Source of the DNA: a virus | Strand: one strand, 5' to 3' | IMG/VR virus record: IMGVR_UViG_3300027763_000016 | Span: 1 to 34,093 of that record | Length of the DNA: 34,093 nt | Part shown: positions 1 through 34,093 of the stretch, in pieces | Position numbering within the stretch: the first letter of the stretch is position 1 | How the letters are laid out: each line of letters opens with the position of its first letter | Program-made: the position numbers and the translations under genes | The notes under the pieces: generated by a model | Database searches by the model: none | What the model was told of the DNA's origin: nothing | Seen by the model: only the letters and a program-made list of their open reading frames with translations

Positions 1-127
1 ATGTTCTGATGCATTAGTGATGCTGGGCGCAAAGCCCATTTCGTCATTTGATGAAGGCACAGATGAGGCCTCTATTTCCGATCGCTTATATAGCGATATC
101 AAGAACCAGGCATTGATGTTATATCCC
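1..127. repeat. Terminal direct repeat, left copy (circular overlap)
   Basis: Bases 1-127 are identical to bases 33967-34093, the last 127 bases. The repeat lies inside one gene (tail tubular protein A), and that gene reads correctly when the ends are joined. The length is a typical assembler k-mer size, so I read it as the overlap of a circular or terminally redundant genome rather than a biological packaging repeat. The non-redundant length is 33,966 bp. Confidence 0.95.
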
Positions 128-586
128 TGGTCTTTTAGCTTTAAAAAATCCTCAATTGCTCGGTTGATTACTACGCCAACCAATGAGTACAAATACGAAT
201 ACCAATTGCCAGGAGACCGCATTGGCTCTCCTATGGCAGTTTATGACACAAGTGCAACAGGCACCCCTCCGCGTAAAGAGTATCGAATTATGGGTAGCAA
301 ACTGTTGACTGATTACGAAACTGTATACATCGATTACCAATACTCAGTACCAGAGTACGAGTTGCCTAGCTATTTTGTGCAACTCCTCAAGTATATGATG
401 ACATGGCATCTGGCATTACCAATTACAGACCAAACAGATAAGAGTCAATATTGGCAATCTGTTGCTGTAGGTGGCCCAGGCGAGAATGGCCGTGGTGGCT
501 ATCTGCGCCAGGCCATGAATATCGATGGCGTTAATAAGCCAACAAATGCTATCAATGATTTCTCTCTTATTGCGGTGAGGTATTAA
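2..586 (+). CDS. Tail tubular protein A (T7 gp11-like), 3' part of a gene crossing the contig junction
   Basis: This is the head-to-tail adaptor of short-tailed phages, which sits below the portal and joins it to the nozzle. Only codons from residue 11 onward lie here. The true start is the ATG at 33938 at the other end of the contig, giving a 204-aa protein that begins MAAGDTSLSICSDAL, about the size of T7 gp11 (196 aa). The opening SLSICSDALVMLGAKPISSF and the later LYPWSFSFKK are typical of the tail tubular A family. A GTG at 17 would give a shorter product but is only an internal valine. The stop overlaps the next start (TAATG at 584-588), so the two nozzle genes are translationally coupled. 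Confidence 0.9.
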   Translation, partial: CSDALVMLGAKPISSFDEGTDEASISDRLYSDIKNQALMLYPWSFSFKKSSIARLITTPTNEYKYEYQLPGDRIGSPMAVYDTSATGTPPRKEYRIMGSKLLTDYETVYIDYQYSVPEYELPSYFVQLLKYMMTWHLALPITDQTDKSQYWQSVAVGGPGENGRGGYLRQAMNIDGVNKPTNAINDFSLIAVRY

Positions 587-2580
587 TGAGCCGCTTTGTC
601 TCGATACAGACAAACTTCTCTAGCGGTGAATTAGATCCTTTACTTAGGGCAAGGGTTGATTTAACTGCCTATCAAAACGCTCTAGAAGAAGCTACTAATG
701 TAGTATGCCAGCCACAAGGTGGAATACGCCGTAGACCTGGTATGCGCTATCTTGCAAGCCTACCAAATAGCAGTACTGAATCAGCGGCTAATGGGGTTCG
801 TTTAATTGAATTTGAGTTCTCTACATCTGACAGCTATATGCTTTGCTTTACGCATAATAGGATGTATATCTTTAAGAATGAGGCTCTTATTACAAACATT
901 AATGGTACGGGTAATCCCTACCTAAGTACATCAGGCGTTGGCCTGGTTGGATCTGTTTTAAATAATCTTGTATGGACTCAGTCTGCCGACACATTAATTG
1001 TTGTTCATCAAGATGTTGCGCCAATTAAGATTGTTCGTGGCGCTAATGATGCATCATGGACTGCAAGCACGATATCGTTTGATACATATCCATCATATGC
1101 TTTTACTGCAACAATCACTAACCCAGCCGGTACTCTGACACCATCAGCGGTATCTGGCAAAGTTACTTTAACCGCATCTTCTGCCGTATTTAGCGCTGGT
1201 AGCGTTGGCCAATATGTCAACGCAACTCCACAGGGTCGCGCTAAGATTGTTAAATATAATTCAACTACTTCTGTGGATGCAATTACAGAGTTTCCATTTT
1301 TTAATACTTCAGCCATTGCGAATGGATCTTGGGAATATGAATCTGGTTACGAAAATGTTTGGAGCGCTACAAGAGGTTATCCTCGTTCTGTTACTTTCCA
1401 TGAAGGTCGCTTATACTTTGGTGGCTCTAAGTCTCGTCCTAGTACTATATGGGGTTCTAAAGTTGGTCTGTTCTTTGATTTTCTGGCTACAGAAGGATTA
1501 GACGATGACGCGGTTGAAGCCACATTAGATACCAATACTTTTAACGCTATCGTTGATATTATCTCTGGCCGCGACTTACAAGTATTTACAACTGGTGGCG
1601 AGTTCTATGTTCCACAAAATGGATTAGATCCAGTTACACCTACAAACTTCTTTGTTAAAACAGCAAGTCGTAACGGCATTAAAGAAGGTATACGAGTTCA
1701 GCAATTAGAATCTGGCACATTATTTGTACAACGCCAGGGCAAGTCTCTTAATGAGTTTGCCTATACCGATACACAATTAACTTATGTGACTGCCAAGATC
1801 TCATTGCTTGCTGGCCATTTATTACGCACCCCATCACGCATGGCGTTACGCCGTTCTGTTGCTACTGACGAGAATGATTTATTGCTTATAACGAATGCAG
1901 ATGACGGAACAATGGCCGCGTTTTCATTATTACGCGCCCAAAATGTTATTGCTCCATCTAAGTTCACTACTGTAGATGGATCGTATATCGATGTTGGCGT
2001 AGATATTTCAACCATATATACAGTTGTTAAACGCAATGTAAATGGCGTAAATCAATACTATGTTGAAGTATTTGAAAACGAACTATTAACTGATTCTGCC
2101 AAAACTGGTGGAGCCGCGGCATCTGTATCAATGAGCCACCTCGCTACAGAAACAGTAGAGACACTTCTTGATGGCGCAGTCATGGCAGAGCAAACAGTAC
2201 CAGGTGGTGGCACAGTAACATTCCCACGCTCATCTACAACCAGCTATGAGGTTGGTTTGCCTATTAATGTTCGTGCGGTAACAATGCCAGTTGATATTAA
2301 GTTGCAAACTGGTACTCGTATTGGATTTAAAAAGCGCATTGTAGAAGTAAATGCTTTGGTTTCTGAAACTCAGCATATGAAAATTAATGGTATTCAAATT
2401 CCATTCAGAGAGTTTGGAGATATCTTAGATGAGCCAGTAGCTGAATATACAGGAACAAAAACTGTTCATGGTTTACTTGGGTATACACAGGATGCCAAGA
2501 TTACTGTTGAGCAAGATGTGCCATTAAAAATGACATTGCTTGGATTAGAGTACAAAGTATCAACGCATCAAGGGACATAA
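586..2580 (+). CDS. Tail tubular protein B (T7 gp12-like nozzle)
   Basis: This 664-aa protein forms the tip (nozzle) of the short tail. The N-terminus has the family hallmark FSSGELDPLLRARVDLTAY, followed by a G-G-x-R-R-R-P-G segment around residues 45-52 that recurs in podoviral nozzle or stabilisation proteins. The rest is beta-rich with no membrane segments or signal peptide, as expected for a virion part. The length is somewhat shorter than T7 gp12 (794 aa). It starts on the last base of the upstream stop codon and ends 1 nt before the next gene, so it belongs to a tight tail operon. The call rests on the N-terminal pattern and the gene order after tail tubular A. Confidence 0.9.
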   Translation: MSRFVSIQTNFSSGELDPLLRARVDLTAYQNALEEATNVVCQPQGGIRRRPGMRYLASLPNSSTESAANGVRLIEFEFSTSDSYMLCFTHNRMYIFKNEALITNINGTGNPYLSTSGVGLVGSVLNNLVWTQSADTLIVVHQDVAPIKIVRGANDASWTASTISFDTYPSYAFTATITNPAGTLTPSAVSGKVTLTASSAVFSAGSVGQYVNATPQGRAKIVKYNSTTSVDAITEFPFFNTSAIANGSWEYESGYENVWSATRGYPRSVTFHEGRLYFGGSKSRPSTIWGSKVGLFFDFLATEGLDDDAVEATLDTNTFNAIVDIISGRDLQVFTTGGEFYVPQNGLDPVTPTNFFVKTASRNGIKEGIRVQQLESGTLFVQRQGKSLNEFAYTDTQLTYVTAKISLLAGHLLRTPSRMALRRSVATDENDLLLITNADDGTMAAFSLLRAQNVIAPSKFTTVDGSYIDVGVDISTIYTVVKRNVNGVNQYYVEVFENELLTDSAKTGGAAASVSMSHLATETVETLLDGAVMAEQTVPGGGTVTFPRSSTTSYEVGLPINVRAVTMPVDIKLQTGTRIGFKKRIVEVNALVSETQHMKINGIQIPFREFGDILDEPVAEYTGTKTVHGLLGYTQDAKITVEQDVPLKMTLLGLEYKVSTHQGT

Positions 2581-2581
2581 T

Positions 2582-3187
2582 ATGAGATTTTCAAGACAAG
2601 ACATTAAACTGTTTGATGGCCCAATTGGAGATCCAATGGGTGGCCCAGCGGCAAATAAACTTACTGGTCAGAAATACCAAGAGCCAGTAAGTGCAACTAT
2701 TGCTATTAGCTTGATGTTGGCTAGTGCGTATGGCTCATATCAAGCCGGGCAAAACAAAAAAGAAATGTACAAGATGCAAGCGCAACAGGCTGAAATTGAG
2801 TCTGGCCGTAGAGCAGTACAGTATGAGATACAAGCCAATCAAATCTTAGCAAGAACAAATCAAGCATTAGCAAGTACTGTTGCTCGTGGATACGCTGGTG
2901 GTACACAAGGCTTTGAAGGTTCTGCCGCATTAGTTCAGCAAATTAGTCAAACCAAAGGCGGTAAAGAGTTTATGTTTGCTTTAGATAATGCTGATATGAC
3001 ACGCAGAGGCGGTTTAATTCAATCATCTCTTTATGAGCAATCTGGATCTATTGCAGAGCAAACTGGAAACTATGAGGCCATTGGCAAAGTTGGCCAAGCG
3101 TTTGCCGCTTATGCAAGTATTGGTAACGCTCCTGTTGGTGAGCGTGCTGGAGGCGCCGCCCCAGTTTATGAAATGAAACCAATCTAA
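2582..3187 (+). CDS. Internal virion protein, T7 gp14-like
   Basis: This 201-aa protein is the likely small ejection protein that leaves the capsid with the DNA and helps form a channel in the outer membrane. A hydrophobic stretch of about 18 residues (around 38-55, ATIAISLMLASAYGSYQAG) is followed by a long Gln/Ala-rich helix. A small-residue section then contains G-Y-A-G-G-T-Q-G-F-E-G-S-A, a pattern often seen in gp14-type proteins. The size matches T7 gp14 (196 aa) and the position directly after tail tubular B is the canonical one. The assignment is by layout and size, not by a catalytic motif. Confidence 0.75.
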   Translation: MRFSRQDIKLFDGPIGDPMGGPAANKLTGQKYQEPVSATIAISLMLASAYGSYQAGQNKKEMYKMQAQQAEIESGRRAVQYEIQANQILARTNQALASTVARGYAGGTQGFEGSAALVQQISQTKGGKEFMFALDNADMTRRGGLIQSSLYEQSGSIAEQTGNYEAIGKVGQAFAAYASIGNAPVGERAGGAAPVYEMKPI

Positions 3188-3195
3188 GGTAAATC

Positions 3196-4815
3196 ATGGC
3201 CGAACTTCAAACATACCAACCAACTGGATATTTACCAGCAGATGTACCGCGCATTGATTATTCAACTTATAAAGAAACTGCAATTCAAAATCAGGTCATC
3301 AGCAATCAATTAGATAGACTTGCTAACTTTGCGTTTAAGAGCGCAACTGAATATGCCCAGCGTCAAGGTATGCAGTATGGTGCTGAGAACCAGCCAACCG
3401 CAGAACAAGTAATGACTGCAATGAAGGAAGGCAAAAGCCCGGCTGAGTTGTTTGCCAAACCTGGTACATATTTCGGTGATGCCGCACGCAAGGTTCAAGC
3501 TGGACAATTGCGTAGTGAATTAGAAGTTAAAGGCCGTCAAGAATTGGCCATGCTAAGTGCCGCAGTTGACTCTGGCTCTTTCAGTCTTGAAGAAGTGCAA
3601 ACAACTATTAAGTCAATGACTATTGGTTACGCTAAGGCTCTTGGCTCAATTGATCCAGAAGAAGGCCTTAAGTTCCGCAGTTCTATGGCTACTGCCGCTA
3701 ATGCGGTATATGTAAAAGCTACAGAGAATTACGCAAAGATTTATGGTGAAGGCCAGATGGCTCTTGCTAGTGATTCTATTGCTCCATCAGCCACAATTAT
3801 TGCTGATACATTTAAAGCTGAAAAAGATCCAGCTATGTTACTAGAGCGCGTAAAGGTAGAGCGCAGTCGTGTATATGATATTGCCAGCAAAACTGGTAGC
3901 CCTGAGTTTGTTAAACAAACAATGGATGCTTTTCAAAAGCGCGTATTAAATGCAGTTGTTGATTACACAACATCTACTGACTTTGCTACAAAGCCATCTG
4001 AAGGTATTAAGCGCATCAATAATAATGACTTTGGAAACCTTAACGAATTAGTAAAGACTGTTGATAAAGACAAGTTGCGTAAAGCATATGTTGACAGACT
4101 CGGTGAAGAATCTATTATGTGGAAACGCTCACGCGATGCCGCATCAGAAAAGAACTACGATGAGTCAATGAGTATTCGTGAGCAAGTATGGACAGGAAAG
4201 ATTAGCGCTCAGAGCGGATTAAACCAGCTTAAATCCCTTGGTGTTGATATCAGCATTGAAGAGCGTAAGGCTATGGTTACTGGTGATATTGGTGGCGGTA
4301 ATCAAGAGTTGATGGGTCAGCTAGAGTCATTAGCAGATCGTCAAAAGGTTGGCGAAGATTACTTTGATAATCTAGCAAGAAACAAAGTCATCTCCTGGAA
4401 ACAAGCAAATATACTAAAGAAAACTGTTCGTCAGGATAATCCTGAGATGAGCAGAGCAAGCCAGTTTATACAAAATAAATTAGGCGTTCCTGATATGACT
4501 GCTCCAGGCTTTGGAATGGAAAAGCAAACTGTTGCTGATATCAAAGCTAAATTAATTACTCGTCAAACAGAGGCAAGAAACAATGGTGAGCCATTTGATC
4601 CTATGGCCGTTGCTAATGAATTAATTAATGATAAGCAAGTTCAACTGCAAATCAAAGAGTCAAGAGAATCTCAAGACAGAATAAAGACAAAATATTTTGA
4701 TGCAAAAGGTGTCAATTACGATCCATCAAGACAATATACAGAAGATGATTTAAAGCGTTATAAATTTAATTCTGAAGAGATTAAAGCAATAATTAGATTG
4801 CAAAAGGGTAAATAA
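3196..4815 (+). CDS. Internal virion protein (gp15-like position)
   Basis: This 539-aa soluble, mostly helical, charged protein has no signal peptide or membrane segment. It opens with a short extended region (TYQPTGYLPADVPRIDYSTY) and continues with long helices rich in Lys, Glu, Gln and Ala. No catalytic motif is visible. Its place between a gp14-like protein and a large multi-domain protein is that of T7 gp15 (747 aa), the middle ejection protein that lines the DNA conduit through the periplasm. The function is inferred from gene order; I do not recognise the sequence itself. It ends 1 nt before the next start. Confidence 0.6.
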   Translation: MAELQTYQPTGYLPADVPRIDYSTYKETAIQNQVISNQLDRLANFAFKSATEYAQRQGMQYGAENQPTAEQVMTAMKEGKSPAELFAKPGTYFGDAARKVQAGQLRSELEVKGRQELAMLSAAVDSGSFSLEEVQTTIKSMTIGYAKALGSIDPEEGLKFRSSMATAANAVYVKATENYAKIYGEGQMALASDSIAPSATIIADTFKAEKDPAMLLERVKVERSRVYDIASKTGSPEFVKQTMDAFQKRVLNAVVDYTTSTDFATKPSEGIKRINNNDFGNLNELVKTVDKDKLRKAYVDRLGEESIMWKRSRDAASEKNYDESMSIREQVWTGKISAQSGLNQLKSLGVDISIEERKAMVTGDIGGGNQELMGQLESLADRQKVGEDYFDNLARNKVISWKQANILKKTVRQDNPEMSRASQFIQNKLGVPDMTAPGFGMEKQTVADIKAKLITRQTEARNNGEPFDPMAVANELINDKQVQLQIKESRESQDRIKTKYFDAKGVNYDPSRQYTEDDLKRYKFNSEEIKAIIRLQKGK

Positions 4816-4816
4816 G

Positions 4817-6940
4817 ATGATTGACCAAAGATTCATGGATGACTTGGCGGCAGACGATAAGATTCAAGTTATGCCTACAAATCAAGATATCTTACTTGCG
4901 GCTGGCCCTAAGCGTGAGCGCACAGGTCAAGTAACTGTTACTGGATATACAGAACCTCCAGTTGTAACTGATGTTATGCCAGAGACTCCAGGGTTTATTA
5001 ATCAACGAGAACAACCATCGCAACCAGCACAACCATCTCAAGTTAGAGTTGGCCGCGGTGGATTAACATTGGAACAATCAGCAAAAGCTGGTGGATTAGA
5101 TAAACCATTAATGGCCCTTGCCGATATGTTGGCTGGCGCAACAAGAGGAGCAACTTCTCAAACAATAGGTCTTGCTGGAGATGTGGAAAGTATTTTTACT
5201 GGATTAAAAAATGCTTTTATTAACCCAGATAATACATCAAGAGTAAATGCATTTTTGGAGGGAATGGCTCAACCAACAACCTTACCAACAACTGAGCAAG
5301 TTAGCATGGAAGGTTTTAGATTGCCCGGTACAAATATTAATGTTCCAGCTTTGGCTCCTGTTGTACCAACTACTGCTCCTAATCAGGCAGAAAGACAGAG
5401 TATGGCGCAGTATGGCCAAATGGTTGGTGAGTTTTTGCCAGCACCTGGTATTCCAGAGGCGGCAATACAAGGAACAAAATTATTAATAAAAGCAATAAAA
5501 TCTACAAAAGGTATGCCAGTTGGTTTAAGCATGAATATAGTTGGAGATGCGCCGATAAATGCACCAGTTGTAGCCCAGCCAATTGCTTTAACTAAGATTG
5601 ATCCAAAGAGTTTGCCAGTAGTGCAGAAGATTGTTGCGGATGGCATTGCATCAAGTATGTCAGCAACCAAAATGATTCAAGCAGTTGAAAAGCAAACAGG
5701 CACCAAGTTAACTGGAATTCAACAAAAAGAATTAAAGCAATATGTATCTGAGAATGTTCCAAAAGGACAAGTATATTCTGACCAGGCGTTTAAAGATTTA
5801 ATTGCCCAGCCGTTTCCATTTGAGCCATCAACTCAGCGCTTTACAAAATCATTTGATGATGCAATGAACTGGATCAAAACACTTGACCAGGAAGATATTA
5901 AGAATGCGGCCGCTCTAGCAAATCAACGATTAGCACCAATTCTTGGAACTGGCGTTGATGGAAAAGTTAAACGCCTACTGACTACTAATGGCAAGTTACT
6001 CAAGACTGAGACAGGCATTGAGGGTGGCGTACCAATTGAGTTACCAGATGGACGCAATATTGAAAGCGCTGGCTTGGCTATATCACCAGCATTCAAAGCT
6101 GAAAAATTTAGCACTTGCCCGAACTCTGCAAGTTGCGCTCAAGAATGCCTTGGTAAAACTTCTGGCGGTTATTTCGCCTATGGTGGTGGAGCAGACTTAG
6201 ACGCTATGAAGGGAACCCGTCTGCGTAGCTTTAGAATGACCCAGGCTATGTTCCGCGAACCAGAGGCATTTGCAATCAAACTCAATGAAGAAATATTCTC
6301 ATTGAAAAAGATAGCAGAAAAGAATGGCAATGCTTTAGCTATTCGTCTTAATGTACTTTCTGACATTGATCCAAAAGTACATAAGTCAATTATTGAGGCA
6401 AACCCAGATGTACTCTTTTACGATTACACAAAGATGAAGTATCGTCCAGTTGCGCCAAATCATCATTACACCTATAGTTCTACAGGCTTGTCGCAGAAAG
6501 CCGGTCAAAATGGATTGACAGTAGATGTGGATAATCCACACGCTAACTGGACTCAGATGCGCCAATGGCTTGATGATGGTCAGAATGTGGCAATGGCCTT
6601 TAGCAGTAAGAAGGGCCTACCAGAGTCTGTGCTAGATGAGGCTACAGGGAAAACTTACCAGGTTATTGATGGTGATGCTTATGACTTTAGACCGATGGAT
6701 GCACAACCAAAAGGCTCTAATGGTGTGATTGTTGGGTTAAAGAACAAGGCTATGACCCGTAAAGAGTCTATGGCCGCTCAGGATTCAAAAGGATTCTTTG
6801 TACAATATGATCCAAAGTTAGGCACTCAAGTTACTATTCCAAGACAGAGAAGAGAGGCTATCATGTTAAAAACTGATGGTCAAAATACTCCATCAGCAAT
6901 AGAAACTGGTGAGCAAATTACAGAAAAGGCAAAGAGATGA
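4817..6940 (+). CDS. Internal virion protein with a C-terminal GP88-type domain
   Basis: This is a 707-aa fusion. Residues 1 to about 100 are Pro/Gln-rich and disordered. Residues 75-240 resemble virion ejection proteins in composition (LADMLAGATRGATSQTIGLAGD). Residues about 425-695 look like the 'gene product 88' domain of mycobacteriophages and others. The signs are C434-x5-C440-x3-C444-L followed by G-G, then R-L-R-S-F-R, a RLNVLSDID strand, a FYDYTK strand, HYTYSSTG, VAMAFSSKKGLPE, VIDGDAYDFRPMD and GVIVGLKNKA. GP88 proteins are usually free-standing and of unknown function; the three cysteines suggest a metal site. The position inside the ejection-protein block implies the domain travels in the virion. 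The domain call is from memory of the family pattern. Confidence 0.65.
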   Translation: MIDQRFMDDLAADDKIQVMPTNQDILLAAGPKRERTGQVTVTGYTEPPVVTDVMPETPGFINQREQPSQPAQPSQVRVGRGGLTLEQSAKAGGLDKPLMALADMLAGATRGATSQTIGLAGDVESIFTGLKNAFINPDNTSRVNAFLEGMAQPTTLPTTEQVSMEGFRLPGTNINVPALAPVVPTTAPNQAERQSMAQYGQMVGEFLPAPGIPEAAIQGTKLLIKAIKSTKGMPVGLSMNIVGDAPINAPVVAQPIALTKIDPKSLPVVQKIVADGIASSMSATKMIQAVEKQTGTKLTGIQQKELKQYVSENVPKGQVYSDQAFKDLIAQPFPFEPSTQRFTKSFDDAMNWIKTLDQEDIKNAAALANQRLAPILGTGVDGKVKRLLTTNGKLLKTETGIEGGVPIELPDGRNIESAGLAISPAFKAEKFSTCPNSASCAQECLGKTSGGYFAYGGGADLDAMKGTRLRSFRMTQAMFREPEAFAIKLNEEIFSLKKIAEKNGNALAIRLNVLSDIDPKVHKSIIEANPDVLFYDYTKMKYRPVAPNHHYTYSSTGLSQKAGQNGLTVDVDNPHANWTQMRQWLDDGQNVAMAFSSKKGLPESVLDEATGKTYQVIDGDAYDFRPMDAQPKGSNGVIVGLKNKAMTRKESMAAQDSKGFFVQYDPKLGTQVTIPRQRREAIMLKTDGQNTPSAIETGEQITEKAKR

Positions 6941-7116
6941 TTACTGATATCAAACTCAAAGAAGAGGATTTTCTTCAGCAGTTCCCACGGGCAAATGAAT
7001 ATATGGAAGATGGATTGACATTTGCCGATTGGTGGGATGCTGGTGAGGATAGGTCCATTCAAGGCCAGCCAATCAATGTCACTAGTTTGTTTGCAACAAA
7101 TAAAGGACTTGGATAA
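6937..7116 (+). CDS. Small acidic protein, 59 aa, unknown function
   Basis: A complete ORF of 59 codons starts in an ATGA overlap with the upstream gene and ends in a TAATG overlap with the next. It exactly fills a 175-base gap that would otherwise be the only hole in the ejection-protein operon. The product begins MITDIKLKEEDFLQQFPRAN and has an acidic, Trp-rich middle (DWWDAGEDR) and a neutral tail. It has no signal or membrane segment. It may be a small chaperone or partner of the flanking virion proteins; that is inference from position only. Confidence 0.7.
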   Translation: MITDIKLKEEDFLQQFPRANEYMEDGLTFADWWDAGEDRSIQGQPINVTSLFATNKGLG

Positions 7117-9995
7117 TGGCAATGAAACCACTAACCGAGCGCCTAGATGATTTATCTGGCGCAGATAAAACTGTGGCAGAGTTGCCAATTGATACAGAGC
7201 AACCTGATCCAATTGCGTTAACAGACCAACCATTAGAGTTTGAGCCAACACAAGTAGCTGGCTTTACATCAATGCTCAGGAAGGCCGTTAAAGAGGCTCC
7301 TAAGCGCACAGAAAGACCAATCCTACCCAGCGGTACTGACACAGGCGCAGTAGGCCCATATCAAGTCATTAAAGAGGCTACACCAGAGACTGCTCAAACA
7401 GTACTTGAAACTGCGCCATTAATGCCTACTACGGGTAAACCCTCACCATCTACTGCTGAAGTTAAAGCTGGCGTTCCAGAGACAGCATTTAACCTGGACA
7501 TGATTAAAGATGAGGACGGCGTTAAGCAATTCATCGAGGCAACCGCTAAGACCTATGGCGCTGATAAGATAGAAAAAGTAAGCTACAAAGAGATCGCGGC
7601 CAAAGCAATTGAGGAAGGATATGACGAGGCTTTCTTGGCTCGCTTAGTAGATCCTACTCAAGTTACAGAGGCCAACGCTGGCAACGCATACAAAATGCTT
7701 TTGGCTATCACCGATGCCGGTAAGAGAGCATTTGATTTAGGTGAACAAGTTAAGGCCGCAAAGAATGCTGGCGAACTAACACCAGAACTGGCCGACAGTT
7801 TCCAACAGGCGGTAGCGCTAGAAGGTGTATTGCTTAAGTCTGCGCGTGGCCGTCAAGCAGACATAGCCCGTACCCTTGGTATCTTTGCTCAGGCTCGTGA
7901 ATCAACTGCCGCTCGTGGTGCAATGCTAGAAGGCATATTGACCGAGGCTGGTGGCATTGATTCTGTATACGATTTAGCTAACAAGTACATTGCTCTTGAT
8001 TCCCGTAGCGCTCGTGCAACTCTGTCAGAAAAGACTATCAGCGGTACTGTCAAGGACATTTGGTACAGCACATGGATTAACGGCCTGTTGTCTAGCCCAG
8101 TTACCCACGCAAAGAATATTGCTGGTAACTTATTCTTTGGTGCGTATCAAATCCCAGAGCGTGCAGTAGCATCAGCCATTGGTAATGCTCGTAACTTTAT
8201 GTTTAAGGGTGGCGAACAAGCCATCTCTACAAATGAGGTATATGCCCAAGCCGTAGGATTCCTACAGGGTATTCGTGAGGGTGCAGATATTGCTGGTACA
8301 GCATTTGCTAAGAATGCTCCGACAGATCCATTCTCAAAAATTGAAGCTGGTCGTGCTGGGCGCGAGGCATTTGATATTGACTTTGGAGATTCAGAGGTAG
8401 GCAAAGCAACTAGTAACGCGTTGCGTTATTGGGGTAAGTTTGTAACATTGCCTGGCCGCGCTTTGATGGCAGAGGATGAGTTCTTTAAGGCTGTTGGTTA
8501 TCGCATGGAATTGAACGCTCTTGCAGTACGCGAGGGCGATACGATGTATAAGAATCTAGTTAAGGGTGGAGTTGCGCCTGATGATGCATCTAGGCAATCC
8601 GCTGATCTAGTATCTGAGTTGCTATCAAACCCAACACCAGACATTGATGATGCGGCTAAGAGCGTATCTCGTACAGTAACATTTACACGCGAACTAGAGC
8701 CAGCACTACAAGGCCTACAGAGAGCCGGTCAAAACCCAATCATTAAGATGTTTGTGCCGTTTATTAAGACACCTACAAATATCGCTTTGGAGGCTATCTC
8801 TCGTACGCCAGGACTGAACTTTGCAAGCCCACGATTTTGGGGTGATTTTAATGCTGGCGGTATCCGCAGAGACCAAGCATTGGCTCGCGTCACACTAGGT
8901 GGAGCAATGGTATATGCGGCTGGATCTTTTGCATTAGAAGGCCAGCTTACAGGCTATGGCCCTATGCGTACAGAAGATAAGAAAGCGCTAGAGGGTACAG
9001 GATGGCAACAGTTCTCAGTAGTATTTGATAAGGGCAATGTAAGCCCAGAAACGATGGCCCAGTTAGAAAGCATGACAACTGTCAATAAGACAGGCGATAA
9101 GGTATATGTATCCTACGCTGGCATGGAGCCATTGGCCACTTTGCTTGGTATCGCCTCTACTACTGGAGAGTACACAATGATGACTCCTGGTGGATCTGAT
9201 ACTGAAAAGATTGCTATGGGCGCGGCATTGGGTGTATATCAATATCTCTCAGAGCAACCTATGCTCCAGGGCTTTAGCGACATTATGAAGGTGTTTACAT
9301 CCGGTAAGAAGGATGCTCCAGGCATCTTTGCTGATTTGGTTAAGAAAGTAGTTAAACAGGGATCTGAGTTAGCTATTGGTGGATCACCATTAGGCGCTCA
9401 CAGTTCTTTTGTGGCTGGCATAGAGCGCATGATGGATCCTACAAAATCCAATACCATGCCAAGCGCTATGGCGTTAACCGCAACTGAGCCAGCAAGTCGT
9501 GGATTCTGGGAGGCAGTTAACTACTACAAATCCCGTAACCCATTGACTTCAGATGACTTACCACGCCAGTTAGATCCTATTACTGGCGAGGCCATGAAGG
9601 TTGGAAAAGGTAACCTTTACGAATTTGTCAGCCCATTTAAAACATCAGAGGGTAAGTTCTCTCCAGCCCATGCCACATTAGTTGAGTATGGCGTACCAAT
9701 GTATGTACCAGACAAATCCATCGATGGGGTTGAACTTAGCGCATCTCAATACAACCGCTGGATTGAGTTGGCAACTGGTGATGGCCGCTTAGAGAAGGGC
9801 ATCGTTTCTCTTGGTAAAAACCTATATAGCACAGCCGCTAAAGACTTAGGCATGGCTCAGGCAGTTATTGCAAAAGAGATATCTGAGACATATTCTCAGG
9901 CAAAGGATCGCTTGATTATGGAAGATCCAGACTTAGCAGATGCTTTACGAGAAGTTCAAGACGCACGCCGTGAATACGGCAAATATAAAAGATAG
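7116..9995 (+). CDS. Large internal virion (ejection) protein, 959 aa
   Basis: The largest of the internal virion set, in the position of T7 gp16. The N-terminal 150 residues are Pro/Thr/Glu-rich and disordered. Residues about 150-330 are helical, and a middle segment has WYSTWINGLLSSPVTHAKN followed by weakly hydrophobic helices. The C-terminal third contains a YYKSRNPL segment and SASQYNRWIEL, which resemble the large polyvalent-protein type found in phage ejection proteins. I see no transglycosylase or peptidase motif, unlike T7 gp16. It likely forms the inner-membrane end of the DNA-ejection conduit. It is coupled to the upstream 59-aa gene by TAATG. The 49-base gap after it contains only the ribosome binding site of the fibre gene. 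Confidence 0.65.
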   Translation: MAMKPLTERLDDLSGADKTVAELPIDTEQPDPIALTDQPLEFEPTQVAGFTSMLRKAVKEAPKRTERPILPSGTDTGAVGPYQVIKEATPETAQTVLETAPLMPTTGKPSPSTAEVKAGVPETAFNLDMIKDEDGVKQFIEATAKTYGADKIEKVSYKEIAAKAIEEGYDEAFLARLVDPTQVTEANAGNAYKMLLAITDAGKRAFDLGEQVKAAKNAGELTPELADSFQQAVALEGVLLKSARGRQADIARTLGIFAQARESTAARGAMLEGILTEAGGIDSVYDLANKYIALDSRSARATLSEKTISGTVKDIWYSTWINGLLSSPVTHAKNIAGNLFFGAYQIPERAVASAIGNARNFMFKGGEQAISTNEVYAQAVGFLQGIREGADIAGTAFAKNAPTDPFSKIEAGRAGREAFDIDFGDSEVGKATSNALRYWGKFVTLPGRALMAEDEFFKAVGYRMELNALAVREGDTMYKNLVKGGVAPDDASRQSADLVSELLSNPTPDIDDAAKSVSRTVTFTRELEPALQGLQRAGQNPIIKMFVPFIKTPTNIALEAISRTPGLNFASPRFWGDFNAGGIRRDQALARVTLGGAMVYAAGSFALEGQLTGYGPMRTEDKKALEGTGWQQFSVVFDKGNVSPETMAQLESMTTVNKTGDKVYVSYAGMEPLATLLGIASTTGEYTMMTPGGSDTEKIAMGAALGVYQYLSEQPMLQGFSDIMKVFTSGKKDAPGIFADLVKKVVKQGSELAIGGSPLGAHSSFVAGIERMMDPTKSNTMPSAMALTATEPASRGFWEAVNYYKSRNPLTSDDLPRQLDPITGEAMKVGKGNLYEFVSPFKTSEGKFSPAHATLVEYGVPMYVPDKSIDGVELSASQYNRWIELATGDGRLEKGIVSLGKNLYSTAAKDLGMAQAVIAKEISETYSQAKDRLIMEDPDLADALREVQDARREYGKYKR

Positions 9996-10044
9996 ATTTT
10001 TAAGACAAACTCAGCTAGATTCGGACTAAGTTAGGAAAAATATT

Positions 10045-13014
10045 ATGGCAGATTACGCGATATCGAATGTACCCCGTAGAGTGGTCTATGCCGCATCAGG
10101 CACAGGCCCTTATGCTTTTACATTTGAAATTTTAAACCAGACAGATATCGCAGTTTATAAGGCGAGTACTCTACTCACCCTTACTACTGACTATACAGTA
10201 ACAATTAACGCTAATGGTACTGGCTCAGTTACCCTGATAGCTACCGCTGGTACTAGCAACATTACTATTGTCGGCGCTAAGAATATTCAGCGTACTTCAG
10301 ACTACACAACTGGTGGAGATCTATTTGCCAGCACATTAAATACCGACTTAGATAGTTTGACTATCTTCTCCCAACAAGTAGCTGAGACCGCAGAGCGCGG
10401 TCTTAAAGCGCCAGTAACAGATCCTACCGATATCGCTATGACATTGCCACCCAAGGCAACTAGGGCTGGTACTGTATTGGCATTTAATGCAACTACTGGT
10501 AATCCAGAAACTGGCCCAAGCATTGCATCTGTTACTACAGTTGCGGCTCAATCGGCAAATATCAATACTGTAGCTACTAATATTGCAAGCGTAAATACAG
10601 TTGCTGGTAACTCTTCAAATATCAATACAGTTGCTGGAGTCTCTGGAAATGTATCAACTGTAGCTAGTTCAATATCTAATGTAAACACAGTAGCAGATGA
10701 TCTCAATGAGCCAGTCTCAGAAATTAATACTGTAGCCGTAGATATCGCTAATGTTAATACAGTAGGAACAAATATTGGCAATGTAAACACAGTAGCTGGA
10801 ATTAACGCAAATGTCACATCTGTAGCTGGCAACGCAAGTAACATCAATACTGTTGCTGGAATCAACTCTGCCGTAAGCAATGTATCTTCTATCAGTTCCG
10901 CAGTAACTAGTGTAAACAGCAACTCTACAAACATTAATACTGTAGCTGGTCAAATTAGCCCTACAAATAATGTATCTACTGTAGCTGGCATATCAGCAAA
11001 TGTTTCAACTGTCGCTGGCAATTCAAGCAATGTGACTACAGTAGCTGGCATCTCAGGTAATGTGACTACTGTTGCTGGAATATCAGCCAATGTAACTACA
11101 GTAGCAAATAACAGCGCTAATGTAACGACTGTCGCTGGAATCAATGCTAATGTAACTACAGTTGCTACCAATATTGCTAATGTAAACCAGGTGGCCGCTG
11201 ACACCGCAGTTATTAACTCTGCATCTGCTAACGCTACATCTGCATCTAATAGCGCTAATGCGGCGGCTGGCTCTGCTACTTCTGCGGCATCTAGTGCGGC
11301 GGCGGCATCTGCTGTAGTGTTATCTAATGAGCCAGTTAGACCTACAGTTAACCCAACTCTATTGCTAGACTTTGCTAACAATAAGCAGTTAGACCCACGC
11401 ATTACTTTTACTCGCGCCTCTACCGCTACATATTATGATGACAATACTTCTGTAGTAGCTGAACAGAATTTAGTATTGCAATCCCAAAACTGGGCTGTAT
11501 CTCCTTGGTCTACAGTTGGCGGTGGAACACCTACTGCAACCGCTAATGCGGATGTAGCCCCTGATGGAACTACAACAGCAACATCGTTAGTATTTTCTGC
11601 TCAATATCAAAACAGGTCGCAAGTACAGACACCAATTGTTGCAGGAACAGTTTATACAGTATCTTTTTATGCAAAAACTACAAGTGGAAACACAGCATTA
11701 AGCATTGTGTATGAAGCTAGTGGTGGGTCAAACACACCAATAACTACAACATCATCTTGGGCAAGGTATTCATTTACATTTACTGCCGCATCAACATCAG
11801 CATTTGGAACTTTAGGAATACAAGATAGAAACGCTAGTGGGTTTGGAACAACTTTAGTTTGGGGCGCACAATTTGAACAACGCTCCGCAGTAACTGCCTA
11901 CACAGCCACAACTACTGCCGCAATAACAAACTACATTCCTGTACTACAAACAGCAGTAGCTAATGACGCAAGGTTTGACCATAATCCAACTACAAGAGAG
12001 AGTTTAGGTTTACTGATAGAGGAGCAGAGGACTAATCTAGTTTTGTATTCAAATGCTTTTGATAATGCGTACTGGACTAAATCAAATGTAACCATAACAA
12101 CTGCGGCTAACATTGCGCCCGATGGAACACAAACTGCTCAACTGGCGGTAGAAAATACAACATCTTCTGTTGTGCATGAAGTGTATAGGTCAATTACTGG
12201 AACAGGAAACATTTTCTCTTTTTATGCTAAAGCGGCTGGAAGAAATTGGGTGGCAGTTCCAGCATCAGGTGTGTTTACTTATTTTGATATTGCTAATGGT
12301 GTTTTAGGAACAGTTGCATCAGGTAAAACAGCAACAATAACATCTGTAGGAAATGGCTGGTACAGATGCTCTTTGACAGTTCCTGATAGTACATATGGCG
12401 CAGATATTGTTTTAGCTTCTGCGAATGGTACTGCTACTTATACAGGCAACGGCTATTCAGGCATATTCCTTTGGGGCGCACAACTAGAAGCTGGTGCATT
12501 TGCTACTAGCTATATCCCTACAGTAGCTTCTCAAGTAACTAGAAGTGGTGATGCCCCTATTATGACTGGTACGAATTTCTCTAATTGGTACAATACAAGT
12601 CAAGGAAGTATGGTTTTAAATATTGGGTATTGTAATGGTGGTGCATTTCCATATTTATTTACAATACAGGCTTCAGATACCGAAAGAAATTACTTAATCA
12701 AAGATAGTGCTACTGCTACTTCTGCAACACCATTCACTTATCAAATTGTTGGCGGTGGTAATACAGTAACATCTGCAACTGTTTCACAAAATTCTACAAA
12801 AATTGGAATGTCTTATTCTGCAAACGGAACAGCTAATGTGGTGTCCGATATAACAACTGCAAGTTCAACAGCTTTAAAAACTGTAACAACTCCAACTTCT
12901 TTTCAAATTGGTTATAGTGCAACTTATGGTAGGCAAATGAATGGCACTATTAAGAAATTTGCTTATTATCCACTTCAGGTTACTAATGCTCAACTTACCG
13001 CTTTAACAGGATAA
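10045..13014 (+). CDS. Tail fibre protein with T7-fibre-like N-terminus and decapeptide repeats
   Basis: This 989-aa fibre is the likely host receptor-binding protein. Residues 1 to about 125 look like the T7 gp17 N-terminal virion-anchoring domain (VVYAASGTGPYAFTFEIL). Residues 169-385 are about 20 degenerate ten-residue repeats with core N-V/I-N/T-T-V-A. An Ala/Ser-rich linker follows, then PRITFTRASTATYYD, common in phage fibres. Two copies of a carbohydrate-binding-like jelly-roll module start near residues 474 (NLVLQSQNW) and 663 (NLVLYSNAF). The C-terminus from about 835 looks like a laminin-G or concanavalin fold, ending GTIKKFAYYPLQVTNAQLTAL. The start is supported by AGGAAAA 6 nt upstream of the ATG. 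Confidence 0.88.
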   Translation: MADYAISNVPRRVVYAASGTGPYAFTFEILNQTDIAVYKASTLLTLTTDYTVTINANGTGSVTLIATAGTSNITIVGAKNIQRTSDYTTGGDLFASTLNTDLDSLTIFSQQVAETAERGLKAPVTDPTDIAMTLPPKATRAGTVLAFNATTGNPETGPSIASVTTVAAQSANINTVATNIASVNTVAGNSSNINTVAGVSGNVSTVASSISNVNTVADDLNEPVSEINTVAVDIANVNTVGTNIGNVNTVAGINANVTSVAGNASNINTVAGINSAVSNVSSISSAVTSVNSNSTNINTVAGQISPTNNVSTVAGISANVSTVAGNSSNVTTVAGISGNVTTVAGISANVTTVANNSANVTTVAGINANVTTVATNIANVNQVAADTAVINSASANATSASNSANAAAGSATSAASSAAAASAVVLSNEPVRPTVNPTLLLDFANNKQLDPRITFTRASTATYYDDNTSVVAEQNLVLQSQNWAVSPWSTVGGGTPTATANADVAPDGTTTATSLVFSAQYQNRSQVQTPIVAGTVYTVSFYAKTTSGNTALSIVYEASGGSNTPITTTSSWARYSFTFTAASTSAFGTLGIQDRNASGFGTTLVWGAQFEQRSAVTAYTATTTAAITNYIPVLQTAVANDARFDHNPTTRESLGLLIEEQRTNLVLYSNAFDNAYWTKSNVTITTAANIAPDGTQTAQLAVENTTSSVVHEVYRSITGTGNIFSFYAKAAGRNWVAVPASGVFTYFDIANGVLGTVASGKTATITSVGNGWYRCSLTVPDSTYGADIVLASANGTATYTGNGYSGIFLWGAQLEAGAFATSYIPTVASQVTRSGDAPIMTGTNFSNWYNTSQGSMVLNIGYCNGGAFPYLFTIQASDTERNYLIKDSATATSATPFTYQIVGGGNTVTSATVSQNSTKIGMSYSANGTANVVSDITTASSTALKTVTTPTSFQIGYSATYGRQMNGTIKKFAYYPLQVTNAQLTALTG
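10549..11200 (+). repeat. In-frame 30-bp degenerate tandem repeats within the fibre gene
   Basis: About 20 units of roughly 30 bp encode decapeptides of the form (S/A)-N-(V/I)-(N/T/S)-T-V-A-(G/x)-(N/I)-(S/A). Three units are longer or interrupted, near 10711, 10870 and 10950. Units differ at the DNA level, so this is an old, purified protein repeat rather than a recent expansion. It probably builds a trimeric beta-helical or coiled shaft, and gain or loss of units would change fibre length. Confidence 0.85.
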
Positions 13015-13016
13015 CC

Positions 13017-13340
13017 ATGACACCTTATTACCTAGCTTTTACAGACGAAGAACAGTCTATTTCTGTGCTTTATACGACTACTGTTACACCAGCCGTAGTA
13101 GACGAAGATGGCAAAGAAATTAGTTCCGAAGTCGTTACTGTTACTCCTAACTACGCAAACATTGATGTTCTTGGAGTTGTATGCGAACCAGCACCTATTC
13201 CTACACCCGAAGATTATGTGCCTGTACCATACCCATCACCGAATTATGGGGTGAATGTATTGGTATTGGATAGCGAAGATGCAACGCCATTAGAGCCTTA
13301 TGCAGTAACTATAGCTGTGCCACAGCGTGTCTGGGCTTAA
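13017..13340 (+). CDS. Hypothetical protein after the tail fibre, 107 aa
   Basis: An acidic, Pro/Val/Thr-rich protein starting 2 nt after the fibre stop. The N-terminus MTPYYLAFTDEEQ and a central PAPIPTPEDYVPVPYPSP stretch suggest an extended virion-associated protein or a fibre chaperone. There is no signal peptide, membrane segment or catalytic motif. Position and spacing suggest it is co-translated with the fibre. I do not recognise a family. Confidence 0.65.
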   Translation: MTPYYLAFTDEEQSISVLYTTTVTPAVVDEDGKEISSEVVTVTPNYANIDVLGVVCEPAPIPTPEDYVPVPYPSPNYGVNVLVLDSEDATPLEPYAVTIAVPQRVWA

Positions 13341-13638
13341 GAAGTTATTAAGTTGTTTAGTAGTTTGTACTCTGTTTAGTTGCACTACAGTTTCAAAAGA
13401 GAATAAAGTATTTGATAAAGCAATACCTCCTACAATTCATTATGTATATTTAGGAGAGATGTTAAGTAAGTGTTACCAGTATGTACCTTGGTATTTAAAG
13501 TTGTTAGGTGGCTTTCCTTTTGCGTGTGCAGAGTGGGATACAACTAAAAATACTTGTGACATTTACATTAGTAAAGACGCTCCAGACTGGATGCTGGAGC
13601 ATGAGTTAGAGCATTGCAAAGGTTTTGGACATAATTAA
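13327..13638 (+). CDS. Lipoprotein with metzincin-like HExxHxxGxxH motif
   Basis: A 103-aa protein starting at a GTG that overlaps the previous gene by 14 nt. The N-terminus is a lipoprotein signal: KK at 5-6, a hydrophobic stretch and lipobox L16-F-S-C19. The mature part has three further cysteines (C49, C67, C77) that could form disulfides. The last eleven residues before the terminal Asn are H92-E-L-E-H96-C-K-G-F-G-H102, a full zinc-binding HExxHxxGxxH pattern. It is probably membrane-anchored and periplasmic. It lies three genes upstream of the holin, so a role in lysis (outer-membrane or lipoprotein processing) is possible. No other start codon would keep the signal intact. Enzyme activity is inference. 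Confidence 0.65.
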   Translation: MSGLKKLLSCLVVCTLFSCTTVSKENKVFDKAIPPTIHYVYLGEMLSKCYQYVPWYLKLLGGFPFACAEWDTTKNTCDIYISKDAPDWMLEHELEHCKGFGHN

Positions 13639-13665
13639 TGTTGGAAAGAATACAAGAGGCGATAT

Positions 13666-14142
13666 ATGGCAAGTTTAATCGGCAATAAACCTAATCAAGT
13701 ACCTACGAATGGTGACTTGGGTGCTATGGCATATCAAGATGCCAGCGCAGTTAAGATTACTGGCGGCAATGTTTCTAACTTACAGAACCTAAGCAATCTA
13801 TTTGTAGCCCAGCCAACTCCATCAGCGATTAATGCGTCTGCTACTTTAACTATTGCTCAGTTATTAACTGGGATTATTACAACCAATAGCGCAACCGCAG
13901 TAGCCTTTACTTTGCCAACTGGAACGCTAACTGATGCTGGTGTCTTAGGTGGTCTGCTCTTAGTTGACCAATCCTTTGACTGGACTATCATTAATACAGG
14001 CTCAGCAGTTGGAGTTGTTACAGTTTCTGGTGGTACAAATAATACGCTTGTCGGTTCTGGAGTGCTTGCTATTACTACTTCAGCTACCTTTAGAACTCGC
14101 AAGACAGCGGCTAATACTTTTACTACCTACAGAGTAGCTTAA
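13666..14142 (+). CDS. Small virion or fibre-accessory protein, 158 aa
   Basis: Thr/Ala/Gly/Val-rich, beta-structured protein without signal or membrane segment. The opening NKPNQVPTNGDLGAMAYQD is a pattern often seen at the start of phage fibre or head-decoration proteins. The C-terminal two thirds look like a small beta-sandwich (TIINTGSAVGVVTVSGGTNN). An AAGAGGCGAT ribosome binding site precedes the ATG. It is likely a structural accessory protein; the exact virion location cannot be read from the sequence. Confidence 0.6.
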   Translation: MASLIGNKPNQVPTNGDLGAMAYQDASAVKITGGNVSNLQNLSNLFVAQPTPSAINASATLTIAQLLTGIITTNSATAVAFTLPTGTLTDAGVLGGLLLVDQSFDWTIINTGSAVGVVTVSGGTNNTLVGSGVLAITTSATFRTRKTAANTFTTYRVA

Positions 14143-14150
14143 GGAATAAC

Positions 14151-14378
14151 ATGAACTTTACATTTACATGGATACTAGACAAGTTTGGCTTTACGCCAAA
14201 ATCTACTGTTGATACAAGCTGGCCATTCCCTGTTCCAAAAGAAGATAAAGATTTTTTTGGCATTGAAAGAAAAGCGCCTGAGTGCGATAAAGCAGTTGTT
14301 AAGAAGGCTACAACTGTTGCTAAAAAGAAACCAGCGGCTAAGAAAGTAGTACGCAAAGCCGTACGCAAGAAAGCATAA
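14151..14378 (+). CDS. Small protein with Lys/Ala-rich histone-H1-like tail, 75 aa
   Basis: The first 45 residues are ordinary (MNFTFTWILDKFGF, then a Pro/Trp section). Residues about 47-75 are almost entirely K, A, V and R with the pattern A-x-K-K-P-A-A-K-K, as in H1-like nucleoid proteins. The DNA is well read, with an AAGGAATAAC ribosome binding site before the ATG. The gene sits between virion and lysis genes. The tail could bind DNA, RNA or the anionic membrane surface. No family recognised for the N-terminal part. Confidence 0.65.
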   Translation: MNFTFTWILDKFGFTPKSTVDTSWPFPVPKEDKDFFGIERKAPECDKAVVKKATTVAKKKPAAKKVVRKAVRKKA

Positions 14379-14380
14379 TC

Positions 14381-14566
14381 ATGACTAACCTGACAGAGCA
14401 AGAGATCGAGGTAATTGTTGAAAGAGTAACTGAAAGAGTTATCGAGAATGTCTATACCTCTGTTGGTAGGTCTGTAGTCACAAAGTTTTTTTGGTTTGTA
14501 GGAGTTGCCGCAATCGGTATCGTTACATACCTAGCTGGCATCGGCCACATTAAGATCGGTAGTTAA
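14381..14566 (+). CDS. Single-pass membrane protein next to the holin, 61 aa
   Basis: The first 33 residues form an amphipathic acidic helix (EQEIEVIVERVTERVIENV). One transmembrane helix spans about 36-54 (FFWFVGVAAIGIVTYLAGI), followed by a short tail. It is located 2 nt after the Lys-rich protein and ends right before the holin start, so it belongs to the lysis cassette. It may be a holin partner, antiholin or second holin; nothing in the sequence separates these. Confidence 0.65.
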   Translation: MTNLTEQEIEVIVERVTERVIENVYTSVGRSVVTKFFWFVGVAAIGIVTYLAGIGHIKIGS

Positions 14567-15037
14567 ATGTTAGAGACATTACTTGGATCCTTGATGGGCG
14601 GTGTATTCCGCATCATTCCAGAAGTAATGAAGTTGCTTGACGCTAAGAATGAGCGAGAGCATGAATTACAGATGCTAGGCAAAGAGATGGATTTCGCTAA
14701 GATTAAAGGCGAGATCTCTATGCGTGAGCAAGAGAATGTATTAATGGGTTCTGAGTTGACGGCAATGACTGAGGCCATTAAAGAACAAGGGGAAACAGCA
14801 AGAGTAGCCGGTAAATTTGTAGCCGCTTTATCAGCCCTTGTAAGGCCATTAGTAACCTATTGGTTTGTAATCCTTTATTCTGGTGTAAAAATTGCGTCAA
14901 TGGCTATGGCTATTGATGATGGAGAAAACTGGAAAGAGGTATTAATAAACAGTTGGACTAAAGATGATATGGCTATGTTAGGACTATTGCTTACATTTTG
15001 GTTTACTGGTAGAGTATGGGAACGCAACAAGCAATAG
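14567..15037 (+). CDS. Holin of the 3-TM (GTA-release) type
   Basis: A 156-aa protein that would form the inner-membrane hole releasing the endolysin. The N-terminus is an amphipathic helix, residues 25-75 are a charged coiled coil (LLDAKNEREHELQMLGKEMDFAKIK), and the C-terminal half is hydrophobic. R-P-L-V-T-Y-W is the conserved pre-TM motif of the GTA-type three-TM holins, followed by a helix to about residue 114 and another near 134-148 (MLGLLLTFWFTG). The 3' end overlaps the endolysin by 22 nt, the usual holin-lysin coupling. Confidence 0.8.
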   Translation: MLETLLGSLMGGVFRIIPEVMKLLDAKNEREHELQMLGKEMDFAKIKGEISMREQENVLMGSELTAMTEAIKEQGETARVAGKFVAALSALVRPLVTYWFVILYSGVKIASMAMAIDDGENWKEVLINSWTKDDMAMLGLLLTFWFTGRVWERNKQ

Positions 15038-15477
15038 ACCTGGCCGCAGATCTATGCAAACGCTTTGAAGGATTTAGCGCTACTCCATACATCTGCCCGG
15101 CCGGGTATCCAACCATCGGATATGGCACAGTCTATAAGCCAGACGGAACTAAAGTAACGCTACAAGATAGCCCCATATCAAATGAGACAGCGCTCTCATG
15201 GTTGATGCAAGAGTTAACAAACAACTACATGGCTGGAGTTCTTAAGGCATCCCCTAGTCTCATTAATAAACCATTGGCCTTGGCCGCAATGACTGACTTT
15301 GCTTACAACTTAGGTGTTGGCAGATACCGCGCCAGCACATTGCGTAAGCGTATAGATAATCAAGATTGGATTGGGGCCACCACAGAGTTGCACAAATGGG
15401 TCTATGGTGGCGGTAAGAAGTTGCCAGGGCTTGTCAAACGCAGACAGGCCGAGGCAGATTTACTAACTAGCGTCTAG
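15016..15477 (+). CDS. Endolysin, GH24 lysozyme
   Basis: A 153-aa muramidase that cuts the glycan strands of peptidoglycan. The active-site pattern E18-8 residues-C27-5 residues-T33 matches the E-x8-(D/C)-x5-T triad of GH24 endolysins, with Cys in the place of the T4 Asp20. CPAGYPTIGYGT is the family signature. The C-terminal LVKRRQAEADLL is also typical. There is no signal peptide or SAR segment, so export depends on the holin. The start lies inside the holin gene. The 3' end overlaps recT, on the opposite strand, by 15 bp, leaving no space for a separate terminator. Confidence 0.93.
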   Translation: MGTQQAIDLAADLCKRFEGFSATPYICPAGYPTIGYGTVYKPDGTKVTLQDSPISNETALSWLMQELTNNYMAGVLKASPSLINKPLALAAMTDFAYNLGVGRYRASTLRKRIDNQDWIGATTELHKWVYGGGKKLPGLVKRRQAEADLLTSV

Positions 15478-16434
15478 CATGGCCTTACGCTTTTGTTTGT
15501 GTGCTGTCATACCAGCCTTTTGAACTGCACTTAGCAAGCCTAAGACATTTGCATTAAGAGTATTGAACTCACCTATCTTGCTGGCTTTAACTTCTTTGGA
15601 CAGTTTAGATCTAGCAACCTTATCAGCCATCTCGTTATAGGACTCCATCCAAGACTCAATACCATCACAGACAATGGCATCCTTACCGGGAATATTTAGC
15701 ATGAATGTGCCAGACTTTGGCAACTCATCTGACACTACCGGTAGCGGAGCATCCTCGATTGGTGGCACAGGCATCTCCTCAACTGTTGTATTTTGGAGAC
15801 AGTTATCAGCTGGTATATCCAAAATTTCTACCTCTGAAACTGACAAATTTGGGATAGCATCTAACGGGTTGTTAGATAGCACTTGTTTTGGCTTAGTAAT
15901 GGCCTCATCTACAGGCATATCCTGAGCCTCCTCAGCGGTTATTAATCCCTTAAGTACATCAGGGAAGGCATCCCTCAAAGCAAAGCCTCTGGCACGCATC
16001 TGGAGCATTCTCTTGGGATACTGAGACCAAGGCCCTTGCTTACCCCATAGACCAGCCCTCTTGGCATCCTCAACAGAGTACTTAGATACTACCTCAGAGC
16101 GGCCTTTGCGTTTAACCCGGCAGATAGCTACTGGATTGCTAGTGCCGTCTCCCTCGATGCTCTCTTGTACATCCTCGCATACTGGGCTGGCCTGTACTAA
16201 TGCCATTGCCGCATCACCATAGACTGATGGCTTGCCGTTGATTACAGAGATGTTCTGCAATGCCTGGAGGGGCGCGAGACCGATCTCGTATCCCCATTGA
16301 ACGGCCACAAGGATATCCTCTGGTTTGTTTTGATAGTTCTTTGGAACCATCTGTGATCTAGAAAGCATCGAACTAAACTCGATAGCCTCTGTCATTGTTT
16401 GTGGGGCGAACCCCTGGTGTTTTACTAAACTCAT
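15463..16434 (-). CDS. recT: RecT-family single-strand annealing protein
   Basis: A 323-aa protein that anneals complementary single strands during phage recombination. The N-terminal 200 residues carry the RecT core: MTEAIEFSSMLSRSQMVPKNYQNKPEDILVA, GYEIGLAPLQALQNISVINGKPSVYGDAA, then YSVEDAKRAGLWGKQGPWSQYPKRMLQMRARGFALRDAFPD. The last 120 residues are acidic and less conserved. It follows the YqaJ exonuclease with a 4-nt ATGA overlap, the standard synaptase-exonuclease pair. It is the last gene of the leftward operon and runs tail-to-tail into the endolysin. Confidence 0.93.
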   Translation of the reverse strand: MSLVKHQGFAPQTMTEAIEFSSMLSRSQMVPKNYQNKPEDILVAVQWGYEIGLAPLQALQNISVINGKPSVYGDAAMALVQASPVCEDVQESIEGDGTSNPVAICRVKRKGRSEVVSKYSVEDAKRAGLWGKQGPWSQYPKRMLQMRARGFALRDAFPDVLKGLITAEEAQDMPVDEAITKPKQVLSNNPLDAIPNLSVSEVEILDIPADNCLQNTTVEEMPVPPIEDAPLPVVSDELPKSGTFMLNIPGKDAIVCDGIESWMESYNEMADKVARSKLSKEVKASKIGEFNTLNANVLGLLSAVQKAGMTAHKQKRKAMLDAS

Positions 16435-17417
16435 TTTAATTCCTTTATCGTGAGAGTTGATTGGCGAATGGTGTAAGCCTCTTTTGCCGGTGTTATCTTT
16501 GTTGGCTGGGCTTTATATGTACGGGTTGGCCATGAGATCCGATACTCACCAGCAATTCCTGATGTGCGGTTCTTAAGCATTCCCATAATCTCTGTTTGAA
16601 TCTTGGAGTTTTCCTCTTCTGCTTTTGTAATTTTTAACTTGTTTTCTATAAGTAACTTAGTTAACTCTTCAGCATAAGTATCTAGTACTACTGGCTCATC
16701 GTCTGAGCCTGATGCCCAAGTCCTTGCCGCATCTTTAGGATTAATTGGTGGGTAATAATCAATCTCACCAGTATTTTTATAACGATCTAGTTTGTCCTGG
16801 AATGTCTTTGATGTCTCTTGGATGAGCCGTAATGTCGGAAGATGTTGCTCAAATAGGAAGATTCGTAACTGCGTACCCTGATAAAGCGTACATACCGCGC
16901 CCCATCCAGCTTTCATAATTGACATCTGTGCTTGCAACTGTATAGGCCCACGATACAGAGGCAATACATCCTCCGCTGGCATCGATGTTAGCTTGGCCTC
17001 CAGCACACCCATACCATCAAGCGTGATCGAGTCCTTGCCAACAATATAGATGCCATTATCTGGATCGCTGACAATGGTCTGGCCCTTGCCATATGCTGTG
17101 CCATCTAAAGAACAACTCAGGGGCCATTTATCATGAAAGAATGGAACCTGGTAATCAATCTCCAGATCCTTGCAATTCAATCGATTGGCGGCCTCCAGCA
17201 GAATGGTAGGTTCCATTTTGTTACCCCATCCCATTGCCTCATTAGATATATCAGGCGGTGATATACCATTGATGGCATCGATAGACGAGAGCAACTCATC
17301 GTTAGGTGATCTATACACGCTCATGCCGCAGACAGCCGGTAATCGGCTGGCCGAAAGCATATCATTTGGGGTTACTTTTCCTACCATGTCAAATCTCCGT
17401 TGGTGTTTTTGATTCAA
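16431..17417 (-). CDS. YqaJ-like / lambda-exonuclease-type recombination nuclease
   Basis: A 328-aa PD-(D/E)xK nuclease expected to resect double-strand ends 5' to 3', giving single strands for RecT. Visible motifs are GWGNKMEP with E69, SLDG with D105, and the E140-A-K142 of the catalytic E-x-K, followed by a conserved Q-L-Q-A-Q-M segment. The N-terminal MLSASRLPAVCG resembles the substrate-entry helix of the YqaJ family. The C-terminus has a helical hairpin. Its first 29 bases overlap the end of the upstream 56-aa gene. Confidence 0.9.
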   Translation of the reverse strand: MNQKHQRRFDMVGKVTPNDMLSASRLPAVCGMSVYRSPNDELLSSIDAINGISPPDISNEAMGWGNKMEPTILLEAANRLNCKDLEIDYQVPFFHDKWPLSCSLDGTAYGKGQTIVSDPDNGIYIVGKDSITLDGMGVLEAKLTSMPAEDVLPLYRGPIQLQAQMSIMKAGWGAVCTLYQGTQLRIFLFEQHLPTLRLIQETSKTFQDKLDRYKNTGEIDYYPPINPKDAARTWASGSDDEPVVLDTYAEELTKLLIENKLKITKAEEENSKIQTEIMGMLKNRTSGIAGEYRISWPTRTYKAQPTKITPAKEAYTIRQSTLTIKELK

Positions 17418-17559
17418 AGTATGCGGCCAGGCTGATAGCGTATCGCGCTACCTCTGCCGCAATATCGCTGGCGGCCTGGTTGTTGTTTGCTTGTGCGGCC
17501 TGGTGCATCATTCGCATAAGTCGGTCAATGCGTAATAGGTATTCAGAGTAGTCCATCAT
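17389..17559 (-). CDS. Small helical protein, 56 aa, unknown function
   Basis: This short gene starts in an ATGA overlap with the end of the winged-helix gene and its 3' end overlaps the exonuclease start, so it fills what would otherwise be a 138-base gap. The product begins MMDYSEYLLRIDRLMRMMHQ and is one long amphipathic helix with an Ala/Asn/Gln-rich middle. It could be a small partner of the exonuclease-RecT pair; that is inference from position. Confidence 0.55.
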   Translation of the reverse strand: MMDYSEYLLRIDRLMRMMHQAAQANNNQAASDIAAEVARYAISLAAYFESKTPTEI

Positions 17560-17801
17560 TTTGCCCTCTTCATTGCAACCATAGTCGGCGCTTTCTTAAG
17601 CCAATAGCGTTTCCACTTGTGAGTTGGCCTATCTGGATCGTGTTCGTATTCATCCTCAATCTGCCACCCCCTGGAGCGTAGTTGGTGGATGTAGTGCGCC
17701 AAGCGCGTGATGCCATAAGACTGTATGGCGTGCCAGCTTGTAATACCAGTACGCTTACGAGATTTAAGATGGCTCATTACTTGTTCTAATTGTGTATTCA
17801 C
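17556..17801 (-). CDS. Winged-helix / HTH DNA-binding protein, 81 aa
   Basis: A compact basic helix-turn-helix protein of the kind common in phage early regions (HTH_39-like). A GITSWHAIQSYGITRLAHYIHQLRSRGWQIE core (residues about 19-49) gives the recognition helix and wing. The basic tail contains HKWKRYWL. The start codon is GTG in a GTGA overlap with the preceding 55-aa gene, and the stop overlaps the next gene's ATG. It is a candidate transcription regulator or replication accessory. Confidence 0.75.
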   Translation of the reverse strand: MNTQLEQVMSHLKSRKRTGITSWHAIQSYGITRLAHYIHQLRSRGWQIEDEYEHDPDRPTHKWKRYWLKKAPTMVAMKRAK

Positions 17802-17965
17802 TTCAGTTTCCTTTCATTGCGAATTGAAATTGTGCGGTAGTACTCCCATTTCTTAATTACTTCTTTATCTTCAGATGGTGGAGTCCATCCAACTTTACGA
17901 AATATCTTTGAGATATCAGTTTTGACTGCTTGTGTATAAGGCACATCAGGATTAAGAATGTTCAT
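17798..17965 (-). CDS. Small protein, 55 aa, unknown function
   Basis: A 55-codon ORF with a strong AAGGAGAA ribosome binding site 5-6 nt before the ATG and a 4-nt GTGA overlap with the winged-helix gene. The product begins MNILNPDVPYTQAVKTDISK and ends very basic (RNERKLK). It has no membrane segment. It fills the gap between the 41-aa membrane protein and the regulator. No family recognised. Confidence 0.65.
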   Translation of the reverse strand: MNILNPDVPYTQAVKTDISKIFRKVGWTPPSEDKEVIKKWEYYRTISIRNERKLK

Positions 17966-17974
17966 AAATTCTCC

Positions 17975-18100
17975 TTAAGCAAAAGATATGATTAAAACAA
18001 AAGCAATAAGCGCTATCGCACCTATAACCCTGTCTGCAATTGACTCCTCCGACTTGTACAAATCTTTGGATGATTTATTGTGCTGATTAAATGACTGCAT
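17975..18100 (-). CDS. Single-pass membrane micro-protein, 41 aa
   Basis: A 41-codon ORF with a good AAGGAGAG ribosome binding site about 6 nt before the ATG, overlapping the serine recombinase 3' end by 14 nt. The first 24 residues are polar and charged (MQSFNQHNKSSKDLYKSEES); the last 17 are a transmembrane helix (VIGAIALIAFVLIISFA). It is probably an inner-membrane host-takeover or superinfection-type peptide, but nothing indicates which. Confidence 0.6.
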   Translation of the reverse strand: MQSFNQHNKSSKDLYKSEESIADRVIGAIALIAFVLIISFA

Positions 18101-18743
18101 GGTTAACTCTCCTTAAAAGCTGTGCTACTTGGGCTGGATGCCAGGTCTCATTGCCCCTGGCGGTTTTAATGCCGCGTAACTGCAACTCTGCGGCCACATC
18201 ACGCAAGTTGGAACCAACTTGAGCGACAATACTTTGAAGTGATGGTGCAACTCTGAAAGCATATGCATTAGCTTTGGCTTGGATGGCCTCTATACCGCGC
18301 TTAGAGCCTACTTCTGGTGTTGGACTACCCAAGACAGTACCGCGAACCTTAGCGGCCTGTAGGGCGGCTTTAGTACGCTCAGATATCTTGCGTGCCTCCC
18401 ACTCAGCAAACACAGCGGCCATCTGTAGGAATGTGCGGTCGGCCTCTGGCATATCAACTGCGATGAACTGCACGCCAGACTCCAACAGGCCAGAGATGAA
18501 GTGAACATTACGGGCCAAGCGATCTAACTTAGCAATCACCAGGGTGGCCTTATTCTTTTTTGCCAAGGCTAGAGCGGCGGCTAACTGTGGGCGGTCAGCT
18601 TTACGGCCTGACTCGATCTCTGTAAACTCCGCGATGAGTTCTTTGCCAGCGCAGTACTGTGTTACTGCTGATTGCTGGGACTCAAGGCCAAGGCCCGATT
18701 GGCCCTGACGCTGAGTTGATACGCGATAGTAGGCTACAAACAT
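18087..18743 (-). CDS. Small serine recombinase (resolvase/invertase family)
   Basis: A 218-aa site-specific recombinase. The catalytic N-terminal domain has YYRVST with nucleophile Ser9, a later ESGRKADRPQL, the KLDRLARN arginine motif, and AEWEARKISERTKAALQAAK, the long E helix. The C-terminus (SNLRDVAAELQLRGIKTARGNETWHPAQVAQLLRR) is a recombinase-type helix-turn-helix. The size is that of resolvases and invertases, not of large serine integrases (over 450 aa). It is the only recombinase here that could integrate, resolve dimers or invert DNA. It starts 2 nt after the upstream gene stop. Confidence 0.88.
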   Translation of the reverse strand: MFVAYYRVSTQRQGQSGLGLESQQSAVTQYCAGKELIAEFTEIESGRKADRPQLAAALALAKKNKATLVIAKLDRLARNVHFISGLLESGVQFIAVDMPEADRTFLQMAAVFAEWEARKISERTKAALQAAKVRGTVLGSPTPEVGSKRGIEAIQAKANAYAFRVAPSLQSIVAQVGSNLRDVAAELQLRGIKTARGNETWHPAQVAQLLRRVNHAVI

Positions 18744-18745
18744 AA

Positions 18746-18976
18746 TTAAGCCTCTACTTTCTGTGCGCGTACCATATTACGGGTATCGGTGTACTCAAAG
18801 AAGTAATGCTTTACTTGATTGATTACTTGATTGGCTCTTTTTGTATCGCCAGCCGCAATTAATTCTTGTACATCAGACAACATACCAGCCAAGCGCATAT
18901 TGATGTTGTAGGCTGTGTAGAAGGATGCCTCTAAGGTTTCTACTGGTGTGCCAAGCATTTCTTTTACTGTACTCAT
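18746..18976 (-). CDS. First gene of the leftward operon, 76 aa, unknown
   Basis: I chose the ATG at 18976 because a strong AGGAG lies 8 nt upstream; an in-frame ATG at 19054 would put the start inside the predicted promoter. The product begins MSTVKEMLGTPVETLEASFY and is a helical, soluble protein with no motif I know (DVQELIAAGDTKRANQVINQVKHYFFEYTDTRNM). As the promoter-proximal early gene it could be a regulator or anti-host protein. Confidence 0.7.
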   Translation of the reverse strand: MSTVKEMLGTPVETLEASFYTAYNINMRLAGMLSDVQELIAAGDTKRANQVINQVKHYFFEYTDTRNMVRAQKVEA

Positions 18977-19005
18977 GGTGTTAACTCCTCTATCTGGGTG
19001 GTTAA

Positions 19006-19019
19006 AAGCGATATCGCTT
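19006..19019. promoter_or_regulatory. Palindromic operator, copy 1 (AAGCGATATCGCTT)
   Basis: A perfect 14-bp palindrome between the predicted leftward -10 box and the first gene of the leftward operon. Read on the minus strand it begins exactly 7 nt after the -10 hexamer. The same 14-mer occurs only once more, at 23396-23409, with the same spacing from a rightward -10 box. The geometry fits a repressor or activator site overlapping the transcription start. Confidence 0.7.
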
Positions 19020-19026
19020 AGGTATG

Positions 19027-19054
19027 ACTTTACCACACTCAAAGTACTCGTCAA
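19027..19054 (-). promoter_or_regulatory. Leftward early promoter (sigma70-like)
   Basis: On the minus strand, TTGACG (5 of 6 to consensus, bases 19049-19054), a 16-bp spacer, then TAAAGT (4 of 6, bases 19027-19032). It points at the operon of unknown 76-aa gene, recombinase, small genes, exonuclease and RecT. The operator palindrome starts 7 nt downstream of the -10. Confidence 0.6.
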
Positions 19055-19084
19055 GGACTAAATGTAGTTTTACAACAGTTATTT

Positions 19085-19103
19085 ACTAGGTGTTTTCCCT
19101 AGT
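19085..19103. promoter_or_regulatory. Inverted repeat ACTAGG-N7-CCTAGT next to the rightward promoter
   Basis: A perfect 6-bp inverted repeat with a 7-bp spacer ends 2 nt before the predicted rightward -35 box. It could be an operator for the rightward promoter, possibly read by the ribbon-helix-helix protein encoded just downstream. It could also be a short hairpin, but no U-tract follows. Confidence 0.4.
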
Positions 19104-19105
19104 TA

Positions 19106-19134
19106 TTGCGCTACTGGTAGTCATCCTGTATGCT
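19106..19134 (+). promoter_or_regulatory. Rightward early promoter (candidate)
   Basis: TTGCGC (3 of 6), a 17-bp spacer and TATGCT (4 of 6). The expected start near 19141 falls at the first bases of the foldable leader that precedes the first rightward early gene. The -35 is weak, which would fit activator dependence. Confidence 0.4.
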
Positions 19135-19143
19135 CACAGATAT

Positions 19144-19210
19144 CGGATAGTACTGACACTATTCAGCACGAGATAACGAGGTTATAAGTCTAAAAAGACT
19201 GTGCTATCCG
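19144..19210 (+). promoter_or_regulatory. Branched, strongly foldable RNA leader
   Basis: A nested set of perfect stems read by eye. The outer stem is CGGA (19144-19147) with TCCG (19207-19210). Hairpin TAGT/ACTA is at 19148-19151 and 19158-19161. Stem AGCAC (19165-19169) with GTGCT (19201-19205) encloses two hairpins, ATAAC-GAG-GTTAT (19173-19185) and AGTCT-AAAA-AGACT (19187-19200). An alternative 7-bp pairing, CGGATAG with CTATCCG, competes with the first hairpin. It lies between the predicted transcription start and the first gene, with the ribosome binding site 11 nt beyond it. It may be a regulatory leader, a small RNA or a DNA cruciform. It is not a tRNA: there is no 7-base anticodon loop or T-arm. 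Confidence 0.55.
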
Positions 19211-19231
19211 GTCCCACAAACAGGAGAAAAG

Positions 19232-19405
19232 ATGTCAGAACTAAAACCATTCCTAGTGCGATTGCGCCCAGATGTTAGAACATTGTTAGAGCAGACGGCC
19301 CAGGAGCGAAAGAAACCCATAGCCAGCATTATTAATGAAGAGTTAAGAGCATCTCTTGGTAAGCAAGGAGATCTAGGCCAGCGTCTAACGCAGATGCTTG
19401 CGTGA
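19232..19405 (+). CDS. Ribbon-helix-helix DNA-binding protein, 57 aa
   Basis: A 57-codon gene with a CAGGAGAAAAG ribosome binding site, overlapping rusA by 4 nt (GTGA). The product, starting MSELKPFLVRLRPDVRTLLE, has an Arc/CopG layout: a beta strand FLVRLR (7-12), helix A to about residue 26, then KPIASIINEELRASL as helix B, and a short basic or polar tail. Such proteins dimerise and insert the strand pair into the major groove at palindromes. As the first gene after the divergent control region it is the best candidate for the factor that reads the local inverted repeats. Confidence 0.7.
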   Translation: MSELKPFLVRLRPDVRTLLEQTAQERKKPIASIINEELRASLGKQGDLGQRLTQMLA

Positions 19406-19761
19406 TAATCCTTAACCTACCATTTCCACCGAGCGTCAACACCTATTACAGGCGTGGCGCTCATGCCACCTACATGAGTAAGCAAGGGCGCGAATATAAG
19501 AAGGCCGTAGCTAATTACATCTCCGAGTCAAACACTCCCAAACTGGGATCTGCCAGGCTTTATTTGGAAGTTGTTTTGTGGCCCAAGGATAAGCGCAAAT
19601 ACGATATAGATAACCGCGTCAAGGCCTTACTGGATAGCCTCCAGGACGCTGGCGTATTCGATGACGATGAACAGATAGATCAGATCAATGTCTATCGCGG
19701 CAATGGAATATTTAAGGGTGGCCAGGCAAGAGTAATGATTGAGACATTGGAGACCGAATAA
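19402..19761 (+). CDS. rusA: RusA-family Holliday junction resolvase
   Basis: A 119-aa endonuclease that cuts four-way junctions symmetrically, here probably to clear branched recombination intermediates before packaging. Family marks are the N-terminal LPFPPSVNTYYRR, K-Y-D68-I-D70-N with the catalytic aspartates, and LLDSLQDAGVFDDDEQI with the third acidic site at residues 87-89. The length is normal for RusA (about 120 aa). The GTG start overlaps the RHH gene stop by 4 nt. Confidence 0.93.
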   Translation: MIILNLPFPPSVNTYYRRGAHATYMSKQGREYKKAVANYISESNTPKLGSARLYLEVVLWPKDKRKYDIDNRVKALLDSLQDAGVFDDDEQIDQINVYRGNGIFKGGQARVMIETLETE

Positions 19762-19782
19762 TGAAATATATTGAGAGGAATT

Positions 19783-20586
19783 ATGAATGAGTTGGCTTTA
19801 TTCTCAGGCGCTGGTGGAGGAATACTTGGGGGCAAACTGCTTGGATGGAGAACAGTCTGTGCCGTTGAGTGGGAATTATACCCAGCAAGCGTATTGTGCG
19901 CCAGACAAAATGACAAAATTCTCCCGACTTTCCCGATTTGGGATGATGTTCAAACCTTTGCCGGAACAAGCTGGCGAGGAATTGTTGATGTCGTATCAGG
20001 CGGCTTTCCATGCCAAGACATCTCAGCCGCTGGAAAAGGAACAGGAATTACCGGAACCCGAAGTTCAATGTGGAAACACATGGCAAGGATTATTGGCGAA
20101 GTACAACCCAAATTTGTCTTTGTGGAAAACTCCTCAATGCTTACTAGAAGAGGACTTGGAACAGTCATTGGAGACCTGGCCAGCATGGGGTATGACGCGG
20201 AATGGGGAGTCATATCAGCGGCAGATGTTGGAGCCAAACACTTGCGAAAGAGAATATGGATTGTTGCCGGACAATGTGACTTTCTTTCACACTCCAACAA
20301 CGGGATCAAGCGGTGGGAGCAACAGTCGCAAGGCGATGGCCAAAAGGAATGTAACCTGGCCAACTCCAACAACGGGAACCGGAGGGGGGAGCGCCGGAGG
20401 ATCGGGAGCGAGGAAAATAGCCAAAGCAAATGGAACCTATGTCCCATCTTCAATCAACCCGAACCTTTACGAGTGGTTGATGGGTTGGCCGCAAGAGTGG
20501 ACAGACTTAAAGCCGTTGGAAATGGACAAGTTCCACAAGTGGCGGCTCTTGCATGGCGAGTTCTTAGTGAAAGATTAAAGACATGA
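19783..20586 (+). CDS. C5-cytosine DNA methyltransferase
   Basis: A 267-aa enzyme that adds a methyl group from SAM to C5 of cytosine in a short target site, probably masking phage DNA from host restriction. In order: motif I FSGAGGG (7-13), motif IV GGFPC77Q with the catalytic cysteine, motif VI E115-N-S, motif VIII-like HLRKR (153-157), a variable Asn/Gln/Arg-rich target-recognition region (170-230), then the C-terminal RLKAVGNGQVP. I chose the ATG at 19783, with GAGAGGAATT just upstream, over a TTG at 19771. The last bases overlap the zinc-ribbon gene (ATGA). A second long frame occupies the same DNA. Confidence 0.92.
   Translation: MNELALFSGAGGGILGGKLLGWRTVCAVEWELYPASVLCARQNDKILPTFPIWDDVQTFAGTSWRGIVDVVSGGFPCQDISAAGKGTGITGTRSSMWKHMARIIGEVQPKFVFVENSSMLTRRGLGTVIGDLASMGYDAEWGVISAADVGAKHLRKRIWIVAGQCDFLSHSNNGIKRWEQQSQGDGQKECNLANSNNGNRRGERRRIGSEENSQSKWNLCPIFNQPEPLRVVDGLAARVDRLKAVGNGQVPQVAALAWRVLSERLKT
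19787..20578 (+). CDS. Overprinted frame inside the methyltransferase gene, 263 aa
   Basis: An ATG 4 nt after the methyltransferase ATG opens a second frame that runs stop-free to 8 nt before the methyltransferase stop. The product is Trp-rich and begins MSWLYSQALVEEYLGANCLD. It contains LSRFGMMFKPL, SLETWPAWGMTRNGE, two Pro-Thr repeats (HTPTTGSSGG and WPTPTTGTGGG) and ends with WLMGWPQEWTDLKPLEMDKF. From memory, phage genomes contain many hypothetical proteins with this start, the WPTPT repeats and this end. The same ribosome binding site could serve both ATGs. A chance frame shadowing a conserved gene remains possible. Confidence 0.5.
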   Translation: MSWLYSQALVEEYLGANCLDGEQSVPLSGNYTQQAYCAPDKMTKFSRLSRFGMMFKPLPEQAGEELLMSYQAAFHAKTSQPLEKEQELPEPEVQCGNTWQGLLAKYNPNLSLWKTPQCLLEEDLEQSLETWPAWGMTRNGESYQRQMLEPNTCEREYGLLPDNVTFFHTPTTGSSGGSNSRKAMAKRNVTWPTPTTGTGGGSAGGSGARKIAKANGTYVPSSINPNLYEWLMGWPQEWTDLKPLEMDKFHKWRLLHGEFLVKD

Positions 20587-20777
20587 GCCACGAGAATGAT
20601 TTATATACCAAGGCCGTACAGGCCGACAGTTCAATTACCGGCAAGCGCTGGTGTAGCAACTGCCAGATGGGCAAAGACTTTAGAAATGGTGCATGGATAA
20701 TAAGCGCAAACAAAAGACAAAAGCGGTGGATGTGCAAGGATTGCTGGGATCGGAAACAAGCCAGGGAAAAGAAGTAG
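20583..20777 (+). CDS. Zinc-ribbon mini-protein, 64 aa
   Basis: A basic protein with C-x2-C (WCSNCQ, about residues 24-27) and C-x2-C (MCKDCW, about 50-53) pairs 22 residues apart, a treble-clef or zinc-ribbon layout. The tail RKQAREKK is strongly basic. The start overlaps the methyltransferase stop as ATGA. It probably binds nucleic acid; the role is unknown. Confidence 0.8.
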   Translation: MSHENDLYTKAVQADSSITGKRWCSNCQMGKDFRNGAWIISANKRQKRWMCKDCWDRKQAREKK

Positions 20778-21040
20778 ATGAGGACAGGCTCAGATGTTTC
20801 GCTTGTAATCAAGTTCACCCAGGAGGGCGGCTACTTCGTCTGCCTAATGGCCAGACAGTCGGAAACTACTCGGAAGAATTCCGCTTGTATGCTGAGGCTA
20901 AGTCAATACTCAAAAGATTTAGAACTAGAAAGACCAGACAACTGTACCTCGCGAGGGTGGCAGAACTGCGTGGCCATGCTGGCTATGACGCGCTCCGCAA
21001 TGCCATGTTAGAGATATACAACCGAGAGAATAAGCAATGA
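20693..21040 (+). CDS. Phage protein with N-terminal Cys pair and helical C-terminus, up to 115 aa
   Basis: The frame contains RLRCFACNQVHPGGRLLRLPNGQ (a zinc-knuckle-like C-x2-C and H) followed by YSEEFRLYAEAKSILKRF and RKTRQLYLARVAELRGHAGYDALRNAMLEIY, which resembles a small phage family of unknown function. The start is uncertain. The first ATG (20693) overlaps the upstream gene by 85 nt; GTG at 20726 or 20732 or a TTG at 20741 would shorten the overlap. The 3' end overlaps the next gene (ATGA). Confidence 0.65.
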   Translation: MDNKRKQKTKAVDVQGLLGSETSQGKEVDEDRLRCFACNQVHPGGRLLRLPNGQTVGNYSEEFRLYAEAKSILKRFRTRKTRQLYLARVAELRGHAGYDALRNAMLEIYNRENKQ

Positions 21041-21204
21041 TTTGTATCAATGAAGAGTGCGACAGCCAAGACATCAAGGTGGCCGAGACCAGGCACCATG
21101 AGTTCAACAACTGGGTCTGTAGACGCAGAGTCTGTAAGGATTGCGGATACTCTTGGTGGAGCAATGAGATACCGCATTTTCAGTTGCCACCGAGCCTGGT
21201 ATGA
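21037..21204 (+). CDS. NrdR-like zinc-ribbon mini-protein, 55 aa
   Basis: A short gene bounded by ATGA overlaps on both sides. The product begins MICINEECDSQDIKVAETRH and continues VCRRRVCKDCGYSWW: C-x4-C and C-x2-C with arginines between, very like the N-terminal zinc ribbon of the NrdR transcription repressor, but without its ATP-cone. It may act as a small DNA- or RNA-binding regulator. Confidence 0.75.
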   Translation: MICINEECDSQDIKVAETRHHEFNNWVCRRRVCKDCGYSWWSNEIPHFQLPPSLV

Positions 21205-21440
21205 ACCCTATTTACTTTTCTACCATTATGCGTATAGACTACGAGGACGGGGCCATAACCCAGCCCTTGAGAATGGAGCATTGCCAGACTCAGATAAACG
21301 CAGTCGAATCGTGGGGAAAGTTCATGCTACCAAGCATCGAGTCCAGTTCCGCGGAGGTGAATAACCCAGACAAGGCGATAAACGATAGATGCTCTCTGAA
21401 AAGAGATATCCCGTACATATATACGGGTGAGGTTCTATGA
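21201..21440 (+). CDS. Hypothetical protein, 79 aa
   Basis: It starts and ends in 4-nt ATGA overlaps, which supports this frame over the longer competing frame at 21050-21364. The product begins MNPIYFSTIMRIDYEDGAIT, is soluble and mixed in charge, and ends PYIYTGEVL. No motif or family recognised. It belongs to the early rightward operon upstream of the replication-type protein. Confidence 0.6.
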   Translation: MNPIYFSTIMRIDYEDGAITQPLRMEHCQTQINAVESWGKFMLPSIESSSAEVNNPDKAINDRCSLKRDIPYIYTGEVL

Positions 21441-22213
21441 AGGTTTTAACCGGGGATAAACCAAACTTCCAAATCCCTAAGCAACCCAAAGTCAAGATAA
21501 AGCCAGCGCCACCAGATCAGCGGCAGATAGCGGTAATGCCAATCAAAGCGTTGACAGATAAAAGATTGAATGGTGGATGCGTCAGAGTTCTAGCATTGAT
21601 ATGCAGTTATGCAAACAGGGCTGGAATCACTTGGGTCGGGCAAGCGAGGCTGGCACAAGACCTACAAACCAACAAGCAGTACATATCGCGAATGATGGGA
21701 ATACTGCGAAATGCTGGCTACATCGAGACGCTGACCAAGGGCGCTAAGAATAGCCACACCGCCACTACAAGAGTTATATATAACAAGTCTATCAATCACT
21801 TAGATGCGATAGCTTTAGTTAATGAAGAGTCTAGAAGTCCACAGATGATTAAACAAGAGGAGAAGTACATGGAAAAGATGCTCAGCAAGGGGTCTAAACG
21901 GGCGCGTAAGACGATTAAATTACCAGTTAAGGCTGAGGCACTAGCGGTGATAGAAAAGGCCAAGGTTGCGGTTGTAGTGGATCATAACAATGTCGAGGGC
22001 ATAGTCCAATCGATATATAGAAGTGTGTTTTTTAAAGATAAATTAATAAATGATTTGGATTTGAAAGGATTTGAAATAATAGCAATGTGTCAAATTCGGG
22101 AGCAGATGCTCAGTCGAGACCTAGAATTGTGGTTGAGCGCGAGGCCAGGCGAACCCGACAGCATCGTTGACTTTGCCAGGGCGCTGATGGATGAGAACTG
22201 CTCTGGTTGCTAG
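21437..22213 (+). CDS. Winged-helix replication-initiator-like protein, 258 aa
   Basis: The N-terminal 40 residues are basic and Pro/Lys-rich. Residues about 34-100 form a winged helix: MPIKALTDKRLNGGCVRVLALICSYAN, then ARLAQDLQTNKQYISRMMGILRNAGYIE, the pattern of phage replication proteins of the lambda O or plasmid Rep kind. The middle is Lys-rich; the C-terminal 60 residues are an acidic helical domain that could recruit the host helicase loader. No helicase, primase or polymerase gene is present, which makes an initiator role more likely. The function is inferred. Confidence 0.6.
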   Translation: MKVLTGDKPNFQIPKQPKVKIKPAPPDQRQIAVMPIKALTDKRLNGGCVRVLALICSYANRAGITWVGQARLAQDLQTNKQYISRMMGILRNAGYIETLTKGAKNSHTATTRVIYNKSINHLDAIALVNEESRSPQMIKQEEKYMEKMLSKGSKRARKTIKLPVKAEALAVIEKAKVAVVVDHNNVEGIVQSIYRSVFFKDKLINDLDLKGFEIIAMCQIREQMLSRDLELWLSARPGEPDSIVDFARALMDENCSGC

Positions 22214-22432
22214 GCAATGTAGGTAGATAGGGGCTTGTAACAAACCCAAATGGTCGTATGGAATTGCAACGGGGGTATAGGGGTGGTGTATTACGCACAA
22301 AGCAAGGTGGTCTCGCACATAGCGCCAGAGGTCGATTACAGCAAGGCGGCATACCCTCCCCCCCTGTCTCCCACTATGGTGGGGGTGTCCCACTCAATTT
22401 TTCCCAGGTATTTTCAAAAAAGGAGTCTTAAC
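22214..22432 (+). other. Non-coding gap with G and C tracts, candidate origin or terminator
   Basis: This 219-base stretch lies between the replication-type gene and the next ribosome binding site. It is unlike its surroundings: G-runs on the left (GGGGG near 22272 and GGGG near 22280), a run of seven C at 22358-22364, and a hairpin CTCCCAC-TATG-GTGGGGG at 22368-22385. A T5 tract begins 12 nt after the stem, too far for a classic terminator. The location just after the initiator-like gene would suit an origin. An open frame through it is probably chance. Confidence 0.4.
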
Positions 22433-22603
22433 ATGGATGACCAAGCAAAGTTGCAAAGAGAACTGCATAGCGCCGTACTAACTATGCTTAGACAAGGGTT
22501 TACCCTACAATCCGTAATTCATGCGCTAATCGTGGAGTCAGAAAAGTTATCTGACTGTGCGGCAGTAGTACAAGCAGTTAACGAATTTAACCACCAACCA
22601 TAG
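22433..22603 (+). CDS. Small helical protein, 56 aa
   Basis: The ATG at 22433 has an excellent AAGGAGTC ribosome binding site 6 nt upstream, so I prefer it to the GTG at 22250 that would extend the frame into non-coding DNA. The product begins MDDQAKLQRELHSAVLTMLR and is fully helical with a hydrophobic face; no motif is visible. It lies 13 nt before the SSB-like gene. Confidence 0.65.
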   Translation: MDDQAKLQRELHSAVLTMLRQGFTLQSVIHALIVESEKLSDCAAVVQAVNEFNHQP

Positions 22604-22616
22604 ATAGGTATAAACA

Positions 22617-22916
22617 ATGGCATACGATAAGCCTTTTGAGATTAAGCCAGGCAACTTTCAGTTATTTAAAAACACAAAGAAAGTAGATCAAAAACACGCA
22701 GACTGGACAGGCACTATCAAGCTACCGGATGGGCGCGAGTACTGGTTCAATATGTATAACAAGGAAGGCGCTAAGGGAGCCTATTTTTCTGGATATATTG
22801 GGAAAGAGAAACAGCAGTTAAATGCTCCGGCATCGTTTAATAGCTTTGCGCCATCAGTCATTGGTAGGCCAGAGAACTACGCAGAGGTAGCGCCGTTAGA
22901 TGATGTGCCGTTCTAA
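22617..22916 (+). CDS. Candidate single-stranded-DNA-binding protein, 99 aa
   Basis: The middle (DWTGTIKLPDGREYWFNMYN) looks like a small OB-type beta barrel with aromatic residues. The C-terminus ends in an acidic tip, APLDDVPF, matching the D-D-x-P-F tail with which SSB proteins dock their partners. The length is short for an SSB. It would protect strands exposed during RecT/exonuclease recombination. The stop overlaps the terminase small subunit start (TAATG). The fold is inferred from pattern only. Confidence 0.55.
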   Translation: MAYDKPFEIKPGNFQLFKNTKKVDQKHADWTGTIKLPDGREYWFNMYNKEGAKGAYFSGYIGKEKQQLNAPASFNSFAPSVIGRPENYAEVAPLDDVPF

Positions 22917-23344
22917 TGGCCACAACTAGGCCAAAGGCTAAGGTAGCAAGTCAGATTCCATCCCTACAAAATTGGGGTGGGATCCGATCGATACAAAAGA
23001 GGCTAGAGAGGTCAGCCACCATAACAGAGAATCGTGAGGCGGTGGCCTACTCTTTGCTCTGTATGGCCAACACGAAGATTACAGACATCATGGAGTGGGA
23101 CGATGAGGGCAAAGTTAAGGTTAAGGCTAGTAAAGATATTCCTGACCATGCCTTGCAAGCCATCAAAAGTCTTAAAGTTAATAAGGATGGTAATTTAGAG
23201 TTGGAGTTATACGACAAGGTTGGCGTACTGCGTCTGTTGGCCAAGGCATCAGGTCTCCTGGATAACCCAGAAGAGTCAGATAAGCCATCAGTTATTGGCA
23301 TCAACATCAGGCCACCAGATGTGCAAGATGTGGAAGTTGATTAA
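22916..23344 (+). CDS. Terminase small subunit, short form
   Basis: A 142-aa protein that would recognise the packaging start and load the large subunit. The C-terminal 100 residues match the family pattern: REAVAYSLLCMANTKITDIMEWDDEG, then DIPDHALQAIKSLKVNKDGNLELELYDKVGVLRLLAKASGLL. The usual N-terminal helix-turn-helix of this family is not evident; only about 25 basic residues precede the core. It lies 2.8 kb upstream of the large subunit and is separated from it by two small-gene modules, which is unusual. Confidence 0.75.
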   Translation: MATTRPKAKVASQIPSLQNWGGIRSIQKRLERSATITENREAVAYSLLCMANTKITDIMEWDDEGKVKVKASKDIPDHALQAIKSLKVNKDGNLELELYDKVGVLRLLAKASGLLDNPEESDKPSVIGINIRPPDVQDVEVD

Positions 23345-23360
23345 AAAACAACAATAGCTA

Positions 23361-23388
23361 TTGCTTTTTATTTTGTAGTCATTAATAT
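23361..23388 (+). promoter_or_regulatory. Rightward promoter before the second small-gene module
   Basis: TTGCTT (3 of 6), a 16-bp spacer and TAATAT (4 of 6), followed 7 nt later by the operator palindrome. The same arrangement is seen at the leftward promoter near 19.0 kb. A CAATAGCTATTG palindrome (23352-23363) abuts the -35 box. Confidence 0.45.
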
Positions 23389-23394
23389 CTGGGT

Positions 23395-23410
23395 TAAGCG
23401 ATATCGCTTA
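23395..23410. promoter_or_regulatory. Palindromic operator, copy 2 (16-bp TAAGCGATATCGCTTA)
   Basis: A perfect 16-bp palindrome whose inner 14 bp equal the copy at 19006-19019. It begins (inner part) exactly 7 nt after the predicted -10 and ends 16 nt before the GTG start of the first gene, so a bound protein would cover the transcription start. Confidence 0.7.
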
Positions 23411-23426
23411 CAACTTGGAGAATAAT

Positions 23427-23627
23427 GTGACTACATTTACCACCGATGACCTCAAAAAAGTCCAGCAGATGCCGACAGTTATCATTGATTCTGGGGCCAG
23501 CTATGAAGAGCCTATTCCGTTTGCTGGCATAGTAGAGATAAGCCCAGATTGGGAAGAGGAAGATATCTTGCTTGATGACATTACCAACCCAAGAACAAAT
23601 CATATCGGCGAAAGATGGAGCGAGTGA
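23427..23627 (+). CDS. Acidic hypothetical protein, 66 aa
   Basis: I chose GTG at 23427 because GGAG lies 6 nt upstream; a TTG at 23415 is the only longer option and would be part of the ribosome binding site. The product is very acidic (DWEEEDILLDDI) with a neutral N-terminus (TTFTTDDLKKVQQMPTVIID). An acidic DNA mimic is one possibility, but no motif is visible. Confidence 0.6.
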   Translation: MTTFTTDDLKKVQQMPTVIIDSGASYEEPIPFAGIVEISPDWEEEDILLDDITNPRTNHIGERWSE

Positions 23628-23743
23628 GTTTTACTATCTATACGCATGATGGCATGAAAGTTGTTCAATGGTTTAAAAATGTAGATGAACTACTGAAATC
23701 AATGCTTAATAACCCTAAAGACAGATACCATAGAAATGAATGA
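23615..23743 (+). CDS. Micro-protein, 42 aa
   Basis: A short frame overlapping the upstream gene by 13 nt and the next by 8 nt, filling the 108-base gap between them. The product begins MERVSFTIYTHDGMKVVQWF and ends basic. The ATG at 23615 or the GTG at 23624 could be the start. Plausible from tiling alone. Confidence 0.45.
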   Translation: MERVSFTIYTHDGMKVVQWFKNVDELLKSMLNNPKDRYHRNE

Positions 23744-23939
23744 TCCAGTAAACCATCCTAAACACTACACCAGCCACCCATCGGGGATTGAATGTATCCA
23801 GGTTACAGAGCATATGGGGTTTTGCCTTGGCAACGCCGTTAAGTACATCTGGCGTGCTGACGAGAAACACGATGCTATTGAGGATCTGCGTAAGGCCAAA
23901 TGGTATATTGAGCGCGAAATAGCTAAGAGGATTAAATGA
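23736..23939 (+). CDS. DUF3310-type phage protein, 67 aa
   Basis: The N-terminal VNHPKHYTSHPSGIECIQVTEHMGFCLGNAVKYIWRADEK and the later EDLRKAKWYIEREI match the DUF3310 (SaV-like) pattern common in phages of many hosts. The family is sometimes annotated as nucleotide-kinase related, without firm evidence. The length is normal. It overlaps the next gene by 4 nt (ATGA). Confidence 0.88.
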   Translation: MNDPVNHPKHYTSHPSGIECIQVTEHMGFCLGNAVKYIWRADEKHDAIEDLRKAKWYIEREIAKRIK

Positions 23940-24157
23940 ATACAGAAGAATGGAATAAAGGTTACGAAAAGGGCCGCGATGACTATTGCTGTAATGGTAA
24001 CTGCAATCAAGGTAGAGATTGCCCTTTACGCACAAAGACACTAACAGATGAGGAAATAATTAATATAGCTAAAGAACACATACATCAAAAACTTGAAGGA
24101 GAAAGATTTGGTTATTTAGATTTTTCTAGAGCAATACTAAGAAAGGCACAAGAGTGA
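23936..24157 (+). CDS. Cys-rich hypothetical protein, 73 aa
   Basis: Four cysteines lie within 12 residues (YCCNGNCNQGRDCPL, about 17-31), suggesting a zinc or disulfide knot, followed by a helical domain (LTDEEIINIAKEHIHQKL). It starts in ATGA and ends in GTGA overlaps. No family known to me. Confidence 0.65.
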   Translation: MNTEEWNKGYEKGRDDYCCNGNCNQGRDCPLRTKTLTDEEIINIAKEHIHQKLEGERFGYLDFSRAILRKAQE

Positions 24158-24393
24158 AAATACTTAAATGGTCTGGAACCACCTTGTGTTTAATTGGTAT
24201 AGCGCTTACCAGCTTTAATGTTTATCCATTGAATATTTTGGTTGGGTTTATCGGCTCTTTATTGTGGGCCGCGGCTGGATATATGCAAGATGACTTGCCG
24301 TTATTGGTGGTTGAGTTAGTGGCAACTGTCATTTATTTTTTTGGGATAGTAACATATATGTTAATAGCGCTAAGAAACTGGGGAATACTATGA
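24154..24393 (+). CDS. Small membrane protein, DUF6552-like, 79 aa
   Basis: Three hydrophobic segments (about 6-22, 28-44 and 50-73) make this a polytopic inner-membrane protein. The opening WSGTTLCLIGIALTSFNVYPLNI and GFIGSLLWAAAGYMQ(D)DLPL resemble the DUF6552 family, as I recall it. The GTG start lies in a GTGA overlap. The role is unknown. Confidence 0.65.
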   Translation: MKILKWSGTTLCLIGIALTSFNVYPLNILVGFIGSLLWAAAGYMQDDLPLLVVELVATVIYFFGIVTYMLIALRNWGIL

Positions 24394-24695
24394 GAAAGCT
24401 ATTATTCGGTGCATTATTTTGTGTAGTATTTTGCACAAAATCCTACGCTCAAGTTACTTTTATGACTGATGGCCTGGGGATGCCAGTAGGCCTAGTGCAG
24501 ACTATTGCGAATATGAACTACTACTCAACTGCTCGCGGTATGCCTGTGGCCGTAGAGACTAAGAAGGGTAATACTTCTTTCTATTCTGATGGCCTACTAA
24601 AGCCAATCGGCACATCATACACACCTACAAACCCTAATCCATTGGATTCTGCATTTGCCCAGCCAGGGATGTTTACATCTATCTGGGATAAATAA
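24390..24695 (+). CDS. Secreted small protein with short internal repeats, 101 aa
   Basis: The N-terminus MRKLLFGALFCVVFCTKSYAQV is a clear Sec signal peptide with cleavage after SYA (residue 20), so the mature 81-aa product is periplasmic or beyond. It carries three related motifs: DGLGMPVG, ARGMPVAV and DGLLKPIG, each followed by a polar spacer. There is no lipobox and no catalytic motif. It is the last gene of the 23.4-24.7 kb module. It might alter the host envelope, for example in superinfection exclusion. Confidence 0.7.
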   Translation: MRKLLFGALFCVVFCTKSYAQVTFMTDGLGMPVGLVQTIANMNYYSTARGMPVAVETKKGNTSFYSDGLLKPIGTSYTPTNPNPLDSAFAQPGMFTSIWDK

Positions 24696-24719
24696 ATGTG
24701 CATGAATTTTCAATAAATT

Positions 24720-24745
24720 TATACATATGGGTATCAATATGTATA
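24720..24745. terminator. Hairpin between convergent genes
   Basis: A perfect 9-bp inverted repeat, TATACATAT with ATATGTATA, around an 8-base loop in the 69-base gap between two convergent operons. It is AT-rich with no clear T-run on either side, so a terminator role is inferred mainly from position. Confidence 0.35.
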
Positions 24746-24764
24746 CGCAATCAATACCTATAGG

Positions 24765-25118
24765 TTACAACTCTAATGGGTCGAATCCAAGTTCATTGGC
24801 TACCATCTTGCAACGGGTTCTAAATGCTTTTCCATGTTGCATCCATTTATCGCCTTTTTGGCGGTGAAAACTCATATGTATACACTCATGTGCCAGCGTA
24901 GTTAAAAGAGTGTAGTAGTGGCCACACCTGGCTGATGAGACTGTAATCGTATGCTCGTAATCTTCCCCGGTATCGTACAGATAAGTACCCATCGTTTCTG
25001 GGTCAATTGTGACTATAAAATCAATTTCTTCTGGCAGAGGCATATTCCATTTTGTAAATGGATAGCAACAGTAAAGAGAGGCGTATAGGTTGCGAACAAC
25101 CTCTGGGGTTATTTTCAT
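24765..25118 (-). CDS. SprT-like zinc metalloprotease domain protein
   Basis: A 117-aa protein with H77-E-C-I-H81 and a third ligand candidate H95 in KWMQHGKAF, the HExxH...HG.xF layout of SprT/Spartan-like domains. There is no signal peptide, so it is cytoplasmic. SprT-like proteins in phages are of unknown target; cleavage of proteins crosslinked to DNA is the known role of the Spartan relatives. It starts 11 nt after the metallophosphoesterase stop on the same strand. Confidence 0.75.
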   Translation of the reverse strand: MKITPEVVRNLYASLYCCYPFTKWNMPLPEEIDFIVTIDPETMGTYLYDTGEDYEHTITVSSARCGHYYTLLTTLAHECIHMSFHRQKGDKWMQHGKAFRTRCKMVANELGFDPLEL

Positions 25119-25129
25119 GCCATTATGCG

Positions 25130-26095
25130 CTAGATTTTATTGATGCATCCTCTAAACTCAAACTCATCCTCACCGCAGACTTGGATTAGTTCTGGCAACA
25201 TCAGGCGGCCACGCTCAAAAGACAATAGGGCAAACCCTGATCGCCAATCTTTTGGGTTGTCCTCGGTGTAGTGTACAAATTGCTCTGAGTTTGGATCCGC
25301 TAAGGTTCCGGTCTGTACCCCATATCGCGTGCCATTATAGTCAGTCACCGGTTGAACGGCGAGATTGTGCGTATGGCCAGTAATGATATTAGTACCGCTC
25401 GCAACCGAGTTGGCCCTACCGGCCCCAAATCCACCCTTAAACCGATGCTTGATTACAGTATCTGAGTTAACCCAATAAGACCAACATGGTTTCCACATAG
25501 GAAAGTGGTCTTTTAGTGTCATTCCTTTAACGCCCTCATACTGCGGAGCCTGTGCCGCTAAGAATGTTTCAAAGCGTGCGTCATGGTTTCCTAAAGTCCA
25601 GATTAATTCTGCGCCTTTAGATACTTTTTCAATGCCGCCCATAAACTCCTGGCACGCCTCTAACTCTTCTTTGACTGATGGGGTTTGAGACCAGCCTATT
25701 CTTGGGTGCCGGGATGCCTGGGATCCGTCAAATACATCCCCATTTGCAATCACAACCTTTGGCTTAAATTCTTTGATAATCATCAATAGCGCTCGATAAG
25801 CGGTAGTGTAATCATCTGGCCAGAAGTGAGCGTCTGAAAATACGACTACTCGTCCCTTTTCCATCTCAATGCCACGCCTAGCATTGCCTGGAGTTTGCTC
25901 AATTCTTTTTATAACTGTTTCTTGTCTTTGGCTATTAAATGTTTCTAGTTTGATTCCAAGTCTACATTCAATAGATCTGCGCCGATTCATTATTGACCTA
26001 GCACTATATTTATGCTTTTCAGCCAACAGGCTAGGACTCCCCAATTTATTCCACTCTTCTATAAATTGTTCATCTGTGAGATGATATCCTGACAT
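25130..26095 (-). CDS. Calcineurin-like metallophosphoesterase with N-terminal HTH
   Basis: With the ATG at 26095 this is 321 aa. The longer frame from 26341 would overlap the large terminase start on the other strand by 173 nt and its extra residues mirror that gene, so I reject it. Residues about 5-50 form a helix-turn-helix (LLAEKHKYSARSIMNRRRSI). The phosphoesterase motifs are complete: D88-x-H90, G-D120-V-F-D123, G-N170-H-D172 and G-H242-T-H244. It hydrolyses a phosphate mono- or diester on nucleic acid, nucleotide or protein; the substrate cannot be read. It may act on DNA ends or in nucleotide recycling. Confidence 0.82.
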   Translation of the reverse strand: MSGYHLTDEQFIEEWNKLGSPSLLAEKHKYSARSIMNRRRSIECRLGIKLETFNSQRQETVIKRIEQTPGNARRGIEMEKGRVVVFSDAHFWPDDYTTAYRALLMIIKEFKPKVVIANGDVFDGSQASRHPRIGWSQTPSVKEELEACQEFMGGIEKVSKGAELIWTLGNHDARFETFLAAQAPQYEGVKGMTLKDHFPMWKPCWSYWVNSDTVIKHRFKGGFGAGRANSVASGTNIITGHTHNLAVQPVTDYNGTRYGVQTGTLADPNSEQFVHYTEDNPKDWRSGFALLSFERGRLMLPELIQVCGEDEFEFRGCINKI

Positions 26096-26112
26096 ATTTT
26101 CTTTCAAAAATT

Positions 26113-26140
26113 TTGCATATTGCTGTTTATACAGTATATT
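26113..26140 (+). promoter_or_regulatory. Promoter before the terminase and structural operon
   Basis: TTGCAT, 16-bp spacer, TATATT (5 of 6) in the 73-base gap between divergent genes. The spacer holds a CTGT-TTAT-ACAG inverted repeat. The large terminase ATG follows 28 nt after the -10. A leftward promoter for the phosphoesterase may share this gap, but I cannot place it reliably. Confidence 0.5.
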
Positions 26141-26168
26141 TACGAAAATATCACTAAAAAGGTAATCA

Positions 26169-27725
26169 ATGTCTAGAACCAAAGAGATGAGTTCTAAAGC
26201 ATTACCGGACTCAGGGTTAAATTTAGACTTCTCTAAAAGCCCAGAAGTATATAAATTCCTGACAAGCAATGCATTTGTGCGTGGAATGATGGGGCCAGTA
26301 GGCTCCGGAAAATCATATGCGTGCGCCGCTGAGGTATTCATCAGGGCAATTCAGCAAAAGCCTAGCCCTATCGATGGCATCCGATATAGCCGTTTTGTTA
26401 TTGTACGAAACTCGTACCCAGAACTTAAGACTACCACAATCAAGACCTGGTTAGACCTATTCCCAGAGAATACCTTTGGGCCAATGCTCCATACTCCACC
26501 AATTACACACCACATACGGCTACCTAGTCGCGATGGCGCGGCCGGTATTGACTGCGAGGTTATCTTTCTAGCGCTTGACCAACCAAAAGATGTGAGAAAA
26601 CTACTCTCTTTGGAGTTGACTGGCGCGTGGGTTAATGAGGCGCGTGAGTTGCCCAAGGCCGTGATTGATGGGTTGACCCACCGGGTAGGGCGATATCCTA
26701 CCAAGCGCGATGGTGGTGCGTCCTGGCATGGTATTTGGATGGATACCAACCCTATGGACGATGACCATTGGTGGTTTAGGATGGCCGAGAAGGAAAAGAT
26801 GACGGGCGCGTATGCTTGGAAGTTTTTTAAACAGCCTGGCGGTGTTATTGAAATTACAAAGGATGAGTTGCCGGAGAACCCAGAAGCCAATGATTGTATT
26901 TTTGCATCTGGCAAATGGTGGCAATTAAACAACAAAGCTGAGAATGTGGCAAACCTACCGGCTGGCTACTATCAACAGATGCTGTTAGGTAAAAATCTAG
27001 ATTGGATCAGGTGCTATGCCGAGGGTAAATATACCTATGTGCAAGAGGGTAAGTCGGTTTGGCCAGAGTATGACGATAATATTATGTCTGGTGATGTGGA
27101 ATTAGATCCATCTGTGCCATTACAAATAGGATTAGACTTTGGTTTAACCCCAGCGGCGGTTATTGGCCAGCGCTTACCGAATGGAAGGTGGGTAATCCTT
27201 GATGAGATTGTTACTTTTGATATGGGTTTGGAGCGTTTTGGTCATCAACTGGTGTCCGAAATCAACGCCAGATACCCCAATATGCAAGTGCTTGTATGGG
27301 GCGATCCAGCCGGTATGGCCAGAGATGCAATCTATGAGGTTACTGCCTTTGACTTTCTTAAAACACTAGGCCTCAAAGCCCAACCAACCCCATCTAATGA
27401 CTTCAAAGTACGCCGAGAGTCAGCGGCCGCGCCCATGCAAAGGCTTATTAACGGCAAGCCAGGGCTAATCGTTGACACAAAATGCAAATTATTGCGTAAA
27501 TCATTAGCTGGTGGGTATCACTTTAAGCGTATATCAGTAGGATCAGGACAAGAGCGCTTTAGAGATGCGCCAAATAAGAATGAACATTCCCATGTGGGCG
27601 ATGCCTTTGGGTATCTATTACTAGGTGGTGGGGAATATAAGCGCATGACTAGGGGTAATCTAGGGGCATCTAAGACTTTTATAGCCCAAACTGTAGCCAA
27701 TAGCGAATTTGATATATTCGGATAA
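26169..27725 (+). CDS. Terminase large subunit
   Basis: A 518-aa packaging ATPase and nuclease. Walker A is GPVGSGKS at residues 42-49, Walker B with the catalytic carboxylate is in LTGAWVNEARE near residues 150-160, and the RNase-H-like nuclease begins with QIGLDFGLTPAA near residue 320. The later WGDPAG and HVGDAFGYLL carry further nuclease acids. The length is normal for a TerL. It is followed by a TAATG-type overlap with the acetyltransferase-like gene and leads the late operon. The small subunit is 2.8 kb upstream. Confidence 0.95.
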   Translation: MSRTKEMSSKALPDSGLNLDFSKSPEVYKFLTSNAFVRGMMGPVGSGKSYACAAEVFIRAIQQKPSPIDGIRYSRFVIVRNSYPELKTTTIKTWLDLFPENTFGPMLHTPPITHHIRLPSRDGAAGIDCEVIFLALDQPKDVRKLLSLELTGAWVNEARELPKAVIDGLTHRVGRYPTKRDGGASWHGIWMDTNPMDDDHWWFRMAEKEKMTGAYAWKFFKQPGGVIEITKDELPENPEANDCIFASGKWWQLNNKAENVANLPAGYYQQMLLGKNLDWIRCYAEGKYTYVQEGKSVWPEYDDNIMSGDVELDPSVPLQIGLDFGLTPAAVIGQRLPNGRWVILDEIVTFDMGLERFGHQLVSEINARYPNMQVLVWGDPAGMARDAIYEVTAFDFLKTLGLKAQPTPSNDFKVRRESAAAPMQRLINGKPGLIVDTKCKLLRKSLAGGYHFKRISVGSGQERFRDAPNKNEHSHVGDAFGYLLLGGGEYKRMTRGNLGASKTFIAQTVANSEFDIFG

Positions 27726-28219
27726 TGAAAACATCTATTCCATACGAACTTCTTAATGAGCAGATGCATAAACGCAGAGGCTTATTTACTTTGCCATTTG
27801 TAATCGATCACTTTGACCAGATGGATATAGAACAACCTGAGTTGCTGGCAGTATCTAGGGGTTATGGCATTCGAGATATGGTATCTAGCCAGGCTCAACT
27901 AGGCACAGCTATTACTATTTTTTATCATGGTAAACCCGTAGCCATTGTTGGGGTCATATTGTTCTGGGGTGGCGTTGGTGAGATGTGGGCCTTGTTCGAT
28001 CACCAGGCTAGAAAGATGCCATCTACAATGGTTAAATGCGCTTTATCATTTATCGATATCGCTATGAGATATCTACACTTGCATAGATTGCAAATAACAG
28101 TTAGAACTGATGACAGTCGTGCTATTCGTTATGCAAAGTCTTTGTATTTTGAAACTGAATGCGTAATGAGAAAGTATGGCCCAGACAAAGTTGACTCTTA
28201 CTTAATGACGAGGTTATAA
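27725..28219 (+). CDS. GNAT-like / DUF2833-type protein, 164 aa
   Basis: Similar in layout to the small acetyltransferase-like proteins found beside terminase and portal genes in T7-like podoviruses (DUF2833 type). A beta-strand region GTAITIFYHGKPVAIVGVILFWGGVGEMWALFD is followed by a helix, then LHRLQITVRTDDSRAIRYAKSLYFETECVMRKYGPD, which matches the GNAT C-terminal strand-helix-strand. The usual R/Q-x-x-G-x-G/A acetyl-CoA loop is not clear, so it may be non-enzymatic. Confidence 0.65.
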   Translation: MKTSIPYELLNEQMHKRRGLFTLPFVIDHFDQMDIEQPELLAVSRGYGIRDMVSSQAQLGTAITIFYHGKPVAIVGVILFWGGVGEMWALFDHQARKMPSTMVKCALSFIDIAMRYLHLHRLQITVRTDDSRAIRYAKSLYFETECVMRKYGPDKVDSYLMTRL

Positions 28220-28465
28220 ATGGGTGGATTATTTGGCGGTAAGCCTGACACGAGCGGAGCAGAACGCGCCGCCGCTGAGACCAAGGCTCAGACAGAGGCA
28301 ATGCAAAAACAAGCGGCAGACGAAAAGCGTCTATTAGCGGAACAGAATGCGGCACGCCAGAAGGCGCGATTGCGTGGTGGTAGTCGGATGCTATTATCCG
28401 ATACTCGTTTAACTCCAGAAACAGGCGTACAGACGCTTGGTGCTGATAAAACAGGAGTAATGTAA
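28220..28465 (+). CDS. Small virion-region protein, first of a tandem pair, 81 aa
   Basis: A Gly-rich start (MGGLFGGK), a coiled-coil middle rich in Ala, Glu and Gln, and a C-terminal RGGSRMLLSDTRLTPETGVQTLG box. The neighbour gene shares this box in altered form. It starts directly after the previous stop codon. The family is common next to podoviral portals in my recollection, but has no known role. Confidence 0.7.
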   Translation: MGGLFGGKPDTSGAERAAAETKAQTEAMQKQAADEKRLLAEQNAARQKARLRGGSRMLLSDTRLTPETGVQTLGADKTGVM

Positions 28466-28467
28466 TC

Positions 28468-28710
28468 ATGGGTGGAGCAGTCAGAGCAGTATCACAAGTT
28501 GTTGGAATTGCAAAAAAACCAGAACAAGCAGTTCAAAATGTTCTTGATTCCGCATCAGGAAAAAAAGAATCTACAGTATCTAGATCTCAAGAAGAAGATG
28601 CCGCTCGTATGAGAGCATCTCGCCGCCGTGGCCGTCAGTTATTATCTGATGCCCGTTTAAATCCAGAGGGCGGTGTTCAAACTTTAGGTGGAGGATCTAG
28701 CCTTGGATGA
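28468..28710 (+). CDS. Small virion-region protein, second of a tandem pair, 80 aa
   Basis: The C-terminal RRRGRQLLSDARLNPEGGVQTLGGG matches the box at the end of the preceding protein (LLSD-x-RL-x-PE-x-GVQTLG). The N-terminal half is different (MGGAVRAVSQVVGIAKKPEQ). The pair looks like an old duplication or a shared docking tail. The end overlaps the next gene by 8 nt. Confidence 0.68.
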   Translation: MGGAVRAVSQVVGIAKKPEQAVQNVLDSASGKKESTVSRSQEEDAARMRASRRRGRQLLSDARLNPEGGVQTLGGGSSLG

Positions 28711-28861
28711 TAAATCGAAGATGCAAAAGAAAGTCAGCAAGGTAATGCGCGAGTATAAAGCTGGCGGCTTACATTCTGGCAAAGGCGGCCCAGTTGTTAA
28801 GGATCAGAAACAGGCCGTAGCTATTGCTATGTCTGAAGCTGGAATGGCTAAGAAGAAATAA
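28703..28861 (+). CDS. DUF6496-like basic mini-protein, 52 aa
   Basis: A 52-codon gene starting at TTG with GGAGG about 10 nt upstream, and overlapping the next start as TAATG. The product, starting MDDKSKMQKKVSKVMREYKA, contains K-V-M-R-E-Y-K-A-G-x-L-H-S-G-K-G-G-P-V-V and K-Q-A-V-A-I-A-M-S-E-A, the pattern of the bacterial DUF6496 family, as I recall it. It fills the gap exactly. An internal ATG at 28721 is a shorter option. The function is unknown. Confidence 0.75.
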   Translation: MDDKSKMQKKVSKVMREYKAGGLHSGKGGPVVKDQKQAVAIAMSEAGMAKKK

Positions 28862-29445
28862 TGGCCATTGAAGTTAAGCGAGAATCGCTTGATACTAAAT
28901 CTATCCATGTATCACCATCCTATGTTGATAAAGATGGACTACATTATTTAATTGGATCAGACAGGCCAAACCCAATTCTTGATGTTAACCACCTAAGACT
29001 TCATGAAGGTAGAGCATTTAAGGCATATCGCATTTATCCAGACGCAACAAAGTTAGCCGCTGGGGCAAGTTGCAATATAGCTATTGCATGGGCTAGTGGT
29101 GTTACTCCACATATATTGCTTGATGCTAGTTGTGGTGGCGATGCTGAGTTGTATGTTTATGAAGGTGCAGTTGTAACTGGTGGAACATCGTTTACTGCCA
29201 TTAATCGTCAGCGCGTTATTAATACTGCAAGTCAATCAGCTATTTTAATAAACCCAACAGTCACTAGCGTTGGCACAGAAATTGATGCAGAGATTGTTAC
29301 TGGTGGCTCTGGCAAAAAAGCTGGTGGAGCTGGTTCGTCTGCATTAGAGATGGTATTCAAACCATTGACAACCTATCTTTTTAGATTGACTAATGTAAAT
29401 GGTACTGCACATATGGCCGAATTAATTATTGAATGGTACGAATAA
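28861..29445 (+). CDS. Probable virion structural protein, 194 aa
   Basis: A beta-rich protein without signal or membrane segment, with a head-fibre or decoration-like composition. The N-terminal half has YLIGSDRPNPILDVNHLRLHEGRAFKAY; the C-terminal half ends FRLTNVNGTAHMAELIIEWYE, a jelly-roll-like strand pattern. Its place between terminase and portal suggests a virion part or assembly factor. The call is from layout. Confidence 0.55.
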   Translation: MAIEVKRESLDTKSIHVSPSYVDKDGLHYLIGSDRPNPILDVNHLRLHEGRAFKAYRIYPDATKLAAGASCNIAIAWASGVTPHILLDASCGGDAELYVYEGAVVTGGTSFTAINRQRVINTASQSAILINPTVTSVGTEIDAEIVTGGSGKKAGGAGSSALEMVFKPLTTYLFRLTNVNGTAHMAELIIEWYE

Positions 29446-29873
29446 TGGAAGATTACACACAAGGTAAGCGTTGTCCACCAGTATTGATGGACAAAGAGAT
29501 GAGTATTTTTAATCATCGAGTCTGCATTACTAAAGCCGATCTAGGCCCAGCAAATCCTAAAATGCCAGAAGTAATGTTTTGGCTAATGAAGTCTGCTAAA
29601 TGGAATGTAAGCGAATGCGCCGCACGCGAGATGGTTTGTGGCAACTGCGGTCATTACTGGAAAACAAAATTCATTGATGATTGCATGAAAGAATATGAAC
29701 AAGTAACCCCACCGGAAGTTGACCCAGCATGGGTTGATACTAATGAATCTGGTGGCTATTGTGATGAATGGGAAATTCCATGCACATCATCTAGGACTTG
29801 TGATACATGGGAGCCAGGCGGCCCTATTACTGATGCAACCAAGAAAAATCCATTTGAGGATGAGGAAGAATAA
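29445..29873 (+). CDS. Cys-rich protein before the portal, 142 aa
   Basis: I took the ATG at 29445, in a TAATG overlap with the upstream stop, over one 12 nt earlier. The motif M-V-C-G-N-C-G-H-Y-W, then C in DDCMKEYE and several more Cys (YCDEWEIPCTSSRTCDTW), points to one or two zinc sites. The tail is acidic (NPFEDEEE). It ends in a TAATG overlap with the portal gene. It may be an assembly factor; the family is not known to me. Confidence 0.62.
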   Translation: MEDYTQGKRCPPVLMDKEMSIFNHRVCITKADLGPANPKMPEVMFWLMKSAKWNVSECAAREMVCGNCGHYWKTKFIDDCMKEYEQVTPPEVDPAWVDTNESGGYCDEWEIPCTSSRTCDTWEPGGPITDATKKNPFEDEEE

Positions 29874-31441
29874 TGGCTGAAATGAAATTAACTCCTAGCG
29901 ATATTCTTAAGCGGCATGATATTGCTTTGCGTAAGAAAGAAGATTTCAGAGACCTCTACGATGAGGCCTATGAATTCGCTTTGCCACAAAGAAACCTATA
30001 TGACGGGTATTATGATGGTAAGGTTGGCGGCGCTAAGAAGATGAACCGAGTCTTTGACGCTACTGCTATCAACTCTACACAGCGCTTTGCCAACCGATTA
30101 CAGTCTGGTATTTTTCCACCACAGAGAAAGTGGTGTCGTTTAGAAACTGGCCCAGATATTCCAGCAGATCGCAGACAAGAGGCCGCGGCCGCTCTTGATA
30201 TCTACGCAGACAAAATGTTTGCAACTCTTAAGCAATCTAACTTTGATATTGCTATGGGTGAGTTCTTATTAGATCTGGCCGTAGGAACCGCAGTAATGAT
30301 GGTTCAGCCTGGAGACGATACAACGCCCATTAACTTTATTCCTGTGCCACAGTTCTTGGTAGCATTTGAAGAAGGCGCAAATGGCCAAGTAGATAATGTA
30401 TACCGCCGTATGCGTATCAAAGGTGAGGCAATTATTCAGCAATGGAAAGATGCCAATATTCCAGCAGATCTGCAAACTACAATAGATATGAAACCTACAG
30501 AAGATGTAGAGTTGATTGAGGCAACAGTACTTGATCCTAAGCGTGGTGACTTTATGTACTATGTTATCCACAAAGAGACTAAGCAAGAGTTAGTATTCCG
30601 TAGACTTAAGGTTAGCCCTTGGGTTGTCAGTCGCTATATGAAAGTAGCTGGCGAGATCTATGGTCGTGGCCCATTGATTACTGCTTTACCTGATATCAAG
30701 ACCTTGAATAAGACTCTTGAGTTAGTGTTAAAGAATGCATCTCTAGCTATCTCCGGCGTATACACCGCGGCTGACGATGGTGTGCTAAATCCAGCTACTG
30801 TCAAAATCGTACCAGGAGCAATTATTCCTGTTGCGCGTAATGGTGGCCCACAAGGCGAATCTTTACGCCCATTGCCGCGTGCCGGAGATTTCAATGTATC
30901 TCAAATTATTATGAATGACCTACGCATGAATGTTAAACGCATTCTGTTAGATGAGTCATTACCTCCTGATAACATGAGCGCTCGTTCTGCTACTGAAGTG
31001 GTAGAGCGTATGAAAGAATTAAGTCAAAACTTAGGATCTGCATTTGGCCGTTTAATCAACGAAACAATGATTCCATTGGTAAGCAAGATTTTACAAGTCA
31101 TGGATGACCGCGGATTGATTGACTTACCACTACGAGTCAACGGCCTTGAGGTTAAGGTTGCTCCAGTTGCTCCATTGGCTATGGCTCAGAATATGGAAGA
31201 TGTAACCAATGTCGTACAGTTTGTACAGATGGCTCAACAGTTTGGCCCAGAAGGACAAGCAACTCCTAAGATGGGTGAAATTATTGACTACATTGGTGAC
31301 AAGCTGGGCATACCAGTTAGTCTGCGCTTTGATAAAGCAGAGCGTGATTACAATATCCAACAGATTCAACAGCAAGCCGCTCAGGCCGCACAACAAAATC
31401 CTGAGATGGTTCCCGAAATGATGAAGATGGCTGGAGCCTAA
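29873..31441 (+). CDS. Portal protein (T7-type head-tail connector)
   Basis: A 522-aa portal, the dodecameric ring at the DNA entry vertex. The N-terminus carries the T7-family pattern (RDLYDEAYEFALPQRNLYD, then RVFDATAINSTQRFANRLQSGIFPPQRKW), the middle has YGRGPLITALPDIKTLNKTLEL, and then DNMSARSATEVVERMKEL, as in head-tail connector proteins. The C-terminal 40 residues are Gln/Ala-rich. The length matches T7 gp8 (536 aa). Confidence 0.95.
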   Translation: MAEMKLTPSDILKRHDIALRKKEDFRDLYDEAYEFALPQRNLYDGYYDGKVGGAKKMNRVFDATAINSTQRFANRLQSGIFPPQRKWCRLETGPDIPADRRQEAAAALDIYADKMFATLKQSNFDIAMGEFLLDLAVGTAVMMVQPGDDTTPINFIPVPQFLVAFEEGANGQVDNVYRRMRIKGEAIIQQWKDANIPADLQTTIDMKPTEDVELIEATVLDPKRGDFMYYVIHKETKQELVFRRLKVSPWVVSRYMKVAGEIYGRGPLITALPDIKTLNKTLELVLKNASLAISGVYTAADDGVLNPATVKIVPGAIIPVARNGGPQGESLRPLPRAGDFNVSQIIMNDLRMNVKRILLDESLPPDNMSARSATEVVERMKELSQNLGSAFGRLINETMIPLVSKILQVMDDRGLIDLPLRVNGLEVKVAPVAPLAMAQNMEDVTNVVQFVQMAQQFGPEGQATPKMGEIIDYIGDKLGIPVSLRFDKAERDYNIQQIQQQAAQAAQQNPEMVPEMMKMAGA

Positions 31442-31444
31442 TAG

Positions 31445-31711
31445 ATGAATGTAGAAGGATGGGAAGGTCTGCAAGAGCAGATAACCGATATCCGCGGTGC
31501 AGAACAGGCCGTAGAAGATTTAAACAAATTATGCCTCAGAGTACTTGCATCTGAGGATGGAGAAAAACTGATGAAGTGGTTAAGAGCCACTTTATTAGAG
31601 CAACCAGTTGCCTTGCCTGGTTCTGATCCAAGTTATGCTTTCTACCGAGAAGGGCAGAATAGTATTGTTCGGGATCTTGAAGCAAGGATTCAAAAAGCAA
31701 GGAAACTATAA
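31445..31711 (+). CDS. Bbp19-like small protein, 88 aa
   Basis: The pattern L-x-x-L-C-L-R-V-L-A-S-E-D-G-E-K-L-M-K-W-L and then YAFYREGQNSIVRDLEARI matches the short Bbp19-type phage proteins that sit between portal and scaffold. Its function is unknown. It starts 3 nt after the portal stop and ends 2 nt before the scaffold start. Confidence 0.75.
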   Translation: MNVEGWEGLQEQITDIRGAEQAVEDLNKLCLRVLASEDGEKLMKWLRATLLEQPVALPGSDPSYAFYREGQNSIVRDLEARIQKARKL

Positions 31712-31713
31712 CA

Positions 31714-32493
31714 ATGGAAACAACCGAAGCAGTCCAACCCACAGAAGGTAGCGGTGGCCTATTGGACTCAGTTAGCTTAACAACTGAGAGCCAGGTTAAT
31801 GAAGGTCAATCACAATCCACAGAAATAAGTCATCTAGCACCAAAAGAAGATGACACTCCACTAGATCGTCCAGATTGGTGGCCAGAGAACTTCTGGAAGA
31901 AAGACAACGCAGAGCCTGATCTTGAGGGTATCGCTAAATCCTGGATGGATCTACGCAAACAGATATCGCAAGGCAAGCATAAAGCGCCAGCCGATGGCAA
32001 ATATGATGTAAGCGCATTTGGCTCTATCCCAGAAGATGACCCTGTTCGTAGCCATGTTGTTAATTGGGCGCAAGAAAATGGGATATCGCAATTAGCATTA
32101 GACTCATTGGTTAGTAAGGTAGTTGGAATGTCAGCCCAAAAAGCTGAAAGTGTCCAGCGCTCACTAGCTGAAGAGAAAGCCGCTCTTGGCCCCAATGCAG
32201 ATGTCGTAATTAAGGGCATGACAGAATGGGCGCAAGGCCTTGTAAACAAAGGAATCTGGGGTAAGGATGACTTTGAAGAATTCAAATACATGGGCGGTAC
32301 AGCTAATGGCATTAAGGCATTAATGAAGTTGCGTGAGTCCTATGAGGGCAACCGCATTCCAACACAGTCAGTACCAGTAGACGGCGCTCCATCTAAAGAT
32401 GAGTTATACCAGATGGTTGGAGATCCTAAATACAAGACTGATCCAGCATATAGGGCTAAGGTTGAGCGTATGTTCAGCCAGACCTTTCAATAA
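31714..32493 (+). CDS. Capsid assembly scaffolding protein
   Basis: A 259-aa acidic, mostly disordered N-terminus followed by a helical core and a small basic C-terminal region, as in T7 gp9-type scaffolds. Recognisable parts are RPDWWPENFWKKDNAEPDLEGIAKSWMDLRKQIS and the C-terminal DELYQMVGDPKYKTDPAYRAKVERMFSQTF, in which the terminal helix would touch the capsid. It lies right before the major capsid gene, separated by the terminator. Confidence 0.88.
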   Translation: METTEAVQPTEGSGGLLDSVSLTTESQVNEGQSQSTEISHLAPKEDDTPLDRPDWWPENFWKKDNAEPDLEGIAKSWMDLRKQISQGKHKAPADGKYDVSAFGSIPEDDPVRSHVVNWAQENGISQLALDSLVSKVVGMSAQKAESVQRSLAEEKAALGPNADVVIKGMTEWAQGLVNKGIWGKDDFEEFKYMGGTANGIKALMKLRESYEGNRIPTQSVPVDGAPSKDELYQMVGDPKYKTDPAYRAKVERMFSQTFQ

Positions 32494-32514
32494 ACTCTTC
32501 ACGAGAGGTGGTTG

Positions 32515-32543
32515 CCCCGGTGCAGTATGGCCGGGGTTTTTTT
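32515..32543 (+). terminator. Rho-independent terminator after the scaffold gene
   Basis: Stem CCCCGG (32515-32520) with CCGGGG (32531-32536), a 10-base loop, then seven T. It would reduce read-through from portal and scaffold, so capsid expression would need its own promoter or partial read-through. Confidence 0.8.
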
Positions 32544-32561
32544 ATTTCTATAAAAAAGTTG

Positions 32562-32590
32562 TTGTATTTAGCTGACACTTCTGCTAGAAA
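32562..32590 (+). promoter_or_regulatory. Candidate promoter for the major capsid gene
   Basis: TTGTAT, 17-bp spacer, TAGAAA (4 of 6) directly after the terminator. It is weak by consensus, but a strong terminator followed by 190 non-coding bases makes a promoter hereabouts likely. Confidence 0.3.
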
Positions 32591-32593
32591 CTC

Positions 32594-32732
32594 CATAAGG
32601 CATACCATTTAGTTGGCCCTTGATGCAGATTAATCTGACGATTGGCTCCCGTAAGTAGCAAGCGAATGGCCCAGAACACCGGCATACCAATGCGATAACC
32701 CTTTTTATTTTTATCTATTTTGGAGATTTCAA
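32594..32732 (+). promoter_or_regulatory. Long leader of the capsid gene with palindrome and direct repeat
   Basis: A non-coding stretch of 139 bases. It contains the perfect 12-bp palindrome CAGATTAATCTG (32626-32637) and a direct repeat GGCATACCA at 32599-32607 and 32681-32689. A possible long-range stem pairs ATTGG (32641-32645) with CCAAT (32687-32691). GGAG about 9 nt before the ATG at 32733 is the ribosome binding site. An antisense open frame crosses it and the capsid start, but I see no coding signs. Confidence 0.4.
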
Positions 32733-33575
32733 ATGAGCGTATCTTTATCAAACGCCTTTGTAACCCTCTTTGATGCTGAGGTAAAACAGTCCTACCAGGG
32801 CAAAGCAATGTTGGTAGGTGCCGTTCGTCAGCGCAGAGGAGTTGAAGGCTCAACTGTTAAGTTCCCTAAAGTTGGCAAAGGCGTAGCTACACCACGCATT
32901 GGTCAAACTGATGTAACCCCATTAAATGTTGGCTTTTCAAATGTAACTTGTACTCTTGGTGATTACAATGCCGCTGAATATAGCGATATCTTTTCACAAG
33001 CTAAAGTTAACTTTGACGAGCGTTCAGAGTTGGTTCAAGTTCTTGGCAACGCCATTGGCCGCCGTCAAGATCAAATGATCCTTGATGCTTTAGCAAACTC
33101 TAGCACTTCCTTAACTGTATCTAACGATATCGGTGGTACTGACACAAACATGAATGTGGCTAAATTGCGCGAATCCAAGAAACTTTTGGACAAGAACAAT
33201 GTGCCACCAGAAGGCCGTCATATCATTCTGCACGCATCTGGTTTAGCATCTTTGTTGTCTGAGACAGCAGTTACATCTTCTGACTTCAATACTGTTAAAG
33301 CATTGGTTGCTGGTGAAATCAACACTTTCTTAGGTTTTACTTTCCATATCCTAGGCGATCGCTCTGAGGGTGGCTTGGCAATTGATGGTTCTTTAGACCG
33401 CACTTGTTTTGCTTTCCACAAAGATTCTATCGGCTATGCTGAAGGTATTGCCCCACGCACAGAAATCAACTACATCCCAGAAAAGACATCGTTCCTAGTG
33501 AACTCTGTATTCTCTGCTGGTGCAATTGCTATCGATGCTGAAGGTATTGTCCAAATCACCGCTCGCGAATCTTAA
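32733..33575 (+). CDS. Major capsid protein
   Basis: A 280-aa capsid protein. The N-terminal VTLFDAEVKQSYQGKAMLVGAVRQRRGVEGSTVKFPKVGKG is typical of T7-like and related podoviral capsid proteins with the HK97 fold, and it continues with the spine-helix region EYSDIFSQAKVNFDERSELVQVLGNAIGRRQDQMILDAL. It is shorter than T7 gp10A (345 aa). It follows the scaffold in the standard order and is preceded by its own leader. Confidence 0.93.
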   Translation: MSVSLSNAFVTLFDAEVKQSYQGKAMLVGAVRQRRGVEGSTVKFPKVGKGVATPRIGQTDVTPLNVGFSNVTCTLGDYNAAEYSDIFSQAKVNFDERSELVQVLGNAIGRRQDQMILDALANSSTSLTVSNDIGGTDTNMNVAKLRESKKLLDKNNVPPEGRHIILHASGLASLLSETAVTSSDFNTVKALVAGEINTFLGFTFHILGDRSEGGLAIDGSLDRTCFAFHKDSIGYAEGIAPRTEINYIPEKTSFLVNSVFSAGAIAIDAEGIVQITARES

Positions 33576-33592
33576 TCTAAGGAGAGACTGAA

Positions 33593-33865
33593 ATGGCATA
33601 TTCTGCAACTGGTTTAGTGACCTTGGGCGCATCAAAATCTGGTAACGCACCAGCGATGTTCCTGTATAAAACTGCTGATACTCAAGCAACTGTTAATACC
33701 GCTGGTTATTTTGCGGCATTAAAAGACTTGATGGAAGTTGGCGATATCATCTTCATTTATGACACAACTACGCCTAGCCTAGTTTTGACATATGTGAACC
33801 AAGTAACTTCAACTTCTGTTGATATTGCTGATGGTACAACTGTAAGCGCAACAGATACAGACTAA
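33593..33865 (+). CDS. Small head or decoration-like protein, 90 aa
   Basis: A beta-rich protein starting 17 nt after the capsid stop with an AAGGAGAG ribosome binding site. The pattern M-A-Y-S-A-T-G-L-V-T-L-G then LYKTADTQATVNTAGYFAALKDLMEVGDIIFIYD resembles a frequent phage protein that lies next to the capsid or fibre genes and probably decorates the head or trimerises on fibres. The placement is inferred. Confidence 0.65.
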   Translation: MAYSATGLVTLGASKSGNAPAMFLYKTADTQATVNTAGYFAALKDLMEVGDIIFIYDTTTPSLVLTYVNQVTSTSVDIADGTTVSATDTD

Positions 33866-33881
33866 TAGTATCTAGTATTAA

Positions 33882-33919
33882 AATGGGCTATTTTCTGGTA
33901 AAACAGGAAGTAGCCCATT
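33882..33919 (+). terminator. Long 16-bp hairpin between capsid and tail genes
   Basis: AATGGGCTA with TAGCCCATT (9 bp) extended inward by TTTTCTG with CAGGAAG (7 bp including two G-U pairs), 6-base loop. It fills the 72-base gap before tail tubular A. There is no T-run after it, so it may be an RNA processing or 3'-end stabilising hairpin rather than a full terminator. Confidence 0.6.
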
Positions 33920-33937
33920 ATTACATTGGAGAATTAA

Positions 33938-34093
33938 ATGGCCGCTGGTGATACATCGTTATCGATATGTTCTGATGCATTAGTGATGCTGGGCGCAAAG
34001 CCCATTTCGTCATTTGATGAAGGCACAGATGAGGCCTCTATTTCCGATCGCTTATATAGCGATATCAAGAACCAGGCATTGATGTTATATCCC
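33938..34093 (+). CDS. Tail tubular protein A, 5' part (continues at base 128 after closing the circle)
   Basis: The ATG at 33938, with GGAGAATTAA upstream, starts the gene; bases 33967-34093 repeat bases 1-127. The first ten residues (MAAGDTSLSI) are found only here. Joined to the copy at the left end it gives the 204-aa protein described there. Confidence 0.9.
   Translation, partial: MAAGDTSLSICSDALVMLGAKPISSFDEGTDEASISDRLYSDIKNQALMLYP
33967..34093. repeat. Terminal direct repeat, right copy (circular overlap)
   Basis: Identical to bases 1-127. It should be trimmed when the genome is drawn as a circle. Confidence 0.95.

Follow-up and report, generated by a model that had tools for sequence, protein, structure and literature searches.

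The window analysed here is the whole viral record IMGVR_UViG_3300027763_000016, 34,093 bases long. Near 19 kb, a sigma70-type promoter, conserved in relatives (51 distinct leaders), leads into a leftward recombination operon, and a divergent promoter leads to the gene of a 57-aa Arc-like ribbon-helix-helix (RHH) protein. A rightward promoter, also conserved in relatives, opens a small-gene module (Table 1). No integrase was found in the window.

Table 1. Features of the window, with strand and distinguishing details
Feature	Position	Strand	Details
Dispersed intragenic box	10429..10434		11/12 to consensus
Leftward operon	15463..18976	-	76-aa gene, resolvase, small genes, RecE-like YqaJ, RecT-like
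RecT-like	15463-16434	-	Leftward operon
RecE-like YqaJ	16431-17417	-	Leftward operon
Winged helix (HTH_39, 81 aa)	17556-17801	-	Among the small genes of the leftward operon
Serine resolvase	18087-18743	-	Leftward operon
Conserved leader TTTAACCACCCAGATAGAGGAGTT, SD hairpin	18979..19005	-	Relatives' leaders
Box at leftward early promoter, AAGCGATATCGCTT	19006..19019		12/12 to consensus; predicted first 14 nt of leftward mRNA
Leftward sigma70-type promoter	19020..19054	-	-35 TTGACG 19049-19054, -10 TAAAGT 19027-19032
RHH-gene promoter	19106..19144	+	TTGCGC-17-TATGCT (19129-19134); divergent from leftward operon
Structured RNA leader of RHH mRNA	19142..19212	+	Two pairs with compensatory changes
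57-aa Arc-like RHH protein, putative box reader	19232..19405	+	
Rightward promoter, downstream of terS	23361..23395	+	TTGCTT-16-TAATAT (23383-23388)
Box at rightward promoter, AAGCGATATCGCTT	23396..23409		Consensus fully matched; predicted 5' stem-loop too
Small-gene module behind rightward promoter	23415..24695	+	Six ORFs
DUF3310	23736-23939	+	Small-gene module
Hydrophobic 79-aa protein	within 23415..24695	+	Small-gene module
Intragenic box pair, 13 bp apart	28055..28073		28055 + 28068; first scores 11/12
Dispersed intragenic box	32985..32990		11/12 to consensus
Dispersed intragenic box	33126..33131		10/12

The palindrome AAGCGATATCGCTT lies at the leftward and rightward promoters. An exact search of the record bore out the sequence-only reading that it has just two full copies, on opposite strands, and the 7-nt distance from the -10 was correct at both. 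The layouts are TTGACG-16-TAAAGT-CATACCT-palindrome on the minus strand and TTGCTT-16-TAATAT-CTGGGTT-palindrome on the plus strand. In relatives this spacing is conserved, not absolute, with AGCG beginning 7-9 nt past the -10 (51 distinct left leaders and 32 distinct right leaders). Allowing up to three mismatches, the window contained 12 matches to the palindrome against 1.4 expected, a number reached in 0 of 100 shuffles.

A third promoter with the GATATC core, which the earlier reading had missed, is that of the RHH gene: its core (19139-19144) overlaps the expected start of the RHH transcript. The outer stem of the leader RNA, AUCGGAUAG/CUAUCCGGU, begins at the 8th base past the -10, and an Rfam search with this leader gave no relevant match. 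On the leftward side, the SD hairpin of the leader displayed a perfect C-G/G-C exchange among relatives (32 C..G, 19 G..C, 0 mixed).

The promoter box and the 5' stem-loop

We compared 21 RHH genes differing by at least 10%. Within 120 bp upstream of the gene, GATATC was the most frequent hexamer, found in 18 of the 21 lineages; the next hexamer, which overlaps it, was found in 11. In a switched sister lineage, the RHH gene's own promoter carried GACAAC at four of four loci. Four distant relatives (L071, L075, L080, and L082), and likewise the cultured relative MEP301, have the box in the -35/-10 spacer, which is untranscribed; therefore, the box acts as DNA. L088 and L064 have the RHH gene at another location, without a clear promoter box. 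A TTGACA-box pattern gave 6 hits in all viral contigs; among them we discarded L214 and L215, which look coding on inspection, and L219, an apparently unrelated isolate genome.

As RNA, the palindrome is predicted to form a 5' stem-loop, AAGCG-AUAU-CGCUU. Across 35 distinct leaders with predicted start sites, helix starts peak 7-9 nt past the called -10. The stem begins at the base where transcription is expected to start, and relatives retain a stem at or near this position with unrelated sequences (ACGGCA/TGCCGT, ACTGCA/TGCAGT, AACACG/CGTGTT, AGAGAA/TTCTCT); compensatory changes are seen. The fixed spacing, taken earlier as the sign of a regulator, is better explained by an mRNA stem-loop running from the predicted first base of the transcript, because relatives with other hairpins or with a spacer box keep a nearby stem.

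Bacterial RppH and RNase E require single-stranded 5' ends (PMC3997798), and the palindrome could be an RNA stabiliser only, read as DNA by no protein. However, the AUAU loop is invariant in all GATATC-type leaders, and the site is found both in untranscribed spacers and, with the same flanks, across coding DNA. We rejected the stem-loop as sole explanation on these spacer and coding sites, and consider it very unlikely. Instead, we suggest that the palindrome at the two promoters is an operator with a second layer, the mRNA stem-loop.

Dispersed boxes inside coding sequence

The window contains 33 copies of GATATC, or 32 once the terminal repeat is left out, which is about one per kb; the earlier reading had missed this dispersal as well. 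Nearly all sites are inside ORFs. No copy in the window except the two palindromes agrees with the genome-wide 12-bp consensus at every position. GATATC density in most RHH-bearing groups is 6-11 per 10 kb, compared to 1-2 for 23 matched palindromes. Within coding sequence of the window, [CA]GATATC[GT] was found 15 times when 3.9 were expected from synonymous-codon shuffles, it was above expectation in all three codon frames, and the excess was similar in distant lineages. When 12 sets were pooled, four of the five most enriched coding 8-mers contained GATATC and the fifth (AGCGATAT) overlapped it. The flank consensus of the coding copies is AG[CA]GATATC[GT]CT, and AGCGATATCGCT is the predicted RHH target box.

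Close relatives share GATATC sites by descent, and the signal was strongest with lineages pooled; in individual genomes, certain other k-mers reach equally high scores. Site conservation was 0.50-0.70 for GATATC and 0.19-0.25 for control hexamers in four groups (G003, G004, G006, and G007), that is, 2-3 times above the controls, and 0/12 in the sister lineage (G010). A codon-pair artefact was ruled out by the three-frame and flank enrichment, plus the G010 control. As in stoperator systems, many sites above chance are spread across the phage genome.

The RHH gene and a promoter box occur in MEP301, where one box was seen at the leftward promoter, and in the fragments L216 and L063. These show no genome-wide GATATC excess; therefore, the presence of the RHH protein does not necessarily entail dispersal. 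The protein could alternatively be mainly a genome-organising or packaging protein, similar to MatP, with the promoter boxes as a by-product. The density of the sites, their mostly intragenic location, and an RHH fold common to MatP would fit, whereas the best-matching sites of the window stand at promoters, and MEP301, L216, and L063 have boxes at promoters and no dispersal, which makes promoter control look like the older function. We regard this alternative as unlikely.

The RHH protein and its matched change with the box

The sister lineage G010 has TMIRL in place of FLVRL in the recognition strand of the RHH protein. It has almost no GATATC, and GACAAC is present 57 times against 16.7 expected, genome-wide as well as at both promoters (four of four switched-lineage loci). 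GACAAC boxes are 41 sense to 20 antisense. In L058+L062+L065, TGACAACA likewise ranks first among the 8-mers. Box and RHH recognition strand show a matched change between lineages. L327 carries an RHH protein with TMLRL, yet has no GACAAC box at the RHH gene. GCGGAAC, enriched in RHH-less G014, was discarded as a third specificity: it was found in coding DNA only, at no promoter.

GATATC is also the EcoRV sequence, and restriction/modification could produce the density difference if some phages protected the site and others avoided it. The RHH-less relatives G013 and G014 have 0 GATATC in 31-35 kb and are depleted in other palindromes too, and the window encodes a cytosine methyltransferase. 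This enzyme, however, is absent from most GATATC-rich relatives, and relaxed avoidance would account neither for the excess over codon shuffles nor for the flank preference, the promoter placement, or the switch to the asymmetric GACAAC. We give this explanation a very slim chance.

The AlphaFold model of the RHH protein (best of five, pLDDT 80) has helices at residues 13-26 and 30-43, plus 48-56, and the monomer model has no assigned strand. RHH strands pair in the dimer only. The model is consistent with the short beta-strand and two helices of the RHH fold. Foldseek placed Arc structures on top (probability 0.99 or close, TM 0.64-0.71, E-value just 0.14), the top match being an Arc-operator complex, and MatP was named among the weaker structural matches. 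Sequence matches to known families were weak: 13.3 bits against Pfam Arc, below the 20.4 cut-off, and a best E of 1.5e-5 for members of the RHH set against phrog_3431 'Arc-like repressor'. A search for RHH relatives in sequenced bacterial genomes gave 25 stretches matching the peptide pattern, of which none was confirmed.

The RHH gene is the sole gene of the window that tracks GATATC-richness across relatives. This tracking, the own-promoter box, and the matched strand/box change back the 57-aa RHH protein as the candidate reader, as first proposed, and it is by far the best candidate for both palindromes. The 81-aa winged-helix protein, proposed alongside, did not hold up: its gene is missing from GATATC-rich G011 and did not turn up in fragments from other GATATC-rich relatives (L060, L066, L081, and L314). 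Its gene does sit in the leftward operon, and many phages could in principle rely on one host factor, but a host factor leaves unexplained the co-change with the RHH strand and the zero sites in RHH-less phages. Thus, we find another reader of either kind highly doubtful. Among the copies of a short DNA box that an Arc-like phage protein very probably reads, the palindromes are the two best; a single regulator for both sites stands as very probable, and the regulon first proposed was incomplete, having left out the RHH promoter.

Proposed circuit and known systems

Considering the sites, their conservation and dispersal, their co-occurrence with RHH, and the matched box/strand change, we suggest that the palindromes are probably operators for the phage-encoded 57-aa Arc-like RHH protein, an autoregulated early repressor with dispersed boxes. 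Early in infection, host sigma70 RNA polymerase would transcribe the RHH operon, the divergent recombination operon, and the small-gene module. On accumulating, the RHH protein would bind the GATATC boxes overlapping the three promoters and shut all three, and closing its own promoter too would give negative feedback and early shut-off. It would be expected to occupy around 30 further boxes, mostly inside genes, so that the regulon would take in the RHH promoter and, given binding at the dispersed sites, extend over the entire genome. Inside genes, the boxes would most likely either obstruct elongating polymerase in the manner of stoperators or titrate the repressor, the latter scaling with the number of genome copies. 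At both promoter palindromes, the blunt 5' stem-loop on the mRNA would be expected to slow the attack of RppH and RNase E.

Arc of phage P22 is an autoregulated early repressor with its operator between -35 and -10 and operator half-sites about 11 bp apart. Like Arc, the protein described here is a small phage RHH (structure-based sequence identity of about 25-28%), the boxes of several relatives lie in the spacer, and box pairs are 11-13 bp apart; P22 Arc has one operator, whereas here boxes are genome-wide.

In cluster A mycobacteriophages, the phage regulator (the L5 gp71 repressor or a relative) has 20-30 sites, the stoperators, across the genome; the early promoter and the regulator gene are among their locations, and motif and regulator diverge together between lineages (PMC6550527, PMC9283540). 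Our phages resemble them in all these respects. However, the stoperator regulator is a 183-residue two-domain monomer, and the candidate here is, by its model, a 57-aa Arc-like RHH and not an L5 gp71 homologue. Stoperators are asymmetric, oriented with transcription, and mostly in short intergenic gaps, whereas GATATC is palindromic, GACAAC is only mildly oriented, and nearly all window sites are intragenic.

SPBRE elements in prophage SPbeta, read by MrpR (PMC10516654), are likewise repeated across a phage genome and read by a master repressor. MrpR has a tyrosine-recombinase fold and SPBRE lies in intergenic promoter regions (PMC10516654), in contrast to an RHH with mostly intragenic boxes. 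The 5'-terminal stem-loops that stabilise ompA and papA mRNA (cited in PMC3997798) also start from the first transcribed base, as predicted here, but these known cases are RNA only, whereas our stem is a putative operator too. In the open-access literature, we found stoperators and SPBRE and no RHH system with dispersed sites, and the paper on the cultured member MEP301 has no mention of a repressor.

Finally, we see an even chance that this widespread short-tailed phage group has a stoperator-like minimal Arc-type RHH system, in which some 30 occupied, codon-embedded boxes act on elongation, titration, or DNA organisation and are re-coded with the recognition strand. Cluster A mycobacteriophages are a clear precedent for repressor sites spread over a genome, and their protein is larger and unrelated. 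If true, the same logic would operate here with a DNA-binding fold that is among the smallest known and with sites retained inside coding sequence, and the lineages would form a compact natural series for studying the joint specificity change of a regulator and dozens of sites. It would provide a testable control circuit for a common, almost uncharacterised aquatic phage group.

Promoter palindromes and the 5' stem-loop

An exact motif search of the 34,093-base window found the palindrome AAGCGATATCGCTT exactly twice, as the sequence-only reading had claimed. Both copies start 7 nt 3' of a plausible -10, with the -35 spaced 16 bp, which confirms the shared geometry at the two promoters. Near matches were in excess in the window (12 vs. 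1.4 expected), the first hint of dispersed boxes. With its exact 127-base terminal repeat, the record probably represents a complete genome.

Features of the window
Feature	Position	Remark
Palindrome, leftward promoter	19006-19019	
Palindrome, rightward promoter	23396-23409	
57-aa ribbon-helix-helix (RHH) protein	19232-19405	divergent from leftward operon
Leftward leader hairpin	18979-19005	around Shine-Dalgarno
RHH mRNA structured leader	19142-19212	
Terminal repeat	1-127 = 33967-34093	
GATATC boxes	95, 1071, 2419, 4246, 4537, 4886, 6946, 9878, 10059, 10144, 10429, 10741, 16312, 17912, 18382, 19010, 19139, 21405, 23400, 23562, 26083, 26692, 28055, 28068, 30197, 30692, 31487, 31962, 32082, 32985, 33126, 33743, 34061	

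Relatives came from IMG/VR, with the terminase-small-subunit gene and the 76-aa leftward gene as queries. Searching with the core GCGATATCGC gathered 51 distinct left leaders together with 39 matches of the right type, and among these 39 a few are chance hits in unrelated contigs; flanks, promoters, and downstream genes vary across the set. AGCG begins 7-9 nt 3' of the -10 in relatives' leaders, and stem starts peak at the same distance in 35 distinct called leaders, with start sites predicted. The 7-nt spacing was seen in 27 cases among open-pattern-scan contigs with a good upstream sigma70 pair.

In four relatives (L071, L075, L080, L082), the syntenic promoter carries the box in its spacer, between -35 and -10, and the 5' hairpin that it starts is a different one, ACGGCAG/CTGTCGT. 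The cultured Methylophilales phage MEP301 has CGATATC in the spacer and the hairpin AACACG/CGTGTT at the start. Thus, the DNA box and the 5'-terminal stem-loop are two separate layers that coincide in the window's lineage, and an RNA-only reading of the palindrome is unlikely, since the spacer box sits apart from the 5' hairpin in these relatives. RppH and RNase E require single-stranded 5' ends (PMC3997798), so a protective effect of the stem on the mRNA is plausible.

The leftward leader hairpin, in the window and relatives, has a C..G pair in 32 distinct leaders, G..C in 19, and mixed in none. The leftward promoters of L087, L088, L064, and L150 carry a further inverted repeat, AACACAA-N4-TTGTGTT, that overlaps their -35/-10 region. 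A similar palindrome, TTGACATGCGATATCGCACATGGTATATT, lies in a strong promoter's spacer in an apparently unrelated contig from an isolate genome (L219, IMGVR 2643221702).

Dispersed GATATC boxes

The window contains 33 copies of GATATC (the one at 34061 repeats that at 95). Compared to synonymous-codon shuffles, coding copies numbered 26 vs. 13 expected, with an excess in every codon frame (17/3/6 vs. 10.3/1.7/0.9), and [CA]GATATC[GT] numbered 15 vs. 3.9. A coding excess over such shuffles was also seen in six further near-complete genomes and in the majority of distant fragments, and depletion in G010 (a sister lineage with a changed RHH recognition strand), G013 and G014 (relatives lacking RHH), and MEP301 (four copies in 34.8 kb).

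With 12 sets pooled, the top enriched of all 8-mers were GATATCGC, GAGATATC, AGATATCG, AGCGATAT, and AGATATCT, with CGATATCG just below, k-mer ranks being noisy per genome, related genomes having sites in common by descent, and distant lineages being partly fragments. The pooled flank consensus was AG[CA]GATATC[GT]CT, matched at 12/12 positions in the window only by the two palindromes. In G003, G004, G006, and G007, the conserved fraction of aligned GATATC sites was 0.50-0.70, and that of other hexamers 0.19-0.25; for the close relative G001 the two values were 0.67 vs. 0.50, for G012 0.38 vs. 0.19, and for G011 0.17 vs. 0.12. Close box pairs cluster 11-13 bp apart, some representing the same site in related genomes. 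The promoter circuit seems to be the older part, to which dispersal was added later, because MEP301, L216, and L063 have promoter boxes without genome-wide excess.

In G014 (L246, L247), coding DNA shows strong enrichment of another 8-mer, AGTTCCGC (14 vs. 1.3), and GCGGAAC has 15 sites inside one 13-kb part.

The RHH protein as candidate reader

The sequence-only reading had proposed the RHH and the 81-aa winged-helix proteins as candidate readers. The first keeps this place as the sole window gene that tracks GATATC-richness across relatives; the second shows no such tracking and loses it. The RHH family is weakly Arc/CopG/TacA-like by HMM, and the top structural matches of its AlphaFold model were Arc repressor entries, the Arc-operator complex among them. 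Among hexamers in the 120 bp 5' of the RHH gene, GATATC is the most frequent across 21 representatives (≤90% identity): 18 of them have it, often directly 3' of the -10.

G010 is a full relative (terL 85% and capsid 71% identical) in which TMIRL replaces FLVRL on the RHH recognition strand. It holds a single GATATC and conserves 0/12 sites, and GACAAC leads its enriched coding hexamers (57 vs. 16.7 expected). TGACAACA occurs 16 times in G010 vs. about 2 expected, and is also the top 8-mer in its relatives L058, L062, and L065 together. All four loci with a TMIRL-type RHH have GACAAC in both the leftward and RHH promoters; [TC]GACAACA is absent from the window. This matched change of strand and box is the strongest evidence that RHH reads the boxes, which we consider likely from these sequence comparisons. 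A more distant RHH with TMLRL (L327) displays no matching box switch, so the box cannot be predicted from the strand letters by themselves.

The structured RHH mRNA leader contains conserved UGACACUAUUCAG and GACUAAAAAGAC, and its outer stem covaries (two compensated pairs); a search against Rfam gave no relevant match. In L098 (G014), the divergent slot beside the 76-aa gene encodes, by eye, a Cro-type helix-turn-helix-like protein.

Lifestyle and possible roles of the boxes

The MEP301 paper did not find a serine-integrase recombinase domain (PMC8024684). Some relatives may be prophages, since one distant relative (L329/G019:C36; terL 66%, capsid 69%), sits in a 186-kb contig from a Hyphomicrobiales assembly with ordinary bacterial genes on both sides and a tyrosine recombinase in the vicinity. 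This placement may instead be a mis-assembly, and the recombinase may belong to the host.

Arc acts by repression, autorepression included. Boxes over the start or spacer suggest the same for these phages, on evidence that is all comparative and with start sites predicted. Intragenic boxes could serve in titration or DNA organisation, or they could obstruct elongation, as do the stoperators of cluster A mycobacteriophages (PMC6550527, PMC9283540).

Follow-up and report, generated by a model that had tools for sequence, protein, structure and literature searches.

A phage C5-cytosine methyltransferase gene with a fully overlapping second frame that probably encodes the motif-IX part of the same enzyme

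The window, that is, the whole stretch of 34,093 nucleotides that was analysed, is a 34-kb virus contig carrying genes for tail, terminase, head-tail adaptor, major head protein and endolysin. A RusA-type resolvase gene (19402-19761) precedes a methyltransferase gene, the region of which also holds RecT, a YqaJ-type nuclease and a resolvase/recombinase; of the neighbouring genes tested, none was recognisable as coding for a restriction enzyme. Two plus-strand reading frames share the methyltransferase locus. The first, here called alpha, is a C5-cytosine methyltransferase frame of 267 aa (19783-20586) running from an ATG at 19783 to a TGA at 20584-20586, and the second, beta, is a 263-aa protein in the +1 frame (19787-20578) with its ATG at 19787 and a TAA at 20576-20578. 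The starts lie 4 nt and the stops 8 nt apart, and beta overlaps 263 of the 267 alpha codons. A first-pass annotation had described both frames as open between these positions, and direct reading bore this out; the two pairings that it quoted, RLKAVGNGQVP with WTDLKPLEMDKF and LANSNN with WPTPTT, are likewise correct. A Shine-Dalgarno-like AGAGGA (19774-19779, plus strand) is located 3 nt ahead of the alpha ATG and 7 nt ahead of the beta ATG. Since both ATGs sit behind this one element, a single ribosome-binding site could serve both starts.

Viral contigs were queried with each frame, and together with five phage records this yielded 118 distinct homologous genes, about half of them retrieved by the alpha query only. 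The beta ATG is kept in 117 of the 118, and in all except five the +1 frame continues without a stop almost to the alpha end, falling short by a few codons at most; the majority of the five exceptions have one late +1 stop. As alpha varies in length from 206 to 343 codons with the +1 frame still open, beta tracks alpha through insertions and deletions. The third frame contains 10-29 stops in nearly all homologues. At the alpha start position, ATG is present in 64 genes, TTG or GTG in 35 and no start codon in 19; with the beta ATG nearly invariant, the true alpha start may differ in some relatives. Two metagenome-assembled loci (L215, from 734, and L216, from 1442) have an open beta and a single in-frame stop inside alpha, which counts against a joint enzyme but may equally be a sequencing error, a pseudogene or recoding.

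An open +1 frame might arise as a by-product of the alpha amino-acid sequence and codon bias, and some beta residues are dictated by conserved alpha motifs. However, when the alpha protein was kept and its own synonymous codons were permuted within each gene, the 118 homologues averaged 5.9 stops in the +1 frame, compared to an observed mean of 0.05. For a 100%-identical contig copy (L082), the shuffles averaged 8.0 stops and 0 of 300 were open. Observed and shuffled +1 stops in control neighbour genes of the same phages were 7.1 and 7.8, 14.2 and 14.2, and 6.3 and 6.7, respectively. Single-chain C5 enzymes and control genes showed many +1 stops (8-33), and no full-length open +1 frame was found in the single-chain C5 controls, which covered loci on both strands. 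The open +1 frame is not due to chance, and the by-product explanation, which the shuffles and controls refute and the selection tests given below contradict, retains next to no probability. Regarding the first-pass estimate of (61/64)^263 for a random open frame, the conclusion that the openness exceeds chance stands, while the model itself is rough and the codon-shuffle null is the better one. It had also been cautioned that part of an antisense frame is open, so that the region could be stop-poor by composition. This antisense frame (19950-20453, minus strand, 167 aa) has at least 160 open codons in 13 of the 118 homologues, with a mean of 4.1 stops. Because the antisense register is not conserved among the homologues, the caveat fails to explain the +1 frame, and the 167-aa antisense frame is probably a by-product.

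Selection was assessed by an OLGenie-style count, in which changes are sorted by their effect in each frame. With this simple pairwise method, which is subject to noise from multiple hits at the small number of sites synonymous in both frames, a dNN/dNS of 0.30 [0.24-0.36] was obtained over the whole alpha gene, compared to 0.62-0.92 in five neighbouring control gene families on the same contigs. The synonymous entropy ratio of alpha was 0.48 versus 0.72-0.88 in five neighbouring control genes, i.e., synonymous change in the enzyme frame is reduced. Few changes affect alpha alone in motifs I-III (dNS 0.05). Across the variable region (20269-20448, plus strand; alpha residues 163-222), on the other hand, alpha-only changes are near neutral (dNS 0.68 [0.56-0.81]), while few changes affect beta alone (dSN 0.12 [0.09-0.16]), with a dNN/dNS of 0.18 [0.13-0.24]. 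Both frames are constrained where motifs IX and X overlap (dNN/dNS 0.21). The two frames divide the constraint between them along the gene: alpha prevails in motifs I-VIII and beta in the variable region. For the 5' quarter, the beta ratio test is not significant (dNN/dNS 0.79 [0.52-1.12]), and support for beta comes from codon-level conservation only: synonymous sites are near-fixed where beta spells MSWL(F/Y)SQ. The alpha codon for Asn2 is AAT in 112 of 112 genes, although AAT makes up 52% overall, and Glu3 (GAG, 103/113), Ala5 (GCT, 111/113) and Phe7 (TTC, 109/113) are near-fixed as well; Phe75 is TTT in 113/113.

Profile searches assigned alpha to Pfam PF00145 (DNA_methylase, E 3.4e-31), over residues 4-183 only, and to PHROG 363 (E 5.8e-66), and the PDB profile matches to M.HhaI and M.HaeIII cover only alpha residues 1-166 and approximately the first 170 residues of those enzymes. 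The plus-strand motifs comprise motif I (FSGAGGG, 19801-19821), with nearly invariant columns; motif IV with the catalytic PCQ (GGFPCQ, 19999-20016), with columns 73-78 invariant; motif VI (ENS, 20125-20133), with invariant E115 and N116; the motif VIII region (GAKHLRKRIWIVAG, 20230-20271), with invariant G150, H153, R155 and W159; and motif X (VDRLKAVGNGQVP, 20497-20535), lying over beta motif IX, with columns 240-251 nearly invariant. The columns of FSGAGG, PCQ, EN, HxRxR and RLKAxGNGQVP, as befits a large chain, are invariant or nearly so throughout. Alpha does not, however, unite motif IX and a recognition domain in one chain as M.HhaI and M.HaeIII do. None of 85 loci searched, mostly distant and bacterial homologues with a few single-chain enzymes, showed motif IX in the alpha frame, and neither did any of 86 further distinct loci. 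The motif occurs in the +1 frame in 61 of the 85 loci and never in the +2 frame, while several of the single-chain C5 controls carry it in frame. In the predicted model, alpha residues 176-247 have a pLDDT below 50, as if disordered. This low model confidence in alpha, together with the selection data, points to beta as the location of the recognition region, with 20269-20448 as its proposed target-recognition part.

Beta contains a motif-IX-like segment (INPNLYEWLMGWPQEWTD) that sits over alpha motif X. The segment INPNLYEWLMGWPQEWTDL (20453-20509, plus strand) shares bases with that motif, and its E229, M232, W234 and T239 are invariant and the neighbouring residues nearly so. LNPxWVEWLMGWPxGWTD is conserved in the +1 frame, and the C-terminal consensus of beta reads GGxLNPxWVEWLMGWPLGWTDLKPLEMDK. 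When the beta profile was compared with single-chain C5 enzymes, the sole local match placed LNPxWVEWLMGFP on motif IX LTxREaxRLMGFP, which, at an hhalign P of 0.08 and with one template profile, is weak alone. All 58 aligned homologues match phrog_1008, 26627 and 35493 with their beta frames, of which phrog_1008 bears the label 'DNA methyltransferase', while 26627 and 35493 are listed as 'unknown function'. A Pfam search of the window's beta gave no match, a PDB profile search of beta gave chance-level matches only, and beta modelled alone was poor (pLDDT 52).

A relative with a different arrangement is located on contig IMGVR_UViG_3300033149_004736 (L416; 5158-6018, minus strand). Here, alpha terminates downstream of motif VIII, and a single beta-frame chain holds motif IX followed by motif X (RVNRLKCLGNAVVPQ). 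As phrog_1008 aligns to positions 30-311 of this chain, which is nearly all of it, the family may include other chains with motifs IX and X. We regard L416 as a relative in which the overlapping pair has been rearranged, and this single contig would connect the motif IX of the hidden frame with the motif X of the enzyme. The lack of an assigned function for beta in sequence and structure databases would also suit a distinct overprinted protein, such as an anti-restriction protein or a regulator, unconnected to catalysis by the enzyme. We nevertheless judge this very improbable, because alpha is missing exactly what beta has, beta sits over motif X, motifs IX and X stand in one chain in L416, and 78 of the 81 motif-IX core sites in viral contigs lie over an alpha frame, in the -1 register. 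An anti-restriction role, as suggested in the first-pass annotation, is not needed, given that beta resembles the missing recognition/motif-IX part of the enzyme.

A more distant set of 86 distinct loci was compiled with an alpha profile from six distant phages, supplemented by nine loci from a genome search with phrog_1008. From motif IV to motif X, the +1 frame is stop-free in 66 of these loci and the +2 frame in 0, while the 5' part of the +1 frame is stop-free in only 11. Therefore, the conserved beta core is the 3' two-thirds, and full-length overlap is a trait of the group to which the window belongs and of that group's closer relatives. A broken +1 frame beside a kept enzyme, which would speak against a second protein, was encountered in distant relatives only, where the breaks are mainly in the 5' part. 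A search for a conserved internal beta start in the distant relatives found none. Both this result and a +1 frame that is stopped in its 5' part and open only downstream would fit a programmed +1 frameshift after motif VIII, yielding a single chain of motifs I-VIII, recognition region and motif IX beside the unshifted alpha. However, such a mid-gene shift requires neither the beta ATG, nearly universal in the window's group, nor first codons fixed at synonymous sites, and the nested gene of Paenibacillus larvae phage BN12 (L478, MG727695.1) was deposited with an ATG of its own behind GGGAGG, so that we consider a frameshift very improbable. In this phage, BN12_62 (750-1820) and BN12_63 (952-1656) are each deposited as a DNA-cytosine methyltransferase. 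As in the window pair, the +1 frame holds the nested gene: BN12_63, which carries LNPDWVECLMGFPIGWTD, falls within the bounds of BN12_62. It differs in that its start is internal and it covers the middle and 3' part only. A survey paper lists both genes, the entries concerned giving no explanation in terms of subunits (PMC6070908).

The nested core was found in Rhynn, ShroomBoi, a Porphyromonas phage, Lacticaseibacillus R9.2, Synechococcus S-H1, Stenotrophomonas SOVA965 and others. About 34 mycobacteriophage records and many proteobacterial genomes also contain it, and among phages it spans those of Mycobacterium, Paenibacillus, Vibrio, Salmonella and Synechococcus. The mycobacteriophage carriers include the ShroomBoi/Nitzel group. 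The copy in Salmonella phage S9-5 has a DNA relative in four E. coli genomes, with a prophage relative located in strain PT62. An alpha match is present in 1,298 phage records, with only alpha being counted. Annotation usually covers a single frame, namely alpha in most records and beta in Pseudomonas phPA-G, Vibrio 1.236.O and SOVA965. The first-pass annotation had pointed to separate hypothetical phage proteins with the patterns of the second frame; the examples checked (XAI65183.1 and AUR97051.1) turned out to be the same locus with the other frame annotated.

Two further observations concern other loci. Three Pseudomonas genomes (L249, L261 and L263) carry another C5-methyltransferase type (LFAGIGGFD...) of approximately 260-276 aa, in which motif IX was not found in frame and the open +1 stretch measures 265, 265 and 148 codons, respectively; these are perhaps a further overlapping pair. 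In Mycobacterium phage Jinglebell (L176, 1075-1443), the methylase alpha ends at 123 codons and homology resumes in the +1 register, which is apparently a single-base frameshift. The related phages Llama, OfUltron and Ochi17 also gave two-piece matches.

Overall, we propose, at a probability of roughly 0.87, that the two frames encode a two-polypeptide C5-methyltransferase of the M.EcoHK31I type, to which beta supplies the recognition/motif-IX domain. The first-pass idea of a second conserved product in the methyltransferase gene, possibly a partner of the enzyme, thereby gains support from conservation, selection and motif anatomy. Alpha would represent the large catalytic domain with the SAM site, the PCQ catalytic loop, ENS, motif VIII and a C-terminal motif X, without motif IX and without a structured small domain, and beta would be this small domain, with the variable recognition region and motif IX. 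Presumably both chains are translated, probably by independent initiation at the two neighbouring ATGs (ATGAATGAG) behind a common Shine-Dalgarno, and would then assemble as an active heterodimer like M.EcoHK31I. Phage methyltransferases usually serve as protection against host restriction, and we assume that methylation shields the phage DNA in this case as well.

M.EcoHK31I (YGGCCR), attributed to Lee, Kam and Shaw in 1995, reportedly has a small chain of approximately 176 aa that is nested in the large one in an alternative frame. The window pair resembles it in the nesting of the small chain in another frame, here +1, and differs in that beta spans nearly all of alpha, with its ATG directly after that of alpha, and in being phage-borne with no restriction enzyme among the neighbours tested. 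In M.EcoHK31I, motifs I-VIII and X belong to the larger polypeptide and motif IX to the smaller one (PMC3404938), and the window pair appears to share this motif split. The predicted recognition domain of M.EcoHK31I lies in the large subunit (PMC3404938), whereas selection in the window puts the recognition region in beta. Another naturally split C5-methyltransferase is M.AquI (CYCGRG) (PMC3404938), which L416 resembles in having motifs IX and X in the second chain. Its split is linear, however, with the variable region divided between the chains, while the window's alpha retains motif X and the genes overlap throughout. Two-polypeptide C5 enzymes are already known, and the variant at the present locus consists in genes that overlap over their full length, their starts separated by 4 nt. 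Among the papers searched, none on the dual-coding arrangement in phages was found; the ShiLan methylase paper was rejected as a precedent, its subject being an HNH endonuclease inserted out of frame.

As a rule, the proteins specified by overlapping genes are unrelated. The two frames described here seem to code for two domains of a single enzyme, which makes this an unusual evolutionary case. It seems fairly likely that a large share of the phage 'orphan' C5-methyltransferases are dual-coding genes, with the catalytic and DNA-recognition halves on the same bases, the recognition part in the hidden frame and the evolution of both locked together, in some lineages over the full length with starts 4 nt apart and one ribosome-binding site. 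Where only one frame of a phage methyltransferase is annotated, as in well-studied genes of mycobacteriophages and Paenibacillus phages, a required subunit may thus be missing, and cloned single-frame versions may be inactive without beta. Furthermore, PHROG 26627 and 35493, both of 'unknown function', and the mislabelled 1008 would gain a role.
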